Part shown: positions 1-64,000 of the stretch, one piece after another
Numbering within the stretch: position 1 is the stretch's first letter
Layout of the letters: the number at the start of each line of letters is the position of its first letter
Assembly (NCBI RefSeq): GCF_001571405.1
Contig: NZ_BCNX01000004.1
Coordinates: 1 to 64,000, forward strand
Reading direction: 5' to 3'
Origin: Methanoculleus thermophilus
Lineage (GTDB): Archaea > Halobacteriota > Methanomicrobia > Methanomicrobiales > Methanoculleaceae
Length of the DNA: 64,000 bases
Notes under the pieces: model-generated
The model's input: only the letters and a program-made list of their open reading frames with translations
Told to the model about the DNA's origin: nothing
Database searches by the model: none
Program-made: the position numbers and the translations under genes

Positions 1-24
1 ATAGCCATTCGTCGACACTAACTC

Positions 25-63
25 TGCTCCTTGTTGTTGGTTTCGTCATTAACACAAGGAGCA
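25..63. repeat. Perfect 10-bp inverted repeat (possible terminator)
   Basis: The arms TGCTCCTTGT and ACAAGGAGCA are perfectly complementary and enclose a loop of about 19 bases. A TTTTA run follows on the plus strand. It could end transcription of a gene lying before the window or be a protein-binding site. Only the sequence symmetry supports it. Confidence 0.35.
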
Positions 64-186
64 ACGGTTTTATAGATCTTTCCCCTCAGATGGAGCCGAC
101 CCTCGACTAGAGGGTTTCAACAGAGCCGGAAAAACCATAATCGTGGGCGCATCTCAACTCTGAGAAGTCCTGCGTTCCCCTGCCTT

Positions 187-425
187 TCATCCCTCCCGGA
201 CGCTTGCCTCGATGTTTTTTGCCGGCGCAAAACAGCACCGTCTCCTGGTCCCCGAGCACCTCCGCCGCAGCCCGGTCACATCCCCATGTTGGAACCCCCG
301 ATGGCGTAGACCATCGGACCGAGCGAACTCATGCCCGAACAGGCAGCGCCGGCCTCCCCCAGGTGCTGCATGGCTACCTTGTCCCTCTTGAATCCCCGTA
401 TCACACCTGATGGGCGGTTGACGAG
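187..425 (-). pseudogene. Truncated, frameshifted 3' end of a GHMP-kinase-family gene, probably beta-RFAP synthase
   Basis: Reading the minus strand gives a stretch with GFKR, then LGEAGAACSGMSSLGPMVYAI, close to the C-terminal glycine-rich signature of GHMP-family enzymes, and in particular the SS(F/W)GPT-type motif of beta-ribofuranosylaminobenzene 5'-phosphate synthase, the first enzyme of methanopterin synthesis. The frame stops soon after SNMG. Homologous-looking sequence resumes in other frames as RAAAEVLGDQETVLFCAG and then KNIEASVREG followed by TGA at 187-189. Three single-base changes at runs of G, C and A would restore one frame. About the last 75-80 codons remain and the rest of the gene is absent, because the phosphoglycerate mutase gene begins just beyond. 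No start codon or ribosome-binding site is visible. An intact copy is presumably elsewhere, since the enzyme is needed for methanogenesis. The family assignment is from motif recognition only. Confidence 0.55.
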
Positions 426-473
426 GAGATTACATACAAAAATGGTATGGGGTTCGGGTGATTGCAGGGAAGT

Positions 474-1628
474 TTACTTTGAGAAGAGCCGAGTAAGGAA
501 GTCCGTCGCCTGCATGAGTCCAAACGATCCCTCCCGTGCCTCGTTTTCAGAGAATCTCGAGACTTCGTCTCTTCCTTTCCCGAGCACCGCAAAAGGTACC
601 GGATCTCTGGTATGGGTCTTGTATCGTATCGGTGTGGGGTGATCGGGAAGGACCGCAACGGTCGTGTCGGGCCGGTCGAGGATGATCCCGATCGCTTCGT
701 CGAGCCGCTCAATCGCCCGCACCTTCTCCTCCACGCTTCCCATATGCCCTGCTTCGTCAGGGGCCTCAACGTGCATGTAGACGAAGTCAAGGCGGTCAAG
801 GGCATCGACTGCGTATCGGGCCTTGGCCTCATAATCCGTATCGAGGAACCCGGTGGCGCCGGGGACGTGGATCACCTCCATTCCGGCAAGATGGGCGATC
901 CCGCAGAGGAGATCGACTGCTGATATCATCCCGCCGGTAAGGCCGTACTTCTCATGGAAGGGTGTAAGCGACGGCCTCCTCCCGCCGCTCCACGGCCAGA
1001 TCTCGGTGGCCGGTGCCTTCCCCTCCCGCAGGCGGCGCAGGTTGACCGGGTGGTCGGCAAAGATCGCCCGTGACCGCTCCATGCAGTCGAGGAGGATGTC
1101 GGCGTCGCCCCCCCTTGGGAGGTAATCTTCGATGGATCTACCGACGATATCGTGGGGGGCGGTGGTAACGGAGCCGCACGCTCCCGGGACCACCATCAGG
1201 TTCCGGTAACCGACCCCCGGGTAGACTCTGACACCCTCAAGCTGAGCGTCAAGGTCCCGGAGGAGTTCAGCACCCTCGGCGCTGGATATATGCCCGGCGT
1301 TGAAGTCCACCATCATGCCATCCAGGATCGTGACCAGATTGCACCGGTAGGCCATCTCTCCATTCTCGAGTTCGATCCCCATGCTGGCCGCTTCGAGCGG
1401 TCCCCTCGCGGTGTAGGATATGCGGGGGTCGTAGCCCAGAATGGAGAGGTTCGCGACGTCACTGCCCGGCTCGAATTCATCCGGCACGGTTCGGAGCATT
1501 CCAGATCGGCCTTCCCGGGCGATCCTGTCCATATTCGGTGTATCTGCATATTCAAGGGGCGTTTTACCCCCCAGTTCGGCAAGCGGCTCATCCGCCATGC
1601 CATCCCCGAGAATGACTATGTATTTCAT
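474..1628 (-). CDS. apgM: 2,3-bisphosphoglycerate-independent phosphoglycerate mutase, archaeal type
   Basis: This cytoplasmic enzyme interconverts 3- and 2-phosphoglycerate in glycolysis and gluconeogenesis. The 384-residue protein starts MKYIVILGDGMADEP, with the metal-binding Asp of the alkaline-phosphatase fold, and has TPNMD and SDVANLS segments typical of archaeal ApgM. Near the C-terminus, HVEAPDEAGH and LPDHPTP supply the second set of metal and phosphate ligands. Length agrees with the family (about 400). It starts at an ATG 84 bases after the end of the epimerase gene on the same strand. Downstream is only the degraded gene fragment. Together with pyruvate synthase in this window it belongs to the route from acetyl-CoA to sugars. 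Identification is firm. Confidence 0.93.
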   Translation of the reverse strand: MKYIVILGDGMADEPLAELGGKTPLEYADTPNMDRIAREGRSGMLRTVPDEFEPGSDVANLSILGYDPRISYTARGPLEAASMGIELENGEMAYRCNLVTILDGMMVDFNAGHISSAEGAELLRDLDAQLEGVRVYPGVGYRNLMVVPGACGSVTTAPHDIVGRSIEDYLPRGGDADILLDCMERSRAIFADHPVNLRRLREGKAPATEIWPWSGGRRPSLTPFHEKYGLTGGMISAVDLLCGIAHLAGMEVIHVPGATGFLDTDYEAKARYAVDALDRLDFVYMHVEAPDEAGHMGSVEEKVRAIERLDEAIGIILDRPDTTVAVLPDHPTPIRYKTHTRDPVPFAVLGKGRDEVSRFSENEAREGSFGLMQATDFLTRLFSK

Positions 1629-1712
1629 GTAAATCCCTTATGCATCTCTGATGGTGCCTGAAATGTAGATTTGGCTGTTATTGAAGTAGATTGATTGGGT
1701 TGTCGCCCTCCC

Positions 1713-2645
1713 CTACCCGAGCATGGCGCGGACCGCTGTGCGCACGCTCTCTTCTGATGTAGTGTTGCACTTCCAGCCAAGAGCCTTGAGTTTCTCGACC
1801 GAGAGTTGCATCCTCGGCACATCGCCTACCCAGCCGCGAGCGCCGCCGGTGAACCGGTACCGAACACCGGAGAGACCCATCTCCTCTACAACGATATCAG
1901 CGATGGTGACGACGTCGATCCAGTCTTCTGAGCCGATGTTGAAGATGTTGACCGGGTCATGCGAGTGCTCGATCCCGAACTGGACGGCGCGGACGCACTC
2001 TCTGACCTCCAGGTAAGACTTAGTCTGTCTCCCGTCGCCGAGGATCTCGAGTTCCTGCGGGTTCTCGCGGAGTTTCCTGATGAAGTCGGAGATGACCCCA
2101 TGCCCGCTCCTCTCACCGATGATGTTTGCAAACCGGTAGATCCACGACGTCATCTCAAACGAGTGACAGTATGCGGATATGAGCGCTTCGCAGGCAAGTT
2201 TCGTCGCGCCATAGACGGATATCGGTTCAAGAGGTGTGTAGGTCTCCGGTGTCGGGATGACAGCGGCATCCCCGTAAACGGTTGAGGTCGAGGTGAAGAC
2301 CAGTTCCGGAACATCGTATGCCCGCATTGCCTCGAGCACCCGGTACGTGGCGATGACGTTGTTTCGCAACTGCGAGTCCGGGGTTACGGCGCTCTGACGC
2401 ACATCGGGATCTGCAGCGATGTGGTAGACCCGGTCGGCTCCGTGGAAGCGCTCTTGCCAGCCATCATCGAGCAGGTTCTGCTTGATGAAGGTGACCTTTC
2501 CGCTTGCTGCGTGGTGTGCGAGGTTCTTCTCGGTGCCTGCGCTACAGTCGTCGATGACCAGTACGTCGTTCCCCGCCGCGACCAGAGCATCGACGACGTG
2601 GGAACCGATGAAGCCGGCACCACCCGTTACGATACAGAACATCAT
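1713..2645 (-). CDS. NAD-dependent epimerase/dehydratase (UDP-glucose 4-epimerase-like)
   Basis: An extended short-chain dehydrogenase acting on nucleotide sugars. The N-terminus MMFCIVTGGAGFIGSHVVDAL holds the GxxGxxG NAD-binding motif, TSTSTVYGD the catalytic Ser/Thr region, and YGATKLACE the catalytic Tyr-xxx-Lys pair, followed by YRFANIIGERSGHGV for substrate binding. The length of about 310 residues is normal. A longer reading frame exists, but ATG at 2645 (or 2642) is preferred because GGGAGAG lies 10 bases upstream and the NAD motif normally begins within a few residues. The exact substrate cannot be read from sequence; UDP-glucose, UDP-GlcNAc or a dTDP sugar are possible. It probably feeds surface glycans. 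Another epimerase gene starts at the far end of the window. Confidence 0.85.
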   Translation of the reverse strand: MMFCIVTGGAGFIGSHVVDALVAAGNDVLVIDDCSAGTEKNLAHHAASGKVTFIKQNLLDDGWQERFHGADRVYHIAADPDVRQSAVTPDSQLRNNVIATYRVLEAMRAYDVPELVFTSTSTVYGDAAVIPTPETYTPLEPISVYGATKLACEALISAYCHSFEMTSWIYRFANIIGERSGHGVISDFIRKLRENPQELEILGDGRQTKSYLEVRECVRAVQFGIEHSHDPVNIFNIGSEDWIDVVTIADIVVEEMGLSGVRYRFTGGARGWVGDVPRMQLSVEKLKALGWKCNTTSEESVRTAVRAMLG

Positions 2646-2901
2646 AGAATAGTATCTCTCCCATGCTATAGGGTTACTGGATGAGACCACTCATCCATCA
2701 GCGTTCGGTCGGTCGGCCGAATCGGAGAGCGAAGCCTCGAAGCCTGGTTGCCGTGAGTCCTGCAGGAAGGTGAAAGGAGCAGGGAGCGGTGATGGGATGT
2801 GGTGTGTCTTACTCTCTTCTCCTCCTCCTTTCGCAGCGAAAAGCGCCTCTCATGCGGGAACGCCGAACTCCTGTGAGTGGGGAAAGGTTAATGCTCGCGG
2901 A

Positions 2902-2980
2902 TGAGTCATTCTACGTGAGTCATTCTACGATTTGGCGTCTCTCAATGGGAGCATATTTGTCGTGAGTCCATCTATATAGG
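2902..2980 (+). promoter_or_regulatory. Tandem TGAGTC repeats and TATA box upstream of the DUF368 gene
   Basis: The 14-base sequence TGAGTCATTCTACG occurs twice head to tail at 2902-2929. A third GTGAGTCCAT copy at 2962-2971 directly abuts a TATA-like CTATATAGG at 2972-2980, and an isolated GTGAGTCC lies near 2753. Direct repeats leading into a TATA box suggest binding sites for a transcription factor. The transcript would have a leader of roughly 110 bases before the ATG at 3117. The remainder of the 2691-3116 gap shows no gene. Function is inferred from arrangement. Confidence 0.4.
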
Positions 2981-3116
2981 TTTGATAAGGAGTAGTTGAA
3001 TTGAGAGTGGTACACATCCTGAATGAGATCGGGCGTTCTTTGGCTGCCTTGGGCGCACAACTCTCCGTCAGTTGTAGTGATAATATTGCCTGCATAAAAT
3101 CCCGGGGAGTTGGGTC

Positions 3117-4190
3117 ATGAACCGGGGACAGGGCCTCCGGGAATATGCCGGGATCTACCTGCGCGGTCTCGCGATGGGGGCCTGCGATGTCATCCCTGGA
3201 GTGTCAGGTGGGACGATCGCTCTTATTACAGGAATTTATGAGCGGCTGGTCGGGGCCATCGGGAGTATCGACCCTGCCTCGGTAAAGCACCTCTTTCGAG
3301 GCGATTTTAGATCTTTCCGGGCCGATATCGAGAAGATTGACATCCCGTTCCTCATCGTTCTCCTTGCCGGCATCGGCACTGCATTCCTTCTGATGTCCGG
3401 GGTGATCCTTACCCTCCTCTCCGACTACCCGGTAGCAACCTACTCCTTCTTCCTTGGCCTGATCCTCGCTTCTGCGGTGGCTATATTCCTCGAGATCCGT
3501 TCTCCGAATGCAGCCACCGTCGCTTACCTCATCGTCGGGACTGGCGCCGGCTACCTCCTCGGGGGCCTCGGTCACCTTGATATAGGTCACTCCCTCCCGA
3601 TCCTCTTCTTCACCGGAATGGTGGCGCTCTGCGCCATGGTCCTCCCCGGGATCTCAGGGGCTTACATGACCCTCGTCCTCAACCAGTACGAGTTCATGCT
3701 TGCGGCGCTCCGGTCATTCTCGCTCCCCGAGATCATCTCCTATATCGCCGGCTACCTCCTCGGGGGCCTCGGTCACCTTGATATAGGTCACTCCCTCCCG
3801 ATCCTCTTCTTCACCGGAATGGTGGCGCTCTGCGCCATGGTCCTCCCCGGGATCTCAGGGGCTTACATGACCCTCGTCCTCAACCAGTACGAGTTCATGC
3901 TTGCGGCGCTCCGGTCATTCTCGCTCCCCGAGATCATCTCCTATATCGCCGGCGGTGTTGTGGGGCTCCTCCTCTTCACCAAAGCCCTCAAGTACCTCCT
4001 TGCAACCTATCCGGGGGCGATGCTTGCGCTGCTTACGGGGCTGATGCTCGGTTCGGCGAGGATGCTCTGGGATAAAGGGGCTGCGGCCGGTGATATGCTG
4101 ACCGGTGGCTGGGTCTTCTTCCTCGTCGGTCTCGTCATCGTCGGCGCGGTGGAGTTCGCAAAGAGACGGTATCAGGCCAGGACGGCCTGA
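3117..4190 (+). CDS. DUF368 membrane protein with an internal 67-residue duplication
   Basis: A polytopic membrane protein of the DUF368 family. Bacterial members (PopT) have been implicated in recycling undecaprenyl phosphate across the membrane; in an archaeon a dolichyl-phosphate-type lipid is the likely equivalent, but this is inference. The protein has 357 residues. An N-terminal VIPGVSGGT motif and a later VLPGISGAY motif represent the paired half-repeats of the family. Here the second half-repeat region, 67 residues starting GYLLGGLGHLD, occurs twice in exact tandem, so the PGISG motif is present three times in total. Without the extra unit the protein would be 290 residues, the usual family length. 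The ATG at 3117 follows GGGGAG at a suitable distance. The extra unit adds hydrophobic segments and would disturb topology unless it adds an even number of spans. Confidence 0.85.
   Translation: MNRGQGLREYAGIYLRGLAMGACDVIPGVSGGTIALITGIYERLVGAIGSIDPASVKHLFRGDFRSFRADIEKIDIPFLIVLLAGIGTAFLLMSGVILTLLSDYPVATYSFFLGLILASAVAIFLEIRSPNAATVAYLIVGTGAGYLLGGLGHLDIGHSLPILFFTGMVALCAMVLPGISGAYMTLVLNQYEFMLAALRSFSLPEIISYIAGYLLGGLGHLDIGHSLPILFFTGMVALCAMVLPGISGAYMTLVLNQYEFMLAALRSFSLPEIISYIAGGVVGLLLFTKALKYLLATYPGAMLALLTGLMLGSARMLWDKGAAAGDMLTGGWVFFLVGLVIVGAVEFAKRRYQARTA
3545..3946 (+). repeat. Exact tandem duplication, two 201-bp copies
   Basis: Bases 3545-3745 and 3746-3946 are identical along their whole length by visual comparison and are read in the same frame (67 codons each). 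CGCCGGC occurs at the start of copy 1, at the junction and just after copy 2, which is the microhomology expected for slippage or unequal recombination. Perfect identity, including at synonymous positions, means a very recent event or an assembly artefact. Confidence 0.95.
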
Positions 4191-4254
4191 TTCCTGTCTC
4201 AATGTACCGGACGATCCAGTAACTTACTTTCACCCAGAGGTGTAACGGAATATA

Positions 4255-5127
4255 ATGTTCATTGGCATCGACCACGGCACTACTGCGATGCGTTTCTCCA
4301 GCGGAAGTGCGGAATTTAAGATCTCTCGCGAGGAGGCCCGGAATTTCTCGGTCGAAGACCTTGAGCGTCTCGCCCCCCTCGACGAGATCGAGGGTATCGC
4401 CGTCTGCTACTCAATGGGCGATGGTATCTCGGCCATCACCGATATCAGGAAGGTTCGCAACCGTGGCGTCGTATCTCAGGAGGGGGCCGGCAAGCACATC
4501 GGCGGCGGGACCCGGGTCTACGACGCGATCAAAGAGAGCGGTCTACCGGCCATCGTCATTCCCGGGCTTCACCGTGGGTCGCCGACCGATCCGCGGTTTA
4601 AGGTATACTCCCACCAGGCGAGCCCGGAAAAGATCGGGATCCTGTATGAGGTTGTTCACAATCTCGGTGAAGATGTCGTGGTCTGCGACGCGAGTTCGAA
4701 CACCGTCACCCTTCTTGTGACCGGCGGCCGGATCACCGGCGCGTTCGATGCCTGCATCTTTGCGCCCGGCACGCAGCACGGTCCTCTTGACGTGGATGCT
4801 ATCCGGCGGATTGATCATGGCGACTCCACCGCAAACGACGCCTTCCTCCATGCGGGCGTGGACCATACGATGCCTCCGGATCTACGGGTGGAGACGATGG
4901 CCATGTTTGCCGCAATGGAATGCGCCGCGATGCTTCTCCTAAACCCCGGGGCGAAAGTCGCTCTCGCGGGCTCCATGGCGCCCGCCATTGCGCCTGGTGT
5001 GGAAGCCCTCCTCTCCCGAAAGGTAACCGTCTATGACGAGTGGTGTGCGGCCCGGGGGCTCGCCCGGATCGCTCGCGATGTCTTCTCGGGTGCGACCGGG
5101 ATCCTCGGACTCGCGGTGGAGCGGTGA
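4255..5127 (+). CDS. Methanogenesis marker protein 12
   Basis: A protein of the acetate-kinase/ASKHA-like fold, restricted to methanogens and of uncertain function (TIGR03281 family by recognition). The N-terminal MFIGIDHGTTAMRF is a phosphate-1-type loop (DHGTT), and VVCDASSNTVTLLVTGGRITGAFDACIFAPGTQ contains the second phosphate-type segment. The C-terminal ALAGSMAP region corresponds to the adenosine-binding part of the fold. Length of 290 residues fits the family. The gene lies 64 bases after the DUF368 gene and 70 bases before the hexuloisomerase gene, on the same strand. GAGGTG lies about 14 bases before the ATG. Its presence is strong evidence that the host is a methanogen. Confidence 0.88.
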   Translation: MFIGIDHGTTAMRFSSGSAEFKISREEARNFSVEDLERLAPLDEIEGIAVCYSMGDGISAITDIRKVRNRGVVSQEGAGKHIGGGTRVYDAIKESGLPAIVIPGLHRGSPTDPRFKVYSHQASPEKIGILYEVVHNLGEDVVVCDASSNTVTLLVTGGRITGAFDACIFAPGTQHGPLDVDAIRRIDHGDSTANDAFLHAGVDHTMPPDLRVETMAMFAAMECAAMLLLNPGAKVALAGSMAPAIAPGVEALLSRKVTVYDEWCAARGLARIARDVFSGATGILGLAVER

Positions 5128-5197
5128 ACCCTTCCGGCTTCGTATTCCTTTATATGGTGCAGGGGTATAGTGAAATAACGGAGGATCCGCACGAAGC

Positions 5198-5815
5198 ATG
5201 CCGCTCGACTGCCCCAGTATCGCTGATCTTATGCTCATGATGACGTCGCGCCTCGAAGAGGCGGCACGCTCTATAGATGAGGAGGGCGCAAACCAGTTCC
5301 TCAATGAGATTCTCAGCGCGAAACGGATATACCTCGCTGGCGCCGGCCGTTCCGGCCTCGTGGCACGGGCGTTCGCCCAGCGTTTGATGCACCTTGGGTT
5401 TGAGAGTTATGTCATCGGTGAGACGATCACACCCGCGTTTGGGCCGGAGGATGTCCTTGTCGCGGTCTCAGGCTCAGGGGAGACGCAGTCGGTTGTGGAT
5501 GCCTGCGAGACCGCGAGAGAGATTGGGGGAAGGATCTGTCTTATCACATCAACACCCAACTCACATATCGGGCGCATAGCTGACTGCATCGTCGAGATCG
5601 GGAGTGATCGGTTCAAAAACCCGGATATCCCACGGGATTTTGAGATCCGTCAACTCACCGGGCAGTACCGATCGATATCGGGGTCGTTTGCCCCGCTTGG
5701 GACGCTCTTTGAGATAGCGGCGCTGGTATTCTCCGACGCAGTCGTATCAGCCCTGATGGAAGTGCGGCACTGTACCCCTGAGGATCTCAAGAGCCGGCTT
5801 GCGAATGTCCAGTGA
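5198..5815 (+). CDS. hxlB: 6-phospho-3-hexuloisomerase
   Basis: A SIS-domain isomerase converting 3-hexulose 6-phosphate to fructose 6-phosphate. In archaea lacking the oxidative pentose phosphate pathway it acts in reverse of formaldehyde fixation to supply ribulose 5-phosphate. The 205-residue protein carries IYLAGAGRSGLVARAFAQRL and AVSGSGET, the SIS sugar-phosphate-binding motifs, and ends with the conserved ALMEVRHCTPEDLKSRLANVQ type tail. GGAGGATC lies about 10 bases before the ATG chosen; an internal ATG near 5231 would still leave the SIS domain complete. The partner 3-hexulose-6-phosphate synthase is encoded at 37157-38446, fused to an RraA-like domain. Confidence 0.9.
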   Translation: MPLDCPSIADLMLMMTSRLEEAARSIDEEGANQFLNEILSAKRIYLAGAGRSGLVARAFAQRLMHLGFESYVIGETITPAFGPEDVLVAVSGSGETQSVVDACETAREIGGRICLITSTPNSHIGRIADCIVEIGSDRFKNPDIPRDFEIRQLTGQYRSISGSFAPLGTLFEIAALVFSDAVVSALMEVRHCTPEDLKSRLANVQ

Positions 5816-5936
5816 ACTGGGTTTACCTCGATATCTCCCCTGCACAGACTCCTGCCACCGGCAAAAGTTATGGTGTCTGCGAGGCAACGGATGTTTCAAG
5901 ATGCCCACGACTCCGACGGGTCCAGATGGGTGTCAG

Positions 5937-5973
5937 TTTATTTATATTATTAATCATTAACATTTAAAGGGGG
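5937..5973 (+). promoter_or_regulatory. por operon TATA region and strong ribosome-binding site
   Basis: The AT-rich TTTATTTATATTAT at 5937-5950 is a good archaeal TATA element. GGGGG at 5969-5973 sits 7 bases before a TTG, which decides the unusual TTG start of porC at 5981: no ATG or GTG is available at the family N-terminus. Confidence 0.55.
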
Positions 5974-5980
5974 TTTTTGT

Positions 5981-6526
5981 TTGAGAGAGTTACGCATTCA
6001 TGGCAGAGGGGGTCAGGGTTCCGTGACCGCCGCTGAACTCATTGCTTTTGCGGCATTCGAGGGCGGCATGTATGCCCAGGCATTCCCGGCCTTTGGCGTA
6101 GAGCGACGAGGTGCCCCTGTTCAGGCATTCGTCCGCTTCAGTGATAAAAAAATCCGGCTGCGCAGCCAGATATACGAGCCTGACTACATCATTGTGCAGG
6201 ACCCAACCCTGATTGGAGATGTTGATGTCTTTATGGGCATGAAATCAGGGGGTGTCGCTATCATCAACACTGAGAAAACCGATTTCGATTCCCGGGTCCC
6301 GGAAGGCGTGAAGGTTTATACCATCGATGCGACGACCATTGCTCTCGAGGAACTGGGCGTGCCCATCACCAATACAACCCTGATGGGCGCTTTCGCCGCG
6401 GCCACCGGTGAGATCAAGTTCGAATCCCTTGAACATGCACTGCACAATCGGTTCTCAGGGAGTATGGCCGATAAGAATGTCCGAGCAGCAGAGCGCGCGT
6501 ACCGCCAGCTCGGGGGTGCTGCATAA
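5981..6526 (+). CDS. porC: Pyruvate:ferredoxin oxidoreductase (pyruvate synthase), gamma subunit
   Basis: Gamma subunit of the four-subunit pyruvate synthase, which carboxylates acetyl-CoA to pyruvate with reduced ferredoxin. The protein begins MRELRIHGRGGQGSVTAAELIA, the GRGGQG motif being diagnostic of the gamma domain, and continues with FPAFGVERRGAPVQAFVRF. Its 181 residues are normal for the family. Translation starts at TTG (5981), preceded by GGGGG. The stop overlaps the start of porD. The order gamma-delta-alpha-beta is the classical archaeal por order. Confidence 0.93.
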   Translation: MRELRIHGRGGQGSVTAAELIAFAAFEGGMYAQAFPAFGVERRGAPVQAFVRFSDKKIRLRSQIYEPDYIIVQDPTLIGDVDVFMGMKSGGVAIINTEKTDFDSRVPEGVKVYTIDATTIALEELGVPITNTTLMGAFAAATGEIKFESLEHALHNRFSGSMADKNVRAAERAYRQLGGAA

Positions 6527-6786
6527 TGGCGCTGCGGGTCGGGTGTGTCGCGGCTCCAGGCCGGGCGACTGAGAATAAGACCGGTGCATGGCGGGTCTTC
6601 AAACCGGTGTTTGAGCCTGAGAAGTGCTCGAGATGCGGGATGTGCGCTATGGTGTGCCCGGAAGGGTGCGTCCGCGAGACGGAAGAAGGCACATTTGAAC
6701 CAGATCTCGACTACTGTAAGGGATGCGGCATTTGCGCGGAGATCTGTCCGAAGAAAAGCATCCGGATGGAGAAGGAGGAGAAATAA
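6526..6786 (+). CDS. porD: Pyruvate synthase delta subunit (2x[4Fe-4S] ferredoxin)
   Basis: The small electron-transfer subunit of pyruvate synthase. Two [4Fe-4S] motifs are visible: CSRCGMCAMVCPEGC and CKGCGICAEICPKK, carrying electrons between the thiamine diphosphate site on PorB and soluble ferredoxin. The first part, AAPGRATENKTGAWRVFKP, is the usual delta-subunit lead. With 86 residues it has typical length. Its ATG overlaps the porC stop by one base (TAATG), and its own stop overlaps the porA start in the same way, indicating translational coupling. Confidence 0.93.
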   Translation: MALRVGCVAAPGRATENKTGAWRVFKPVFEPEKCSRCGMCAMVCPEGCVRETEEGTFEPDLDYCKGCGICAEICPKKSIRMEKEEK

Positions 6787-7940
6787 TGCTGGAGTTTATG
6801 GAAGGGTCACATGCGGTGGCCGAGATCGTGAAACGTTGCCGCCCGCAGGTGATCGCAGCCTACCCGATCACACCGCAGACGCACATCGTCGAAGATCTTG
6901 CACAGATGGTGGCGAACTGTGAGCTCGATGCCGAGTACATCACGGTCGAGAGTGAGTTTTCAGCTCTCTCTGCCTGTCTTGGTGCAAGCGCTGCAGGTTC
7001 ACGGGTCTACTCGGCAACGACCTCCCAGGGGCTTGCCCTGATGTTTGAGGTCTGCTTTAACGTGGCCGGTATGCGCCAGCCGGTCGTGATGACCATTGCA
7101 AATCGGTCCCTTGGTGCGCCGCTCTCGATCTGGAACGATCAGCAGGATTCGATTGCCCTGCGTGACTCCGGATGGATGCAGTTCTACGCGGAGGACAACC
7201 AGGAGACGGTCGATCTCCATATGATCGCGTACCGTGTCTGTGAAGACCATGACATCCTCCTCCCGGCGTTTGTCTGCTTTGATGGGTTCATCCTCTCGCA
7301 TACCTACGAGCCGGTCGCTATGCCATCCCAGGAAGAGGTCGATGCCTACCTGCCTGCGTTCACCCCATACCAGAGGCTTGACGCTGCAAACCCGCTGAGT
7401 TTTGGGATGTATGCAACACCCGAGTACTACATGGAGTTCCGCTACGAGATCGACCGGGCGATGCAGCGGGCCAAGCAGGCGATCATCAGGGCCGGACGCG
7501 AGTTCGGTGAGCACTTCGGCAGGGACTACTCTGCTCTCGTCGAGGGTTACCGCCTCGATGACGCCGATACCGCGCTCGTCGCCATGGGCTCTATCTGTGG
7601 CACTGTAAAGGATGCTATCGACGAGATGCGCGAACAAGGACGAAAGGTCGGGCTCTTAAAGATCCGGACGTTCCGGCCGTTCCCGGCCCCTGAGATCGCG
7701 GCTGCCTTAAGCGGCGTCTCGACGGTGGCGGTGCTCGACAAGAACATCTCGCTAGGTAACGGCGGTGCGGTCGGCACCGAGGTGAAGGCGGCTCTCTATG
7801 GTTCTGGTGCGGCCGTCTACGACTACATCATTGCTCTCGGTGGACGTGACGTTCGGAAACGCGATATCGCTGCGATCGTCGACCTTGCTGAGAAGGGGAA
7901 AGGAGATATGTTCTATGGACTACGGACGGAGGTGCTCTGA
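6786..7940 (+). CDS. porA: Pyruvate synthase alpha subunit
   Basis: The alpha subunit forms the pyrimidine-binding and 2-oxoacid recognition half of the active site. Conserved blocks include AAYPITPQTHIVEDLA near the N-terminus, AEYITVESEFSALSACLGAS, and VLDKNISLGNGGAVGTEV towards the C-terminus. An upstream in-frame start exists, but the ATG at 6786 is chosen because it overlaps the porD stop (TAATG) and gives the family N-terminus and a normal length of 384 residues. It is followed directly by porB. Confidence 0.93.
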   Translation: MLEFMEGSHAVAEIVKRCRPQVIAAYPITPQTHIVEDLAQMVANCELDAEYITVESEFSALSACLGASAAGSRVYSATTSQGLALMFEVCFNVAGMRQPVVMTIANRSLGAPLSIWNDQQDSIALRDSGWMQFYAEDNQETVDLHMIAYRVCEDHDILLPAFVCFDGFILSHTYEPVAMPSQEEVDAYLPAFTPYQRLDAANPLSFGMYATPEYYMEFRYEIDRAMQRAKQAIIRAGREFGEHFGRDYSALVEGYRLDDADTALVAMGSICGTVKDAIDEMREQGRKVGLLKIRTFRPFPAPEIAAALSGVSTVAVLDKNISLGNGGAVGTEVKAALYGSGAAVYDYIIALGGRDVRKRDIAAIVDLAEKGKGDMFYGLRTEVL

Positions 7941-8852
7941 ATGGCCGAGGTAGAAGGAGGGGGATGTGAACTCTTCTCGGCAGGGCACCGGGCGTGCGCA
8001 GGATGCGGTCCGGCGCTTGCGGCCCGGCTCATCCTCAAGGCAACCGGGAAGAATGTCATCGTCGTCGCCGCGACGGGATGCATGGAGGTCTTCTCGACGC
8101 CCTACCCGGAGACCGCGTGGGGCGTTCCCTGGATCCACTCGCTCTTTGAGAACCCTGCGGCGGTTGCATCGGGCATCGAGGCTGCGCTGAAGAAGCAGGG
8201 CCGCAACGAGAAGGTCGTCTGCATCTGCGGCGATGGGTCCACGCTCGACATCGGGATGCTCTGTATCAGCGGAGCCTTCGAGCACGGTCATGACATCACC
8301 TACATCTGCTATGACAACGAGGCCTACATGAATACGGGTATCCAGCGTTCGGGCGCGACGCCGTATGGGGCGAGCACCACAACGAGCCCGGCCGGGTCGT
8401 GTTCGCTTGGCAACCCGCGTCCGAAGAAGGATATGCCCGCGATCCTCGCCGCTCATGGTGCGCCGTATGTCGCGACTGCATCGATCGCCTATCCGAACGA
8501 CTTCGTTCAGAAGGTTGAGCGTGCTATCAACACCCCCGGTCCCTGCTACATCCAGGTGCACACACCCTGTTGCACAGGCTGGGGCTTTGAATCCGGCGAG
8601 ACGCTTGCCATGGCCAAGCTCGCCATCGATACCGGTCTCTGGGTGAACTACGAGATGGTCAACGGCGTGGTCGAGAAGGCAAAGAAGGTGAGGCGCAAGC
8701 CGGTCGAGGAGTACCTCGCGAAACAGAAGCGTTTCCGGCACCTCTTCAAGCCATCACGACGTGACGACGTGATCGCGCAGATCCAGGCGATCGCCGATAC
8801 CAACGCCGAGCGGTTCGGGATCGACATCAAGCGGAAAGAATCGTCAGAATAA
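7941..8852 (+). CDS. porB: Pyruvate synthase beta subunit (thiamine diphosphate-binding)
   Basis: The beta subunit binds thiamine diphosphate and a [4Fe-4S] cluster. [14 protein letters not shown] near the N-terminus contributes cluster ligands. [38 protein letters not shown] contains the GDG...N thiamine diphosphate motif. The downstream CCTGW segment carries further cysteines. The 303-residue length is normal. It starts at ATG 7941 immediately after the porA stop. Its 3' end overlaps the convergent lysE-family gene by 26 bases, so no spacer terminator exists. Confidence 0.93.
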
Positions 8853-9402
8853 AGTACAGCCCGAAGATAACCATGGCGAGTCCGCTCGCCTGCACTACTT
8901 TTTTGTAATGGCGGCCGAGCACGTTTGCTCCCCGTGAGACTGCAATGGCAAGGAGCCCGAGCCAGAGAATATCCGCACCGATGTGTCCGAGATAGAACTC
9001 GACGAACGACGGATGAAGTGCAAGAAATCCGACACCGAACGTGAGCCACCAGACCCACCAGTAGGGGTTGCCGAGTGTGCAGGCCATTCCGAAGACGACC
9101 GGTGCCCCGGTCTCCTCCTTCGCGACGACGTTCTCATTTGCATGGAGGAACTGCCCGACCCCGAGCGCGATGAGTACCCCTGACCCGAGAAGGGCAATGA
9201 GGTTGATATGCGGGATATCGCGCACGCCATAGGCTACGGCTGCGACCATAAGGGCTTCAGGAATGCCGTGCCCCGCAATAAGCCCCGCAACGAACGGCGC
9301 CGGTCGCCGCGCGCCAAGGCCGAGGACCGAGGCGGTCATGGGGCCGGGGGACGCGGCCCCGGAGATGCCTATCAGGAACGATGCGGCAATGACATCGATC
9401 AT
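8827..9402 (-). CDS. LysE/RhtB-family amino-acid exporter
   Basis: A membrane protein of about 191 residues with roughly six hydrophobic segments, resembling exporters of lysine, threonine and homoserine. The characteristic [17 protein letters not shown] motif near the N-terminus corresponds to the GxxxGP(G) signature, and a later [17 protein letters not shown] segment is family-like. The start is placed at ATG 9402 because GGAGGAGA lies a few bases upstream and the hydrophobic segment follows at once. The ATG overlaps the stop of the preceding DUF5803-like gene (ATGA). Located two genes after threonine synthase on the same strand, it may export threonine or a related amino acid; that is inference from context. 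Confidence 0.8.
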
Positions 9403-10013
9403 CCCTCTCTCCTCCACGATGATATGACGAGGGGGAGGAGCAGGACGAGCGCGATCGTGAGCCATATGGTGCCGAAGGTGGTGAGCAGGATCTCGCGTTC
9501 GGGGGAGTAGAAGCGAACCTCTGCAACCGCGATCTGATCCCAGGATACCTCCGTGGTGCCGTTTGGCCCGGATGAGATGGTGCCTCCCGGACTGATCATG
9601 CCAATGAGCGGATTTCTGACATCAAACCCTTCCGGGAGGCTGATAGTTATGGCATACGGCTTATCGAGCGCCGCAACAAGGTAGTTGTCCCTCACGGGAG
9701 CCCGGTAGGTAATGGTGTAGTTCCCTTCAGGGAAGGTGATGACACCCCGACCTGCGTCCTGGTACTCGACCGGGCCATCCGGACCGAGCACCTTCAGATC
9801 CTCGACCTGGAGCGGCACCCGCTCTCCGAGGACTCCCGGACTCCATAGTGTGTGCTCGCTTCCCGTGACCACGATCGAGGCTTCATAGGCAGTGCCGCCC
9901 GGGAGTACCCGGAAGGTGGCTTCCTCTGCCGCTGCCGGGGCGCAGATCAGTATCAGCGCAAGACAGAGAGTAGCGAGTGCAGGTCTGCGTCGATCTCGAT
10001 GGGGGGCTCGCAT
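9399..10013 (-). CDS. Exported, C-terminally anchored protein (DUF5803-like)
   Basis: A 204-residue protein with an N-terminal Arg-rich region and hydrophobic signal (ALATLCLALILICAPAAA), an extracellular beta-rich domain with SWDQIAVAEVRFYSPE, and a C-terminal membrane span (TFGTIWLTIALVLLLPLVISSW) ending in basic residues. It resembles the DUF5803 family of methanomicrobia and haloarchaea; function unknown. Its first about 60 bases overlap the 3' end of thrC, which is long for this genome, so a shorter start cannot be excluded, but the signal peptide would then be damaged. Its stop overlaps the lysE-family start. Confidence 0.7.
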   Translation of the reverse strand: MRAPHRDRRRPALATLCLALILICAPAAAEEATFRVLPGGTAYEASIVVTGSEHTLWSPGVLGERVPLQVEDLKVLGPDGPVEYQDAGRGVITFPEGNYTITYRAPVRDNYLVAALDKPYAITISLPEGFDVRNPLIGMISPGGTISSGPNGTTEVSWDQIAVAEVRFYSPEREILLTTFGTIWLTIALVLLLPLVISSWRREG

Positions 10014-11158
10014 TGTCGTATCACTGTTTCAGGATCTTTTAAGAGATGACCGGTCACCACACAAACGATCCGCTCATCCTTATCGATCAGTCCTTCTTCG
10101 GCGAGTTTCCTTACTCCGGCGACTGAGGCTGCGGAGGCGGGTTCGACCCCGATCCCCTCTTTTCTTGCAAGGTCGCGCTGCATGGCAAGGATCTCCTCAT
10201 CGGTCACGGCCGCTGCCGTTCCACCGGTCGCCCGGATGGCGACGAGCGCTTTTTCTGCGTTCACCGGGGCCCCGATCCGTATTGCGGTCGCAACGGTCTC
10301 GGGCGCGGTCTCAGGGACCAGCACATCGAGGTTCTGCTGTATTGCTCTCACCACCGGTTGTGATCCGGCCGCCTGGATTCCGGTCATCATCGGCAGCCGG
10401 TCGATGAACCCGAGGGCTTCAAGTTCCTTAAGTCCTTTGTAGACAGCGGAGATGTTCCCTGCATTTCCGACGGGGAGGACCAGCCGGTCGGGCACCTCGC
10501 CGCCGAGTTGATCGATCGCTTCAAACCCGATTGTCTTCTGCCCCTCCAGTCGGTAGGGGTTGACCGAGTTTAAGAGGTAGATGCCCTGGCTGATACAGAG
10601 TTCGTGTACCATCTCGAGCGCCTTATCAAAGTTGCCGCGGATGGATATGACCCGGGCACCGTGCATCAGGGCCTGGGCGATCTTGCCGAGGGCCACTTTT
10701 CCCGCGGGCAGGAGGACGACACAGGGTATGCCACCCTTTGCCGCGTAGGCAGCAAGGCTTGCAGAGGTGTTCCCGGTACTTGCGCAGGCGACGGTCGACA
10801 TCCCGAGTTCCCAGGCCATACTGACACCTACGGTCATCCCCCGGTCTTTAAACGAGCCGGTCGGGTTCATTCCCTCGTGTTTGGCGTAGAGTTCGGGGAG
10901 GCCAAGTTCCTTTCCTATATTCTTTAGGTGATAGAGCGGTGTGCCGCCTTCCTGAAGGGTTATCGGCTCGCCCTGAACCGGGAGGAGTTCACGATAGCGC
11001 CAGACTGAGATGGGGCGCCGGTTCCACTCGCTCCTAGAGACATCAATGCTGTCCAGGTCATACTCAACGGTCAGGAGGTGTCCGCAACGGTTGCACGTAT
11101 AGATTATCTGGTCTGATGTGTAGGTTGCACCACAATGAACGCAGACGAGATGGTACAT
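9953..11158 (-). CDS. thrC: Threonine synthase
   Basis: A PLP enzyme converting O-phosphohomoserine to threonine. The N-terminus has a zinc-ribbon-like set of cysteines (CVHCG and CNRCGH). The PLP lysine lies in NPTGSFKDRGMT, followed by ACASTGNTSASLAAYAA and the phosphate-binding LPVGNAGNISA. About 401 residues, normal for the family. ATG 11158 is preferred over an upstream TTG because family members begin at MYHLVC-like sequences. No ribosome-binding site is present, but a CTATACGT element lies about 30 bases upstream, so the mRNA may be leaderless. It heads an apparent operon with the DUF5803-like and LysE-family genes. Confidence 0.92.
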   Translation of the reverse strand: MYHLVCVHCGATYTSDQIIYTCNRCGHLLTVEYDLDSIDVSRSEWNRRPISVWRYRELLPVQGEPITLQEGGTPLYHLKNIGKELGLPELYAKHEGMNPTGSFKDRGMTVGVSMAWELGMSTVACASTGNTSASLAAYAAKGGIPCVVLLPAGKVALGKIAQALMHGARVISIRGNFDKALEMVHELCISQGIYLLNSVNPYRLEGQKTIGFEAIDQLGGEVPDRLVLPVGNAGNISAVYKGLKELEALGFIDRLPMMTGIQAAGSQPVVRAIQQNLDVLVPETAPETVATAIRIGAPVNAEKALVAIRATGGTAAAVTDEEILAMQRDLARKEGIGVEPASAASVAGVRKLAEEGLIDKDERIVCVVTGHLLKDPETVIRQCEPPIEIDADLHSLLSVLR

Positions 11159-11230
11159 AAAAAATCGTTGATCGCCCAAATACGTATAGGTATGGTTCCT
11201 TGCCCTGGGCCGGGCCGCGCACGAATCTCC

Positions 11231-11974
11231 TCATCGGCGTCGTTGCGGCCGGACGCGGCTTACGAGTATGAAGAAGAGCCAGAGAATTGAGGTGGCGGCG
11301 AGCGCAAGATACCAGAGATCCTCCGGTGATGCGGTGGTCACGAGCGGCGCGATGAGTATCCCGACCGCCGTCAGGGCAAGTACGATGGTGAAGGCTGCTG
11401 GGCGAACCTCCAGGTTCCCCTGTGTCTTGACGTGGCCCGCTATCCGCCGCCGGGAGAAGGGGTAGAGCCAGGCAACACCGCCCGGGGTGCAGGTGTCCTC
11501 CATGAGGTGGAGGATGCACCCTGCAAAGAACGCGCATCCAAAGGCTGGAAGGAACCTCGGGGATACACCCAGCCAGGTGAAGATGAGGAGCAGGTATACG
11601 GTGAGGATGAGAGATGTCAGCCCGACACCTGGGAGCGAGTGGAGCAGTCCCCGGTGCCGATGATGGTAACTCTTCCGCAGGATCAGCGAGAATATCAGGG
11701 ACAGTGGGTAATAAATGAGGTACCTGATGGTATAGCCGAAGATTGGAAGTACAACCGCAAAGCCGTTTAGAATCTGTCCTTTCTTCCCTCTCACCCCGCC
11801 GATCCGGCCGTTAAATATTGCCGCATCGGCGGCGTCGGCGTCCGGTGCAAGCGATCCGATGAAGACGCCGAAGAGGAGGACGGCGATCAGAACTGGGTCG
11901 ATGGTGGTGACGAGAGGGGCGATAAGGAGCCCTGCCGTCGCGAGACTGAGCGATACGTGCTGATCACCCCGCAT
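11231..11974 (-). CDS. Membrane-bound metal-dependent hydrolase (YdjM/DUF457-like)
   Basis: A 247-residue polytopic membrane protein. DADAADA near residue 45, a central HHRHRGLLHSLPG and a later HLMEDTCTPGG place conserved His and Asp residues in the pattern of the YdjM/DUF457 family, predicted membrane metal-dependent hydrolases of unknown substrate. Several hydrophobic spans flank these motifs, and the C-terminus is strongly basic (RVRPQRRR). It follows the nitrilase-family gene by 9 bases on the same strand and probably belongs to that operon. Confidence 0.75.
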   Translation of the reverse strand: MRGDQHVSLSLATAGLLIAPLVTTIDPVLIAVLLFGVFIGSLAPDADAADAAIFNGRIGGVRGKKGQILNGFAVVLPIFGYTIRYLIYYPLSLIFSLILRKSYHHRHRGLLHSLPGVGLTSLILTVYLLLIFTWLGVSPRFLPAFGCAFFAGCILHLMEDTCTPGGVAWLYPFSRRRIAGHVKTQGNLEVRPAAFTIVLALTAVGILIAPLVTTASPEDLWYLALAATSILWLFFILVSRVRPQRRR

Positions 11975-11983
11975 TGAATATCT

Positions 11984-12781
11984 CTACAGTTTTGAGAGCA
12001 GTCTCTGATAAAGGTCACTTTTGCGGTCTGAAAGTGAAGGAAGGCTTAATCGGGATTCATGAACCTTTGTCGGGTCGATCCTCGCCATGAGAAGTTCTTC
12101 TCCCTCCCCTCCGCGGGCTATGACTGTGCCGTCTGGATCTGTGGCGAGCGATCTGCCGCAGTAGGTCCCATCTGGACCTTGGGCTGTGTTGACCCCGGCC
12201 ACGTAGTAACGGTTTTCGAGAGCCCGTGCAGGGAGCAGGATCTCCCAGTGGTGAATCCGGCAGCAAGGCCATGCGGCGGGGACCAGGACACACTCGACTC
12301 CGGCGAGTGCATAAATGCGGAAGAGTTCGGGGAAACGAAGGTCATAGCAGACGGCAAGTCCAAAGGTCGTCCCGTCAACGACGAAGGTCGCGATATGGTC
12401 GCCCGCCGTGTAGTTGCAGTCCTCCCTTCCGGGAGAAAAGAGGTGAATCTTTGCGTAGGTTGCAAGGATATCCCCGTCTGGACCGAGCACCACGACGGTA
12501 TTCTTGGGACGGTCTCCCTGCCCAGTCTCGATGATGGATCCGACAATTGCTATGCCGTTTTTCTCGGCGATCTCGCCAAACGTGGTGGTGAGCGGCCCGC
12601 CCAGGGGCTCTCCAGCCTCGTTCGGGATCTTTGGGGACCACCCGGTCACGAACTGCTCGGGAAAGCAGATGAGCGACGCTCCGGCTGTTGCGGCCTCTTT
12701 GGCCATCCTGTCGACGACCCCTAGCATTGCAGGCCTGTTCTCACGACCACCGGCAACCTGGGCAAGCGCTATCTCTGTCAT
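11984..12781 (-). CDS. Carbon-nitrogen hydrolase (nitrilase superfamily)
   Basis: A cytoplasmic amidase-type enzyme of 265 residues. The catalytic Glu-Lys-Cys triad is visible: Glu in LICFPEQFVTG, Lys in YAKIHLFSPG and Cys in LAVCYDLRFPELFR. Overall features are close to the omega-amidase/NIT branch, but the substrate cannot be fixed from sequence. The ATG overlaps the stop of a small membrane-protein gene by four bases (ATGA), and that gene likewise overlaps marC, so all are probably co-transcribed. Confidence 0.85.
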   Translation of the reverse strand: MTEIALAQVAGGRENRPAMLGVVDRMAKEAATAGASLICFPEQFVTGWSPKIPNEAGEPLGGPLTTTFGEIAEKNGIAIVGSIIETGQGDRPKNTVVVLGPDGDILATYAKIHLFSPGREDCNYTAGDHIATFVVDGTTFGLAVCYDLRFPELFRIYALAGVECVLVPAAWPCCRIHHWEILLPARALENRYYVAGVNTAQGPDGTYCGRSLATDPDGTVIARGGEGEELLMARIDPTKVHESRLSLPSLSDRKSDLYQRLLSKL

Positions 12782-12987
12782 CGCTGCGGCGACTCTACCT
12801 CCAGGCTCCGGCTGGAGAGAACAAGCATTGTGGCCCCGATGACGACGAGAGCGGCGAGTATCACCATGATGTACGGGGTAAAGGGGATAGGGACTGCAAA
12901 CGTCTGTGCTCCGATGAGGGCCCCCGCTATGATAATGCAGGTACTGACGAGGACCACCCCGGGAAGTATTAGGTCATGATACTTCAT
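12778..12987 (-). CDS. Small two-span membrane protein
   Basis: A 69-residue protein with two hydrophobic segments, LILPGVVLVSTCIIIAGALI and PYIMVILAALVVIGATMLVL, and a short charged tail. No family recognised. GGAGGT lies 6 bases before its ATG, a strong ribosome-binding site, and it is sandwiched with four-base overlaps between marC and the nitrilase gene, which argues that it is real. Function unknown. Confidence 0.65.
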   Translation of the reverse strand: MKYHDLILPGVVLVSTCIIIAGALIGAQTFAVPIPFTPYIMVILAALVVIGATMLVLSSRSLEVESPQR

Positions 12988-13637
12988 ATGGTACCTCCAG
13001 ATAGTATGGGGAACGCGGTTTTGAGTCCTATAATGATGAACTGGACCGCAATTGCGATGAGTAGCATACCCATCAGCCGGTTGACTGCACGGTACTCCCG
13101 CTGGCCGATGCGCCGGACGATATCGTCAGAGCGCTGCATCATGGCGTAGGTGAGTCCGATTGCCGTGACGGCGGCGAGTATCACGATTGCAATGGCAGCA
13201 GCTCCCATCACTATTGCCTCGTTCATCAGTACGATCACGGATGTGATGGCCCCGGGTCCCGCGATCATCGGGATAGCGAGCGGCATGATTGCAATATCGT
13301 CTGCATCCTGCCTCTCGTACTTCTCGGTTGCTGTCATCTTCGTCCGTGAGGTCTTTGCATAGACCATGTCCATGCCGATGCCGAAGAGGAGGAGACCACC
13401 GGCGATGCGGAATGCCTCGATGGTGATCCCAAAGAGTTGCAGTATCCAGCCGCCGGCGACGGCGAAGAGCAACAGAATGATCAGGGCGAACCGGTTTGCC
13501 TCACCTGCGATCTTGAGTCTTGCAACCTTATCCAGCGTCCCGGTGAGAGAGACGAAGATCAGGGTGGCTGCGAGCGGGTTCACTACGATGATGATCGAAG
13601 AGAAACTCAGCAGCGCAAAACTCAGGAGATCTGCCAT
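12984..13637 (-). CDS. MarC-family integral membrane protein
   Basis: A 217-residue protein with about six membrane segments. FSSIIIVVNPLAATLIFVSLTG at the N-terminus and LAIPMIAGPGAITSVIVLM in the middle are the paired NP and GPG motifs of the MarC/NAAT family, sometimes annotated as multiple-antibiotic-resistance or neutral amino-acid transport proteins; the true substrate is uncertain. First gene of a four-gene minus-strand group. A TATA-like ATAAAATAAAG lies about 70 bases upstream on the minus strand. Confidence 0.82.
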   Translation of the reverse strand: MADLLSFALLSFSSIIIVVNPLAATLIFVSLTGTLDKVARLKIAGEANRFALIILLLFAVAGGWILQLFGITIEAFRIAGGLLLFGIGMDMVYAKTSRTKMTATEKYERQDADDIAIMPLAIPMIAGPGAITSVIVLMNEAIVMGAAAIAIVILAAVTAIGLTYAMMQRSDDIVRRIGQREYRAVNRLMGMLLIAIAVQFIIIGLKTAFPILSGGTI

Positions 13638-13874
13638 TGATGATCAGGTATGCGGCGGATTCGATATTATCTGTTGTGGTTTAGCAGAAGGATGGTTGCT
13701 CTTTATTTTATCCGCGGAAATCGGCTTTGGCAAGGATTTTTCCACCGGCAGGCTCTAGCGTGCAGGGTTGCCGGTGCGACAAGCAATGCTTGCGGTTTGG
13801 GTGCGGTGGGACGATGGAGTTCCTGCTGGCATCTGGGTATTGCCCCATGCGCCGCTGCCCGACCGGACGCTCGT

Positions 13875-13907
13875 GAAAAAGGTTGTTTTTCCGCCGGCAT
13901 TCGGCGG
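13875..13907 (-). terminator. Hairpin after ndk
   Basis: On the minus strand CCGCCG and CGGCGG form a 6-bp GC stem with a five-base loop about 10 bases past the ndk stop, followed by an A run and then CTTTTTC. It is a reasonable end for the ribosomal-protein/ndk transcript. The rest of the 13638-13916 gap contains a second inverted repeat (CACCGGCA near 13743 with TGCCGGTG near 13769) and no gene. Confidence 0.4.
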
Positions 13908-13916
13908 TTTCACTCT

Positions 13917-14366
13917 TTACTCGTAGAGAACGGATTCGTCGATCCGGGAGTAATCGATCAGCTCATCGGGAGCGAAGTGAATACCAAGCTCGCGGGCGGC
14001 GCTCTCGGGGGAGTCGGATGCGTGGATCACGTTCCGTCCGATATCAAGGGCGAAGTCACCCCGGATGGAGCCCGGTGCAGCCTCGGCAGGATTTGTGGCG
14101 CCGATCATCCTGCGGACGACCGCAACAGCATCTTTCCCTTCCCAGGCCATCAGGAAACAGGGTCCGCTCATTATGTAGGATGCAAGACCCGGGAAGAAGG
14201 GTTTCTCCAGGTGTTCCCGGTACTGCTCAATCACTCTCTCCTTGGAGAGACGTTCGAGTTTTGCCCCTACGAGTTTGAGCCCCTTTGCCTCAAACCGGGA
14301 GATGAACTCCCCGATAAGTCCGCGCTGGACACCGTCGGGTTTGACCATCACAAAGGTGCGATCCAT
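13917..14366 (-). CDS. ndk: Nucleoside diphosphate kinase
   Basis: Transfers the gamma phosphate between nucleoside triphosphates and diphosphates via phosphohistidine. The protein begins [20 protein letters not shown] and carries the active-site His in [10 protein letters not shown]. The length of 149 residues is standard. A longer frame exists upstream, but ATG 14366 is correct by family alignment and has GAGTGATC just before it, a match to the archaeal Shine-Dalgarno sequence. It is the last gene of the L7Ae-S28e-L24e-ndk cluster, a common archaeal arrangement. Confidence 0.95.
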
Positions 14367-14371
14367 GCTGA

Positions 14372-14563
14372 TCACTCTTTGCCACGTGCCTTGCGTCCCG
14401 CTGCGGTCCACTCGACACGGCGGGGCACCCGGCCGAGCCGGTAATTGTTCTGGCACTTTGTGCTGCAGAAGTAGTAAACGGTCCCGTCTTTGCGGACAAA
14501 CATCTTACCGGTACCGGGCTCGAGGGGCTCTCCACAGAAACTGCAGATGTATTTGTCGACCAT
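14372..14563 (-). CDS. rpl24e: 50S ribosomal protein L24e
   Basis: A 63-residue zinc-binding large-subunit protein. CSFCG and CSTKC provide the four cysteines, and the sequence [19 protein letters not shown] is characteristic. Only two bases separate its start from the end of S28e, and ndk follows closely, so the cluster is co-transcribed. Confidence 0.95.
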
Positions 14564-14565
14564 GG

Positions 14566-14775
14566 TTACCGCCTCGAGAGTTTCTTGGCCTCACGTTCGG
14601 TCTCAAGCAGCGAGAGGATGTCACCTTCCCTGATGGGGCCCATGGTGTTGCGGGTGATGATCCGCCCCTTGTTCGGGCCATCGAGGACCCGGCACTTGAC
14701 CTGCTTGGCTTCGCCATGCATGCCGGTCGTGCCGATGATCTCGATAACTTCTGCGGGCGTTCCGTCGTCTACCAT
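14566..14775 (-). CDS. rps28e: 30S ribosomal protein S28e
   Basis: A 69-residue small-subunit protein. Recognised by [19 protein letters not shown], then [23 protein letters not shown] and the C-terminal [14 protein letters not shown] typical of archaeal and eukaryotic S28e. Placed between L7Ae and L24e with spacers of a few bases. Confidence 0.95.
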
Positions 14776-14782
14776 AATTTAC

Positions 14783-15151
14783 TCACTCTCTCAGCGCAGC
14801 AATCTGCTTTGCTATCTCTTCGACGAGGTCCTTTGCCTTGCCCGGCTTGACGATGGCGGCCGCAGCTGAGCCGACCTCAAGGCCGCTCGCGGAGCCGATA
14901 TCGTTCTGCTTTGAAATGTAGACAAAGGGAATCTGTTTCTCTTCGCAGAGAAGCGGCAGATGCATCACAATTTCTTCGGGCTCAACATCGGCTCCGATGA
15001 GAACCAACTGGGCAATGTTTCGCTCGACTGCTTTTGTTGCCTCGTTGGATCCCTTCTTCACCTTACCGGTATCTCTTGCGATCTCAAGGGCCTCAAGGGC
15101 CTTATTCTGGATCTCTTCCGGAACTTCAAATTTTACGTATGCCTTTGCCAT
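14783..15151 (-). CDS. rpl7ae: Ribosomal protein L7Ae
   Basis: A 122-residue kink-turn RNA-binding protein that in archaea serves the ribosome, box C/D and H/ACA guide complexes and RNase [32 protein letters not shown] is the conserved RNA-binding core. GAGGTGAG lies just before the ATG. It is the first gene of the cluster. A CTTTATC element near 15250 on the minus strand may be its TATA box. Confidence 0.95.
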
Positions 15152-15334
15152 AACTCACCTCTTTCAGGGGCAGTTCCATGCTGCTCCATCATCATTCATC
15201 AGTAGCGTAGCTGATCGAATGCGCTCTATTATGTCACTAGGAAGAGTGATAAAGGTTTGTTATCATGCTCCTCCGAGAGAGGGAACTGTTTGACCATTTT
15301 CATGCCTGCCTCCCCGGCATGCAGGCCAGCGCTG

Positions 15335-17338
15335 TTAGGCGGGAATTCGGTAGATCTGGACACCCTGGGCATCATAGATGAGTTCAAGCGTCTCCGTTGG
15401 GATCGAGACGTTGTAGCGGTCGTGCTCCTCAGCACCCACATATAGGAGCGTGGCATTGTATGCCCGCGCAAGGTCGAGGGTCCGTGACGGCTCTTCGTAG
15501 ATTGCCTGCACGTCAGCGCTCCGCTCGGGTATGCGTCCCTCATCTCCCCGCCACATGTACTCGTGGAACGGCATACCAATGATGGTCGGGATACCGGTAA
15601 ACGACGATACCCGTGAGTAGTAGGTGTAGTCCCCCCCCTCCGCCTCGATGATGACGTGGTCCCCGGGAAGTTCCCGGAGAAACGCGATCGCCGCCGCATC
15701 CCCTGGGTGAGAGCTCTCAAGATACGCTGCCCCATCAAGTGTGTGGCTCCCGTAGCCGAAGTCGACGTTGATTGCAAAGGGTGCAATGAGTAGGATTCCC
15801 GCCGCGAGGACTGGTAGTACCCTATCTATCCTTGCGGGCATGCGCCGCTTGGTCTCAATATTCTCGAGCCACTTCCCGATGATGACGGAACTGGCCGTGC
15901 CAAGAAGAATCCAGGCAGGAAGGTAGAACTTAAAGACCGTGTTCATGCGGAAGTAGGTCTCCCCCATATTGTCCACAAGGTAGACGAGCTCGGGGAGAAT
16001 GATGATCACGAGCCCGAGGATGGCAAGGGTATCGGCGGTCGAAAACTCGCGGCGGGCGAGGAGGTAGATGAGCGGGACGGCAGCGATGGCCGCAGCCGGG
16101 TAGCCGGCCAGGACGAACGGCACCGCGACGAGGAGAAGGTAGGGGCGCTGCTTGATCTCCGGTGCGCAATAGGCGACCAGCACCGCAAGGAAGAGGCCGT
16201 GGATCAGAAGGAACTCTACGGGTTCGGATGGTGTCGGGACGATCGCGATCCCCCCAATGCCGGGGCTGTTGAGTTGCAGATAGAACGGGAGGTAGGAGAG
16301 GATCGCGAGCGGCGGCACCGCCGCAAGCATCATCCAGGATCTCTCCCTGTCCCATGCAAGGTTCCCATAGCGCCACCAGACAAGGAGGCCGAAGACCAGC
16401 GTGACCGGTGCATAGACAAGTACATCCCAGGAATTGATCCCCGGCATGGAGCCGAGGGAGAGAGCGGCAAGCCCGCAGAGGAGTGCACGCCCCCGCATCG
16501 AGAGGGTCCCCCACCGCATATAGGCAAAGACCAGGAGGAAGAGCAGGAACCCCTGGTTGAAGATACTCATAACGTGCGGGTGCACATCGCCCCAGAGCAT
16601 TGAGAAGATCGGGTACTCGTTGATGGTGTTTGTGATCGTCCGTGTGCTCATCCAGAGGACGTCGAACCACGTGTCTCCGATCAGGATGTGATAGATCGCG
16701 GAAGGGTTCGGGATGAAGAGAGCAAGCACCGGAAGCCACTGGTGGCGATCGAGGAGAAGGTGCCCTAGGGCGTAGAGCGAGACGACGGCGAGGCCAAGTA
16801 CCGTCGGAAGGGCGAGGTTGAACGTGACCGTCGACGGCACCCCGGCCGTAAGCCCAAGCGCCCCGGTCATCCAGTAGCCGATGTAATAATAGACATCCAG
16901 CGTCCCTCCGGCATACCAGGGATCGAGCGGCGGCACGACCGGCTCGCGCATGATCGACGCGAGGATTGCGTGGTCCATGAACTTCTCGGCATAGGAGATG
17001 GTCGGGTTGATCCAGCGCACTTCAAGCATGAAGAGGAACGGGACCAGGAAGAGAAGGTCCCATGAAAGCCCTGATCGCAGGCGCTCCTGCGTGTAGAATC
17101 GCCGTGCTCCAGCGTAGACGATCACAGCGACGAACGGAAGAAGGGCAAGAATAATTGGAAGGCCTAACAGGCAGCAGTACCAGGAGACAAACGTGAAGAG
17201 GAGGACCGACGCCGGATACGCAGCGGCGGCCGCGAGGTTGCCAAGGGTGCGGTCAAGGATCGGCCAGATGGCAAGTTGGAGCAGTTTGATTACGGCAAGC
17301 CAGAGCAGCACATGAACGAAAAATTCACCCGCCAAACG
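15335..17338 (-). CDS. DUF2298 (YYY-domain) large membrane protein
   Basis: A protein of about 667 residues with more than ten hydrophobic spans and a soluble C-terminal part. DPWYAGGTLDVYYYIGYWMTG is the YYY motif for which the archaeal/Chloroflexi family is named; architecture resembles lipid-linked glycosyltransferases of the GT-C fold, but activity is unproven. A strong GAAGGAGG lies 5 bases before TTG at 17338, which is preferred to the in-frame TTG at 17353 that lies within that ribosome-binding site. It is the last of four overlapping genes (FAD oxidoreductase, GT2, flippase-like, DUF2298) likely devoted to assembling a surface glycan or glycolipid. Confidence 0.82.
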   Translation of the reverse strand, partial: RLAGEFFVHVLLWLAVIKLLQLAIWPILDRTLGNLAAAAAYPASVLLFTFVSWYCCLLGLPIILALLPFVAVIVYAGARRFYTQERLRSGLSWDLLFLVPFLFMLEVRWINPTISYAEKFMDHAILASIMREPVVPPLDPWYAGGTLDVYYYIGYWMTGALGLTAGVPSTVTFNLALPTVLGLAVVSLYALGHLLLDRHQWLPVLALFIPNPSAIYHILIGDTWFDVLWMSTRTITNTINEYPIFSMLWGDVHPHVMSIFNQGFLLFLLVFAYMRWGTLSMRGRALLCGLAALSLGSMPGINSWDVLVYAPVTLVFGLLVWWRYGNLAWDRERSWMMLAAVPPLAILSYLPFYLQLNSPGIGGIAIVPTPSEPVEFLLIHGLFLAVLVAYCAPEIKQRPYLLLVAVPFVLAGYPAAAIAAVPLIYLLARREFSTADTLAILGLVIIILPELVYLVDNMGETYFRMNTVFKFYLPAWILLGTASSVIIGKWLENIETKRRMPARIDRVLPVLAAGILLIAPFAINVDFGYGSHTLDGAAYLESSHPGDAAAIAFLRELPGDHVIIEAEGGDYTYYSRVSSFTGIPTIIGMPFHEYMWRGDEGRIPERSADVQAIYEEPSRTLDLARAYNATLLYVGAEEHDRYNVSIPTETLELIYDAQGVQIYRIPA

Positions 17339-18305
17339 TATCCTCCTTCTCAATCTCGCGGTTGAAGGCTTTCTTTAAGAGGTCCATCGACCAGTCGCCG
17401 AAGTAATAGATCGATCCGACGCCCCCTATAAGCGTGACCAGATTCTTGATCAGGTGGTCGATGACCGCGATCAACGTCGCCGTGACTGCCGGTGTTCCTG
17501 CAAGTCCGAAGGTTAGTGCGAGAGCGAGTTCGTACGTCCCCACCCCGCCCGGAGTGATCGGAACGGCTTTGACGAGGTTGCCGATGACGATCGCAAGAAT
17601 GACGACACCGAATGGAACCGGCTCCTGGAACATCAGAACGACCGCAAAGCAGACCAGTACATCGACGAACCATATGAGAAGCGAGGACCCGCTGAGCGCG
17701 ATGAGAGCCCGCGGGTTGAGGGAGGCCTGCTTCACCTCATCAAGCATCCTCTGAATGACAACGATGATCCTGTTCTCGGACTTTACCCGCCCTGATCCGA
17801 GGAGCACAAGAAAGAAGATTCCTCCTGCGGCGAGGGGGATGACGATGGCCGTGACGAACCAGTCGGGGACAGCGAGAACTGCCAGGATGAACGGGAGTGC
17901 GAGGGCACCAAGCACTGCGATCATGAGGATATCAAAGACACGCTCGACGACGAGTGATGAGAAGCCCTGTGAGTAGGTGGCGTCGTCCTCATGCTTGAGG
18001 ATGAACATCCGCACAAGATCGCCGAGCCGTGCGGGGACAATGAGGTTCGCCGTCTGCGAGATGAAGATACAGGCGGTCGAGAACCCGAGGTTCTTTCTAA
18101 TATCGAGCCCCTGCAGTATGAACCGGTAGCGCAGCCCCCGAAGGATCCAAGCAGCAACACAGATCCCGATGGCGGCAAAGAGGAAGGGCATCACGGCGTG
18201 CTCAAGCGTCAGCAGGAGGTCATCCCAGACACGGTAGAGCATGTAGGCGACGATCCCGACTGCGACCAGGGTGGGGATGACAATCGCGCTAATTTTTTTC
18301 CACAT
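17325..18305 (-). CDS. UPF0104/LPG-synthase-type flippase-like membrane protein
   Basis: A 326-residue protein with about eight hydrophobic segments, resembling the transmembrane (flippase-like) half of lysylphosphatidylglycerol synthase. NLIVPARLGDLVRMFILK, VERVFDILMI and ITPGGVGTYELALALTFGL are the conserved motifs. The synthase domain is absent. Neighbours suggest a role in moving a lipid-linked sugar intermediate. Its start overlaps the GT2 gene by 17 bases and its end overlaps DUF2298. Confidence 0.82.
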   Translation of the reverse strand: MWKKISAIVIPTLVAVGIVAYMLYRVWDDLLLTLEHAVMPFLFAAIGICVAAWILRGLRYRFILQGLDIRKNLGFSTACIFISQTANLIVPARLGDLVRMFILKHEDDATYSQGFSSLVVERVFDILMIAVLGALALPFILAVLAVPDWFVTAIVIPLAAGGIFFLVLLGSGRVKSENRIIVVIQRMLDEVKQASLNPRALIALSGSSLLIWFVDVLVCFAVVLMFQEPVPFGVVILAIVIGNLVKAVPITPGGVGTYELALALTFGLAGTPAVTATLIAVIDHLIKNLVTLIGGVGSIYYFGDWSMDLLKKAFNREIEKEDTFGG

Positions 18306-19008
18306 GGAGTCTCCACCAGAGACGCACGATCGCTGTTCCCATCTCGATTACATCCTTTCTACGCACCGTCGTCCCCTCGCCCTGCCGCCATTGTATGGGA
18401 AACTCGCATATCCGGTAGCCGCTCCTCTGCCCGCGCACTAAAACCTCGGTATCCCAGAACCAGTGATCGGCGGTCACGGAAGGCAGCAGGGCGAGAAGCC
18501 GTTCACGCCGGAACGCCTTGAACCCGCACTGGTGATCGTGGAGAGAACTTCCGAGGATCGTCCGTACGAGAAGGTTGTAGCCCCGGCTTGCAATCTCTCG
18601 CCCGCCGCTTCGGGTGATATCGCTCTCTGGAAGGAGGCGGGAGCCTGTTGCGATATCGTAGCCATCCCGAATGGCCCCGATCAGCTCGGCGAGGTGGTGC
18701 ATATCGGTTGCGAGGTCGACATCGTAGTAGCAGACGATCGATCCCGACGCTTCGGCGAACGCACGGTTAAGCGCCCGGCCTCGTCCGAGCCGCTCGTCGC
18801 TATGCAGAAGTCGGACCCGGGAATCTTTCGCCTCGTATTCCCGTACGAACTCAGTGCTCCCGTCGGTGCTCCCGTCCTCAGCGACGATGAGTTCAAACCT
18901 CCCCGGTGCGATTGTCTCGAGTGCCTCCAGCGACTCTGGTATAGCCCTCTTAAGCGCCGCGAGATCGTTGTAGACCGGCAGGACGGCAGTTACCTCGATC
19001 TCACGCAT
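18289..19008 (-). CDS. Family 2 glycosyltransferase (dolichyl-phosphate glucose/mannose synthase-like)
   Basis: A GT-A fold transferase of about 239 residues. TAVLPVYNDLAALKRAI starts the nucleotide-binding domain, VAEDGSTDGS and YYDVDLATD provide the DxD-type metal motifs, and DHQCGFKAFRRE with WFWDTEVL are typical of dolichyl-phosphate beta-glucosyl/mannosyl transferases. No C-terminal membrane domain is present. The start ATG at 19008 overlaps the stop of the upstream FAD gene by eight bases, preferred over a start 57 bases further up. The lipid-phosphate acceptor is inferred from family resemblance and its flippase-like neighbour. Confidence 0.85.
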   Translation of the reverse strand: MREIEVTAVLPVYNDLAALKRAIPESLEALETIAPGRFELIVAEDGSTDGSTEFVREYEAKDSRVRLLHSDERLGRGRALNRAFAEASGSIVCYYDVDLATDMHHLAELIGAIRDGYDIATGSRLLPESDITRSGGREIASRGYNLLVRTILGSSLHDHQCGFKAFRRERLLALLPSVTADHWFWDTEVLVRGQRSGYRICEFPIQWRQGEGTTVRRKDVIEMGTAIVRLWWRLHVEKN

Positions 19009-20233
19009 CCGGGTACCTCGCAAGAACTCTCTTTGCCACTTCCTGCCCGGCGATGACCGATCCATTCATGCTCCGCTCAGGATAGTTCGGCGGGCTGAAC
19101 ATTCCGGCAAGATAGAGCCCATGCTCTTCGTAGGCCGGCAGACGATCCCGAAGACCTGTTGTGTAGATCGGGCCTGCGTATGGGTCCACGGCAAGCCGGT
19201 GCCAGTGCACCTCGTCTTCGCTGACGGAGAACCGTCTGCAGAAATCGCGAAGCATTGACTGCTCGAATCCCTCCGGGAGGCGCTTTGTAAAGTACGATGC
19301 AAGATAAACGATATGTTCGCCATACCAAGAGAGCGGGGCGAAGTTGGTGTGTGAGACCACAGCACCGTAGGGGGCTGTATCTTTCATGTTCAGCCAGTAT
19401 ATGCCATTGGTCACATCCCGGTCGAGAGCGAGAGTCATGCAAGCGGCGCCCTGATACGGTACCGGATTCATATCAACATTGGCCAATTCTGCAGTCACCT
19501 GCGGGGGGACAGTCGATATGACACAGTCGTAAGCGCTCCCGTCTACGACCCAGCCGTCTCCCTTCCGCCGGATCTCTTTGACGGGCGTATCAAGCATGAT
19601 CGAGGCGCCCTTTCTCGTTGCTTCTTCTACAAGCCGTGCAACGAATTGCTGGAAGCCTCCTTTTAGATATCCCAGGCGCTCGCCTCCTGCGCCCCTGTCC
19701 GATCGGATGGCTATGCGGGATATGAGCCAGGCTGCAGAGACCTCATCGCGACGGTCCCCAAACTTGCTCTTTAGGAGCGGCTCGAAGAATGAGGCATAGA
19801 TCCCGGGACCGAGGTTCTCCAGGATGAATTCCTTTGCAGTAATGCCATCAAGCGCAGATACATCAAGCCTCCGTGAACGCAAGGTCAGTAGGCCGAGGCG
19901 GGCCTTTTCGGTGAGTGTGAGGTGGGGGTAACGAAGGATCTCGATTGGGGTGGTGAGCGGGTGAACGATCCCATCGACGTAGTAGCCGGTGGACCCTCGG
20001 AGCCATTCCAGCCTATCGGTCACCTGTAATCTGTCAAAGAGATCAAGCAGGCTGACATCGCCGGCAAAGCAATGATGATAGTACTCCTCGATCCAGTAAT
20101 CTCCGATCCGGTACGAACCAAGGCAGCCGCCCGGGATGGGCCTCTTCTCGAAGAGATCCACCTGATGCGTTCCGGCGAGTTCGAGAGCCGAGACCAGACC
20201 GGATAAACCTCCCCCCACAATGCAGATCTTCAT
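19001..20233 (-). CDS. FAD-dependent oxidoreductase (protoporphyrinogen oxidase/amine-oxidase-like)
   Basis: A 410-residue flavoprotein. MKICIVGGGLSGLVSALELA is the Rossmann FAD motif, followed by FEKRPIPGG; near the C-terminus GLYLAGMFSPPNYPERSMNGSVIAGQEVA closes the FAD site. The family includes oxidoreductases found in glycan and lipid gene clusters; the substrate is not known. GGAGTGAG precedes the ATG. The gene is divergent from cetZ with about 110 bases between, and heads the four-gene glycan module. Confidence 0.8.
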   Translation of the reverse strand: MKICIVGGGLSGLVSALELAGTHQVDLFEKRPIPGGCLGSYRIGDYWIEEYYHHCFAGDVSLLDLFDRLQVTDRLEWLRGSTGYYVDGIVHPLTTPIEILRYPHLTLTEKARLGLLTLRSRRLDVSALDGITAKEFILENLGPGIYASFFEPLLKSKFGDRRDEVSAAWLISRIAIRSDRGAGGERLGYLKGGFQQFVARLVEEATRKGASIMLDTPVKEIRRKGDGWVVDGSAYDCVISTVPPQVTAELANVDMNPVPYQGAACMTLALDRDVTNGIYWLNMKDTAPYGAVVSHTNFAPLSWYGEHIVYLASYFTKRLPEGFEQSMLRDFCRRFSVSEDEVHWHRLAVDPYAGPIYTTGLRDRLPAYEEHGLYLAGMFSPPNYPERSMNGSVIAGQEVAKRVLARYPDA

Positions 20234-20344
20234 CGCTCACTCCTATCTGGAATTAATAAATGACTTTTTGGCAATAATGTATGTATGGTCTTTATACATA
20301 AGTGTGGATATAATTAATTAGTCAATATGAGGGTGTGAAGCTGA

Positions 20345-21511
20345 ATGAGGGTCTTCTTTATAGGGTTCGGTCAGGCTGGGGGCAAAATTGTCGATATGTT
20401 CTTAGAACAGGACAAACGCATGCAGACCCAGAGTTTCAGAGGCATTGCGGTGAATACCGCGCGCACCGACCTGATGGGACTCAAAAATATCGATCTCAAA
20501 GATCGGCTCCTGATCGGGCAGACCGTGGTCAAAGGCCATGGTGTCGGGACCGATAACGTGACCGGCGCGCGGGTCGCGGCTGATGAGATCGATTCAATCA
20601 TCAACGCTATTGATTCTCGAGGAACGCATGATGTCGATGCCTTTGTCATCGTCGCCGGTCTTGGTGGCGGGACAGGCTCCGGGGGATCGCCGGTTCTTGC
20701 CAGACACTTAAAGCGCATTTACCGTGAGCCGGTCTATGCGATCGGCATCCTGCCGGCTCCGGAGGAAGGCAGGCTCTATTCGTATAATGCAGCGCGTTCC
20801 CTGAGTACGCTGGTGAACGAGGCGGACAACACTTTTATTTTCGACAACAGTGCCTGGAAGAACGAGGGAGAGAGCGTTAAAGACGCTTATAATCGATTGA
20901 ACGACGAGATTGTCCGTCGGTTTGGCGTGCTCTTCCGCGCAGGTGAGGTTGGCAGGGCGGGCGTCGGTGAGATGGTCGTGGATTCGAGCGAGATCATCAA
21001 CACTCTCCGCGGTGGGGGTATCAGTTCTGTGGGATACGCCATCAGCGAGAGGATCAGCCCCCGCACGAAGCAGAGTCAGGGGCTCCTCTCCGGCCTGATT
21101 CGCAAGAAGGAAAAGACCGAGGAAGTGCTGACCGGGGAGGATAAGTCGGCGAAGATCATCGCTCTTGTTCGGCGTGCGATGCTCGGGCGTCTCACCCTGC
21201 CATGCGATTACTCGACGGCTGAACGCGCTCTGGTCCTTCTCGCGGGGCCGCCCGAGGAGATGGACCGGAAGGGCGTTGAGAAATCGAAGAGCTGGGTGGA
21301 GGAGAATATCGCCGGCGTCGAGGTGCGTGGTGGGGATTACCCGGTGCAGAGCGATTACGTCGCTGCGGTGGTGGTCCTTGCGACGATCGGGAACGCTCCC
21401 CGGATCACCGAGCTCCTTGAGATTGCAAAGGCTACAAAGGAAGATGTTCTGAAGTCGAAAGAGAAGCGCTCGAGCATGTTTGACGACGGGATAGAACCAC
21501 TGTTTGAGTGA
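20345..21511 (+). CDS. CetZ-type tubulin/FtsZ-family protein
   Basis: A GTP-binding cytoskeletal protein of 388 residues. GFGQAGGKIVDMF contributes to nucleotide binding and AGLGGGTGSGGSPVLARHLK is the tubulin/FtsZ signature (GGGTGSG). The GSGGSP variant and MRVFFIGFGQ start are those of CetZ proteins, which control cell shape in haloarchaea, rather than of FtsZ. GAGGGTGTGA precedes the ATG by about 7 bases; TTTATACATAAG and GATATAATTA upstream are TATA candidates. The next gene, an exported coiled-coil protein, starts 8 bases past the stop, so the pair is probably co-transcribed. Confidence 0.88.
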   Translation: MRVFFIGFGQAGGKIVDMFLEQDKRMQTQSFRGIAVNTARTDLMGLKNIDLKDRLLIGQTVVKGHGVGTDNVTGARVAADEIDSIINAIDSRGTHDVDAFVIVAGLGGGTGSGGSPVLARHLKRIYREPVYAIGILPAPEEGRLYSYNAARSLSTLVNEADNTFIFDNSAWKNEGESVKDAYNRLNDEIVRRFGVLFRAGEVGRAGVGEMVVDSSEIINTLRGGGISSVGYAISERISPRTKQSQGLLSGLIRKKEKTEEVLTGEDKSAKIIALVRRAMLGRLTLPCDYSTAERALVLLAGPPEEMDRKGVEKSKSWVEENIAGVEVRGGDYPVQSDYVAAVVVLATIGNAPRITELLEIAKATKEDVLKSKEKRSSMFDDGIEPLFE

Positions 21512-21519
21512 GGGGCATT

Positions 21520-22626
21520 ATGGAGACAGGCATCAACAGATGGATCATTCTCATGCTGGCACTCCTCTGTGCTGTGCAGGTGGCATCGGCGGCGGGCTTT
21601 GACGTCAAGAGTGAGACCATTAATCCTGCAAGTGGTCCTCTTGAGCCCGGCCAGCAGGTGACCGCGCGTTATGTGCTCACCTATGAGATGGCCACCAATG
21701 ACGACGGAACCGATGAAACATTTGAGTTCAGTACCGGGCTGCAGGACCCTGTCTGGGACTTCAAGATTTACCGCGATGGAGTCGCCATCTATACCACCAA
21801 GAAGACCGGATTCTATCCCGTCCTGACGGAGTTTGAGATCTCCTACGGCGATGGGAAGACCGAACTGGATGTCCAGTTGCGCGGCAAGGTTCCCACGAGC
21901 ACGTCTGGAAAGGTTCTGGTGACAAAGATCGAACACCTGCAGAAAGAAACCGTCAGGGATACTCACTCCGTGACCCGCGACGTCGTGACCTCGGCTCAGG
22001 TCCAGGGCTCTCTCTCCGCCCAGCAGCAGCGCCTCAAAGACCTGAAGGCCAACATGGACGAGAAATCTGCTCAGGGCGTGGACATCTCCGCCGTCCAGAC
22101 CGAGTACAACGCTGCGAGCCAGGCCCTCGCCAGCGCTGCGGCGGCTGGTCCGGCACAGGCGGCGGGTTACATCTCCACAGCAACGAAGGCCCTTGACAAG
22201 GCTGAAGTGCTCCTCGATAAGGCATGGGCTGAGAAGGAGGTCTCCAACGCCGGTGCAGCAATCGAGACGCTTGATGAGATGATCACCTACTTTGTAGAGG
22301 AGCGCTCGATGAAGAGCGATGCGCAGGTGGTCGCCATCATAACCAAGCGCGAGAGCGCGGTTCAGTTCTATACGCAGGCGCAAGACAGCCTGAATGCCGC
22401 GAATTACTCTCAGGCTCGCTCGAAGGCGTCCGATGCCCTGAGCAAGGCGAACGACGCGCTGGCCGACGCAAATGCGCTGAAGGAGAAGATCGGCGAGGGA
22501 TTCAACTTGGGCAACCTCCTGGGGGGTAATCTTCTTCTCTACATCGGTATCGGGATCGTCATCATCCTGGGTATCGTGGGAGTCGTTCTCTACCGTAGGA
22601 AGACCCGCTGGGATGAACTTGGATAA
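21520..22626 (+). CDS. Exported coiled-coil protein with C-terminal membrane anchor
   Basis: A 369-residue protein, family not recognised. An N-terminal signal peptide (WIILMLALLCAVQVASA) is followed by a beta-rich region of about 130 residues, then a long Ala/Gln/Asp-rich helical stretch with heptad character (about residues 155-325), and a membrane span (LLLYIGIGIVIILGIVGVVLY) with a basic cytoplasmic tail RRKTRWDELG. ATG 21520 follows AGGGG; an in-frame GTG at 21508 overlaps the cetZ stop. Close coupling to cetZ suggests it could link the cytoskeleton to the cell envelope through its tail or act in the same morphogenetic process; this is inference. Confidence 0.7.
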   Translation: METGINRWIILMLALLCAVQVASAAGFDVKSETINPASGPLEPGQQVTARYVLTYEMATNDDGTDETFEFSTGLQDPVWDFKIYRDGVAIYTTKKTGFYPVLTEFEISYGDGKTELDVQLRGKVPTSTSGKVLVTKIEHLQKETVRDTHSVTRDVVTSAQVQGSLSAQQQRLKDLKANMDEKSAQGVDISAVQTEYNAASQALASAAAAGPAQAAGYISTATKALDKAEVLLDKAWAEKEVSNAGAAIETLDEMITYFVEERSMKSDAQVVAIITKRESAVQFYTQAQDSLNAANYSQARSKASDALSKANDALADANALKEKIGEGFNLGNLLGGNLLLYIGIGIVIILGIVGVVLYRRKTRWDELG

Positions 22627-22639
22627 TCATCGGTAAACT

Positions 22640-22650
22640 CTCATTTTTTA
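22640..22650 (+). terminator. Oligo-T terminator after the cetZ operon
   Basis: A run of six T at 22644-22649 lies 18 bases past the stop. Archaeal RNA polymerase commonly terminates at such runs. No hairpin is obvious. Confidence 0.4.
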
Positions 22651-22713
22651 ACCCATTGAAACGCCGTTGTTTCGATTCTGGTGTTCATCCCTATCTTAAA
22701 AGGTCGGAACTCT

Positions 22714-23010
22714 TTAAACTCCTGTCTTCGCGCTTTCTATACTCAATTTCCTGCTAATCTTTGCGCTCATAAGCATGCTATTGGCGAGTCCGGTACAGTG
22801 AACTGTGGCAACTCGCGTACTGAGGTATTCGGGGGTATATTTCAACAATAGATGGACTGCAGTCCGAAGCGCGATGGCTCGTTGGAGCGGGTGGGGTCTC
22901 GATAGGTAATAAGGTGATACTCTGACTGCAGGTTCCAGGTGCTTCCCGCCCTTCGGACAGTCGTTGAGCACGGGCCTTGTATGGGTCTGCGCAAGTCCAG
23001 CTGTTGTCAT
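22714..23010 (-). CDS. Doubtful 98-codon open frame in the cetZ-TIGR03663 gap
   Basis: An open frame from ATG 23010 encodes a basic protein of 98 residues with no recognised family, signal peptide or clear membrane segment. No ribosome-binding site lies before the ATG, and a probable terminator hairpin of the upstream gene lies just before it. The frame uses rare codons such as CGA and ATA more than its neighbours do. It may be chance. The gap 22627-23105 otherwise shows no RNA gene I can recognise. Confidence 0.2.
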   Translation of the reverse strand: MTTAGLAQTHTRPVLNDCPKGGKHLEPAVRVSPYYLSRPHPLQRAIALRTAVHLLLKYTPEYLSTRVATVHCTGLANSMLMSAKISRKLSIESAKTGV

Positions 23011-23014
23011 ACCT

Positions 23015-23045
23015 AAAAATGGGGGCCTACCACCGTCAAACGGTG
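23015..23045 (-). terminator. Hairpin plus T run after the TIGR03663-type gene
   Basis: On the minus strand CACCGT and ACGGTG pair around a three-base loop about 60 bases after the stop at 23106, followed some ten bases later by ATTTTTA. This is a plausible transcription end. Confidence 0.4.
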
Positions 23046-23105
23046 ACGGGGCGGCGGGTCCCGGTTACTGAATCCGCAGTCCCAGACCGATGGCTCAAAA
23101 GGTAT

Positions 23106-24785
23106 TCAGGCCGTCGTTCCGGCCGGAGCTTTCGTGAATACTTCTATAATCCGGTTACCCACGTTTCCGTTCCGCAGGAAGTAATACTCAAGCAGCCTGT
23201 CTTTGTTCTCCTCGTAGGAGAACCAGTAGTTCAACCGGTAGGCCTCTTTTGTGTAGCCCTCGAGAGCCGGGTAGGTGTCGTCGTCGCGGGTGATCACCAC
23301 GTCGAAGTCTCCACTATATATCGTCGGTTCGCTCACCTTCTGGCTATAGTAACTGAGCTTCGAGGCATTCTCGCCCCGATAGTACCAGGGCAGCGGCCAA
23401 TAGTTGTCGGTCGCGATCGCTACCCGGTCTGCAGCATCGATCTTGGCAAAGACCTCCCGCAGCTCTTCGGAGTTCTGCACCTGCACGATGGGTTCGTTGA
23501 TGTCTGCCGGGGTGAATGCCACATGGAGCGTCATGCCGATCAGGAAGATGCTGGCGACGGCGGCGATGACTGCCTTCCTTGTGGTCATCGCATAGACCGC
23601 AACGAAGATCATGGGCAGGAGCTGGTGGAGGATCAGCCACGGCACCTTCTCGCCGATGTAGGCATAGGCCGCAAGTGAGAGGAACATCCAGAATATAGCA
23701 AAACGTGCGAACTCCCTCTGTCGGTCGACGGGCTGAATCTTCCCGGTACCTGAGAGTATCTCGCGGAGGTGATCTTTGAAGCCCAATCTTTGCTCGACAG
23801 GGAGAGGTTCTACCGTTGGGGGCACTTCCTCACGGTCCTCCGCACCATCTCCTATCTCCGGGGTTCCCGCACGGCCCATCCTTTGCTCTCTCCATCGGAA
23901 GATGATGCCGCGAATATCGATGAACTGCAGGATCCCTACTACGGCAAGGATCAGGATCGGTATCTCATAGAGTACAAAGAGCAGGATATAGAAGTACGGT
24001 GGTCCTCCGAGGCGCTGCATCTGGTGCATTGCCATCCAGTGATCGATAGCCTGGATCCACCAGGTCAGAGCCAGCTCCGGGTGGGCGCCGAACGATGAAT
24101 AGAAGGCCACCATGATCCCGAACGCAACGAGGACGCCGAGCACGAGATCCCTGATCCAGTGGGTAGGGAGCTGTACCTTTCTTGTCCAGATCAGATAGAG
24201 GAGGTACACCCCAAAGATCAGGATGATGATCGGCATGTTCTCCTTTGCGGACATCCCAAAACCAATCGCCGCTCCGGCAATCAGCGCATATCGCATCTGT
24301 CGCCGCTCAAAGTAGTAGAGAAGGGCGACGAGGAGCACCATCGTGAAGAATGCGATGAAGATGTCGTTTCGGAGAAATCGTGAGAAATAGACCATATTTG
24401 GTGATACGGCAAGGAAGAGCGCCGCTACCAGGGTCTGTTTCTTATCGAGATACCCAAGTTTATAGATCGGATAGACCAGCAGGACAAGCAACGTACCGAG
24501 CAGTGCCGGGAAGAACCGGCCCACAATGTCGGAGTCCCCGAGGAGTGAGAAGAACCCGGCCGTCACATAGTAAAGGAACGGCCCGTGATACATGGGGTCG
24601 TACATGTAGACCCCTTCGGTCAGGAGCCGATATGAGAACCACGCGTGGATAGCCTCGTCGTGGTGGAAGAGTTTTAGATCTAAAAATAAAAAGCGCAGGG
24701 CAATTGTGGCCAGAAGTATGAGGAGAAAAACCCCCTCGAATGAGAGTCGTTCACGGAACCGTGTCGTGAACACGGCGGCCTTCAC
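23106..24785 (-). CDS. TIGR03663-type polytopic membrane protein (Agl23/PMT-like)
   Basis: A 559-residue protein with about ten or more hydrophobic spans and a soluble C-terminal region. RFLFLDLKLFHHDEAIHAWFSYRLL near the N-terminus holds the acidic loop motif of GT-C glycosyltransferases related to protein mannosyltransferases, and MYHGPFLYY and SKENMP are family segments. Archaeal relatives are annotated as TIGR03663 or flippase-associated Agl23, implicated in surface glycosylation. A long charged insertion (residues about 300-355) separates membrane blocks. GTG start at 24785, preceded by GGGAG; the S10 gene ends 12 bases upstream. Confidence 0.8.
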   Translation of the reverse strand: MKAAVFTTRFRERLSFEGVFLLILLATIALRFLFLDLKLFHHDEAIHAWFSYRLLTEGVYMYDPMYHGPFLYYVTAGFFSLLGDSDIVGRFFPALLGTLLVLLVYPIYKLGYLDKKQTLVAALFLAVSPNMVYFSRFLRNDIFIAFFTMVLLVALLYYFERRQMRYALIAGAAIGFGMSAKENMPIIILIFGVYLLYLIWTRKVQLPTHWIRDLVLGVLVAFGIMVAFYSSFGAHPELALTWWIQAIDHWMAMHQMQRLGGPPYFYILLFVLYEIPILILAVVGILQFIDIRGIIFRWREQRMGRAGTPEIGDGAEDREEVPPTVEPLPVEQRLGFKDHLREILSGTGKIQPVDRQREFARFAIFWMFLSLAAYAYIGEKVPWLILHQLLPMIFVAVYAMTTRKAVIAAVASIFLIGMTLHVAFTPADINEPIVQVQNSEELREVFAKIDAADRVAIATDNYWPLPWYYRGENASKLSYYSQKVSEPTIYSGDFDVVITRDDDTYPALEGYTKEAYRLNYWFSYEENKDRLLEYYFLRNGNVGNRIIEVFTKAPAGTTA

Positions 24786-24797
24786 GCCGCTCCCACC

Positions 24798-25106
24798 TCA
24801 ACTCTCCAGCACAATTTCGATGCCGATATCTTTTGGAACCTGAATACGCATCAACTGACGGAGTGCGCGTTCATCTGCATCGATATCGATGAGCCTCTTG
24901 TGCACCCGCATCTGCCAGCGGTCCCAGGTTGCAGTACCTTCGCCATCAGGGCTTTTCCTGGTGGGCACCACGAGTTTCTTCGTGGGCAGCGGAATCGGAC
25001 CAGCCAGATTGACGCCGGTACGCTCTGCTATCTCTTTGATCCTATCGCAGACCATCTCAATTTCTTTGAAATCAGTTCCGGAAAGACGTATTCTGGCCTT
25101 CTGCAT
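24798..25106 (-). CDS. rpsJ: 30S ribosomal protein S10
   Basis: A small-subunit protein of 102 residues. [23 protein letters not shown] and [22 protein letters not shown] are typical of archaeal S10. ATG 25106 is chosen over an upstream GTG because GGTGGTGA lies directly before it. It follows the EF-1alpha gene by 31 bases, the usual archaeal tuf-rpsJ pair. Confidence 0.95.
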
Positions 25107-25137
25107 CTTCACCACCAAAAAAATTGTAGGTACTTTC

Positions 25138-26415
25138 TTATCTCATCTGCTTGGGCGTGATGTTGATACACATGCCTGCTGCAATGGTTGAGCCCATATC
25201 CCGGATAGCGAACCGCCCAAGCTGCGGGATCTCCTTGACCTTCTCGATGACCATGGGCTGGGTTGGCCGAATCTTGACGATAGCCGCATCGCCGGCCTTG
25301 AGGAACGTTGGGTTCTCCTCCTTGGTCTGGCCGGTGCGCGGGTCAAGTTTCTTCTGGAGCTCGACGAAGGAGCATGCGATCTGGGCGGTGTGGCAGTGGA
25401 AGACCGGGGTGTAGCCGGCGGTTATTGCGCTGGGGTGGTGGAGCACAACAATCTGTGCGACGAATTCCTCTGCAACGGTTGGAGGCACGTCGGCAGGACC
25501 ACAGACGTCACCACGGCGGATATCGCCCTTGCCGATACCCCTGACGTTGAACCCGACGTTGTCGCCTGGAAGCGCCTGCGGGATCTCCTCGTGGTGCATC
25601 TCGATGGACTTAACCTCACCCTCCTTGTTTGCGGGCATGAAGCTGACCTTCATTCCCTTCTTCATGACACCGGTCTCGACACGGCCGACGGGCACAGTCC
25701 CGATACCGGAGATCGAGTAGACGTCCTGAATGGGAAGCCGCAGGGGCAGATTAACGGGTTTCTCCGGCTCCTTGAGTGCATTCAGCGCATCGAGGACCGT
25801 CGGGCCCTTGTACCAGGGGGTGTTCCCGCTGAGTTTTGCGATGTTGTCGCCGACAAACGAGCTCATCGGGATGAAGCTGATCTCATCAGGCTTGTATCCG
25901 ACTACCTTGAGCAACTGGGAGAGCTGCTCCTTGACCTCGTTGTAGCGCTTCTCGTCGTACTTGACGACATCCATCTTGTTGATACCGACGATCAGCTGGG
26001 TGATGCCGAGGGTACGAGAGAGGAAGACGTGCTCCTTGGTCTGCTCCATCACACCGTCTGGTGCGGCGACGACCAGCAGCGCGGCATCTGCCTGGGACGC
26101 ACCCGTGATCATGTTCTTGACGAAGTCACGGTGGCCGGGACAGTCCACGACGGTGAAGTAGAACTTGTCGGTATCGAACCGCTTGTGCGCGATATCGATG
26201 GTGATACCACGTTCACGCTCTTCCTTGAGGCTGTCCATAACCCAGGCGAACTCAAACGAGCCCTTACCCTTGGCTTCGGCCTCCTTCCTGTACGACTCGA
26301 TGATATGGGTCGGTACGGCTCCAGTCTCAAAGAGCAACCGACCGACGGTAGTAGACTTTCCGTGGTCGATGTGTCCAATTACTGCTAAATTCATGTGGGG
26401 CTTTTCAGCTGCCAT
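25138..26415 (-). CDS. tuf: Translation elongation factor EF-1alpha
   Basis: The GTPase that delivers aminoacyl-tRNA to the ribosome, 425 residues. GHIDHGKST is the P-loop, DCPGHRDF the G3 and INKMDV the G4 motif; the two beta-barrel domains follow with [11 protein letters not shown]. The frame extends further up, but ATG 26415 ([20 protein letters not shown]) matches the family and has TGGAGG about 9 bases upstream. A long antisense open frame over it is a composition artefact. Confidence 0.97.
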
Positions 26416-26494
26416 AAATTGTTTCCTCCACTCAGATAGGCCTGTCAGCACGAACAGCCTGCTTATGCGAGTAACTTATACGTAGGACGTTCTC

Positions 26495-26504
26495 AATATA
26501 AAGC
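26495..26504 (-). promoter_or_regulatory. TATA box of tuf
   Basis: The minus strand reads GCTTTATATT, a good archaeal TATA element, about 80 bases before the tuf start. Transcription would begin near 26470, giving a leader of about 55 bases. Confidence 0.5.
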
Positions 26505-26593
26505 ATTTCTATGTGCTTGGTGAATATGCACTCCCCCAAAACTCCAGTTAATCGACAGAATCTTATCCTCCTGGAATCTACGTTCTTCATATC

Positions 26594-26896
26594 ATGAAGA
26601 CACTTGAATTTCACCGTGACGATGCGAAGGACCGGGTGACGGTCGCGTGCGCAGATCGTGAAGTTTCAGTTTACTCTTACTGCGGTTACTGTCGACACTG
26701 TGCAGGTGTCCGGGTCGGCAAGCGGGTGATCCCGACGCCGCAGCGCCAGGCGCTCTTTGGTGTCCGGCAGGGTGGAAGCCTGGACGAAAATCTGTTAAAC
26801 GCTGCGGTCATGTTTAATACCCTCGTCCGTGACGGCAGCGCAATCGAGTGTGAGGATGACGCTGGTGAGGGGTTCCGCTCGATGTACCGCTTTTAG
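26594..26896 (+). CDS. Small cysteine-containing protein of unknown family
   Basis: A 100-residue soluble protein starting MKTLEFHRDDAKDRVTVACADREV. The cysteine cluster YCGYCRHCAG (CxxCxxC) around residue 33 could bind metal or an iron-sulfur group, and two more cysteines lie at about residues 19 and 82. No family recognised. Codon use resembles the neighbours, and the gene is divergent from tuf, so I take it as real. No clear ribosome-binding site; the message could be leaderless. Confidence 0.6.
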   Translation: MKTLEFHRDDAKDRVTVACADREVSVYSYCGYCRHCAGVRVGKRVIPTPQRQALFGVRQGGSLDENLLNAAVMFNTLVRDGSAIECEDDAGEGFRSMYRF

Positions 26897-26989
26897 ATTG
26901 GGGATGTGTGTCGCCGGGCCGGGTCGACCGATATCCGCCAGGATCCACCTGCCCGGTCCGGCTGAATGTTTTGGGCTATTGAGCTCCTC

Positions 26990-27871
26990 TTAATCCTCAG
27001 TTTTCTCTTCCTTTGGCCCGAACTCTCTCCTGATCTCCTCTGCAAACTTCTCAAACCCTATCTCATCCATCTGATCCGCGAGGAACCGGTCACTCCATGC
27101 GCTGCGGTAGACCCAGTAGACGATCTTATCAACCACCTCGACGACCTCATCCTCGGTCTCAACTGTGACGAGTTCCTGCCCAGCGCGCGGGGATGCTCCA
27201 CGCCGTCCGCCGACTGTGATCTGATAGTGATCATACTCCGACTTCAGAAGGTGGTAGGGACAGGAGTGGATGCAGATGCCGCACTGAACGCATTTGTTCT
27301 CGTCAAGGACGGAGATGCCATTCTTCAGGGATATAGCGCATTCTTTGCAGTACTCTACGCAGGTTCCGCATCCTGTGCAGAGTCCGGGTATGCGCAATGG
27401 CCGGATCCGGCCGATGATCCCGATATCGTTCAGGAGCGGGCTGTTGCACATACGGGTACAGCCGGATATGGCGATGCGAAGCCGTATGGGGAGTTCTTTC
27501 CCAAAGACCCGCTGATCAATCTTCCGCGCGAGATCTATCGTCTCGCAGTTGGCGTACTTGCACCGCTCCGTCCCCGGGCACGCCATGATATTCACCACCT
27601 CGTTATACTCCGCCCCGATGGGTGTCCCATTCTTCTCGAGTGCTTTGGCGACCTTTGGAAGGTTCTCGGGGTTTATATGCGGGATCTCCACTGTCTGGCG
27701 CATGGTCAGATGGAGTGAGCCGTCCCCGAACTTCTCACTGATCTTTGCTAACTGCTTGATCTGGGTTGCAGAGAGAACGCCTGCCGGGATCCGTACCCGT
27801 ACCGTCGCATAGTCTGCGTTCCGTTCAGTGATGACTCCTCCCCGGGAGTAGAGGGCCTGATCTTGCATCAT
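26990..27871 (-). CDS. Small siroheme/[4Fe-4S] sulfite-reductase-like protein (Dsr-LP) with ferredoxin domain
   Basis: About 293 residues. A nitrite/sulfite-reductase ferredoxin-like half domain is followed by the siroheme-[4Fe-4S] ligands CPGTERC (Cx5C) and SGCTRMC (Cx3C), then two [4Fe-4S] motifs CTGCGTCVEYCKEC and CVQCGICIHSCPYH. This is the architecture of the small dissimilatory sulfite reductase-like proteins common in methanogens; their substrate is not settled, and assimilatory sulfite reduction is one suggestion. The frame is open for 60 more codons upstream, but these overlap cobS and lack family character; the double ATG at 27871/27868 is preferred. It lies 38 bases past cobS on the same strand. 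Confidence 0.82.
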   Translation of the reverse strand: MMQDQALYSRGGVITERNADYATVRVRIPAGVLSATQIKQLAKISEKFGDGSLHLTMRQTVEIPHINPENLPKVAKALEKNGTPIGAEYNEVVNIMACPGTERCKYANCETIDLARKIDQRVFGKELPIRLRIAISGCTRMCNSPLLNDIGIIGRIRPLRIPGLCTGCGTCVEYCKECAISLKNGISVLDENKCVQCGICIHSCPYHLLKSEYDHYQITVGGRRGASPRAGQELVTVETEDEVVEVVDKIVYWVYRSAWSDRFLADQMDEIGFEKFAEEIRREFGPKEEKTED

Positions 27872-27908
27872 CCTAAAGTAGTAACGGTCGCCAGCATAAA
27901 AAAGGTGA

Positions 27909-28619
27909 TTACATGAGAGCAAGGAGGAGGATTGTTCCCGCCCTGACAATCTCGTTTGTAGCCCCGACAACGTCGCCGTTGACACCGCCAAAGAGCCGGC
28001 GGGAGAGGGCAAGCATGAGTGCGGCGATGATACCCGTGCCTGCGAGAGCAAGTGCGATCCCTAGCCGGGGCAATGGCAACAGGAAGAGCGGTAGCGCAAG
28101 AACGGTTGCCGGGATCAGGAACCAGGGTTTTGCATATCCATGGAGGTAGGAGTGGATCCCCTCCCGGAACGGCACGCCGAGGGTGGTCAGGTACGACATT
28201 GCGACCTTCGCGCAGACCTCAGCGACGAGGATGGCTGCCGGGAGATTCGCCACGCTCTGGAGCCCTGAGTACGCAAGAAGCGTGACGATGATCCCCGCCG
28301 CAACGGCGCCGGCCCCCGTGGTCCGGTCGGTCATGGCCGCGACCCTTTTCTCCCGGCTCCCGTGTGCCATAAGTCCGTCACCAAAGTCCAGCAGGCCGTC
28401 GAAGTGGTTGCACCCGGAGAGTATGAGTACTGCCGCGAGAGCTACGGTGGCAGCCACCGTAGGAGATGCTATCCAGTATACGATGCCGGCCGCAATCCCA
28501 CCGATGACATAGCCCGCGAGCGGGTAGAGGTAAGAGCGGCGGGCGAAGTGCTCAAACTCGACTGGTCTCCCGAGGGGGAGCGATGTGCAGAACTGCAGGA
28601 GGGCTAGAACGGATTTCAC
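27909..28619 (-). CDS. cobS: Adenosylcobinamide-GDP ribazoletransferase (cobalamin synthase)
   Basis: A membrane enzyme joining alpha-ribazole to AdoCbi-GDP in the last steps of cobamide synthesis. The 236-residue protein has several hydrophobic spans and the signature CNHFDGLLDFGDGLMAHGSREKR (DGLxDxxDG). GTG start at 28619 overlaps the stop of the upstream PgpA-type gene (GTGA). Methanogens need cobamides for methyltransferases, consistent with the neighbouring cobZ-like and cobT genes. Confidence 0.92.
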   Translation of the reverse strand: MKSVLALLQFCTSLPLGRPVEFEHFARRSYLYPLAGYVIGGIAAGIVYWIASPTVAATVALAAVLILSGCNHFDGLLDFGDGLMAHGSREKRVAAMTDRTTGAGAVAAGIIVTLLAYSGLQSVANLPAAILVAEVCAKVAMSYLTTLGVPFREGIHSYLHGYAKPWFLIPATVLALPLFLLPLPRLGIALALAGTGIIAALMLALSRRLFGGVNGDVVGATNEIVRAGTILLLALM

Positions 28620-29050
28620 ATTGACTCACTGTAGAGACGCGATGTGCAGCCTGCGATCAGTCCGGCTATGGCGTCGTCGAGGAAGGGCCCGAGTTCCTTT
28701 AAGATGCCCGGTTTCTTCTGATCGTAACGGGTGAACTCGAATCGTGCGTAGGTCCCCCCGATCACCTCGGCGATGGCCATGCCGATGATCTCGTCCGAGA
28801 GCAAAAAGACCGGATCGTCGGCGATCTCTGAGTTCTTCCGCTTTACGTAGAGTTCGTCCTCAAGCAGTATGGCGCCGAGGAGGAGGGATGAAATGTTCGG
28901 GTCGTCCAGAGCCTTTCGGATCTTTTCATCGAGCCTGCGCACGGCCTCATCTGCTCCAACCCCGTGGGGAACGTAGAGTTCCATCGCCGTGGCGACGATA
29001 TCATCTCTTTTGATGCCTCTCTCTTCCAGCCTGCGCTCTATTTCAAACAT
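28616..29050 (-). CDS. cobZ: PgpA-family phosphatase, probably alpha-ribazole-5'-phosphate phosphatase CobZ
   Basis: A 144-residue protein of the phosphatidylglycerophosphatase A family. SEIADDPVFLLSDEIIGMAIAEVIGGTYARFEFTRYDQKKPGI resembles the archaeal CobZ group, which replaces bacterial CobC by dephosphorylating alpha-ribazole phosphate (or its cobalamin form). The coupling to cobS by a GTGA overlap and the nearby cobT favour the cobamide role over a lipid one. It starts at ATG 29050. Confidence 0.8.
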   Translation of the reverse strand: MFEIERRLEERGIKRDDIVATAMELYVPHGVGADEAVRRLDEKIRKALDDPNISSLLLGAILLEDELYVKRKNSEIADDPVFLLSDEIIGMAIAEVIGGTYARFEFTRYDQKKPGILKELGPFLDDAIAGLIAGCTSRLYSESM

Positions 29051-29456
29051 TGCTCAAGTATTGGCGATGTGAGGTATTTTGGCGTTTGTATTGGCGAGGC
29101 CCAAGAGATGGCCGAAGATCGTCGACGCGCGGGCGGGGCAAGCGTGTGGCACTGGCGATGCGAAGAGCAGAGTTTGGAGATCCCTTATGGTTTTTAGAGT
29201 AACTCCAGCCAAAAAGGGAGGTGTATGAGCACCGCAAGGTGCGGGTACCGGTGTTCACCAATGAATTGAAGCACCGAGTATCGAGTTCGGGATAACAGGC
29301 GAGACCTGAAGCCGAAAGATGCTGCAGCTGCCCGGGAAAGCCCTGTGACAAACCTCGTGGTCGATGCGCGCCCCGGACCTGTAACACCCGCCCCCGTATC
29401 TTCCAGTATCTTCCTGACAGCAACCTCTACTACCCCGCCCCCCTCACATTGTACTG
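29051..29456. other. Divergent cobZ-cobT intergenic region with hairpins
   Basis: About 400 bases without a convincing gene. Repeated TTGGCGA/TGGCGATG words cluster at 29060-29162. GCACC-GCAA-GGTGC at about 29229-29242 forms a hairpin with a GNRA tetraloop. CAGGCGAGACCTG near 29297 resembles the B12-box core of cobalamin riboswitches with one inserted base, but the other conserved blocks are not in the expected order. It probably holds the two promoters and a cobT leader. Confidence 0.35.
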
Positions 29457-30473
29457 ATGTCTCGTCCATTTCTCTCAAATGATCCACAGTTCAGGCCCAA
29501 GCGCCCGATGATGGCGCTTATCCTCGGCAATACTCTGCTCTCCACCATCCCCGGCATATCCGGTGCCGGGCCGACCCCCGAAAAGACCCTGCTCACACCG
29601 AACCTGGACGCGGAACTCGTCACGACCGGCGCGATCACGAGCGTCTCGGCCAGGCCGAACACTCCTACCGGGTGCCCGACGCCGGCGAGCATCACCCGGT
29701 CAATGGTGGAGCTGACGGGCCTTGCTCCAATCTTCATCAATGCAGGGCTTGTCCATCCTCCAACCGTCCCCTGCCTGGACGTTTACGGGAGCCCGGGCGG
29801 CGACCCCCGGAAAGAGGATGCTGTGCCGCAGGCAGCGCAACTCTATGAGCGGGGTGAGATGATCGGGAGGCTCCTTTCGCAGTACAGCGACTTTTTGATG
29901 CTTGGCGAGTGTGTCCCCGGCGGCACCACCACTGCTCTCTGCGTCCTGCGGGCGCTCGGCTACAATGCCTCGGTCAGCAGCGCCTTTGCCGAGAACCCTC
30001 TCGGCCTGAAGGATTCTATCTGCAGGGAGGCGCTTGCCCGCATCGAGGCCGCCGGGGTCCACGAGCCGCTGGATATTCTCCGTGCTACGGGCGACCCCAT
30101 GATGCCGGTGGCGGCGGGAATCGCAAGCACGTACACCGGAGAGATCTTCTTTGCCGGCGGGACCCAGATGCTTGCCGTCGCGGCTATCTTAAAAGGGCTC
30201 CATAAAAGGGTGCCGCGCCTTGCAACAACGGTCTATGTCAGGGACGACCCCTCCGCGGGATTTGTTCGTTCGGTCGCCGATGTCGGCGCTACCGCGTACT
30301 TCGTCGACCCGAACTTCGGCGATATTGGACATCCCGGGCTCGCTCGCTACTGCATCGGCGAGGTCAAAGAAGGTACGGGTGCTGGAGGTGCCCTGATGCT
30401 CGCCTATCTTATGGGTCACAAACCCGAGGAGATCACTCAAAAAGTCTATGATTTTGTCAGGCAGTATGCCTGA
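29457..30473 (+). CDS. cobT: Archaeal CobT-like nicotinate-nucleotide-dependent phosphoribosyltransferase (UPF0284)
   Basis: Activates the lower cobamide base by forming alpha-ribazole 5'-phosphate. The 338-residue protein carries IPGISGAGPTPEKTLLTPNLDAEL near the N-terminus, then YGSPGGDPRKEDAV, MLGECVPGGTTTALCVLRALGY and FAGGTQMLAVAAILK, the conserved blocks of the archaeal family related to bacterial CobT. ATG 29457 is the only start after an in-frame stop at 29415; an internal ATG pair at 29508 would cut the family N-terminus. Divergent from cobZ-cobS, completing a small cobamide locus. Confidence 0.88.
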   Translation: MSRPFLSNDPQFRPKRPMMALILGNTLLSTIPGISGAGPTPEKTLLTPNLDAELVTTGAITSVSARPNTPTGCPTPASITRSMVELTGLAPIFINAGLVHPPTVPCLDVYGSPGGDPRKEDAVPQAAQLYERGEMIGRLLSQYSDFLMLGECVPGGTTTALCVLRALGYNASVSSAFAENPLGLKDSICREALARIEAAGVHEPLDILRATGDPMMPVAAGIASTYTGEIFFAGGTQMLAVAAILKGLHKRVPRLATTVYVRDDPSAGFVRSVADVGATAYFVDPNFGDIGHPGLARYCIGEVKEGTGAGGALMLAYLMGHKPEEITQKVYDFVRQYA

Positions 30474-30509
30474 GGAAGGACTATACCTTTTTAAATCCAC
30501 CTATATACA

Positions 30510-31064
30510 ATGCTTCCACTCTATGTGGTTAATAATTACGGACAGTTCAACCACCTGATCCTCCGAACGCTTCGTGACATGGGTATTGAGACCAAGATGA
30601 TCTCGAACGAGACGCCCCCGACCGAGGTCGCCCGGGGGTGCCGGGGGGTCATCCTTGGCGGCGGTCCAACTCTTGAGCGCATCGGCGTCGCCCCTAAATA
30701 CCTGGATCTCGGTATTCCGGTTCTTGGTATCTGTCTTGGGTTGCACATCATGGCGACGGCCCGGGGAGGCATGGTCCGCCGGGGTGCTAGAGGAGGGTTC
30801 GGTGCGGTCGAGGTCGATATTCTCGAGCGAAACCCTCTCCTGGAGGGTTACCCGGACAGGATGCAGGTATGGGCATCCCACGCAGATGAGGTCTCGGTCG
30901 TTCCGGAAGGGTTCGTCCGGCTTGCAGAATCGGAGATCTGCAGTGTGGAGGCGATGGCCTCTCCCAATGAGCGTCTCTATGGTGTCCAATGGCATCCGGA
31001 GGTCAGTCATACTGTCAATGGACGGCTTCTCTTTGAGAATTTCAACCGAATATGCTTGGAATAG
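30510..31064 (+). CDS. guaAA: GMP synthase, glutamine amidotransferase subunit
   Basis: In archaea GMP synthase is split; this 184-residue class I amidotransferase subunit makes ammonia from glutamine for the ATP-pyrophosphatase subunit. The nucleophile is in VLGICLGLHIMA, and His and Glu in VQWHPEVSHT; the oxyanion region is VILGGGPTLE. ATG 30510 follows an AT-rich element (CTTTTTAAAT near 30488) closely enough that the mRNA may be leaderless. The 3' end overlaps the YkgJ-family gene. Confidence 0.93.
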   Translation: MLPLYVVNNYGQFNHLILRTLRDMGIETKMISNETPPTEVARGCRGVILGGGPTLERIGVAPKYLDLGIPVLGICLGLHIMATARGGMVRRGARGGFGAVEVDILERNPLLEGYPDRMQVWASHADEVSVVPEGFVRLAESEICSVEAMASPNERLYGVQWHPEVSHTVNGRLLFENFNRICLE

Positions 31065-31594
31065 ATGATGTTGCGAACCGGATCAGGTCCGTCGGGTTTC
31101 GTTGCCTGGGGTGTGGTGCCTGCTGTCGGCGGGTCGCCGAGGACTCGAACCTCGTGCTGGTGAGCCCTGCTGAGGTTAGAAAGATCATGGCGGCAACGAA
31201 GATGTCCTGGGATGAGGTTGCCGAGCCCTATCCGGACTTTATCGAGTCTGAATCTGGCGGCCAATATACCCTTGCCTGGTGCATCCGGCGCAATGAGGAT
31301 GCATGTATCTTTCTTCGGGACGGCAGATGCTCAATCTATCCTCACCGCCCCTGGATCTGCCGCACGTACCCTTTTATGCTGGTCGACGACGACCTTTTGG
31401 TCTCGGAATGCCCTGGCCTTGGCACACCACTCTCTCTCCACGATGCGCATGTTGCAGCGGCCGACCTCTGCAGGAGGCAGGCCGCTGAGACCGCAGAGGA
31501 GATCGGCCTGCGCGCTGCCTATCAGAGGGCAGTGGTACCGCCGGGAAAGCGCGCCGTGATCGATAGTGAAGGCATGAAGGTGCTCAATGGCTGA
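31052..31594 (+). CDS. YkgJ-family cysteine cluster protein
   Basis: A 180-residue protein with the family arrangement FRCLGCGACCRR near the N-terminus, then CIFLRDGRCSIYPHRPWICRTYPF and a later CPGL cysteine, forming a putative zinc or iron-sulfur site. The family (UPF0153) has no settled function. The start overlaps guaAA by 13 bases and its stop overlaps the TraB gene by 8 bases. Confidence 0.85.
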   Translation: MLGIDDVANRIRSVGFRCLGCGACCRRVAEDSNLVLVSPAEVRKIMAATKMSWDEVAEPYPDFIESESGGQYTLAWCIRRNEDACIFLRDGRCSIYPHRPWICRTYPFMLVDDDLLVSECPGLGTPLSLHDAHVAAADLCRRQAAETAEEIGLRAAYQRAVVPPGKRAVIDSEGMKVLNG

Positions 31595-32783
31595 GATTCG
31601 CCTTGTCGGGACGGCGCACGTCTCACAGAAGAGCATTGATGAAGTCCGGTCGGCTATCGAGGAGTTCCAGCCCGACATCGTCGGCGTAGAACTCGACCGG
31701 GGCCGATACATAGCGCTCACTCAGGAGGTGGCCGAACCTTCGGTCACAGATATCCTAAAGGGCGGGAACTTCGGGCAGCTCCTCGTCCAGTGGGTGCTTA
31801 CCTTCATCCAGCAACGGATCGGCGCCGAGACTGGTGTTAAACCCGGCTCTGAGATGCTGGCCGCTATCGAGGAGGCCCAGGCGCATCAGATATCTGTGGG
31901 ACTTATAGACCGGGATATTCGGATCACGCTTGCCCGGTTCTGGGGAAAGATGGGGATCTGGGAGAAGACCAAACTCATCGGTGCTCTGCTCTACTCGCTG
32001 GTGGGGGTTGAGGGCCAGGAACTTGATGTGGATGAGCTCACGAACCAGGATGTGGTGAGTGCCGCGATGGAGGAGTTCCGGAAGTTCTCCCCAAAGGGTG
32101 CACAGGCTCTCATCGATGAGCGGGATGCCTATCTTGCTCACCAGATCTTGATGCTCGGGACCCAGTACGAGAGGGTGCTTGCAGTCGTCGGTGCCGGACA
32201 CATCCAGGGGGTGCAGCGTTACCTTGACGCACCGGAGACGCTGCCGCCGCTCCAGTCCCTGACGGGTGAGGTGAAGGGTCTGCCGTGGGCGAAGATCTTT
32301 GGAGCGGGCGTCACAGTCCTCTTCCTCCTCCTGATCGCTGCGATAGCCTTCTCCGGTGTGGGGCTCGATGTTCTGCTGGCCGCTCTCGTCTACTGGGTTC
32401 TGATCAATGGTATCTTGAGCGCCGCGTTCACGCTGCTTGCCGGTGGACATCCTCTCTCGGCGGCTACGGCGTTCGCCGTCTCCTGGATGACGTCGCTCAA
32501 CCCCCTGCTTGCGGCCGGGTGGTTTGCAGCCTATGTTGAGGCAAAGATGCGAAAGCCTGCCATCGGAGATTTGAAACGGATCATCGTGGCGGAGACCTTC
32601 TCCGAGATGCGGAGGATCCCGCTCTTTAGGGTGGTGCTGGTTGCAGCTCTTGCGAACGTCGGGAGCACACTCGGGACTGTTGCCTATTTCCTCTTCATCT
32701 TCCCGTTCCTAGGGGTCGATCCAACCGTGGTCGTCACCGACGGTTTTACGAACATGCTGCAGATGATACAGGACCTCTTTTAG
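31587..32783 (+). CDS. TraB/GumN-family membrane protein
   Basis: A 398-residue protein. The N-terminal 220 residues form the TraB domain with VGTAHVS, DIVGVELDRGRY and VVGAGHIQGVQRYL, whose Gly-x-His and Glu residues resemble a metalloprotease-like site. The C-terminal part has about five hydrophobic spans. The family includes PrgY of Enterococcus, which limits a peptide pheromone; the archaeal role is unknown. It ends the guaAA-ykgJ-traB overlapping set. Confidence 0.85.
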   Translation: MAEIRLVGTAHVSQKSIDEVRSAIEEFQPDIVGVELDRGRYIALTQEVAEPSVTDILKGGNFGQLLVQWVLTFIQQRIGAETGVKPGSEMLAAIEEAQAHQISVGLIDRDIRITLARFWGKMGIWEKTKLIGALLYSLVGVEGQELDVDELTNQDVVSAAMEEFRKFSPKGAQALIDERDAYLAHQILMLGTQYERVLAVVGAGHIQGVQRYLDAPETLPPLQSLTGEVKGLPWAKIFGAGVTVLFLLLIAAIAFSGVGLDVLLAALVYWVLINGILSAAFTLLAGGHPLSAATAFAVSWMTSLNPLLAAGWFAAYVEAKMRKPAIGDLKRIIVAETFSEMRRIPLFRVVLVAALANVGSTLGTVAYFLFIFPFLGVDPTVVVTDGFTNMLQMIQDLF

Positions 32784-32859
32784 GGTCGGGTCCCGATCTG
32801 GACTACCTCTGCTTCCCTTTCCCCAAGGTATTTAGGCCTGGAGGGCCCACCATCGTTTC

Positions 32860-33390
32860 ATGAGTCCGATTGGTGGAACGGTTAATCTTGCTGTCACCGT
32901 GATACGGAGTCGGCACAGCGTGCGGAAGTACAAGGACACCCCTATCGAGGAGAAGATCCTCAAAGATGCGCTCGACTGTGCACGCCTTGCACCGACCGCA
33001 AGGAACGAGCAGCCCTGGCTCTTTGGGGCCATCCGGAATCGCGAGACCCTTCAGGCGATCGCGAATCTCGCCGAGAACGCAAGATTCATCGCCGATGCGC
33101 CTGTCTGCTTTGCCATCTTCGGGAAGAAGGATGCAAAATACTACCTTGAAGACTGCTGTGCGGCGACGATGCAGCTCATCCTCGCGCTCCAGTCATGGGG
33201 GGTTGGGTCCTGCTGGGTTGCGGGGGAGAAGAAAGAGTATGCTGAAGACGTCAGAACCCTTCTCAATGTCCCGGACGAATATACGCTTGTCTCTCTCGTG
33301 CCTGCAGGGTACCCCGAGGAAGTCCAGATCAAGCAGAAGAAGATCCTTGATGAGGTCACGTTCTTCGAGCGCTACGAGGAGGAAGAGTGA
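32860..33390 (+). CDS. Nitroreductase-family FMN protein
   Basis: A 176-residue flavoprotein. TVIRSRHSVRKYKDTPIEEKILKDAL and CARLAPTARNEQPWLF are the FMN-binding start of the family, and LQSWGVGSCWVAG follows, with a short C-terminal part. Substrate unknown. ATG 32860 is used; TATTTAGG 25-30 bases upstream could be its TATA box. Confidence 0.88.
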   Translation: MSPIGGTVNLAVTVIRSRHSVRKYKDTPIEEKILKDALDCARLAPTARNEQPWLFGAIRNRETLQAIANLAENARFIADAPVCFAIFGKKDAKYYLEDCCAATMQLILALQSWGVGSCWVAGEKKEYAEDVRTLLNVPDEYTLVSLVPAGYPEEVQIKQKKILDEVTFFERYEEEE

Positions 33391-33427
33391 CCGCGTATAA
33401 ATCGCGGGATATTCAAAATCTCTTTTT
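33391..33427 (+). terminator. Hairpin and T run between convergent genes
   Basis: CCGCG and CGCGG pair around a seven-base loop at 33391-33407 immediately after the nitroreductase stop, with CTTTTTATA following at 33422. It separates the gene from the convergent DUF2115 gene. Confidence 0.5.
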
Positions 33428-33433
33428 ATACCC

Positions 33434-33991
33434 TTAAAGATCACTCTGCTTCGCCGGACAGTACGGACAGAGGGCATTCCCGACATCGTTGGCCCTCTCT
33501 CGAACGGGACAGAGGTACTCCCCGTTCTTTACCTCTACCTTGAGTCCGCCGGGAAATGGGGTGCCCACCGGATGGGCGGGGCGGTCGAGGACGAAGAGGT
33601 TGAAGGCGGCAAGGAGGAAGTAGAGGAGTTCGAAGTGCTGCTCCTCCGTATTGCTGGCAAGGCACGTCTTCTCGACCATGTTGCAGAAGTCCTGAAACTC
33701 ACTGGAGATTGGTCCGTCTGGTATGCCTCGCTTGCCCTGGCGGACTGTTGAGATGAGCCTGTGGTGCGTCGCAAAGATCTGCTCCATGATCCATGGGTAG
33801 AGGCGCTGCCGGTATCCTGCAGGGACGCCCTTAAGATCCCGCTCCACCCGTTTGCGCATCTCCTGGAGATCCAGAAGCGAGTACTGCGAGACTGCCTGGT
33901 AGAGGACTTCTGCGAGTTCCATCCGCGTCTTTGCCGACCGCAAGCTGGAACAGATTTGGCGGACGCCCGAGGGACCCTGGATTGTGCTCAT
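33434..33991 (-). CDS. DUF2115-family protein
   Basis: A 185-residue soluble protein of an archaeal family of unknown function. EMRKRVERDLKGVPAGYRQRLYPWIMEQIFATHHRL is the helical core, followed by EFQDFCNMVEKTC, and the C-terminus CPVRERANDVGNALCPYCPA carries a CxxC cysteine group likely to bind metal. The start may be ATG 33991 or an internal ATG near 33922 (MELAEVL); no ribosome-binding site settles this. Convergent with the nitroreductase gene and divergent from amt. Confidence 0.8.
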   Translation of the reverse strand: MSTIQGPSGVRQICSSLRSAKTRMELAEVLYQAVSQYSLLDLQEMRKRVERDLKGVPAGYRQRLYPWIMEQIFATHHRLISTVRQGKRGIPDGPISSEFQDFCNMVEKTCLASNTEEQHFELLYFLLAAFNLFVLDRPAHPVGTPFPGGLKVEVKNGEYLCPVRERANDVGNALCPYCPAKQSDL

Positions 33992-34050
33992 CGTCAGTGT
34001 ATGATCTTTGATCGCCGGGGGTATCAGTTCTCCCCTGGGGTGTCGCGTAA

Positions 34051-34084
34051 CAGAAATATTTATAATACATGGAAGGAAACTTCC
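34051..34084 (+). promoter_or_regulatory. amt-glnK promoter with NrpR-type operator
   Basis: CAGAAATATTTATAAT at 34051-34066 is an excellent archaeal BRE/TATA element. Four bases on, GGAAGGAAACTTCC at 34071-34084 matches exactly GGAA-N6-TTCC, the operator of the methanogen nitrogen repressor NrpR. Its location at the predicted transcription start fits repression under nitrogen sufficiency. The transcript would then encode ammonium transporter and PII protein, well-known NrpR-type targets. Confidence 0.75.
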
Positions 34085-34131
34085 TTCTGATATGTGGCGA
34101 GAACACGTTATGGTGAGCTGGGGGTCGGGGT

Positions 34132-35325
34132 ATGATTGACTCCGGCGATACGGCGTTTATTCTGATCTGTACGGCACTGGTCATGCTGATGACGCCAGGA
34201 GTGGGACTCTTCTATGGCGGGCTCGTGCGCCGGAAGAATTTCATCTCCATGCTCGCACTGGCATTCATCGCACTTGCCCTCGTCAGCATCCAGTGGGTCA
34301 TCTGCGGCTACAGCCTCGCCTTCGGCACCGACGTTCATGGGGTGATCGGAGGCCTTGAGTACGTCTTCCTGCAGGGTGTCGGGATGGATGGCGATGGGAT
34401 CCCGGACCTGCTCTTTATGGCCTTCCAGATGGTCTTTGCGGGCCTCACGCTTGCAATCGTGACATCCGGGGTTGCGGAGCGGATAAAGATGAGTTCGTTC
34501 GTCGTCTTCGGCCTGCTCTGGACGACGCTGGTCTACGACCCGCTCGCCCACTGGGCTTGGGGCGGTGGATGGGCTGCCGAGCTCGGTGCGCTCGACTTTG
34601 CTGGCGGCACGGTCGTTCATATCAGTTCGGGCTTTGCGGCGCTTGCGCTCGCCCTCGTCATCGGGAAGCGTCTCGGGTTCGGTTCGCATGGCATGGAGCC
34701 GAACAACATCCCGATGGTCCTCCTCGGCGGGGCCCTCCTCTGGTTTGGATGGTTCGGGTTCAACGCCGGAAGCGCTCTTGCTGCGGACGGCCTTGCGGCG
34801 AACGCGTTTGTCGTAACAAACATCGCTGCCTCTGCCGGAGCGCTCGCCTGGCTCTGCGCCGCCTGGGTCCGCGGGAGACCTGGATCGGTTGGGATGATCA
34901 GCGGCGCAATTGCGGGCCTCGTCGCCATCACCCCGGCGGCCGGATTCGTCAGCCCCATGGCTGCCATTCCGATCGGTGCCCTCGCCGGCCTTGTCTGTTA
35001 CGGAGCCCTGCTCCTCCGGATCAGATTGGGTCTTGACGAGAGCCTGGATGCCTGGGCGATCCACGGCATGGGGGGCATCTTTGGCGCTCTCGCGACCGGG
35101 ATATTTGCTGTCGCCGCGGTTGGGGGCGTGGATGGCCTGTTCTACGGAAACCCAGGTCAGTTCCTCATCCAGTTCGTGGATGTTGCTGTGGTCGTAGCTT
35201 ACTCATTCGGCGTGACCTATATCATTGCAAGGGCTGTGGATGCGGTGATGGGCCTGCGCGTTAGCGAGGAAGAGGAGTACGTCGGGCTGGACATCGCCCA
35301 GCACGGCGAGTCTGTCCGTGTATGA
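34132..35325 (+). CDS. amt: Ammonium transporter (Amt family)
   Basis: An eleven-span channel for ammonium, 397 residues. The N-terminus is [27 protein letters not shown], a standard Amt block; [12 protein letters not shown] and the first pore His in [13 protein letters not shown] are followed by [13 protein letters not shown] and the second pore His in [18 protein letters not shown]. The C-terminal tail is cytoplasmic and would contact the PII protein encoded next, whose reading begins almost at the amt stop. Transcription is likely under NrpR control from 34051-34084. Confidence 0.95.
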
Positions 35326-35338
35326 TGGAGTGGTGCAG

Positions 35339-35677
35339 ATGAAGATGGTAACTGCGGTTATCAGGCCCGAGATGTTTGATGCCGTGAAAACGGCACTCGA
35401 AACGAGCGGGATCTATGGAATGACCGTGAGCGAGGTGATGGGGCGAGGAGCCCAGAAGGGCATCGCCCTCCGGTTCCGGGGAAAGACGGTGCCGGTCGAA
35501 CTCATCCCGAAGGTGAAGATCGAGATGGTGGTCCGGGATGCCGACGTCGATACGGTCCTCGGGATCGTCCGGGCAAACGGCCGGACCGGAAAGCCCGGAG
35601 ATGGTCGGGTCTTTGTCTCATCGGTCGAGAGGATCTGCAAGGTGCGGACGGATGAGGAGGAGCCGGCCGACCAGTAG
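35339..35677 (+). CDS. glnK: PII signal protein GlnK
   Basis: A trimeric PII protein, 112 residues, regulating the ammonium channel. MKMVTAVIRPEMFDAVKTALETSG and IPKVKIEMVV, NGRTGKPGDGRVFV give the family. ATG 35339 aligns with the E. coli PII start and has GAGTGGTG just before it. The T-loop has the usual length, but the positions of Tyr46 and Tyr51 are Phe and Val, so uridylylation is impossible; control must be by ATP/ADP/2-oxoglutarate binding. Arginine and glycine residues of the B- and C-loops are kept. Confidence 0.93.
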   Translation: MKMVTAVIRPEMFDAVKTALETSGIYGMTVSEVMGRGAQKGIALRFRGKTVPVELIPKVKIEMVVRDADVDTVLGIVRANGRTGKPGDGRVFVSSVERICKVRTDEEEPADQ

Positions 35678-36036
35678 TCCTTCTTTTTGAGGCCGTCCGG
35701 GAACGCCTTTGCGCAGGGACAGCCTACATCTAGCAGCGTTCACGCGTTGACATGCTCTCTTTTGCAGTTTTGGCCGGTTGCTGTTTTCCCGGTCGGTGCT
35801 CAAACTCCATTCCTGGAGGAGCGTCGATCACCGATACATGGGATCGTATAATCGTATCTCATGGCACGGTATCCACGAGAGTATCGCCACGGTCCACTAC
35901 TTCGGATTTTTATCGGTTGAAGGTGCTGGTTGTCACGATGGGGCAGTTTTCTGTACTGGTTCCCTCGCTCCTCACCTTCGCTATAGCGCTCCGGTGCGTG
36001 GAAGAATGGTTGGGCGTGGGGTGAAATGAGTTGTTT
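35678..36036. other. Intergenic region between convergent glnK and F420-oxidoreductase genes
   Basis: About 360 bases. CTTCTTTTTGAGG directly after glnK is a likely oligo-T terminator. ATCGTATAATCGTATC near 35844 is a short repeat. Nothing else is recognised. Confidence 0.5.
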
Positions 36037-36999
36037 CTACTCCTGGAAATGCGGCAGAACCTCGTTTCTGTAGAACTCCATGAACTCCCGCTGCTGGTGC
36101 CCGATCTGGTGGATGCAGACGTGGTCGAACCCCATCCGGATCTTCTCCTCGATCTTTTTGATGTGCGCCTCCGCATCGGGACCGCAGACCACATGCTTTG
36201 CGACATCCTCCGGTGTCGCCATCTTTGCCAGCTGCTCGTAATGGGCCGGTGTGGGGAGGAGCCTGTTGAGTTCTCCGGTGTTTGCAGGGATCGGCCACTG
36301 CTCGTAGGCTGTTGTCTGCCCTTCCTCCTCGGTCTCCGCCCAGCAGACCGAGACCTCGATATACGCCGGTTTGTCTGCGCCCCCGGAATCCCGAAAGACA
36401 ATGAGGGTTTCTTCGGCATTTGTCCCTGGGTTGATGAACCCGTCCCCTACCCGGGCGGCCATGGATGCGCTGATCGGGCCTTCGGATGCGATGTAGATCG
36501 GGGGGAGTTGTTCGGGAAGGGTGAAGATTTGCGCATTCTCCAGGGTGTAGAAGGTGCCGTAGTAACTCTGCATGCCCCCTTTCCAGAGCGTCCTGATCAC
36601 TTCTACCGCCTCCTCGAGCATCTCAATCCGGACCCGCGCCGGAGGCCAGTAACTGTTGAAGATGTGTTCGTTGAGGTTCTCGCCCGATCCAAGCCCGAGA
36701 ATGAACCGTCCCGGCATCATGGTCCCGGCAGTAGCTGCAGCCTGCGCAATGATGCCGGGGTGTATTCGCATCGTCGGGCAGGTGACTCCCGTTATCAGCT
36801 GCAGGTCTGCCGTCACCTGGGAGATGCCGCCGAGGACTCCCCAGACGAACGGACTCTCACCCTGCCGGTTTGTCCAGGGGTGGTAGTGATCTGATATCAT
36901 GGCAAATGTAAACCCGGACTCTTCCGCCATTCGGGCGTTGCAGACGAGATCCTGGGGACCATGCTCCTCGCATGCCAGTTTATAACCGATTTCAACCAT
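36037..36999 (-). CDS. F420-dependent LLM-class oxidoreductase (TIGR03557/G6PDH-like)
   Basis: A 320-residue TIM-barrel protein of the luciferase-like monooxygenase superfamily. EIGYKLACEEHGPQDLVCNARMAEESGFTFAMISDHYHPW contains the SDHxxPW motif of F420-dependent glucose-6-phosphate dehydrogenase relatives; TGVTCPTMRIHPGIIAQAAAT and GRFILGLGSGENLNEHI are F420-binding parts. The true substrate in methanogens is not known. Divergent from the hexulose-phosphate synthase gene. Confidence 0.87.
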   Translation of the reverse strand: MVEIGYKLACEEHGPQDLVCNARMAEESGFTFAMISDHYHPWTNRQGESPFVWGVLGGISQVTADLQLITGVTCPTMRIHPGIIAQAAATAGTMMPGRFILGLGSGENLNEHIFNSYWPPARVRIEMLEEAVEVIRTLWKGGMQSYYGTFYTLENAQIFTLPEQLPPIYIASEGPISASMAARVGDGFINPGTNAEETLIVFRDSGGADKPAYIEVSVCWAETEEEGQTTAYEQWPIPANTGELNRLLPTPAHYEQLAKMATPEDVAKHVVCGPDAEAHIKKIEEKIRMGFDHVCIHQIGHQQREFMEFYRNEVLPHFQE

Positions 37000-37156
37000 C
37001 CGTCATCACATCCGCACCATCGATACAGCCATTCCGGTTCTCAACTCTTTGAGACATGAGGTGTCATTGGCGCCGGCTACCTCAAGCATCCCGATGCATA
37101 TATGTTTCCCCCGGGCCGGCACCAGATAAATACAATCTTTATCATACAGGTATTGT

Positions 37157-38446
37157 ATGGCAACGCCAACTCTCCAGGTGGCGCTCGATCTCCTCGAGCT
37201 CGATCGTGCGGTAGAGATCGCAGAAGAAGCGGTTCGTGGCGGTGCGGATTGGATTGAAGCAGGCACACCCCTGATCAAGAGCGAGGGCATGCAGGCCGTG
37301 CGAGTGCTCCGGGAACGCTTCCCCGAGCATGAAATTGTGGCTGATATGAAGATCGCCGATACCGGGGCAGTTGAAGTGGAGATGGCGGCGAAGTCCGGTG
37401 CCGATATCATCTGCATCCTCGCCGACGCCGATGACACCGTGATCGCCGAAGCGGTCCGTTCGGCCCGCAAGTATGGCGTCCGGATCATGGCGGACCTCAT
37501 CAATGTCGACGACCCGGTCACCCGGTCCCACGAACTGGCTAAACTCGGTGTCGATTACATCAACGCTCATGTTGGCATCGATCAGCAGATGATCGGCAGG
37601 TCGTCACTCGCCCTTCTCCGCCGCCTTGCCGGGGAGGTGAGCATCCCGATCGCCGTCGCCGGGGGGCTCGATGCAGAGACCGCATCCGAAGCGGTCGCTG
37701 CCGGGGCATCGATCGTGATCGTAGGCGGGAATATTACCAAGGCCGCCGACGTCACCGGGGCGGCGCAACGCATCCGAAACGCGATCGATCGGCCCGAGAT
37801 CCGGCCGCGTGAAGAAGAGAGTCAGGAAGCCGTCATCCGTCGCCTCTTAGAGGGGGTTTCCGCACCGAACGTCACCGACGCCATGCACCGGAAAGGAGCC
37901 ATGGCGGATCTCATCTCGATCTGCGGGAGGGTAAAAGCGGTCGGTCAGGCGGTGACGGTTCGGACTCTTGCTGGAGACTGGGCAAAACCCGTTGAGGCGA
38001 TAGATGTTGCCGGGCCCGGTGATGTCCTCGTTATCAGCAACGAAGGACGGACGGATGTTGCGCCCTGGGGAGAACTGGCTACTCACTCGGCCCGGAACCG
38101 GGGTATCGCGGGCATCGTGATCGACGGGGCGGTCCGGGACGTCGATGATATCCGCGAGATGAAGTTCCCGGTCTTTGCCAAGGCGACCGTCCCGAACGCC
38201 GGCGAGCCCAAAGGTCTTGGAGAGATCAACACCGAGATCGTCTGCTGCGGCCAGGTAGTGCGGCCGGGCGACTGGATCGTCGCCGACGAGAGCGGTGTCG
38301 TGGTCGTTCCCCGGGAGCGGGCCTACGAGGTCGCTCGCCGGGCGATGGAGGTGAAGAAGACCGAAGAACGGATCCGCGAGGAGATCCGGCGTGGTCGGAC
38401 GCTCTCGGAGGTGGCGGAACTCCTGAAGTGGGAGAAACGGCGCTGA
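37157..38446 (+). CDS. 3-hexulose-6-phosphate synthase fused to an RraA-like domain
   Basis: A 429-residue fusion. Residues 1-210 form an orotidine-decarboxylase-type barrel: [30 protein letters not shown] (DxKxxD) and [29 protein letters not shown] identify Hps, which together with the isomerase at 5198 links hexulose phosphate to ribulose 5-phosphate. Residues about 225-400 are an RraA/HMG-aldolase-like domain, with [12 protein letters not shown] and [17 protein letters not shown]. RraA-like domains can be aldolases or fold-only proteins, so its role here is uncertain. An AT-rich GATAAATACAATCTTTATCA lies 15-35 bases upstream of the ATG. Confidence 0.9.
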
Positions 38447-38535
38447 CCGACGACGATCCCTCTGTCTTTATCTGAACGCAAGACATAGTTATCGATCACT
38501 CGAAACCCTGGCGGTTTTCCGGGAGGAGCGGCGGC

Positions 38536-39231
38536 ATGTTGCAGGGCATCAGGGAGGCGATCGTTGAGGTTGTCCAGGCGGTTCTTCCCATCATCCTGAT
38601 CATCGTCGTCCTTGAGATTGTGGTGCTCCGTGCGACGCCGCCAGATCTCCTTCTGTTTCTGCTAGGGAGCGTCATGGTCGTCCTCGGGATCGCCCTCTTT
38701 CTCTCCGGTGTGAAGGCGGGCCTTCTTCCCATAGGTGAGGCGATCGGCTCCGAGTTTTCTGTCCGGGGTTCACTCGCGCTGATCATCGCTGGAACGTTCC
38801 TGTTTGGGTTTCTCACGATCGTCGCCGAGCCGAACATCCGTGTCCTTGGGGAGATGCTTGATACCGTCACGGGGGGTGGCATACCGTCCGGACCCCTGAC
38901 CCTTGTGATCGCAGTCAGTGTTGGCTTCATAGTCACTGCAGGTGTCCTCAGAATCATCTTCGGAGTTCCTCTTGCTTACCTTTATGCCGTCAGTTATGCT
39001 GCCGTCATCGTCCTTGCACCATTTACATCTCCAGACTTCCTGGCTGTTGCGGTTGATGCAGGCGGCATAACGACCGGACTTTTGACGATCCCGATCATCC
39101 TGGCGCTCGGGACCGGCATCACTTCGGTTCTCGCCGGCCGTTCGGCTCTCACGGACGGTTTTGGGCTGGTCGGGCTTGCTTCCCTTGGTCCGATCCTCGG
39201 CGTCATGCTGATGGGGATGGTTTATTCATGA
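38536..39231 (+). CDS. DUF1538 membrane protein, first subunit
   Basis: A 231-residue protein with about six to seven hydrophobic spans. The DUF1538 character is seen in VVQAVLPIILIIVVLEIVVLR, FLSGVKAGLLPIGEAIGSEF and FLTIVAEPNIRVLGEML, then DAGGITTGLLTIPIILALGTGI. A bacterial pair of this family (UmpAB) has been described as a two-component sodium/proton antiporter; whether that holds here is inference. GGGAGGAGC precedes the ATG. The stop overlaps the second DUF1538 gene (ATGA). Confidence 0.82.
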   Translation: MLQGIREAIVEVVQAVLPIILIIVVLEIVVLRATPPDLLLFLLGSVMVVLGIALFLSGVKAGLLPIGEAIGSEFSVRGSLALIIAGTFLFGFLTIVAEPNIRVLGEMLDTVTGGGIPSGPLTLVIAVSVGFIVTAGVLRIIFGVPLAYLYAVSYAAVIVLAPFTSPDFLAVAVDAGGITTGLLTIPIILALGTGITSVLAGRSALTDGFGLVGLASLGPILGVMLMGMVYS

Positions 39232-39953
39232 TTCTGGAACTCTTCGAGGGGATGGATCAGGTCTTTCTTGAGGTTGCTCAGGCACTCCTTCCGCTGCTCA
39301 TCTTCTTTGGGGTATTTCAGGTGGCCCTCCTGAAACTACCACGGGTTTATGTCATGAACCTCGGGCGGGGGATCCTGGTTGCATTTCTTGGAATGGTCCT
39401 CTTCCTTCAGGGTGTCAATGTCGCATTCCTTCCGGCAGGCCGCGAGATTGGGGAGGCCATCACTGCGTTCGGCCACCTGTGGCTTCTGATCCCGCTCGGG
39501 TTCCTTCTGGGGTTTGTTGCTACCTACGCAGAGCCTGCTGTCCGGGTCCTCGGCTACCAGGTTGCAGAGTCATCGAGCGGCTATATCAAAGAGTCCCTGA
39601 TCGTCTATACCCTCTCGTTCGCGGTTGCGATCTCCGTCTCACTCGGTATGGCCCGTCTCGTCTACGGCATCCCGCTACTCTACATTCTCATTCCCGGCTA
39701 TTCCCTCGTCATTATCCTTCTCTTTCTCACAGATCCGGAGTTTGCCGGGATTGCATTTGACTCCGGGGGTGTCGCCACCGGCCCGATGGCCGTCACCTTC
39801 CTCCTCTCCCTTGCTGTTGGGGTTGCTGCAGGGATCGAGGGACGCAACCCCGTCATCGACGGTTTCGGGCTGATCGCGCTGATAGCGCTTGCACCCATTC
39901 TCTCCGTGCTGGCGCTTGGTATCCTCTACCGGGGAACGCGAGGTGAAGAGTAA
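39228..39953 (+). CDS. DUF1538 membrane protein, second subunit
   Basis: A 241-residue paralogue of its upstream neighbour with the same motif order: VAQALLPLLIFFGVFQVALLK, FLQGVNVAFLPAGREIGEAI, FVATYAEPAVRVLGYQV and DSGGVATGPMAVTFLLSLAVG. The shared AEPxVRVLG and (D)(A/S)GG(I/V)xTG motifs suggest that the two form a heteromeric membrane unit. Followed at once by a PII-like gene. Confidence 0.82.
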   Translation: MILELFEGMDQVFLEVAQALLPLLIFFGVFQVALLKLPRVYVMNLGRGILVAFLGMVLFLQGVNVAFLPAGREIGEAITAFGHLWLLIPLGFLLGFVATYAEPAVRVLGYQVAESSSGYIKESLIVYTLSFAVAISVSLGMARLVYGIPLLYILIPGYSLVIILLFLTDPEFAGIAFDSGGVATGPMAVTFLLSLAVGVAAGIEGRNPVIDGFGLIALIALAPILSVLALGILYRGTRGEE

Positions 39954-39954
39954 T

Positions 39955-40287
39955 ATGTCCGATAACGAACTGATTATCACGATTGTAAAACGGGGCTGGT
40001 CCGAGCCGGTGCTTGCGGCGGCCCGTGGCGCCGGGGCTGAGGGAGCGACCATTCTCCTCGGCCGTGGGACCGGTATTCATGAGGTTAGGTCACTTCTTGG
40101 GATTCCCATCGAGCCTGAGAAGGAGATCGTTCTGACGGTTGTCGCCGCCGACCGAACGGATGCGGTACTCGATGCGATCGTGGCCGCTGCCGAGCTGGAC
40201 CGGCCTGGAATGGGCCTTGCATTTGTCATCCCTATCCGGCGGGTTGCGGGAAGGGTCCATATGTTCCTCAAAGGTGAAGATGGGTGA
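39955..40287 (+). CDS. PII-like protein linked to the DUF1538 pair
   Basis: A 110-residue alpha/beta protein of the PII/ferredoxin-like fold: ELIITIVKRGWSEPVLAAARGAGAEGATILLGRGTG resembles the first half of PII with a shorter loop, and EKEIVLTVVAADRTDAVLDAIVAAAELDRPGMGLAFVIPI the second. ATG 39955 is chosen because AGGTGA lies upstream and the membrane gene ends two bases before it. It probably senses a small ligand and regulates the DUF1538 transporter, as GlnK does Amt; this is inference. Confidence 0.75.
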   Translation: MSDNELIITIVKRGWSEPVLAAARGAGAEGATILLGRGTGIHEVRSLLGIPIEPEKEIVLTVVAADRTDAVLDAIVAAAELDRPGMGLAFVIPIRRVAGRVHMFLKGEDG

Positions 40288-40317
40288 CGAAGGGGTTTAG
40301 GTGGCCTGAACCCGGGA

Positions 40318-40749
40318 TTATGGTGAAAGGGATGCTTTGAGGAGTTCTCCACCGTGGTCGAGGATCTGGCGAACGGCATCCTCAATCTGGTCCACCCGCA
40401 GGATCAGGACCGCTCCATCTTTTCCTGAGTATGCATAGGCATACTCGATGTTTATCCCTGCATCCCCGAGGATTGACGCGATATCTGAGAGACCACCCGG
40501 CTCGTCACGCATCTTCACACCGATGACATCGGTGAACGTGACCCGGAACCCGAGATCGGTCAGCCTCCTGTAGGCGTCATCCGGCCGATCAACGAGTGCG
40601 CGGACGACCCCGAATCCATTCGCTTCAGCGATGCTGAATGCGAAGATGTTTATTTCCGCATCCCGCAGCGCACTGGCGATCGCCGCGAGGCGCCCCGGGC
40701 GGTTCTCAGAAAAGATTGAGATCTGTTTGACAATATACGACTCTTCCAT
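40318..40749 (-). CDS. Tandem ACT-domain protein
   Basis: A 143-residue protein with two ACT domains: VKQISIFSENRPGRLAAIASALRDAEINI and VIGVKMRDEPGGLSDIASILGDAGINIEYAYAY. Such proteins bind amino acids; methanogen copies often accompany phenylacetate-CoA ligase and indolepyruvate oxidoreductase genes. The start overlaps the stop of the preceding ligase gene (TAATG). Confidence 0.88.
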   Translation of the reverse strand: MEESYIVKQISIFSENRPGRLAAIASALRDAEINIFAFSIAEANGFGVVRALVDRPDDAYRRLTDLGFRVTFTDVIGVKMRDEPGGLSDIASILGDAGINIEYAYAYSGKDGAVLILRVDQIEDAVRQILDHGGELLKASLSP

Positions 40750-42050
40750 TACAAAGACCTCCTGTCAATGACCTTCTTAGACTTGCCTTCAAACCGCGGA
40801 AGGGTTCCCGGTTCGACCAGTTCCACATCCACACTCACGTTCAGGGAGCTCCGCAAGCGGTGCTCCACGTTCCGCTTGATCACCATAAGATCGGTGATCT
40901 TATCAGAGAATGCCTCCTCGCTCACCTCAACCCGCACGAGCATGGTATCGAGCGCACCCTTCCGGTCGACGACGATCTGGAAGTGTTTGCCGACGTCGGG
41001 AATCTCAAGCAGCGTATGCTCCACCTGCGATGGGAAGACGTTGATGCCGCGGACGATCAGCATATCATCCACCCGTCCCCGTATCCGGCCGATGCGGGGA
41101 TGCGTCCGGCCGCAGGGGCAGATCCCGTCCTCAATGGCGGCAAGATCCCCGATCCGATATCGGACCATGGGAAGGGCCTCTTTCTGCAGCATGGTGATGG
41201 TCACCTCGCCCTGTTCTCCGGGTTCAAGCACCTCGTTGGTCTTGGGGTCCACAATCTCCACGAACGCTAGGTCGCCCCATATATGGATTCCTTGTTGCTC
41301 TGCACACTCGGTGAACAACGGGCCGGAGAGTTCGCTTGTCCCGTAGATATCGTAGGCGCGGATCCCGAGCCAGTCCTCTATCCGGACTCGCATCTGCTCC
41401 GACCAGGGTTCAGCGCCGAGGAAACCAAGGCGAAGGTCGGTGTCGTTCTTGATCGAGACCCCCATCTTCTCTGCCACCTCCCCGATGTGAAGGAGATACG
41501 ATGGAGTGCAGGCGATGGCGGTGACGTGGAGGTCCTGCATCAGCTCAATCTGCCGTTCGGTGTTCCCGACGCTTGTGGGGAGGACGGTTGCACCAACGCG
41601 CTCAGCGCCGTAGTGGGCGCCGAGCCCGCCGGTAAAGAGGCCGTAGCCGTAACTCACCTGGATCACATCACCCCGCCCAAGACCGCAGGAGGAGAATGCG
41701 CGCGCCAGAGACTCACTCCAGTTCTCGATGTCGCGTGCCGTATAGCCGACGACTGTGGGTTTGCCTGTCGTTCCGGAGGAGACGTGGTAGCGGACGAGTT
41801 CGTTTCGGTCGGCGGAGAAGATTCCGTCCGGATAGTTATCCCGCAGATCCTGTTTGTACATGAACGGGAGTTTCGTGATATCCTCAAGCGTCCTGATATC
41901 GTCGGGGTGGACCTGCTGCTCCTTCATCCGGCGTCGGTAGAACTCGTTGAAACTGTAGAGCCGGTACACGAGGGTTTTTAGGAGTTTGAACTGGAGCCGC
42001 CGCAACTCATCGGGCGGCATCGTCTCCATTCGTGGGTTCCAGAGTACCAT
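40749..42050 (-). CDS. Phenylacetate-CoA ligase family protein (second copy)
   Basis: A 433-residue acyl-adenylate-forming enzyme. RYHVSSGTTGKPTVVGYT is the AMP-binding loop, YDIYGTSELSGP the adenine-binding motif, and GRVDDMLIVRGINVFPSQVE the C-terminal hinge. In methanogens this family is linked to aryl-acetates formed from aromatic amino acids and to aromatic amino-acid synthesis from aryl acids. It overlaps the upstream paralogue and the downstream ACT gene by one base each (TAATG), so the three are translationally coupled. Confidence 0.9.
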   Translation of the reverse strand: MVLWNPRMETMPPDELRRLQFKLLKTLVYRLYSFNEFYRRRMKEQQVHPDDIRTLEDITKLPFMYKQDLRDNYPDGIFSADRNELVRYHVSSGTTGKPTVVGYTARDIENWSESLARAFSSCGLGRGDVIQVSYGYGLFTGGLGAHYGAERVGATVLPTSVGNTERQIELMQDLHVTAIACTPSYLLHIGEVAEKMGVSIKNDTDLRLGFLGAEPWSEQMRVRIEDWLGIRAYDIYGTSELSGPLFTECAEQQGIHIWGDLAFVEIVDPKTNEVLEPGEQGEVTITMLQKEALPMVRYRIGDLAAIEDGICPCGRTHPRIGRIRGRVDDMLIVRGINVFPSQVEHTLLEIPDVGKHFQIVVDRKGALDTMLVRVEVSEEAFSDKITDLMVIKRNVEHRLRSSLNVSVDVELVEPGTLPRFEGKSKKVIDRRSL

Positions 42051-43339
42051 CAGAGTGCCCCCCGCCGGTCAATGACCCGCTTTGCCTTCCCTTCGAACCG
42101 GGGTAGCGATCCTGGCTCAACCAGTTTCACCGCGGTCCGAAGCCCGAGCGCGTTGTGGAGTTCGCTGGCGATCTTTTTCTGTATACGTGCGAGGTCCTGC
42201 AGTTCCCCGGAGAAAGATGCTCTGCTCATCTCGACTTCGATCGTCATCTCATCAAGATGTTTGACACGGTCGATATATACCATGTACTGTTCCCCAACCT
42301 CGGGAAGGGCTCGCAGAACGTGCTCGATCTGAGAGGGGAAGACATTGATTCCCCGGATGACCAGCATATCGTCGCTGCGTCCGGTGAGCCGGGCGATCTT
42401 CTGCCCGCGCCCGCAGGAGCACTCCTCGTCCATCAGCTGGGTCACGTCGCCGGTCCGGTAACGGACGAGCGGCATGGCCTCCTTGACGAGCGGGGTGATG
42501 ACAAGTTCACCCCGTTCACCGGGTGCGAGCCTCTCACCAGTCTTGGGATCGATGATCTCTGCAAGGTAGCAGTCATGCCAGAGATGGAGCCCGTTGTGCT
42601 CCGGACACTCGAATGCCACTCCCGGCCCGTACATCTCCGAGAGCCCATAACTGTCATAGGCCTTCACACCGAGCCGCCGCTCGAGTTCTGCGCGCATGCT
42701 CTCCGACCAGGGTTCGGCCCCGAATATCCCTACCCTGAGAGTATCCAGTGTCTTTCCCATCGACTCGGCAACCTCGGCGAGGTGGAGGGCGTAACTTGGC
42801 GTACAGTGGATCGCGGTCACCCCGAAGTCCTCAATCATCTCGATCTGGCGCCGGGTGTTGCCTGTTGCGCTTGGGACCACCGTCGCCCCGATCTTCTCGG
42901 CTCCGTAATGGAACCCGAGTCCCCCGGTGAAGAGACCGTAGTTGACCGCGTTCTGAAAGACATCGTCTTCTCCAAGACCGATCATCGTCATGTTTCGCGC
43001 AATCAACTCCGACCAGTTCTCCAGATCCTGTCGGGTGTAACCGACGACGGTCGGTTTTCCGGTGGTGCCGGAGGTGGTGTGAATTCGTATGATCTCCCTC
43101 ATCGGGACTGCAAAGAGGCCAAACGGGTATCCGGCCTGGAGCTCTTTTTTGTAGGTGAAGGGAAGTTTCTCCACGTCGTCGAGTGTCCTGATATCGTCCG
43201 GAGAGACGCCCGCTTCTTTGAATTTTCTCTGGTATAACCCAACCTTTTCTGCCTGATGAAGCGTCCATTTCAGCCGCTTGAGTTGAAGGTCTGCAAGTTC
43301 ATCAGGCCGGATTGTCTCCATTGCTCTGTTCCAGAACAT
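42050..43339 (-). CDS. Phenylacetate-CoA ligase family protein (first copy)
   Basis: A 429-residue paralogue of the following gene. IHTTSGTTGKPTVVGYT, YDSYGLSEMYGPG and GRSDDMLVIRGINVFPSQIE are the same motifs. ECPEHNGLHLWHD and DEECSCGRGQKIARL contain conserved cysteines that may bind zinc. It is the first gene of the operon; ATG 43339 fits the family start. Differences in substrate between the two copies cannot be read from sequence. Confidence 0.9.
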   Translation of the reverse strand: MFWNRAMETIRPDELADLQLKRLKWTLHQAEKVGLYQRKFKEAGVSPDDIRTLDDVEKLPFTYKKELQAGYPFGLFAVPMREIIRIHTTSGTTGKPTVVGYTRQDLENWSELIARNMTMIGLGEDDVFQNAVNYGLFTGGLGFHYGAEKIGATVVPSATGNTRRQIEMIEDFGVTAIHCTPSYALHLAEVAESMGKTLDTLRVGIFGAEPWSESMRAELERRLGVKAYDSYGLSEMYGPGVAFECPEHNGLHLWHDCYLAEIIDPKTGERLAPGERGELVITPLVKEAMPLVRYRTGDVTQLMDEECSCGRGQKIARLTGRSDDMLVIRGINVFPSQIEHVLRALPEVGEQYMVYIDRVKHLDEMTIEVEMSRASFSGELQDLARIQKKIASELHNALGLRTAVKLVEPGSLPRFEGKAKRVIDRRGAL

Positions 43340-43513
43340 AGTATCCCATCGATCTTTCGCTGATTTGAGAGATGTGAGAGAAATACCTCTATCTCTCGTT
43401 TATTGCCCGGCATCCGGCATCCAGTACTCCCGGCGGCTGTCTGATAACGTATTGTAGCAGCTCCGCCGGGCATACTCTACCTCTACATAGGTGGGCGATG
43501 CGGAAAAGGTTTG

Positions 43514-44548
43514 TCAGTCTGTAGCATGGTACACCGTAGCAGTCTTCGGTTTCGCGCTCACCGGCTCGGGCCATCCGGCCTTTTTTTCACCGAATGCGTC
43601 CAGAACGAAGTCCACAAACATCTGCGCTTCATCTGGGTGGGGTGCGTTGCGGGGCACGGTGATGGCGTAGACGATTGGTTGGCCGATGCGTTCCCTCCCG
43701 ATGGAACGGAACCGCTCAAACCCGAGAGTCACATGCACCCTCTGGTAGTCGTCGGCGTGTTCTGCAGAGCCCAGGTTGATCTCGGGAGGGAGGTTGATCC
43801 ATTGCAGACCATGCTCTTCGGCTACGCTCCGATACTCGAAGGCATAGTCAATCCCGCCAGCATCAAGAAGCGAGAGAAGGTAGATACTCCCGTCCCGGAT
43901 GGCGAGTTTCTCATCTGCCGGCCTCATCCGCTCCGGCAGGGTGATCATCGTTACGCCGTCTGTGTGGGTTGGCCTGAGCGGCGGGTCAAAAGATCCACCG
44001 ATGATTGCCTCAAAGAGGCCCGGCTCACCGTAATGCTCCTCGGCAAGCGCTGTCACCATAAGCGCCCGGTAGCCGCAGGCGTCGAGCATGGGATTTGAGA
44101 ACCCGACCCGCACATCCGGGCGGGCCAGGACCTGGTACCAGTTACCAGCCGTGATCTCATCCGCACCCGTGCTCCGGTCGGTATAGGCGATCACGATCTC
44201 GTTCTTTGCGAAGGGGATGTACCAGTCCGTGTAATTCTCACCCCCCTCTCTCATCGGGATGTACATCATATCCGGGATGAGCGAGGCATCCGCGACCGCG
44301 ACGACATCGATACTCCGCCCGAGATCCGTTACCTGCCGAATCGCCTGGATACTCCCGTGACCTTCGAGCTGGACATCGATCTCCGGATGCTGACTCTCGA
44401 AAGCAGCCTCAATCTCCTCGAGCGGAACAAGAAGGCTTCCGGCCGGGACCACCGTGAGGACGGTACGTCCCGGGTCGGTCCCGGTGCAGCCCGCCGATAC
44501 TGCAAGCACGACGAGCGCGATCATCACAAGTGTCGCGGGACGGCTCAT
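43514..44548 (-). CDS. WtpA/ModA-type oxyanion-binding lipoprotein, orphan
   Basis: A 344-residue extracellular binding protein. After the signal AGCTG (lipobox) comes TVVPAGSLLVPLEEIEAAFESQHPEIDVQLEGHGS, close to tungstate/molybdate binding proteins, then VAVADASLIPDMM, YIPFAKNEIVIAYTDRS, VGFSNPMLDACGYRAL and YAFEYRSVAEEHGLQWINLPPEINLGS. No permease or ATPase gene lies beside it. The ATG at 44548 overlaps the upstream gene (ATGA); an upstream in-frame start is discarded because it precedes a normal signal peptide. It ends the seven-gene exported operon. Confidence 0.85.
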   Translation of the reverse strand: MSRPATLVMIALVVLAVSAGCTGTDPGRTVLTVVPAGSLLVPLEEIEAAFESQHPEIDVQLEGHGSIQAIRQVTDLGRSIDVVAVADASLIPDMMYIPMREGGENYTDWYIPFAKNEIVIAYTDRSTGADEITAGNWYQVLARPDVRVGFSNPMLDACGYRALMVTALAEEHYGEPGLFEAIIGGSFDPPLRPTHTDGVTMITLPERMRPADEKLAIRDGSIYLLSLLDAGGIDYAFEYRSVAEEHGLQWINLPPEINLGSAEHADDYQRVHVTLGFERFRSIGRERIGQPIVYAITVPRNAPHPDEAQMFVDFVLDAFGEKKAGWPEPVSAKPKTATVYHATD

Positions 44549-45108
44549 TTCCTGTGAACCTCGATCCGGTCGACCCACTTCACCCAGGGGCTTCCTTCGG
44601 TAATGACGTCGTGTGTCTCGGTGATGACGACGAGGCGGAGCGGTCCACCGTCCTCATAGGCCAGAGGCTTCCCATCTTGCTCGTAAGCCAGGATGACCTG
44701 GAGCGGTGGTGACGGAATCTCCCGGAGTTCTTCACTGAAGGTGAAGAACTCCTTGCCCTGTAACTGAGCGGTATCAAAGACCCAGAGGTAACCGTCTTCT
44801 GCGGAGACGTAGATCAGGTCGTCTGCACCCACGCCTCCTACCATCTCAACGAGATCGGCGAGGAGCACGCCACGATACCTGTTTGGGCCGTACTTGATCC
44901 CGACCGTTGAGACCGAGTAACCATACCCCTCAACAGCAGGCATCTGCCGGAGTTCGGTGAGCGTAAGCACACTCTCTGTCTCTCCGGCAAGTGTCAGGTT
45001 CCAGGCCACATCATCGGGGCCGCTCGTTGCACCGATGCATCCCGAGGCAAGGACCACGATACCGATCAGCATCGCGACGACCGGGTAGATCCGGCACACC
45101 GGGATCAC
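44545..45108 (-). CDS. Lipoprotein with molybdopterin-oxidoreductase-like fold
   Basis: A 187-residue exported lipoprotein. The lipobox VLASGCIG is followed by WNLTLAGETESVLTLTELRQMP, YRGVLLADLVEMVGG, a YVSAEDGYLWVF segment, GGPLRLVVITE and a final WVKWVDRIEVHRK. This order (G-x-L-L-x-x-L, DGY, PLR(L/V)V, W(V/I)xxI) matches the sulfite-oxidase/molybdopterin-binding fold in small proteins lacking the cofactor cysteine. Function is unknown. Overlaps both neighbours by four bases. Confidence 0.7.
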   Translation of the reverse strand: MIPVCRIYPVVAMLIGIVVLASGCIGATSGPDDVAWNLTLAGETESVLTLTELRQMPAVEGYGYSVSTVGIKYGPNRYRGVLLADLVEMVGGVGADDLIYVSAEDGYLWVFDTAQLQGKEFFTFSEELREIPSPPLQVILAYEQDGKPLAYEDGGPLRLVVITETHDVITEGSPWVKWVDRIEVHRK

Positions 45109-45938
45109 GCTCCTCTTCGGGCATGGAGCGCTGCCGCCCCTATGGCTGCAATGAGGGTTATCATGAGGGAAATCGGGGTTTTCAGCGGCTCCGTAGTCGC
45201 CTCCGTTGCAGGTCCGTCGAGAGAGCCAGCAAGTGCTCCTCGCTCGCCATGGTATCCGCCGGTGTAGATCCGGATCTCATCGATCCATTTCACGGTGAGA
45301 CCTCCAGTGGAGGGGTAGAGGTCGCCGTAGAAGTGCTGTGTTGACTCTGGGAGTGTTTCATGCATGTCCCAGTTCCCATAGACATGGAGACCTTCCGAGT
45401 TGGTCGAGTTGTCGGCGAAGAAGACGAGGCGCATCCCCATATAGTATTCGGGGACGTAACCACGCCCCTGCCGCTCGCCTGCCTCTGTCTCATCACCGTT
45501 ATACCAGCAGATCCCTATAGGGCCCTGGCGGGGGTCGGGCTCGTAGACGTTCTGGTAGGCAAACTCAACATGGTAGCCGTCGGCCGCCCGGATCATGATC
45601 TCATCCCCGGGCTCGGCGCCGCCGACCAGTTCAGCGAGGTCGCGGACATCCGTTCCTTTTACGGCCCCCCTGTCCTTGAAATTCGTCGTCTCTTCGGGGT
45701 CCCATTTGTCCCCCTCAAAGACCGGTCCTTGGTGGTAGTAGTGGGTCACCCCATCCCCGAGAACCGGGAGGTTTGCCTCCATCCACCGATAGTCAACTGT
45801 CTTCTCCGCAAGGATTGTCTCTCCATCTGCTGCGATCTTTACAATACGTAACTCTGTAGTCGGCGCCGCCGAGACGGCAGATGCCAGTATGCTCACGCAG
45901 AGAAGCGCAAGCAGGATTTGTGTCACTTTTGTATGCAT
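45105..45938 (-). CDS. Exported, membrane-anchored single-domain surface protein
   Basis: A 277-residue protein with a signal peptide (ILLALLCVSILASAVSA), one extracellular domain and a C-terminal span (ISLMITLIAAIGAAALH) with basic tail. The domain (ELRIVKIAADGETILAEKTVDYRWMEANLP, THYYHQGPVF, ELVGGAEPGDEIMIRAADGY, YMGMRLVFFADNST) recurs at the N-terminus of the PEGA protein and in the middle of the 918-residue protein. Its central GxE(I/V)xxxxxDGY and GMRLVFFAD resemble the molybdopterin-oxidoreductase-like fold. ATG 45938 is preferred since GGAGATGAT lies directly before it; ATG 45947 overlaps the upstream stop. Confidence 0.75.
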   Translation of the reverse strand: MHTKVTQILLALLCVSILASAVSAAPTTELRIVKIAADGETILAEKTVDYRWMEANLPVLGDGVTHYYHQGPVFEGDKWDPEETTNFKDRGAVKGTDVRDLAELVGGAEPGDEIMIRAADGYHVEFAYQNVYEPDPRQGPIGICWYNGDETEAGERQGRGYVPEYYMGMRLVFFADNSTNSEGLHVYGNWDMHETLPESTQHFYGDLYPSTGGLTVKWIDEIRIYTGGYHGERGALAGSLDGPATEATTEPLKTPISLMITLIAAIGAAALHARRGA

Positions 45939-45943
45939 AGTTA

Positions 45944-47140
45944 TCATCTCCATAATTCTGAGAATTCGGATAAACCAGGGAGGGATATCAGCACCTCCCA
46001 CCACTCGTCGGATGCAGGTGCCGAAAGGCGGACGGTGTCGATGACGGTTTCTCTTGGGTACATCGTCACCTCGCCGTTCTCTGCGAACTCCGCAACCGGC
46101 ACCATCTCCATAATAACCGATTCCGGATTCACGGTGACCCGGATATATCCGAGGGTCTCTTCACGGCTCATCTGGTACCCTTTTGGTTTATCATCGGCGA
46201 GCGGGTAGAACGGTGCACCGCCGCACCCAATAACGATGTATTCCGTCCCTTCAATCCGGTAACGCTCGTAAGCATGGGTGTGTGCGTTATATACGGCGTT
46301 CACGCCGTTTTCAGAGAGGATGTCGCACCATTCGTCCCGGATCGCCAGGTTTCCTCCGGGTGATTTCCGGTCAGCGGTGAACGGTGGGTGGTGGAACGCT
46401 GCGAACTTCCAGGGTGAGGAGGATGCAAGGTCTCTCCTGAGCCATGCGGTCTGCGAGCCCATATCCGTCCATGCCCAGTCGTTGCTGTCAAGGACTGTCA
46501 CATGGAGGCTGCCGGCATCGAAGGAGTAGTATGTCGGGAGAGAGAAGATGGCGGTGAAGACCTCTGCCGATCCTTCGTGGTTGCCCGCCACCGGGACCAG
46601 GGTTGTGTTCCCAAGCATCGGCCCCGCGGCTGCGAAGAACTCATCCCACTCGTCCTCCTCGCAGACGAAATCACCGGTATGAATGACGAAAAGGACATCC
46701 TCCTCTGCGGCTATCCTCTCCGCCACCAGACCGTGCCGCTCGGCCTGAGTGAAGAAGGGTTTTTGAGCCCGGGTGTCACCGTATACGATGCAGACGAACG
46801 ATTGATCCCCGAATGTCCGAAACCTGCAGTCCTCTGTTGTTTCGTTCCCGATGCCGACACGGTAGCGGTAGGTGGTCGCCGGGGTAAGATTGGTGAGAAG
46901 CACATGGTGCATGCTCTCCTTCTCTGGAGAGGCTATGCGCTGGTAAGTCCCGCCACCCTCGGCTACGTACTCCACCCACCCCTCATCGGCAGAGGTCGTC
47001 TTCCAGCTGACCACCGCTGATTTATCCATGGTGTTTGTGACATACGGCCCCCAGATGATGGCGGCAGATGCCACCGGGAGGATGAGTGCGAGCAGCATGA
47101 CCGTTACCACTACCAGACGGACACTCCGCCACCGGCTCAT
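45944..47140 (-). CDS. Exported purple-acid-phosphatase-like metallophosphoesterase
   Basis: A 398-residue secreted enzyme. A signal peptide (VVVTVMLLALILPVASA) precedes a fibronectin-like domain (WGPYVTNTMDKSAVVSWKTT) and the metallophosphoesterase domain with VYGDTR, VIHTGDFV, VAGNHEG, HHPPF and NAHTHAYERY, all five metal-binding motifs of the purple acid phosphatase fold. It should cleave phosphate esters outside the cell. It overlaps the PEGA gene (ATGA) and precedes the anchored surface gene. Confidence 0.87.
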   Translation of the reverse strand: MSRWRSVRLVVVTVMLLALILPVASAAIIWGPYVTNTMDKSAVVSWKTTSADEGWVEYVAEGGGTYQRIASPEKESMHHVLLTNLTPATTYRYRVGIGNETTEDCRFRTFGDQSFVCIVYGDTRAQKPFFTQAERHGLVAERIAAEEDVLFVIHTGDFVCEEDEWDEFFAAAGPMLGNTTLVPVAGNHEGSAEVFTAIFSLPTYYSFDAGSLHVTVLDSNDWAWTDMGSQTAWLRRDLASSSPWKFAAFHHPPFTADRKSPGGNLAIRDEWCDILSENGVNAVYNAHTHAYERYRIEGTEYIVIGCGGAPFYPLADDKPKGYQMSREETLGYIRVTVNPESVIMEMVPVAEFAENGEVTMYPRETVIDTVRLSAPASDEWWEVLISLPGLSEFSELWR

Positions 47141-49665
47141 GGATTACCCTCCTTCAGGACCACCATGCACCGGGCTGTCTCCCCTGGTGTCACCAATACA
47201 TCCATGACGGTCTTTGAGGCGTTCTCAGTGACGACCCGGACTTCATAGGTTCCGATGCTCATCCCCGTGAAGGTATGGGGCGTCTTTTCTCCGGTGTATC
47301 GGCCGTAGAGGTAGATCCGCCCATCCCGGACCGTGCTCTCGACGTGGAGATTCCCATTGGTGTACTCTCTGAGCGTGCATGTGACAGCCCCTCCGGTCTC
47401 GGCTCCCTCCGGGATCGTGATTGTATCTTCAGCGGGAATATACCCTGGTTTTGACACAAGGATGCGGTGCTGGCCGGGGGAGAGGCCTTCCACTCTGCAC
47501 GGGGTAACCTCCCCTGTGGGGAACCCATCGATGAAGACTGCGGCGCCTCTGGGGCTTGAGTCGATCCTGAGCGGGACGGTGCTGCCGCTCCAGGGTTTTA
47601 CTATGAACGTCTGACCGCTCTCAAGGGAGTTGGGAATCCTGTACGAGAGGTAGGTGCCATTCTGGGACACGGTGATCCAGGACTTCGGTCCATCGACCAC
47701 GGCCTCCCCCGGGATGGTGCCTGGAGGGTAGCGTCCGTTCACTGTGAACTTTGCACCGCGATAATCCTCTGAATCTATCTTGACTGTCTTTTTGGTGATG
47801 ATGGCTACGCCGTCAAGGCGGACAGGCGTGATCGCGTCCGGATAAACCCAGGCCTGAACGGTCTCGAAGTGGAAGTCGGAATCTTTGCCGCTCCGGCCGG
47901 GTTCAGTCTCTTCAACCCCGATGCTGTGCAGGCCTTCACGGAGGCCGTAGACGACATGTGGCGTCTGCCAGACCTGTCTTTTGTTGTCTATGACGATCGT
48001 CATACCCGGGGGATACGATTCGATGTAGAGCCCACCTGAGTGGTTTTTCGTGTTCAGGACGTCACCTGGTGTCGGTTTAGGAGGTGCAGGGGTGCCTGTC
48101 GGCGAGGAGGTTGCGATGTATTCGTCCGGGGTGGGAGTGCTCTCCGGCCCCTGCGTGGTCGGCAGGTCTTCCTCTGCCTCGAAGAACGGGAACACCGTGG
48201 CCAGGAGGTTGAGAACTGCGGCGATGAATGCCTCCAGGGGATTCTGTGTGGGGTGTGTGGTTGAGGTTCCATCCCGGCCTGCGGAGGCGTTCGCTCCTGT
48301 TTTACCGTCTACAGGGGAGAGGATCATCTCGAGGGTGCTGGATTCACCTGACTTCACAATGACGGTTCTGGTGACATTTCTGTAACCCGGCATCACGAGC
48401 TCGATCGTATGCTCTCCGGCAGGAACCGCATCCAGGGTTGCGTTGGTTCGGGTTCCCGTCTCCTTACCATCAATGAGGATGCTTGCGTTCGTTGGGACCG
48501 ATGAGATGAATATACTCCCTGTTCCAGGGGTGACTTCGGTCGGGGTGGTGTTTTCAGAGAAGAGAACCAGGTCGATGGTGGTACACTCATCCTTCTCGAC
48601 GACGACTTTCTGGGTGGCGTTTCGATATCCTGGCAGCACGAGCTCGACCATATGCTCACCGACAGGGACTTCTTCCAGGACCGCGTCAGTAAAGAGTCCT
48701 GTAACGTTGCCATCGAGGAGGATGCTCGCGTTGGTCGGGATCGTGGAGACGGCAATGCTTCCCGTCTCCGGGGTGAGGTTGAACGCGGCTTCCACGACCG
48801 TGTTTGCAACGACGTTGATCCAAACCTCGTCCGGTTGGATATATCCCTCTTTCTCGACCCTGACAGAATGTGTCCCGACCTCGATACCGGAGAGGGTGCA
48901 GGGAGTCGTATAACCGGTCTCTTCGTCGTCGATATAGACGACGGCCCCGGTGGGAGTTGAGTTTACGCGGATACTCCCGGTGGCCTCTTCTTCGCTGTAG
49001 ATAATGACTTCACTCACAGACTGTACGGAGAGGCCTGTGGTTGTTGGATACTTCCCGTTGTAGAAATACCAGTACTCTGGATCGAAACATTCGCGCATAT
49101 CCGTGACACCGAATGCATGGATCCCGTAGGGATTGGTCGATGTATCCGCGAAGAAGACAAGACGCATGCCGGTGTAGTAATCGGGGACGTAACCCTCATC
49201 GGCCTTATACCAGGTGATGACCATCGGCCCCTGCCGGGACTCCGGCTCGTAGACGTTCCGGTATGGGAACTCTCTTGACATCCCGTCTATCGCCTTGACT
49301 CTGACTATCTCACCTTCCTTCATCCCGCCTACGAGATCGCAGATGTCGGCGAGATTGGTTCCCTTCACCGCGCCCATATCCTTCTCTTCGACATTGGTAT
49401 CCTCTTCAGGATTCCAGGGATCCCCCACAAAGACAGGCCCCTGGTGGTAGTAATGGGTCTCGCCGTCGCCCTGGACCGGGAGGTTCGCCTCAAGCCAGCG
49501 GTAATCGACTGTCTTCTCCCCGAGAACAGTAACGCCATCGGCTGCATACCTGACGACGTGAAGTTCGGTAGTGGCTGCAGTTACCGGGGCTACCAGTGCG
49601 AGGAGGATGCAGAGCGCAAAGAGGATTGTGTGCGGGGCCGTACCCCGCCGGTGCGTAATTACCAT
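47137..49665 (-). CDS. Large exported PEGA-repeat surface protein
   Basis: An 842-residue protein. A signal peptide (ILFALCILLALVAPVTA) is followed by the operon's shared domain (about residues 32-225: TVDYRWLEANLPVQGDG, THYYHQGPVF, GMRLVFFADTST). PEGA-type repeats then occur at about 229-298, 300-368 and 381-450 (GSIxVxSxPTxAxxxxDG...GxHxVxxxxxGY). A Pro/Thr-rich linker, and further PEGA-like units near the C-terminus (PLRIDSSPRGAAVFIDG and others), complete it. No C-terminal anchor is visible. PEGA modules are surface-exposed binding or structural units. AAGGAG lies before the ATG. Confidence 0.82.
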   Translation of the reverse strand: MVITHRRGTAPHTILFALCILLALVAPVTAATTELHVVRYAADGVTVLGEKTVDYRWLEANLPVQGDGETHYYHQGPVFVGDPWNPEEDTNVEEKDMGAVKGTNLADICDLVGGMKEGEIVRVKAIDGMSREFPYRNVYEPESRQGPMVITWYKADEGYVPDYYTGMRLVFFADTSTNPYGIHAFGVTDMRECFDPEYWYFYNGKYPTTTGLSVQSVSEVIIYSEEEATGSIRVNSTPTGAVVYIDDEETGYTTPCTLSGIEVGTHSVRVEKEGYIQPDEVWINVVANTVVEAAFNLTPETGSIAVSTIPTNASILLDGNVTGLFTDAVLEEVPVGEHMVELVLPGYRNATQKVVVEKDECTTIDLVLFSENTTPTEVTPGTGSIFISSVPTNASILIDGKETGTRTNATLDAVPAGEHTIELVMPGYRNVTRTVIVKSGESSTLEMILSPVDGKTGANASAGRDGTSTTHPTQNPLEAFIAAVLNLLATVFPFFEAEEDLPTTQGPESTPTPDEYIATSSPTGTPAPPKPTPGDVLNTKNHSGGLYIESYPPGMTIVIDNKRQVWQTPHVVYGLREGLHSIGVEETEPGRSGKDSDFHFETVQAWVYPDAITPVRLDGVAIITKKTVKIDSEDYRGAKFTVNGRYPPGTIPGEAVVDGPKSWITVSQNGTYLSYRIPNSLESGQTFIVKPWSGSTVPLRIDSSPRGAAVFIDGFPTGEVTPCRVEGLSPGQHRILVSKPGYIPAEDTITIPEGAETGGAVTCTLREYTNGNLHVESTVRDGRIYLYGRYTGEKTPHTFTGMSIGTYEVRVVTENASKTVMDVLVTPGETARCMVVLKEGNP

Positions 49666-49698
49666 GCGTTGCTCCTTCTTGTCGCGAAAAAAGTGGGG

Positions 49699-50811
49699 TT
49701 ACTTTCTCCTCATGAGGAGGGACGCTGCAAGTGCGATGACCAGCACGATGATGACGACCAGCGCCCAGGTCGGGAGTGCCGGGCCGGGTTCCCCGGCAGG
49801 TTCCCCGCCTGGAGTTACGGTGCCCTCAGCTCCTGCTGCCACCGTCTCCGGAGCGGTCCACACCAGGGCATAGATGCTGAAGTGTGAGACCTCTGCGGTG
49901 ATCGTCCGCGTGGCGGGGTTCACCGTGGCGGCAATCTCCTGCCACTCGCCGCTCTCCGGGTTGTACCACATCACTTTCGGCGTGACACCTTCCTCGATCC
50001 GCGCCCACTCCTCGGCGGAGAGTGTGTAGGTGAGGAGTACCGGCGGGTCAAAGGTGGCGCCAGCAGGTCCGCACCTGAGCGCGACAGCGATGGTTGTTCC
50101 CGGCGGCGCCGGGGGAACTTCCGCGGGGGCGACCTTCGTGCAGGTCACTTCGGTAAGTGGGTTGCCTGCGCTGTCACGGGCGATGGTGCCCTCCTGTATC
50201 GTTACGGCGCCGACTTTGTCGTCGGTCCTGACCATCACTGACTCAAGCACCACCCCGGTCGATGACGTTGTGAGGGACGCGCTCTCGGTGAATACTTCCG
50301 GAGCGAGAGGAGCGTTCGGGTCGTAGGTTACCTCCGACCCGGGGTTTTTGGAGGAGGACCCTCCGCTGCCGGGACCGCTACCCCCTCCGCCCCCTCCTCC
50401 GCCGCCAGTGCTGGAAGTGGGGGTCGGCGTGGGCGTGATGGCGACTGCGCTCAGATCGAGGGCGGTCACCGCTCCGGATCTGAAGGTCGCTGTCTCCTGT
50501 GCGGCAACGCCGTTGACGTAGAACGTTATAATCGCCCCCTCCTGATCCGCGGTTCCCGTGACGATCAGACGGTTTCCGAGGCTTTCGTCGGGACTACCGT
50601 ACTTTCCGGCATCCGTCGTTTGGATCGAGCCGCATTCGGTTCCGCCGATTTTTGCGGTGATCACGGTGCCGGCCGGTGCGGGAGATCCGCCGATCGTCAC
50701 GTCTCCGTAAAACGCATGAGGCAGGACGGGGGGGGTGCCCCCGGCCGCCGCAGCCGCACCGGCCACGAGGCCGAGGAGGAGAATCAACGCGATGCCGTCT
50801 CGTATTTTCAC
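49699..50811 (-). CDS. Exported glycine/threonine-rich anchored surface protein
   Basis: A 370-residue protein with a signal peptide (IALILLLGLVAGAAAAAG), a first beta domain (PHAFYGDVTIGGSPAPAGTVITAKIGG), a linker of TP repeats and a long Gly/Ser tract, a second beta domain ending WYNPESGEWQEIAATVNP then HFSIYALVW, an acidic Gly/Pro stretch, and a C-terminal span (WALVVIIVLVIALAASLL) with RRK. This is the layout of methanogen surface proteins stalked on the membrane. GTG start at 50811, 12 bases past the 918-residue protein. Confidence 0.78.
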   Translation of the reverse strand: MKIRDGIALILLLGLVAGAAAAAGGTPPVLPHAFYGDVTIGGSPAPAGTVITAKIGGTECGSIQTTDAGKYGSPDESLGNRLIVTGTADQEGAIITFYVNGVAAQETATFRSGAVTALDLSAVAITPTPTPTSSTGGGGGGGGGSGPGSGGSSSKNPGSEVTYDPNAPLAPEVFTESASLTTSSTGVVLESVMVRTDDKVGAVTIQEGTIARDSAGNPLTEVTCTKVAPAEVPPAPPGTTIAVALRCGPAGATFDPPVLLTYTLSAEEWARIEEGVTPKVMWYNPESGEWQEIAATVNPATRTITAEVSHFSIYALVWTAPETVAAGAEGTVTPGGEPAGEPGPALPTWALVVIIVLVIALAASLLMRRK

Positions 50812-50823
50812 CCTAGATCCCCC

Positions 50824-53580
50824 TCAGGCACTGATGCCCGCGAGCGTATCTGCTTCGGTCATGTAGATCCAGTAGCCCTGCATGGGCTGCATCATGCGCT
50901 CATCGCCGTGCCGGCCGTCGGCACCGCGGATGATCGATACCCCGTATTGCTGGACCTTCGCATCGTAGCCGATCAGGGTCGTCCAGTGGTCCCCGAGGGA
51001 GAGCAGGGTGTTTGCCGCTGACTCGGGGACGGTATCCGTGAAACCGATCGCATTCCAGCCTTTGCTGAGGGCCTTTGTCGGCGGGAGACCCGGCTCCCCG
51101 GAAGCGAAGATCAGGGGGACGGTGCAGGCCTCATTTGAGTAGACCCAGACGCCATCGAGCGGCCGGAATACGTCGGTCGAGGCTACGTCGTCCCACTTCT
51201 GCTCCAGGGCGTCATAGATCAGGATCGAGTTGCCCGCGGTATCGACAGTGTCAAAGAAGATCGCGAACGTGTTACTACCGTCGGCGAGCCGCTTGGGTGT
51301 CGAGACGAAGTTCCAGCCCGGTTCAAGCGAGATCACCGCGTCGGCCGTAGGCGGCTCTGCAATAATCGGCACACCCTCCAGGACGATCTCGTCGATGCTT
51401 CCGACCTTCTGCTTGTTGGAGGTCAGGGCGGAACCGACGAGTTTCAAGGGCCAGGGCGGTTTATCGCCGTCTTTGGGCAGCGGAGCGCCGTTGAGCTCGT
51501 CCGCTACGATGATGTTGTTGTTCCGTTTGACGAACGAACTGTGGAAGGTGGCGGAGAAGTCGTCATCGGTGCCTTTGATGCCATCCGGACCGTAATCGAT
51601 GACGGTCACGTTGTAGCCTGCGTCTGCGAGGGTCTCATTGAAGCATTCTGTCCCGTAGTCATGGCTGTTCGCGTCGTCGACATAGCCGCAGAGGAGCCAG
51701 AGCGGCATTCCGGACCAGACGTCGTCGCCGTCGATCCATGTCGCGCCGTGTCCGGCCATGGCGCAGGCTTTGCCCTGTTCAAAGTAGGATCGGGTGATGG
51801 TCACGTTGATGGCGCCCGTCAGGATGAGGTTCCAGTCCTCCCGTGGTGCCTCATGGATCTCGATGGTTGCGACCTTCTGGTTGGAGCATCCGGCCGCTGA
51901 GGGGTAGTGGACACCGGCGTGATCGTAGTAGTGCCAGTATGGCTCGGCGAGGCATGCCCGCATGTCGTCGGCGCCAAAGACACCATCAGGGGAGTTGAAG
52001 AAGAGGCGCATACCCTCTTTGTATTCCGGCACGTACTTGCCGTTAGCCCACCAGGCGACGATAGGCTCGCCCTGCCGGTCGAGCGGCTCGTAGAGGTTGG
52101 TGTAGTTCATCTTTACCTCGTAGCCGTCGGATGCTATGAGGCAGACCTCACCACCCTCTGGAACCCCGCCAACGAGGTCACAGAGGTACCTGATTGCGGT
52201 CCCCCTTACAACATTATCGACCTTGCCGGGGTTTTTGTCTTCATCGGGGTTCCAGAGATCGTTCGGGTCGAATGTCGGGCCCTGGAACCGGAGCCGGACG
52301 CCGTCGTCACCGCCGATGATTGGGAACCGCTCCATCATCTCCTGGTAGGTGATCGTCGTCTCGTTCACAATGGTCACGCCGTCGGAGGCATACTTCACAA
52401 CGCGTATCTCGGTTGTCCCACCATTTGGGGGCGGCGGGGTTGACCCTGCCTCTACACCGATCCGGATCGCCACGACGCCTTTTGCGCTGAGGTCACTGTT
52501 GACACCCGATCCGACCAGCCGCAGCGGCCATTGAGCATCGCTTGGGTCCAGCACAGCGCCGTTGACCTTGTAGCCAAGGATGAAATTGTTGTTGTCGATC
52601 CCGATCGAACTGTTGAAGGTCGTTTCACGTCCATCGATACTGATCAGGGTGATGTCATACCCTGCTGCTGCAAGTGCACTGTTGAACGCAGCGGAGGACA
52701 TTCCGTAATTCCAGTCGTCGATCGCACCGATGATGTAGCGAAGCGGCATCCCTTCCCAGGTGTTGCTCTTGTGATCGGGGCCGGTTGCCCTATGGGACGA
52801 CATGCTTGAGATCGTCTCCTCATAGTCGCTCCTGGGCAGGACAACGTTTCGGACACCGATGAGCGCGAGCGTCCAGTCGTCCTCGTCGATCTCGACGGTT
52901 GCGTTGATGATGGCGGTTGCAGTATCGGGGTTCGAACCGCTGCCGTAGTAGAAGGTGACTACGTCGCCGTCACTCAATTCCACGACGTTTAAGGCGCTTG
53001 TGTTGTCTGCGATTCCGTCATTGAGAACACCATTGACGTAACAGAACCACTCCTCGCTGCCTTTCTGATAACTCTCGATACCGTCGAGAAGGAAGATTCT
53101 CATTTCGGCGTATTTTTTGTCGGTCACGTTGTAGACCCAGCCTTCAGACTCCGCAATCGCATGCAAAACGCCGAGCGGGGTTGGGTTCATGACCGCATAA
53201 CTCTTCCCGGAGTTGTATGCCGTCAGGACAAATGCCCCCCTTGGAAGCGTCACAGTTCCGTCAAAGAGGACTTCGGGTTCAGTTCCCGTTGTCGAAAATA
53301 GCGTTGGTGCCGCACTCAGGGACTCCGTCGGTGCGTCAACAGGCTCTTCCGTTGGTGTTCCTGTTGGCTCTTCCACCGGTGGATCAACAGACTCTTCCGT
53401 CGGTGTTGCCTGAGGCGTCTCCATCGCCGTCACCTCAGGAGTCACCGTATCATTCACAGTGCTCTCCCCGGGAGCCACGTTCCCGGGTGGGAACGCCTCC
53501 CCGGCTGCCGGCAGAACCAGCAGCGAACATATCACCAGTACAAATAAAATGTACTGCACTGATTTCCCGGTTCGTTTCAT
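50824..53580 (-). CDS. Multidomain exported surface protein with DUF4430-like and oxidoreductase-fold-like domains
   Basis: A 918-residue protein, first in the exported operon. A signal peptide is followed by a Pro/Thr/Glu-rich stretch with EEPTGTPTEEPVDAPTE repeats (about 35-85); a DUF4430/transcobalamin-C-like domain (about 105-210: GVLHAIAESEGW, SEEWFCYVNGV, LSDGDVVTFYYGS); an oxidoreductase-fold-like domain (about 225-385: WTLALIGVRNV, WEGMPLRYIIGAI, WPLRLVGSGV); the operon's shared domain (about 398-565); a second oxidoreductase-fold-like domain (about 575-740: WNLILTGAINV, WSGMPLWLLCGYV, WPLKLVGSAL); and a C-terminal GWNFVSTP/GWNAIGFTD region with GYWIYM. No molybdopterin-ligating cysteine is obvious. 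Function unknown; ligand binding at the cell surface is a reasonable guess. Confidence 0.8.
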   Translation of the reverse strand: MKRTGKSVQYILFVLVICSLLVLPAAGEAFPPGNVAPGESTVNDTVTPEVTAMETPQATPTEESVDPPVEEPTGTPTEEPVDAPTESLSAAPTLFSTTGTEPEVLFDGTVTLPRGAFVLTAYNSGKSYAVMNPTPLGVLHAIAESEGWVYNVTDKKYAEMRIFLLDGIESYQKGSEEWFCYVNGVLNDGIADNTSALNVVELSDGDVVTFYYGSGSNPDTATAIINATVEIDEDDWTLALIGVRNVVLPRSDYEETISSMSSHRATGPDHKSNTWEGMPLRYIIGAIDDWNYGMSSAAFNSALAAAGYDITLISIDGRETTFNSSIGIDNNNFILGYKVNGAVLDPSDAQWPLRLVGSGVNSDLSAKGVVAIRIGVEAGSTPPPPNGGTTEIRVVKYASDGVTIVNETTITYQEMMERFPIIGGDDGVRLRFQGPTFDPNDLWNPDEDKNPGKVDNVVRGTAIRYLCDLVGGVPEGGEVCLIASDGYEVKMNYTNLYEPLDRQGEPIVAWWANGKYVPEYKEGMRLFFNSPDGVFGADDMRACLAEPYWHYYDHAGVHYPSAAGCSNQKVATIEIHEAPREDWNLILTGAINVTITRSYFEQGKACAMAGHGATWIDGDDVWSGMPLWLLCGYVDDANSHDYGTECFNETLADAGYNVTVIDYGPDGIKGTDDDFSATFHSSFVKRNNNIIVADELNGAPLPKDGDKPPWPLKLVGSALTSNKQKVGSIDEIVLEGVPIIAEPPTADAVISLEPGWNFVSTPKRLADGSNTFAIFFDTVDTAGNSILIYDALEQKWDDVASTDVFRPLDGVWVYSNEACTVPLIFASGEPGLPPTKALSKGWNAIGFTDTVPESAANTLLSLGDHWTTLIGYDAKVQQYGVSIIRGADGRHGDERMMQPMQGYWIYMTEADTLAGISA

Positions 53581-53671
53581 GAGATCAACCCGTTTTTGTT
53601 CATGTCTTTTCCCAGACCCCTGCCTGAGGAAATAACACTTTAAACTGGGAGTTGAGATGTAAAAACGTTAC

Positions 53672-53697
53672 AGTTAATTAACTTACTTAAGTTAACT
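53672..53697. promoter_or_regulatory. AT-rich palindromes between the exported operon and cas1
   Basis: AGTTAATTAACT at 53672-53683 is a perfect 12-bp palindrome, and AGTTAACT at 53690-53697 another; together they form an imperfect 26-bp inverted repeat in the divergent intergenic region. ACTATATTACATTTAT follows. It is a likely regulator site and promoter area for one or both directions; the regulator is unknown. Confidence 0.45.
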
Positions 53698-53821
53698 ATA
53701 TTACATTTATTCGATTCGGTCAAACCCCTTCAACTCAAGCCCCGGTAAGATCTCGCCAGATCCGGCATATCGATGCATTAATCACCAGAAACTGCCCAAC
53801 ACTCATTTCTAGAGTGATCGG

Positions 53822-54757
53822 ATGACGGCGGCGGTACCCTGGCTCCCCGTCCTCGGCAACGGAGGGCACATCAAAGCGACGACACACGAACTGGTCATTG
53901 CATACGGGAATAAGACCCAGCGGTATCCCATCCAGGAGGTGAAGCACCTCCTGGTCGTCGGCGGCCATACCCTGCACACCTCAGCGGTGACGAACCTTCT
54001 CAAAGCCGGCGCTGTCATCACCTTCTTTGATGTCGACGGCACGCCCGTAGGACACCTCTCCCCCTACGGCTATCAGCCGGATGAGAGGGTGCGCCGCGCT
54101 CAGGAGCAGGCTTCGCCCCACCGGTTTGCGCAGTCTCTTGCAACGGCCAGCCTCCAGTCCCGGCTCCTCCTCCTTGAGGAACTCTACGGCCTCACCGGGC
54201 AGGATATCTTCTATGCAGGCGAACTCGACTTCCTCTACCAGGCCCGGGAGGAGCTTGCAGCCTCGGTCACCATGGATGAACTGCGGAGGCTCTCCCGCCT
54301 GACCAGCGATATGTACTATGAGATCCTCTCCCGCACGCTTCCGCCGGAGCTCGGGTTCCGGCGCAGGGCAGGCCGACCATACCAGGACCCAGTCAATGCC
54401 ATGTTTTCACTGGGGTATGCAATGCTTTACGGCAACTGTTCTGTCTCTCTGATCGGGGCCCATCTCAATCTCGATCATGGCATGCTCCATGTGGGTCCAG
54501 GAAGCCTCGTCTACGATCTCATGGAACCGCTCAAAGCCACGATGGTGGACCGTACCGTCCTCCGATTTGTCCGAAGCGAGATCACGGATAAAGATTACGA
54601 GCGCAGTGAAAAACGATGTTACCTTGATGCGAACTTCTCATCCCGACTGGTTGCAGCGCTCCGTGAGTCTATCGACCAATCTCGAATCGATGCGCAGGTG
54701 CGTATCCTGCTGGATGCGCTTCTTACGAACGCGGAGTTTCATGTACTGTACTGGTAA
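53822..54757 (+). CDS. Stand-alone Cas1-family protein (Cas1-solo)
   Basis: A 311-residue Cas1 integrase-family protein without any cas2, effector genes or CRISPR array in the window. The N-terminal beta domain ends at about residue 80 (VKHLLVVGGHTLHTSAVTNLLKAGAVITFFD). The helical domain holds RPYQDPVNAMFSLGYAMLYG, then GMLHVGPGSLVYDLMEP with His223, Asp232 and Glu235 in the places of the catalytic His and Asp. The loop between them is about three residues shorter than usual. In the helix where Cas1 has the catalytic Glu (LxGxEG), this protein reads MDELRRLSRLTS, putting Ser158 there. It may therefore be inactive as an integrase or be a structural or binding protein. No polymerase or inverted repeats of a casposon are seen. 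Cas1 genes outside CRISPR loci are known in Methanomicrobiales. Confidence 0.85.
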   Translation: MTAAVPWLPVLGNGGHIKATTHELVIAYGNKTQRYPIQEVKHLLVVGGHTLHTSAVTNLLKAGAVITFFDVDGTPVGHLSPYGYQPDERVRRAQEQASPHRFAQSLATASLQSRLLLLEELYGLTGQDIFYAGELDFLYQAREELAASVTMDELRRLSRLTSDMYYEILSRTLPPELGFRRRAGRPYQDPVNAMFSLGYAMLYGNCSVSLIGAHLNLDHGMLHVGPGSLVYDLMEPLKATMVDRTVLRFVRSEITDKDYERSEKRCYLDANFSSRLVAALRESIDQSRIDAQVRILLDALLTNAEFHVLYW

Positions 54758-55029
54758 CCGCCCCGCTGAATAATGAACCCCGGGTATGGGGCTGCAGGGG
54801 AGATCTCCTGCTGCGAGAGGTCTCTGATGACGACCCGGGGGCACCCATACAGCATGGAGACGAACTTGTCGAGGATGACGGGTTCGCCGGTCGCAGTGAT
54901 CAATACCGTCCCGTCAGGGAGGTTCATCACCTCCCCGCCGACGCCGAGATTGGTCGCAATCTTCTTGATGCACGCACGAAACCCAACGCCCTGGACTCGT
55001 CCCGATATCCGGATCTCGATCGTCTTCAC
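54739..55029 (-). CDS. acyP: Acylphosphatase
   Basis: A 96-residue enzyme hydrolysing acyl phosphates. RISGRVQGVGFRACIKK holds the phosphate-binding loop and catalytic Arg; GGEVMNLPDGTVLI supplies the catalytic Asn. It is coupled to the upstream solenoid gene by a GTGA overlap and its 3' end overlaps cas1 by 19 bases (convergent). Confidence 0.9.
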   Translation of the reverse strand: MKTIEIRISGRVQGVGFRACIKKIATNLGVGGEVMNLPDGTVLITATGEPVILDKFVSMLYGCPRVVIRDLSQQEISPAAPYPGFIIQRGGYQYST

Positions 55030-58000
55030 AGCCAGTGCTCCTGGATGATCCTCATCGACATATCAAGTTCGTCGTAGACCTCGTCGCGGATTGTCGAGTC
55101 GCGAATATTGAGCGCCTCGCCCACAGCCATATCGAGGAGCTCCCTGGATCGGTCCTCGTAGCGCTCTGCATAAAGCCGGCATGCCATATCCCCGAGGACA
55201 AAGGCGCGTCGTGAGAGCGGTCTGATAATCCGTGCCTCTTCAAGCGCGCAAAGCAGCATTCTATCTGCAACCTCATGCTGCATTGCGCTCCTGGCGATGA
55301 GGTAGAGTTCCGTGTAGTATGTCGCTCGTTTTGCTCGATCCGGTACCGCGCGTATTGCCCGATCAAGCGCGACCATATCCTTCGTGGTGTAATTGCCGTT
55401 CCGGATCTTGTCTCGACAATCCAGGATCCTGCCATAAACCGTGTTCTTCCACGATTGGGGCATCTCCTGTTCGAGCTGAACCATCAGGTTGTATCGGATC
55501 CTGTCGTCGTCAATTGCGGAGACGATATCGACAGCCCGTTGTTGAATGATTGGTTTTCCGCTCTTCCGGTAGAACGAGAAGAGCATCTGGGCCATTCGTT
55601 GGCGGGTCATGGAGACGATGAATGGTATCTGTACGTATCCCGCAGTTTTCTCCATGCCGTCCAGCAGTTCGTCGATCTCTTCTTCATCTCCGTAGGTTTC
55701 AGCGAACTGCGCCACATCGTAGAGCATCGAGAGCCGGATATACGGGGAAGGGATGCTCACCACGGTGTGGCACATGGCCGAGAGGATCTCTTTTCGCTGT
55801 GTTGGTTCGCTGACCATATCAAAGACTGCAGCAAGGGCGTCCACATACTCGACCGGATCCTCGATCCCGCTGACCTGCTCAATTGCCCAGTCTATGTCCT
55901 GCTCCTGCCGGTTGATGGCGTTGATGCTTCTTGCAGCATAAATCAGGTTCTTCCTGATGAATGCCTCCTGTTCCGGTCCGACCAACTCGAGCATACCCTG
56001 TGCCTCGGTGAGGTAACCTCTTGCCGCATCGTGATCGATCCCGGCCATAAGCCCAGCAAGGTCGGAGAGCATGATTGCACTGATGGACGGCTCGGTGATG
56101 GTGCCGATGGTCTCATGCAGTCTTTTGATGATCTTTTCAGCCCGCTCGGCATTACCGAGGGCCGAGTAGGCGCTTACAATCCGGTACATCCCGGAGTATC
56201 GCGCATAGACATCGCCGGTGTGCTCGAGGAGACGGTACATCAACTCTAGGACCTGCGATGATGCAGTAGCTCCTTCGATCCCCTCGAGTAGATATGCAGT
56301 CACCTCGTAGGGGTCGGCCGAATCAAATTCTTTGACGTAATCGGTGAAGAACGTGAGGAGACGCTGGATCATGGCGGTCCGCTCATACTCTCCCTCTATC
56401 TCCAGGGAAAAGAGAGTCATAGGGACAGCAAAGATTGGACTCCTGTAGATCTGCGTATACTCGAGCATAATGTCGACGTAACTTGCTATCTTGATCGAGA
56501 TCTCTTCACGCGGCGTATTGGTCTTGAGGAGATTGAGCGCAATTTCGAACGGCTCCATCATATTCTCAAAGATCTTGGCTTTCCCCTGGGAGAGCTGGTC
56601 TGCTGCCTGCAGGCTCCCAACGCGGACATAACCCTCGATGAGCGGATCAATCAACTGCCGCTGCAGGGAAGGATCGGTGATCTGTGAGAGTATCTGGGTT
56701 GCCTCATCGAGCGCCCGGAGCGAGAGCTGCTCGATTCCATACATGATCAGGCCGTGGATAACCTTGCCCATCGTGAAGAGACAGTAGTCCCGCTCCAGGA
56801 GTGATGAGGTAAGAACCCGCATCCCGTGGAGAAGGTCGAGGTCACTGTCCTCCACCGCGAGTATGGCTGCCTGGTCCACGATGCCGCCCAGCGCCTCTGC
56901 TCTGGCCCGCTGGTCCATGATCTCGCAGGTAAGCCCGGTTGAGCGCCGGAGAAGATCCCGGTCTTTCCGGGAGACCCCGGTCCGAGCCATCTCGACGACG
57001 ATGGCCGAGATCGCCTGTTCACGCAGGGCCTGTTCCTCAATCTGGCTTACGAGATCCACAAGGGCGGATGGATCCTTCTGGCGAACGAACCCACGCTCGA
57101 GCAGGATGTTGTTGCACTCAAAGAGCAGATTGTCCTGCGCATGGTGCGGCCTGACAAGTTCTTTTATAGCCGGTATGTGCCTGACGACCTCGTCAAAGTC
57201 ATACTCTTTGCAGAAGTCGGTCACCGCCTGGTGTACCAGCGAGTCGGCGATATCGATCTCCAGTGTGGCGAGGACATTCTCGCGAATGAGTTCGATCTCA
57301 TCACGTCGGATCCCCTCTTTGATCAGGCGGACACTGGTATCGAAAAATTGGGCGTTGATCCTCTCTACCCTGGTGCTGGCTTTCCTCATGACCTCGATTG
57401 CATGATAGAAGTCACCCATCCGCGAGAGTGCGTCGGTGATCTGCCGATAGAGATGGGCAGCCTTTGCTGGGTCGCAGGACTCATCGATGAGCGGTATGAT
57501 ATCAAGGAGGATGGTCGGGTTCCCGCTCTTCTCGACGACCGCAATCCCGGAGAGCACGATCTCTTCAATGGGAAGTTGGGTCTCCACTCCGCCCCGGGCA
57601 TTGAACTCGAACGCCTTCTCGAGGAACCAGCGCTCACCACTCCGCTCTGCCTTCTTTAAGAGCTCGATGACGAGGGTCTGACCTGCCCATGGCTTTTCGT
57701 CGTTGATCTTGAGCAGTTTGGTGTAGATCTGCTTCTTGTCCCGCTGGCGGTCGAGGAGATGTTCGGTCAGGATCGCGAGGACCTCTGTGCGCCGCTCATC
57801 CGTGATATCCGGGAGTGAGTCTATAATCCGCTCAATATCGGATATCTCTTTTTTAAGTGAGGATTTCCAGGCGGCATCCACAATATCTGCGATTGAATTG
57901 GTCCTCCGGATCTTTTGGTTGATCTCGGTGGCGCTTGCAAGACCCCGAATTACAAGGTCAATATTGCCGGACTCGATGCCGAAACCGGCGATCGCCCGGA

Positions 58001-58592
58001 CGATATCGGCGTGGAGCTGTGATTGTTTAGATATATCGTTGATCTCAGAGAGTAACTGGAGAGCGTGCTGCATGATCTCGATATTCTGGTATTTCTGTCC
58101 GTACTGAATGAGGAGCGGGATTATATCGGAGAGTATTGCAGAGCGGTATTTACGAATGCTGATATTGTCAAATGTTTCCCCCCCTTTCTCGATATAGTGG
58201 ATGTCTCCAGTATCGACTGCTGTCTGTATAAAGTCACGGGAGATCTCGGCGAGGATGTCGGACTGATGGCTCTTACGGTCAAGTTTGTCGATCAGGGTGA
58301 AGATTGCATTAAACCATGCTTCATCCTTATTCTGGATGTAAAGCGTGGTAGCACGCCGGATCAGGGAAAATATTTCATCTTTGGTCGGCTCGACGAGTTG
58401 ACTTAAGAATTCTGGCTGGTTTCCTTCGAATGCAGCCTCAGTCAGGGCTGCGTTCATCTGCTCGTAGAGTGATTTCCTCTCCTTTCGTGTCTGGGTCTCT
58501 GAGATATCTGAAACTACCTTTTCAAGTTCACGCAGATCACCGGAAGAGATAGCCGAACTAATCTTCTGTTTTATCTGCAGTTTTCCGTTCAT
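55026..58592 (-). CDS. Very large alpha-helical repeat protein of unknown function
   Basis: A cytoplasmic protein of about 1188 residues, almost wholly amphipathic helices of 15-20 residues in pairs, giving a TPR/HEAT-like solenoid without a single clear consensus. No signal peptide, membrane span, ATPase or nuclease motif is seen. Words such as ALxxIVDQAA, YxRIVSAYSALGNAERAEKIIKRL and LSDLAGLMAGIDHDAARGYL resemble TPR/SEL1-like units. ATG 58592 has GGGGAG 11 bases upstream and is preferred to TTG 58601. Coupled to acylphosphatase. Likely a scaffold; partners unknown. Confidence 0.75.
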   Translation of the reverse strand: MNGKLQIKQKISSAISSGDLRELEKVVSDISETQTRKERKSLYEQMNAALTEAAFEGNQPEFLSQLVEPTKDEIFSLIRRATTLYIQNKDEAWFNAIFTLIDKLDRKSHQSDILAEISRDFIQTAVDTGDIHYIEKGGETFDNISIRKYRSAILSDIIPLLIQYGQKYQNIEIMQHALQLLSEINDISKQSQLHADIVRAIAGFGIESGNIDLVIRGLASATEINQKIRRTNSIADIVDAAWKSSLKKEISDIERIIDSLPDITDERRTEVLAILTEHLLDRQRDKKQIYTKLLKINDEKPWAGQTLVIELLKKAERSGERWFLEKAFEFNARGGVETQLPIEEIVLSGIAVVEKSGNPTILLDIIPLIDESCDPAKAAHLYRQITDALSRMGDFYHAIEVMRKASTRVERINAQFFDTSVRLIKEGIRRDEIELIRENVLATLEIDIADSLVHQAVTDFCKEYDFDEVVRHIPAIKELVRPHHAQDNLLFECNNILLERGFVRQKDPSALVDLVSQIEEQALREQAISAIVVEMARTGVSRKDRDLLRRSTGLTCEIMDQRARAEALGGIVDQAAILAVEDSDLDLLHGMRVLTSSLLERDYCLFTMGKVIHGLIMYGIEQLSLRALDEATQILSQITDPSLQRQLIDPLIEGYVRVGSLQAADQLSQGKAKIFENMMEPFEIALNLLKTNTPREEISIKIASYVDIMLEYTQIYRSPIFAVPMTLFSLEIEGEYERTAMIQRLLTFFTDYVKEFDSADPYEVTAYLLEGIEGATASSQVLELMYRLLEHTGDVYARYSGMYRIVSAYSALGNAERAEKIIKRLHETIGTITEPSISAIMLSDLAGLMAGIDHDAARGYLTEAQGMLELVGPEQEAFIRKNLIYAARSINAINRQEQDIDWAIEQVSGIEDPVEYVDALAAVFDMVSEPTQRKEILSAMCHTVVSIPSPYIRLSMLYDVAQFAETYGDEEEIDELLDGMEKTAGYVQIPFIVSMTRQRMAQMLFSFYRKSGKPIIQQRAVDIVSAIDDDRIRYNLMVQLEQEMPQSWKNTVYGRILDCRDKIRNGNYTTKDMVALDRAIRAVPDRAKRATYYTELYLIARSAMQHEVADRMLLCALEEARIIRPLSRRAFVLGDMACRLYAERYEDRSRELLDMAVGEALNIRDSTIRDEVYDELDMSMRIIQEHWL

Positions 58593-58805
58593 TTCAATCA
58601 ACGCTCCCCAATGGCTTCTGCATCATGCATATTCATCATCAGATATATAGGTTGCCCCCCTCCAGCAAGAAATTTTTTTATGGAGAATTAGTGAGATCTT
58701 CCAAAATACTGGGGATATGTTAGATGATAAGAGTCTCTTGCTGCACCCTGAATGAAATGCTTATAGCAGGTTGGACTCATCTAACAAGACTCGATAAGGA
58801 AGTGA

Positions 58806-60164
58806 TTATGCCTTCTTGATGGCCTGTATGACCTCCTGATACATGCTCTTTGCAACGTCTGGATCTTTTGATTCTATCATAATCCTGATCATCGGTTCCG
58901 TGCCTGACGCCCGCACCAGTGCCCAGACGCCGTCTCTGATGATCTTAATGCCATCAATCTTCTCGATGGTCTCCCCTGAAAATGCCTTTTCGATAGCGCG
59001 GACCAGCGTGGCAGGATCCTCTGTGTGATACTTCTCTTTGACCAGATGGTATGCTGGAAGTTCGTCGAGAATATCCGAGAGCCTTTTGCCGCGGTTATCC
59101 GCGAGAACTGCGACCATCATCGCGGCAGTCATGCCTCCGTCCCGGCAGAACTGGTGATCGGAATAGATCAGGCCGCCGTTTCCCTCACCCCCAAAGGAGA
59201 CTTTCTTTCCCTTACCGATCAGTTCGATCATCCTGCGTGCGACATAGATGCTTCCCACGGGAGTATAATCAACACTGCACCCGTGTTTCTGCGCGATATC
59301 CTGGATAAGCCTGGAGGTGGCGACCGGGGTGACGATGAGTCCGCCGGGATTCCTGCGGCAGACGTAGTCCTCGATCAGGCCAAACTCGTAGTTCTCTTCT
59401 ATATAGCGTCCTTTGTTATCGACAAAGACCGCCCGGTCGGCGTCACCGTCGTGCGCCACGCCAAAGTCGGCCCCCGTGGCGACAACCATCTCAGAGAGTG
59501 GTTTGAGCCCTTCGGGGGTCGGTTCGGGCAGCCGGCCCGGGAAGGTGCCATCGAGCTGGGCGTTGATGGTATGGACCCGGCAGCCCATCCTTGAGAGAAT
59601 TATCGGTGTGGTTAACGCCGCAGGTCCGGAGCCCGGGTCGACGACGACGGTTATCCCCTCCCCGATCCCTGCCGGGAAGTGTTCCACAATGGCCTGGATG
59701 TACTCGTTGAGCCTCTCGGGGGCTGCGGTCTCTCTCCCCACGCTGTCCCAGGTGGCTGTCTCAAACAGATTGTTAAAGAACCGGTCCTCGAGCTGGATGA
59801 TCTCATCATCGGACATCTCGGTACCGTCTGCCTCGATGATCTTGACACCGTTGTACTCTGGTGGGTTGTGGGATGCGGTTATCATCGCGCCGCCGGCAAA
59901 CTCGTTGGTCTTTATGATATACTGCAGGGCCGGGGTGGGTAGAATGCCCATATCCACCACATCGCACCCGGTCATGAGGAGCCCGGCCTTGAGGGCGTGG
60001 ACCAGGGCCTCGCCGGACGTCCGTGTATCTCTGCCGACTGCGATCGTTCCTTTTCTCATCGATCCGAGTGCGGCGCCGATCTTGAGGACAAGGGCCGGTG
60101 TCATCCTCTCACCGATCACGCCCCGCACCCCGTTCGTTCCAAACATTCGTTTTCCGTTTCGCAT
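58806..60164 (-). CDS. glmM: Phosphoglucosamine mutase / phosphomannomutase
   Basis: An alpha-D-phosphohexomutase of about 452 residues. FGTNGVRGVIGERMTP starts the family; ITASHNPPEYNGVK holds the phosphoserine, AHDGDADRAVF the metal-binding Asp residues, GEGNGGLIYS the sugar loop and RASGTEPMIRI the phosphate loop. GlmM-type archaeal enzymes make glucosamine 1-phosphate for surface glycans; phosphomannomutase activity is also possible. ATG 60164 has GGAG 11 bases upstream; GTG 60173, overlapping the mobB stop, is the alternative. Confidence 0.9.
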   Translation of the reverse strand: MRNGKRMFGTNGVRGVIGERMTPALVLKIGAALGSMRKGTIAVGRDTRTSGEALVHALKAGLLMTGCDVVDMGILPTPALQYIIKTNEFAGGAMITASHNPPEYNGVKIIEADGTEMSDDEIIQLEDRFFNNLFETATWDSVGRETAAPERLNEYIQAIVEHFPAGIGEGITVVVDPGSGPAALTTPIILSRMGCRVHTINAQLDGTFPGRLPEPTPEGLKPLSEMVVATGADFGVAHDGDADRAVFVDNKGRYIEENYEFGLIEDYVCRRNPGGLIVTPVATSRLIQDIAQKHGCSVDYTPVGSIYVARRMIELIGKGKKVSFGGEGNGGLIYSDHQFCRDGGMTAAMMVAVLADNRGKRLSDILDELPAYHLVKEKYHTEDPATLVRAIEKAFSGETIEKIDGIKIIRDGVWALVRASGTEPMIRIMIESKDPDVAKSMYQEVIQAIKKA

Positions 60165-60169
60165 CAATC

Positions 60170-60925
60170 TCACTTCTCCACGTCGTGCAGTTCCCGTTTC
60201 AGTCGATCGATAGCGTTGCTGGCGGCAGCAAACGCTTCTGCTCTACGCTCTGAAAGTATAGCAATATATGCTATATCATCCCCTGCATAGAGCCGCCCTT
60301 TGCGGTGATAGGCCCGTGCGCCGATGATCCCGGGAGTGGACTCCATCTCCTGGCGGATATCCTCTATCAGGGCATCGACGGTCTCGTCGAACTCGAGGTC
60401 CTCGATATGCTCGGTGCCGATCCTCTCCCGGACGATCTCACTGAGCGTGAGGATGACCCCGGCATGCGAGACCCCATGCTCACGTCTCAGTTCTTTGACC
60501 AGTCCCTCGGTGGTATAGTAGTTCTCGAACCTCTCGAGTACGGCTATTACCTCATCGACGGTGGGGTTGCGGAGCACGACATTCTCGCTGGCGAGGTCGC
60601 CGATCACGATCCTTGGAAACTGCCGGGACTTGAACCCCTCAAGTATGGCGTAGTCAACCCCGGCATTGCAGAATACTTCCAGCGTGGAGTCCAGATCGTT
60701 CTCACGTCGGATGAGGACGGATTTGTCATCGTCAACACCGCAGGAGAGAGCAGCGTGTGAGTCATAATAGACGGTGGTGTCCTTCCCTGGTTCGAGCGCA
60801 AACCCGTGGTGTCCCAGGTGCTTGACCACCCCGACGACCCCGTGCGCGGAGAGCGCCGGGATCAGGCTCTTTATGAATGTGGTCTTTCCAGCATTCGATC
60901 GACCGACGATCTGAATGATCTTCAT
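60170..60925 (-). CDS. mobB: MobB-type GTPase fused to a MoaE-like C-terminal domain
   Basis: A 251-residue protein. Residues 1-150 are MobB, which helps attach guanine dinucleotide to molybdopterin: IIQIVGRSNAGKTTFIKSLIPAL is the P-loop and VDYAILEGFKSRQFPRIVIG the second motif. After about residue 195, GARAYHRKGRLYAGDDIAYIAILSERRAEAFAAASNAIDRLKREL resembles the last part of MoaE, the molybdopterin synthase large subunit, but the chain ends before the catalytic lysine region (K-K-E), so MoaE activity is doubtful. Methanogens need this cofactor for formylmethanofuran and formate dehydrogenases. Coupled to DUF5806 and glmM. Confidence 0.85.
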   Translation of the reverse strand: MKIIQIVGRSNAGKTTFIKSLIPALSAHGVVGVVKHLGHHGFALEPGKDTTVYYDSHAALSCGVDDDKSVLIRRENDLDSTLEVFCNAGVDYAILEGFKSRQFPRIVIGDLASENVVLRNPTVDEVIAVLERFENYYTTEGLVKELRREHGVSHAGVILTLSEIVRERIGTEHIEDLEFDETVDALIEDIRQEMESTPGIIGARAYHRKGRLYAGDDIAYIAILSERRAEAFAAASNAIDRLKRELHDVEK

Positions 60926-61470
60926 GAGTCCTCCTTCTCTATCTGCTCACCTTCTTCTTCTTCTTGGCCAGGCCTGGACTTCAGGATGACCGCCGCGGCT
61001 TCGGCCACGCCCCGCATCACCTCGGTGATCCTGTCCTCGATCTCAATCTCGTCATCGATATTCAGGCTCGTCCCTTCGACCTCGAGCAGGAACCGGGCGA
61101 CTTCGCTTGCCTCAAAGAGGATCTCGTCGAGTTCTTCTGCAGTGAAAAAACCGCACATGGCCCCATAGAAGAATGTAGCACCTGCCTTCTTCACCTTCTT
61201 CTTAAACGAACTCCTTGCTTGGTTGACTGCCTGAGGGGTATATTTATCGAGCATAAACGGACAGAGATCCGGGAGGTTCTCGCCGATGAACGTCATCTCT
61301 GAGCCGCTGGTGGTCTTGAAGTCTGCACAGAGCCGTGCGATCGCCCATTCCCGGGCTGTGATGTGGGTATGTTTGCGTAAGAACTGGTTGACTCGCTGAT
61401 AGGTGGCGCCGTCCACTTTCTTGAATTTCTGGTATTTATTTAGGTCTTTAAAATCGGTAGAGTCTTCCAT
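60922..61470 (-). CDS. DUF5806-family protein
   Basis: A 182-residue soluble protein of a family shared by haloarchaea and methanomicrobia, function unknown. KKVDGATYQRVNQFLRKHTHITAREWAIARLCADFKT and GENLPDLCPFMLDKYTPQAVNQARSSFKKKVKKAGATFFYGAMCGFFTAEELDEI are its conserved blocks; the C-terminus is highly acidic. The helical pattern around TAREWAIARLCADF suggests a DNA-binding-type bundle, unproven. GAGGAT lies before the ATG; its stop overlaps mobB (ATGA). Confidence 0.8.
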   Translation of the reverse strand: MEDSTDFKDLNKYQKFKKVDGATYQRVNQFLRKHTHITAREWAIARLCADFKTTSGSEMTFIGENLPDLCPFMLDKYTPQAVNQARSSFKKKVKKAGATFFYGAMCGFFTAEELDEILFEASEVARFLLEVEGTSLNIDDEIEIEDRITEVMRGVAEAAAVILKSRPGQEEEEGEQIEKEDS

Positions 61471-61576
61471 TTTTCATATCCTCTTGTCTGTTTAGGTATT
61501 TCAATGGTGTTGGTCGAGTGAATGAGAATATCGGGTCATGCTAAGTTGAGGGCCTCGAAGTGTTCTGCAGGATCTG

Positions 61577-61594
61577 GTGGGAGATATCTCCCAC
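61577..61594. promoter_or_regulatory. Perfect 18-bp palindrome
   Basis: GTGGGAGATATCTCCCAC reads the same on both strands. It lies about 105 bases upstream of the DUF5806-mobB-glmM operon start, so it could be an operator for that operon or a symmetrical protein-binding site of the region. Confidence 0.45.
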
Positions 61595-62293
61595 TGGCTA
61601 CATGACCGCCCATGTCCCTCTGATATGCATAGCATTATGCGGTTTATAGGTGCCCCTTCGATCTCGTGAATGGGGGAGCAGTTTAGGCTCCTTACACTGC
61701 AGCAAGGATCAATTACGGCCCTTCTCGGGCGATTGATCCCCTATACGCGGCTTGGGGATTGTCGGCCCTGTGTGGGTTTTCTCTGGGGTGCTTGGTGCCA
61801 TCTTTTGGGGCGTTGTTCTGGATGGGTTTGCAGGTGATCTCTTCTTGGGGCATCTGCAAGTTCCAAATGGCTGGATAAATTGGCCTGGGCCGTAAGTGCT
61901 TGTGGGTGCGTACCTCCTCGGGGTGAAAGGGGCTTATGGTCGGCAAGCGGAACTCACGATAGGCGGATACGTGTCACTCGGCGTTAATTGGACGCTCCGC
62001 TCATTTGTATGCGATGTCCCGAAGGCCAGCAGGGGGTTCCGGGTGCCGTATTCTTGTGCTTGTGGGTGTTAACTGTCGGGCCGTCTTTGGTTCTCCACGT
62101 CTGTCCGGTTCGGGCGGCGCTATCTGCTTGTAATGGGGTAGCAACGTGGGCGGTATTTGGGATGCCTTAAGGTCCCTGATTGCCCTGGGTGTTGGTGGTT
62201 GTGATTGCGGGGCGATCTCGGGGGCTCGATGAGTTTTTTCGATCGCCGTATTGAGGTTGTGGCTCCCGATCGCGGACCTCGAGATGTAATGGA

Positions 62294-62494
62294 TCATCTG
62301 AAACGACGATCGGGCGTAAAATCGCGTTTGTAACGATAATTTATATACTGGTCCGGGGGCTCCCTGTTGCTTGAGGTGTTCCGGCGTTCACTTTCTCCCC
62401 GCACGGTGGGGGCTTCATATGCTGGGGGAAGAATGTATTCATCAGGGTCTGTATCCCAATCCACCGGGATAGCAGCCCCCATACCTCCTAACAC
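62294..62494 (-). CDS. Possible small protein of 66 residues
   Basis: GTG at 62494 is preceded at 4-5 bases by AGGAGGT, an ideal ribosome-binding site. The frame encodes MLGGMGAAIPVDWDTDPD and ends with basic, aromatic RYKRDFTPDRRFR. Composition is more protein-like than in the surrounding frames, but no family is recognised and the plus strand here also has promoter and terminator features. Treat as tentative. Confidence 0.3.
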   Translation of the reverse strand: MLGGMGAAIPVDWDTDPDEYILPPAYEAPTVRGESERRNTSSNREPPDQYINYRYKRDFTPDRRFR

Positions 62495-62529
62495 AGATAC
62501 CTCCTGTATCCATCAGAAATACTTTTTTT
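62338..62529 (+). ncRNA. Candidate untranslated RNA (TATA to T run)
   Basis: AATTTATATAC at 62338-62348 is a good TATA element and a run of seven T lies at 62523-62529. A plus-strand transcript of about 150 bases would contain GC-rich complementary stretches (for example CCCCGCACGGTGGGG near 62397). No known RNA family is recognised. The evidence is promoter and terminator spacing only. Confidence 0.25.
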
Positions 62530-62802
62530 GTTCTCCATTCTCTTATGGAATGGGTTCTCTCTATGGGTTTCGCGGCTATATGTGGGCGGTGCTTTGCGTC
62601 CCCGGTCTCTGACTGGCTTCACGCCACCTTCTGGCGTTCTGGCCTCGCAACGGGGTGGGGTTTCCTCCTCATGTGGGGGTCCGGGGTGGTCGCGACCGAT
62701 ACTTGTTGCCGGGGCCGCTTGGTTTGTCCCGGGAAAATGTGATTGCGGGGAATAGTGATTTACCGCAATTTTGATATGCTCCGTTATTCCATCTATTCTA
62801 CA

Positions 62803-63750
62803 ATGGAGAGTGCGCTTTTCTCTGAATGGCTGGATCGCTTCAGCAACTATCTTCGGATGCGTAATTACTCGCCCCGGACCATCAGAAAGTACGAGCAGAC
62901 CATCCAGCGCTTTGCCCGGTACGCCTGGCTCCGGCAGCACTCGTCCCCGGACCTGGTCAATTTCGATGAAGAGTCGCTCAATACTGCACCTCTTGATGCG
63001 GATGTCAACGTCTCTGCGGCGCTGATCACCGATTTCTTCTCCAGTCTCTCAGAAGGGCGTGACTATAAGCCCAAGACCTTTCACCGCATGATATCGACTC
63101 TTTCTTCGTTCTACCGCTTCCTTTACGCTCAGGGGGTCGTTGTTGCAAACCCTATGCTCGGGGTGGAACGGCCCCGGATCAAGAATCAGGAACTGAAATA
63201 CCTCAAACACAGCCAGGTGATTCGTCTTATCAAGTCGATTCCTGATGAGCGGGACCGGTTGATTGTTCGCTTGATCTACGCTACCGGCGTTCGTGTTTCG
63301 GAGCTCTGCTCAATTAACATCGAGGATATCGATTTTGAAGAGCAGACAATCCGGGTGAAAGGAAAAGGCGATAAAATCCGGATGGTGTTCATCGATGCTG
63401 AGACGCTTGATCTGATTGATCAATTCATCGGCAACAAGATTGAAGGGCCGCTCTTCGTGGGTCAGCAGGGCAACCACCTCTCTCCTAGGACGGTCCAGCA
63501 TCTCTTCAGGAAATACGCTCCTCCGGGGATTACTCCTCACAAAATCCGGCATTCCTACGCGAGTGAACTCTACCGGCGGTCGAAGAACCTCCGTGTCGTG
63601 CAGGAGAACCTGGGGCACTCCTCCATCAAGACGACCGAGATTTATCTCCACACTGATATTGAGGAGCGCAAACGCGTCTACCAGCAGTATTTCCCGCTCT
63701 CAAACGGGAAAGATGGTATGCTGGATCGGTCTGATCAGGAATGGCGATAA
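62803..63750 (+). CDS. xerA: Tyrosine recombinase XerA
   Basis: A site-specific recombinase of 315 residues that resolves chromosome dimers at dif. The SAM-like N-terminal domain contains NYSPRTIRKYEQTIQRFARY; the catalytic domain shows Arg164 (TGVRVSEL), Lys188 (VKGKGDK), HKIRHSYASEL with His246 and Arg249, His272 (NLGHSS) and Tyr281 (TEIYLHTDI), all six active-site residues. An acidic insertion of about 25 residues lies near position 55. ATG 62803 fits XerA starts, although frames begin as far up as 62743; no ribosome-binding site is near, so a leaderless message is possible. Confidence 0.9.
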   Translation: MESALFSEWLDRFSNYLRMRNYSPRTIRKYEQTIQRFARYAWLRQHSSPDLVNFDEESLNTAPLDADVNVSAALITDFFSSLSEGRDYKPKTFHRMISTLSSFYRFLYAQGVVVANPMLGVERPRIKNQELKYLKHSQVIRLIKSIPDERDRLIVRLIYATGVRVSELCSINIEDIDFEEQTIRVKGKGDKIRMVFIDAETLDLIDQFIGNKIEGPLFVGQQGNHLSPRTVQHLFRKYAPPGITPHKIRHSYASELYRRSKNLRVVQENLGHSSIKTTEIYLHTDIEERKRVYQQYFPLSNGKDGMLDRSDQEWR

Positions 63751-63930
63751 ACCATATGATGCTATATGGATTGGGTGTGGTGTTGGGTCCTGGCTGGAGC
63801 GTGGAGCCGGGTCGCTGGTACGTGACCTCATGCCGCAAAACCTCTGAAACCGCGCTCCCTTCTTTTGTTTTGGGTTCCTGCCTCTCCCTTTTGGCAACGC
63901 TCAAATTGCTGGGATGCCTATCGTATCAAT

Positions 63931-64000
63931 ATGCGTTACATTGTCACAGGTGGGGCAGGGTTCATCGGTTCCAACCTTGCAGAACAACTGGTGCGGGACG
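63931..64000 (+). CDS. NAD-dependent epimerase/dehydratase, 5' part only
   Basis: From ATG 63931 the frame reads MRYIVTGGAGFIGSNLAEQL, the NAD-binding start of extended short-chain dehydrogenases such as UDP-glucose 4-epimerase, and runs off the window. It is probably a sugar-nucleotide enzyme similar to that at 1713-2645. The 180 bases between it and xerA hold no recognised gene. Confidence 0.8.
   Translation, partial: MRYIVTGGAGFIGSNLAEQLVRD

Follow-up and report, generated by a model that had tools for sequence, protein, structure and literature searches.

What do seven consecutive genes that all encode exported proteins do together at the surface of the archaeon Methanoculleus thermophilus? 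The genes lie on the minus strand, as do all features located below, between positions 43514 and 53580 of the window, by which we mean the whole 64,000-nucleotide stretch analysed, and the initial annotation had read them as a likely single surface assembly that captures or processes a ligand. Given the conserved gene order and an operator-like site we still regard this as the best reading, with the ligand narrowed to a tungsten or molybdenum species because the last gene, g7, encodes WtpA and is followed by wtpBC in many relatives. We propose, with moderate confidence, that the operon is the extracellular front end of tungsten/molybdenum uptake, most likely catching a pterin or metal-pterin and feeding WtpA and WtpBC.

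All seven open reading frames (g1 to g7; 918, 370, 842, 398, about 280, 187 and 344-354 aa) were located and their junctions measured, and no overlap or gap exceeds the 33 nt originally noted. Gaps of 12 nt (g1-g2) and 33 nt (g2-g3) are followed by 4-nt overlaps at the remaining junctions from g3 to g7, provided g5 starts at ATG 45947 and g7 at ATG 44548. Export of every product likewise holds, each N-terminus carrying a Sec signal or a lipobox when judged by eye, the lipoboxes being LASGC in g6 and VSAGC in g7. An operator-like direct repeat, GTTAACTTA-N5-GTTAATTAACT (53672..53696), is situated 91 bp upstream of g1; it is also conserved upstream of g1 homologues in relatives and is unique in the window genome at up to 3 mismatches. 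This single conserved site is compatible with one transcription unit.

Gene order in relatives had been set beforehand as a refuting test, and it is conserved: the complete order is kept within the genus, and a core of g5-g6-g7, encoding a domain protein, a SUOX-fold lipoprotein and WtpA, is kept in six families of Methanomicrobiales and beyond the order. The core is also present in ANME-1, ANME-2 and Argoarchaeum loci, where it is often followed by wtpB and wtpC. The initial annotation knew of no described system with such content. Our search of the open-access literature found no description of this one, and an ANME comparative-genomics paper makes no mention of DUF4430.

The domain first recognised by its WMEANLP and HYYHQGPVF motifs does recur in three of the proteins. 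In g1 (50824..53580), a giant exported protein, it lies at 51811..52410 in a series comprising a DUF4430-like domain, SUOX-fold unit 1 (52435..52896), the WMEANLP-type domain, SUOX-fold unit 2 (51337..51810) and a C-terminal domain; in exported g3 (47137..49665) it occupies about 48979-49581 and is joined to PEGA repeats, and in g5 (45105..45947) it stands alone with a C-terminal membrane anchor. No Pfam model matches this domain, but profile comparison aligns it with the Oxidored_molyb-type lipoprotein unit (97%, E 1e-11), and a confident structure model resembles PruR proteins, which bind pterins, as well as MsrP and sulfite oxidases, so that profile and fold both place the g5 domain in the SUOX/Oxidored_molyb group. 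The lipoprotein g6 (44545..45108) exceeds the cut-off of Pfam Oxidored_molyb, PF00174 (54.9 bits against 24, E 1e-14), and its profile aligns with plant sulfite oxidase over 133 residues (E 1.7e-7). Unit 1 of g1 matches PF00174 weakly, below the cut-off when taken alone; with the giant-protein repeats taken as a set, 20 of the 30 members match. The oxidoreductase-like units of the initial annotation, two in g1 and one in the lipoprotein, are present, but they are not separate from the WMEANLP domain, the two being divergent branches of one fold. The Pfam-invisible giant surface proteins constitute a family in Methanomicrobiales and ANME archaea.

This fold binds pterins in other systems, and is shared with enzymes such as sulfite oxidase, sulfite dehydrogenase, MsrP/YedY and assimilatory nitrate reductase. 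Unlike these, mature g6 has no Cys other than that of the lipobox, the WMEANLP domain of g5 has no invariant Cys, and neither dimerisation nor cytochrome domains are seen in the cluster proteins. In unit 1 of g1 Ser replaces the Cys of most relatives, and only unit 2, which retains the conserved Cys and His, has a Cys at a plausible Mo-ligand position. The enzymes also differ in their export: TatC was found in none of 61 genomes of the order by a search that was positive in 11 of 14 controls, and no Tat motif is present in any cluster ORF. An order lacking TatC and cluster proteins lacking a Tat signal indicate that the SUOX domains are exported cofactor-free. Given the absent Cys and absent Tat route, we reject an ordinary exported molybdoenzyme as the identity of g6, of g1 unit 1 and of the WMEANLP domain. 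A precedent is found in the periplasmic PruR proteins, which share the SUOX fold, are exported, lack the Cys and bind pterins (PMC13259868). They also supply the best compact PDB matches of the WMEANLP domain (7kom, 7rkb, 7kp2, 7kou and 7kos), at a sequence identity of about 10%; unlike them, the archaeal domain has an added segment (the HYYHQGPVF region), and the cluster carries arrays of many units on large surface proteins.

The component that ties these domains to metal uptake is g7 (43514..44548, its ORF open from GTG 44578), a lipoprotein that scores 348 bits against the WtpA family TIGR03730 (curated cut-off 242.75) and aligns with solved tungstate-binding proteins. What had been called an oxyanion-binding protein is thus WtpA, the tungstate-binding component, and not PstS, so phosphate uptake is rejected. 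In Pyrococcus furiosus WtpA two carboxylates, Asp160 and Glu218, are tungsten ligands (PMC10221389). The Asp160 equivalent is retained in 64 of 65 sequences, that of the window included, whereas the Glu218 equivalent, in the column we assigned, is Asp in the window and D, E, A, S, Q or T across the clade; with this variation the species bound need not be tungstate. The cluster proteins differ further from ordinary WtpA in forming a separate clade (support 100/100), and in their company of exported SUOX-fold proteins and a phosphoesterase. We know of no such set in classical wtp operons. For 65 of 75 WtpA matches in the fetched loci, a g6 homologue lies no more than 200 bp away in the same orientation.

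As in the Pyrococcus system, wtpB and wtpC adjoin wtpA in many relatives; they come directly after it in Methanoregula, Methanolinea, Methanocalculus, ANME-2-type and Peptococcaceae-labelled loci. Both are absent from the window operon and stand alone at G000:C6, in an island with tupABC, present twice, and the molybdate transporter MOT1. No second full-length WtpA is encoded in the window genome, which is 99.5% complete, and three further near-complete genomes (G002, G010, G023) likewise combine wtpBC lacking wtpA with no other full-length WtpA. WtpB is present in 25 of 27 cluster-bearing genomes against 14 of 34 cluster-free ones, uncorrected for relatedness. These distributions suggest a partnership between the cluster WtpA and the orphan WtpBC. 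A regulator common to operon and island was also considered and rejected, searches of the island and the whole genome having found the operator-like site only at the operon.

The product of g4 (45944..47140) is an exported metallophosphoesterase with Metallophos and purple-acid-phosphatase N-terminal (PAP_N) domains, and every metal-ligand motif (D, GD, GNH, H and HxH) is intact in the window. The same motifs occur in 40 of 40 sequences, except for one outer His, the first of HxH, which is present in 38 of 40. It differs from other purple-acid-phosphatase-like enzymes in being part of a SUOX-fold system; ANME and Argoarchaeum loci encode it as a fusion with the WMEANLP domain.

In the front-end assembly we favour, cofactor-free, Sec-exported SUOX-fold domains on surface-anchored, very large proteins would bind a tungsten- or molybdenum-related ligand, for which a pterin or metal-pterin compound is the likeliest candidate, g4 would remove phosphoester groups from it, and WtpA would take over the oxyanion or metal species for import by WtpBC, whose genes lie elsewhere in the window genome but adjoin the cluster in many relatives. 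The ligand and the order of these steps are what we infer from the components. Hydrogenotrophic methanogens and ANME archaea rely on tungsten and molybdenum enzymes, formylmethanofuran dehydrogenase and formate dehydrogenase among them, and tungsten is scarce. To our knowledge, import of these metals is known only through ModABC, TupABC and WtpABC. With a conserved, specifically regulated surface set linked to the import of tungstate, this process would gain an outer layer; the set also supplies a testable ligand for the Pfam-invisible giant surface proteins of Methanomicrobiales and ANME archaea; were the ligand a metal-pterin, it would hint at cofactor sharing within anaerobic consortia.

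A stronger form of this proposal, which we regard as possible but doubtful, is that the operon salvages extracellular tungsto- or molybdopterin cofactor shed by other microbes, the SUOX arrays catching it, the phosphoesterase trimming it and the metal passing to WtpA and WtpBC. We know of no other prokaryotic machinery that takes tungsten or molybdenum from pre-made cofactor, so that, if true, it would be the first. The MoaA gene is intact in the window genome, so such salvage would be non-essential. The PruR pocket is described as too small for Moco (PMC13259868). C. elegans is reported to obtain Moco from its diet, a precedent for metal cofactors passing between organisms (PMC9793310).

It is unlikely that the cluster instead builds a structural or adhesive surface layer, in which SUOX-fold and PEGA units serve as spacers of sheath or S-layer-like proteins and WtpA is encoded by a co-regulated neighbour. 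Such a layer would be suited by giant repetitive exported proteins, which reach about 1,900 aa, vary in repeat number and contain PEGA and Gly-rich stretches as well as C-terminal anchors, but the link to WtpA persists in distant lineages, WtpA forms its own clade with the cluster, the phosphoesterase keeps its metal ligands, and g6 is strongly conserved and single-copy in 40 of 42 positive genomes.

A high-capacity surface trap in which the ligand of the SUOX-fold domains is free tungstate or molybdate rather than a pterin is consistent with the WtpA/WtpBC link and the Mo/W island, but is distinctly improbable, as it leaves the exported phosphoesterase with no obvious role and the ligands of characterised SUOX-fold proteins are pterins or metal-pterins, not free oxyanions.

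We consider it very unlikely that the domains sense extracellular reduced pterins to signal cell density or attachment, a reading prompted by their match to PruR, which is likewise exported and Cys-less. Neither a DcpA-type c-di-GMP regulator nor a sensor kinase is encoded among the cluster genes of window or relatives, and a solute-binding protein with an ABC transporter suggests uptake.

Least probable of all are cofactor-loaded, catalytic Cys-bearing units in the giant proteins, for although 80% of 117 units have the Cys and 86% the His, beside a W-x-G-x-P-L motif that we take to resemble that of MsrP, a folded, loaded domain would have no known export route in an order lacking TatC and Tat signals, and window g1 unit 1 and mature g6 lack the Cys.

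Of the partner domains originally listed, DUF4430 stands only below the curated cut-off. The DUF4430-like domain of g1 (52897..53265) has a confident AF2 model (pLDDT 95.8) that matches neither a transcobalamin nor any other convincing fold in the PDB (best E 0.2, low probability), which leaves cobamide unsupported as a candidate ligand and its capture through this domain rejected. PF14478 (DUF4430), under its cut-off in full-length g1, matches 11 of 23 relatives with E values of 0.1 or less. The phosphatase, the oxyanion-binding protein and the PEGA repeats are all present, the last as six stretches in g3, and the neighbouring exported protein g2 (49699..50811), recurrent in the cluster, carries a Gly/Ser-rich linker and a C-terminal membrane anchor.

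The seven consecutive minus-strand genes at 43514-53580 (g1 to g7, upstream to downstream) are tightly packed, as the initial annotation held, with 4-nt overlaps at four of the six junctions, given g5 and g7 starts at ATG 45947 and ATG 44548, and gaps of 12 and 33 nt at the remaining two. All seven products were expected to be exported, and each carries a Sec-type signal, with lipoboxes on two (N-termini judged by eye). Pfam/NCBIfam searches recovered the predicted PEGA repeats (six stretches in g3) and phosphatase (Metallophos and purple-acid-phosphatase N-domain in g4, phosphoesterase motifs intact), and the proposed oxyanion-binding protein, g7, is the tungstate-binding WtpA (TIGR03730, 348 bits versus a cut-off of 243). 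The suggested DUF4430 is matched weakly in the giant protein g1, as is PF00174, the sulfite-oxidase (SUOX) fold, which is matched by the g6 lipoprotein at E 1e-14. g5 has no match in Pfam or NCBIfam.

The recurrent WMEANLP domain, of which g5 is the stand-alone version, does occur in three proteins as annotated; the oxidoreductase-like units seen in two were set down as a separate thing, and judged by profiles and modelling the two are one fold. Profile-profile comparison of the relatives' alignments links the g6 family to the WMEANLP domain (97.4%, E 1.2e-11) and, more weakly (74.5%), to the giant-protein repeats, 20 of 30 of which themselves match PF00174; the g6 profile also matches plant sulfite oxidase (E 1.7e-7). 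Modelled with AF2 (pLDDT 92.8), the g5 domain matches assimilatory nitrate reductase, sulfite dehydrogenase, MsrP (1xdq/1xdy) and the periplasmic pterin-binding PruR proteins, one solved with neopterin, at Foldseek probabilities near 1 and modest TM-scores (~0.4 normalised to the query, ~0.6 to the length of PruR). Together these matches indicate that g1, g3, g5 and g6 display six SUOX-fold domains: three of WMEANLP type, two g1 units and one in g6.

Exported molybdoenzymes fold with their cofactor in the cytoplasm and then exit by Tat. No cluster ORF has a Tat motif, and TatC was not found in the window genome or 60 relatives (control genomes positive 11/14); the cluster SUOX-fold domains therefore most likely arrive at the surface without cofactor. 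Apart from the lipobox, mature g6 is free of cysteine; none is invariant in the g5 domain, and in g1 unit 1 the Cys of most relatives is replaced by Ser. By contrast, g1 unit 2 retains Cys and His, present in 80% and 86%, respectively, of 117 such units. PruR, a pterin-binding protein that is exported, Cys-less and of SUOX fold, is the described precedent (PMC13259868).

The g5 domain occurs in 32 of 61 sampled genomes and 9 of 18 genera of the order, and exactly one g6 in 40 of 42 g6-positive genomes (393 genomes of the phylum scanned). The genome-collection scan covers its 80 best matches. The whole g1-g7 order is maintained within the window's genus, whose named relatives are Methanoculleus, flanked there by cas1 and two phenylacetate-CoA-ligase-like genes. 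Outside it g1 homologues reach ~1,900 aa, with extra DUF4430-like and SUOX units, and the constant part is a g5-g6-g7 core found in Methanomicrobiales, ANME-1, ANME-2, Argoarchaeum and Methanosaeta-labelled loci. The phosphoesterase and the WMEANLP domain are joined in a single protein in the Argoarchaeum and ANME loci. At one locus (L087:11415-12758) a single ORF between g6 and WtpA homologues fuses a WMEANLP domain to a g6-type SUOX domain. Diverged cluster copies on contigs labelled Peptococcaceae, Bacillota, Chloroflexi and Anaerolineales (L123, L127, L130, L131) reflect either horizontal transfer or mis-binning; bacteria-labelled L066, near-identical to Methanoculleus, is probably mis-binned.

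In the fetched loci a g6 homologue lies <=200 bp from 65 of 75 WtpA matches, and wtpB and wtpC come next in Methanoregula, Methanolinea, Methanocalculus, ANME-2-type and Peptococcaceae-labelled loci (best-family calls, mostly under equivalog cut-offs). The window genome has wtpBC without wtpA, adjoining two tupABC sets and a MOT1-type molybdate transporter, and no second full-length WtpA was found in it; three other near-complete genomes (G002, G010, G023) are the same, and in G013 a canonical wtpA precedes wtpBC. On the simplest reading of these gene contents, the cluster WtpA would be the partner of WtpBC. WtpB is present in 25/27 genomes with the cluster versus 14/34 without (raw counts, kinship ignored). 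Cluster WtpAs form a clade of their own, divided from canonical WtpAs by a 100/100 branch. Of the ligand residues Asp160 and Glu218 (PMC10221389), Asp160 is maintained and the Glu218-aligned residue (column assigned from our own alignment) is variable, which may mean altered specificity. The Mo/W island formed by the wtpBC, tupABC and MOT1-type genes of the window genome (L132, G000:C6:464000-482000) also encodes an amino-acid-kinase-family protein. Just upstream of the cluster, two Methanolinea loci (L083:6900-8849, L095:6863-8812) have 649-aa ORFs whose C-terminal half contains a divergent WtpA domain; in L083 a TupA-like gene adjoins the ORF.

With fold, Tat-free export, gene order, WtpA clade, WtpBC linkage, phosphoesterase motifs and operator-like site established, the mechanism we infer is one in which a pterin or metal-pterin is the ligand of the SUOX-fold domains, this compound is the substrate of the exported phosphoesterase, and W or Mo is handed on to WtpA and WtpBC. 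We rate the chance that g1-g7 serve W/Mo acquisition in a broad sense as about even. Salvage of ready-made cofactor seems unlikely. The window genome encodes its own MoaA, so that such salvage would add to synthesis.

At 91 bp upstream of g1 is a direct repeat, GTTAACTTA-N5-GTTAATTAACT. Other Methanoculleus have near-identical sites ahead of their g1 homologues, and Methanocalculus and Methanoregulaceae loci have more diverged versions, the distance to the start codon being commonly 70-105 bp. Ten such sites served to train the weight matrix, and later matches (including L112, L122, L098, L107, L062 and L126) lie outside that set. At <=3 mismatches the window genome has one site, that before g1; none was seen in the Mo/W island.

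A lone plus-strand cas1 (53822-54757; TIGR00287, 146 bits) runs divergently from g1, and next after it, on the opposite strand, comes an acylphosphatase gene; the pair adjoins the operon in most genus loci examined. The listed neighbours include no further cas gene. A minus-strand gene at 55026-58601 encodes a 1191-aa protein with no Pfam match, found in the same place in relatives at 59-88% identity. Downstream of g7, after a 174-nt gap, lie two phenylacetate-CoA-ligase-like genes and an ACT-domain gene (40318-43339, minus strand), with synteny maintained in most genus loci.
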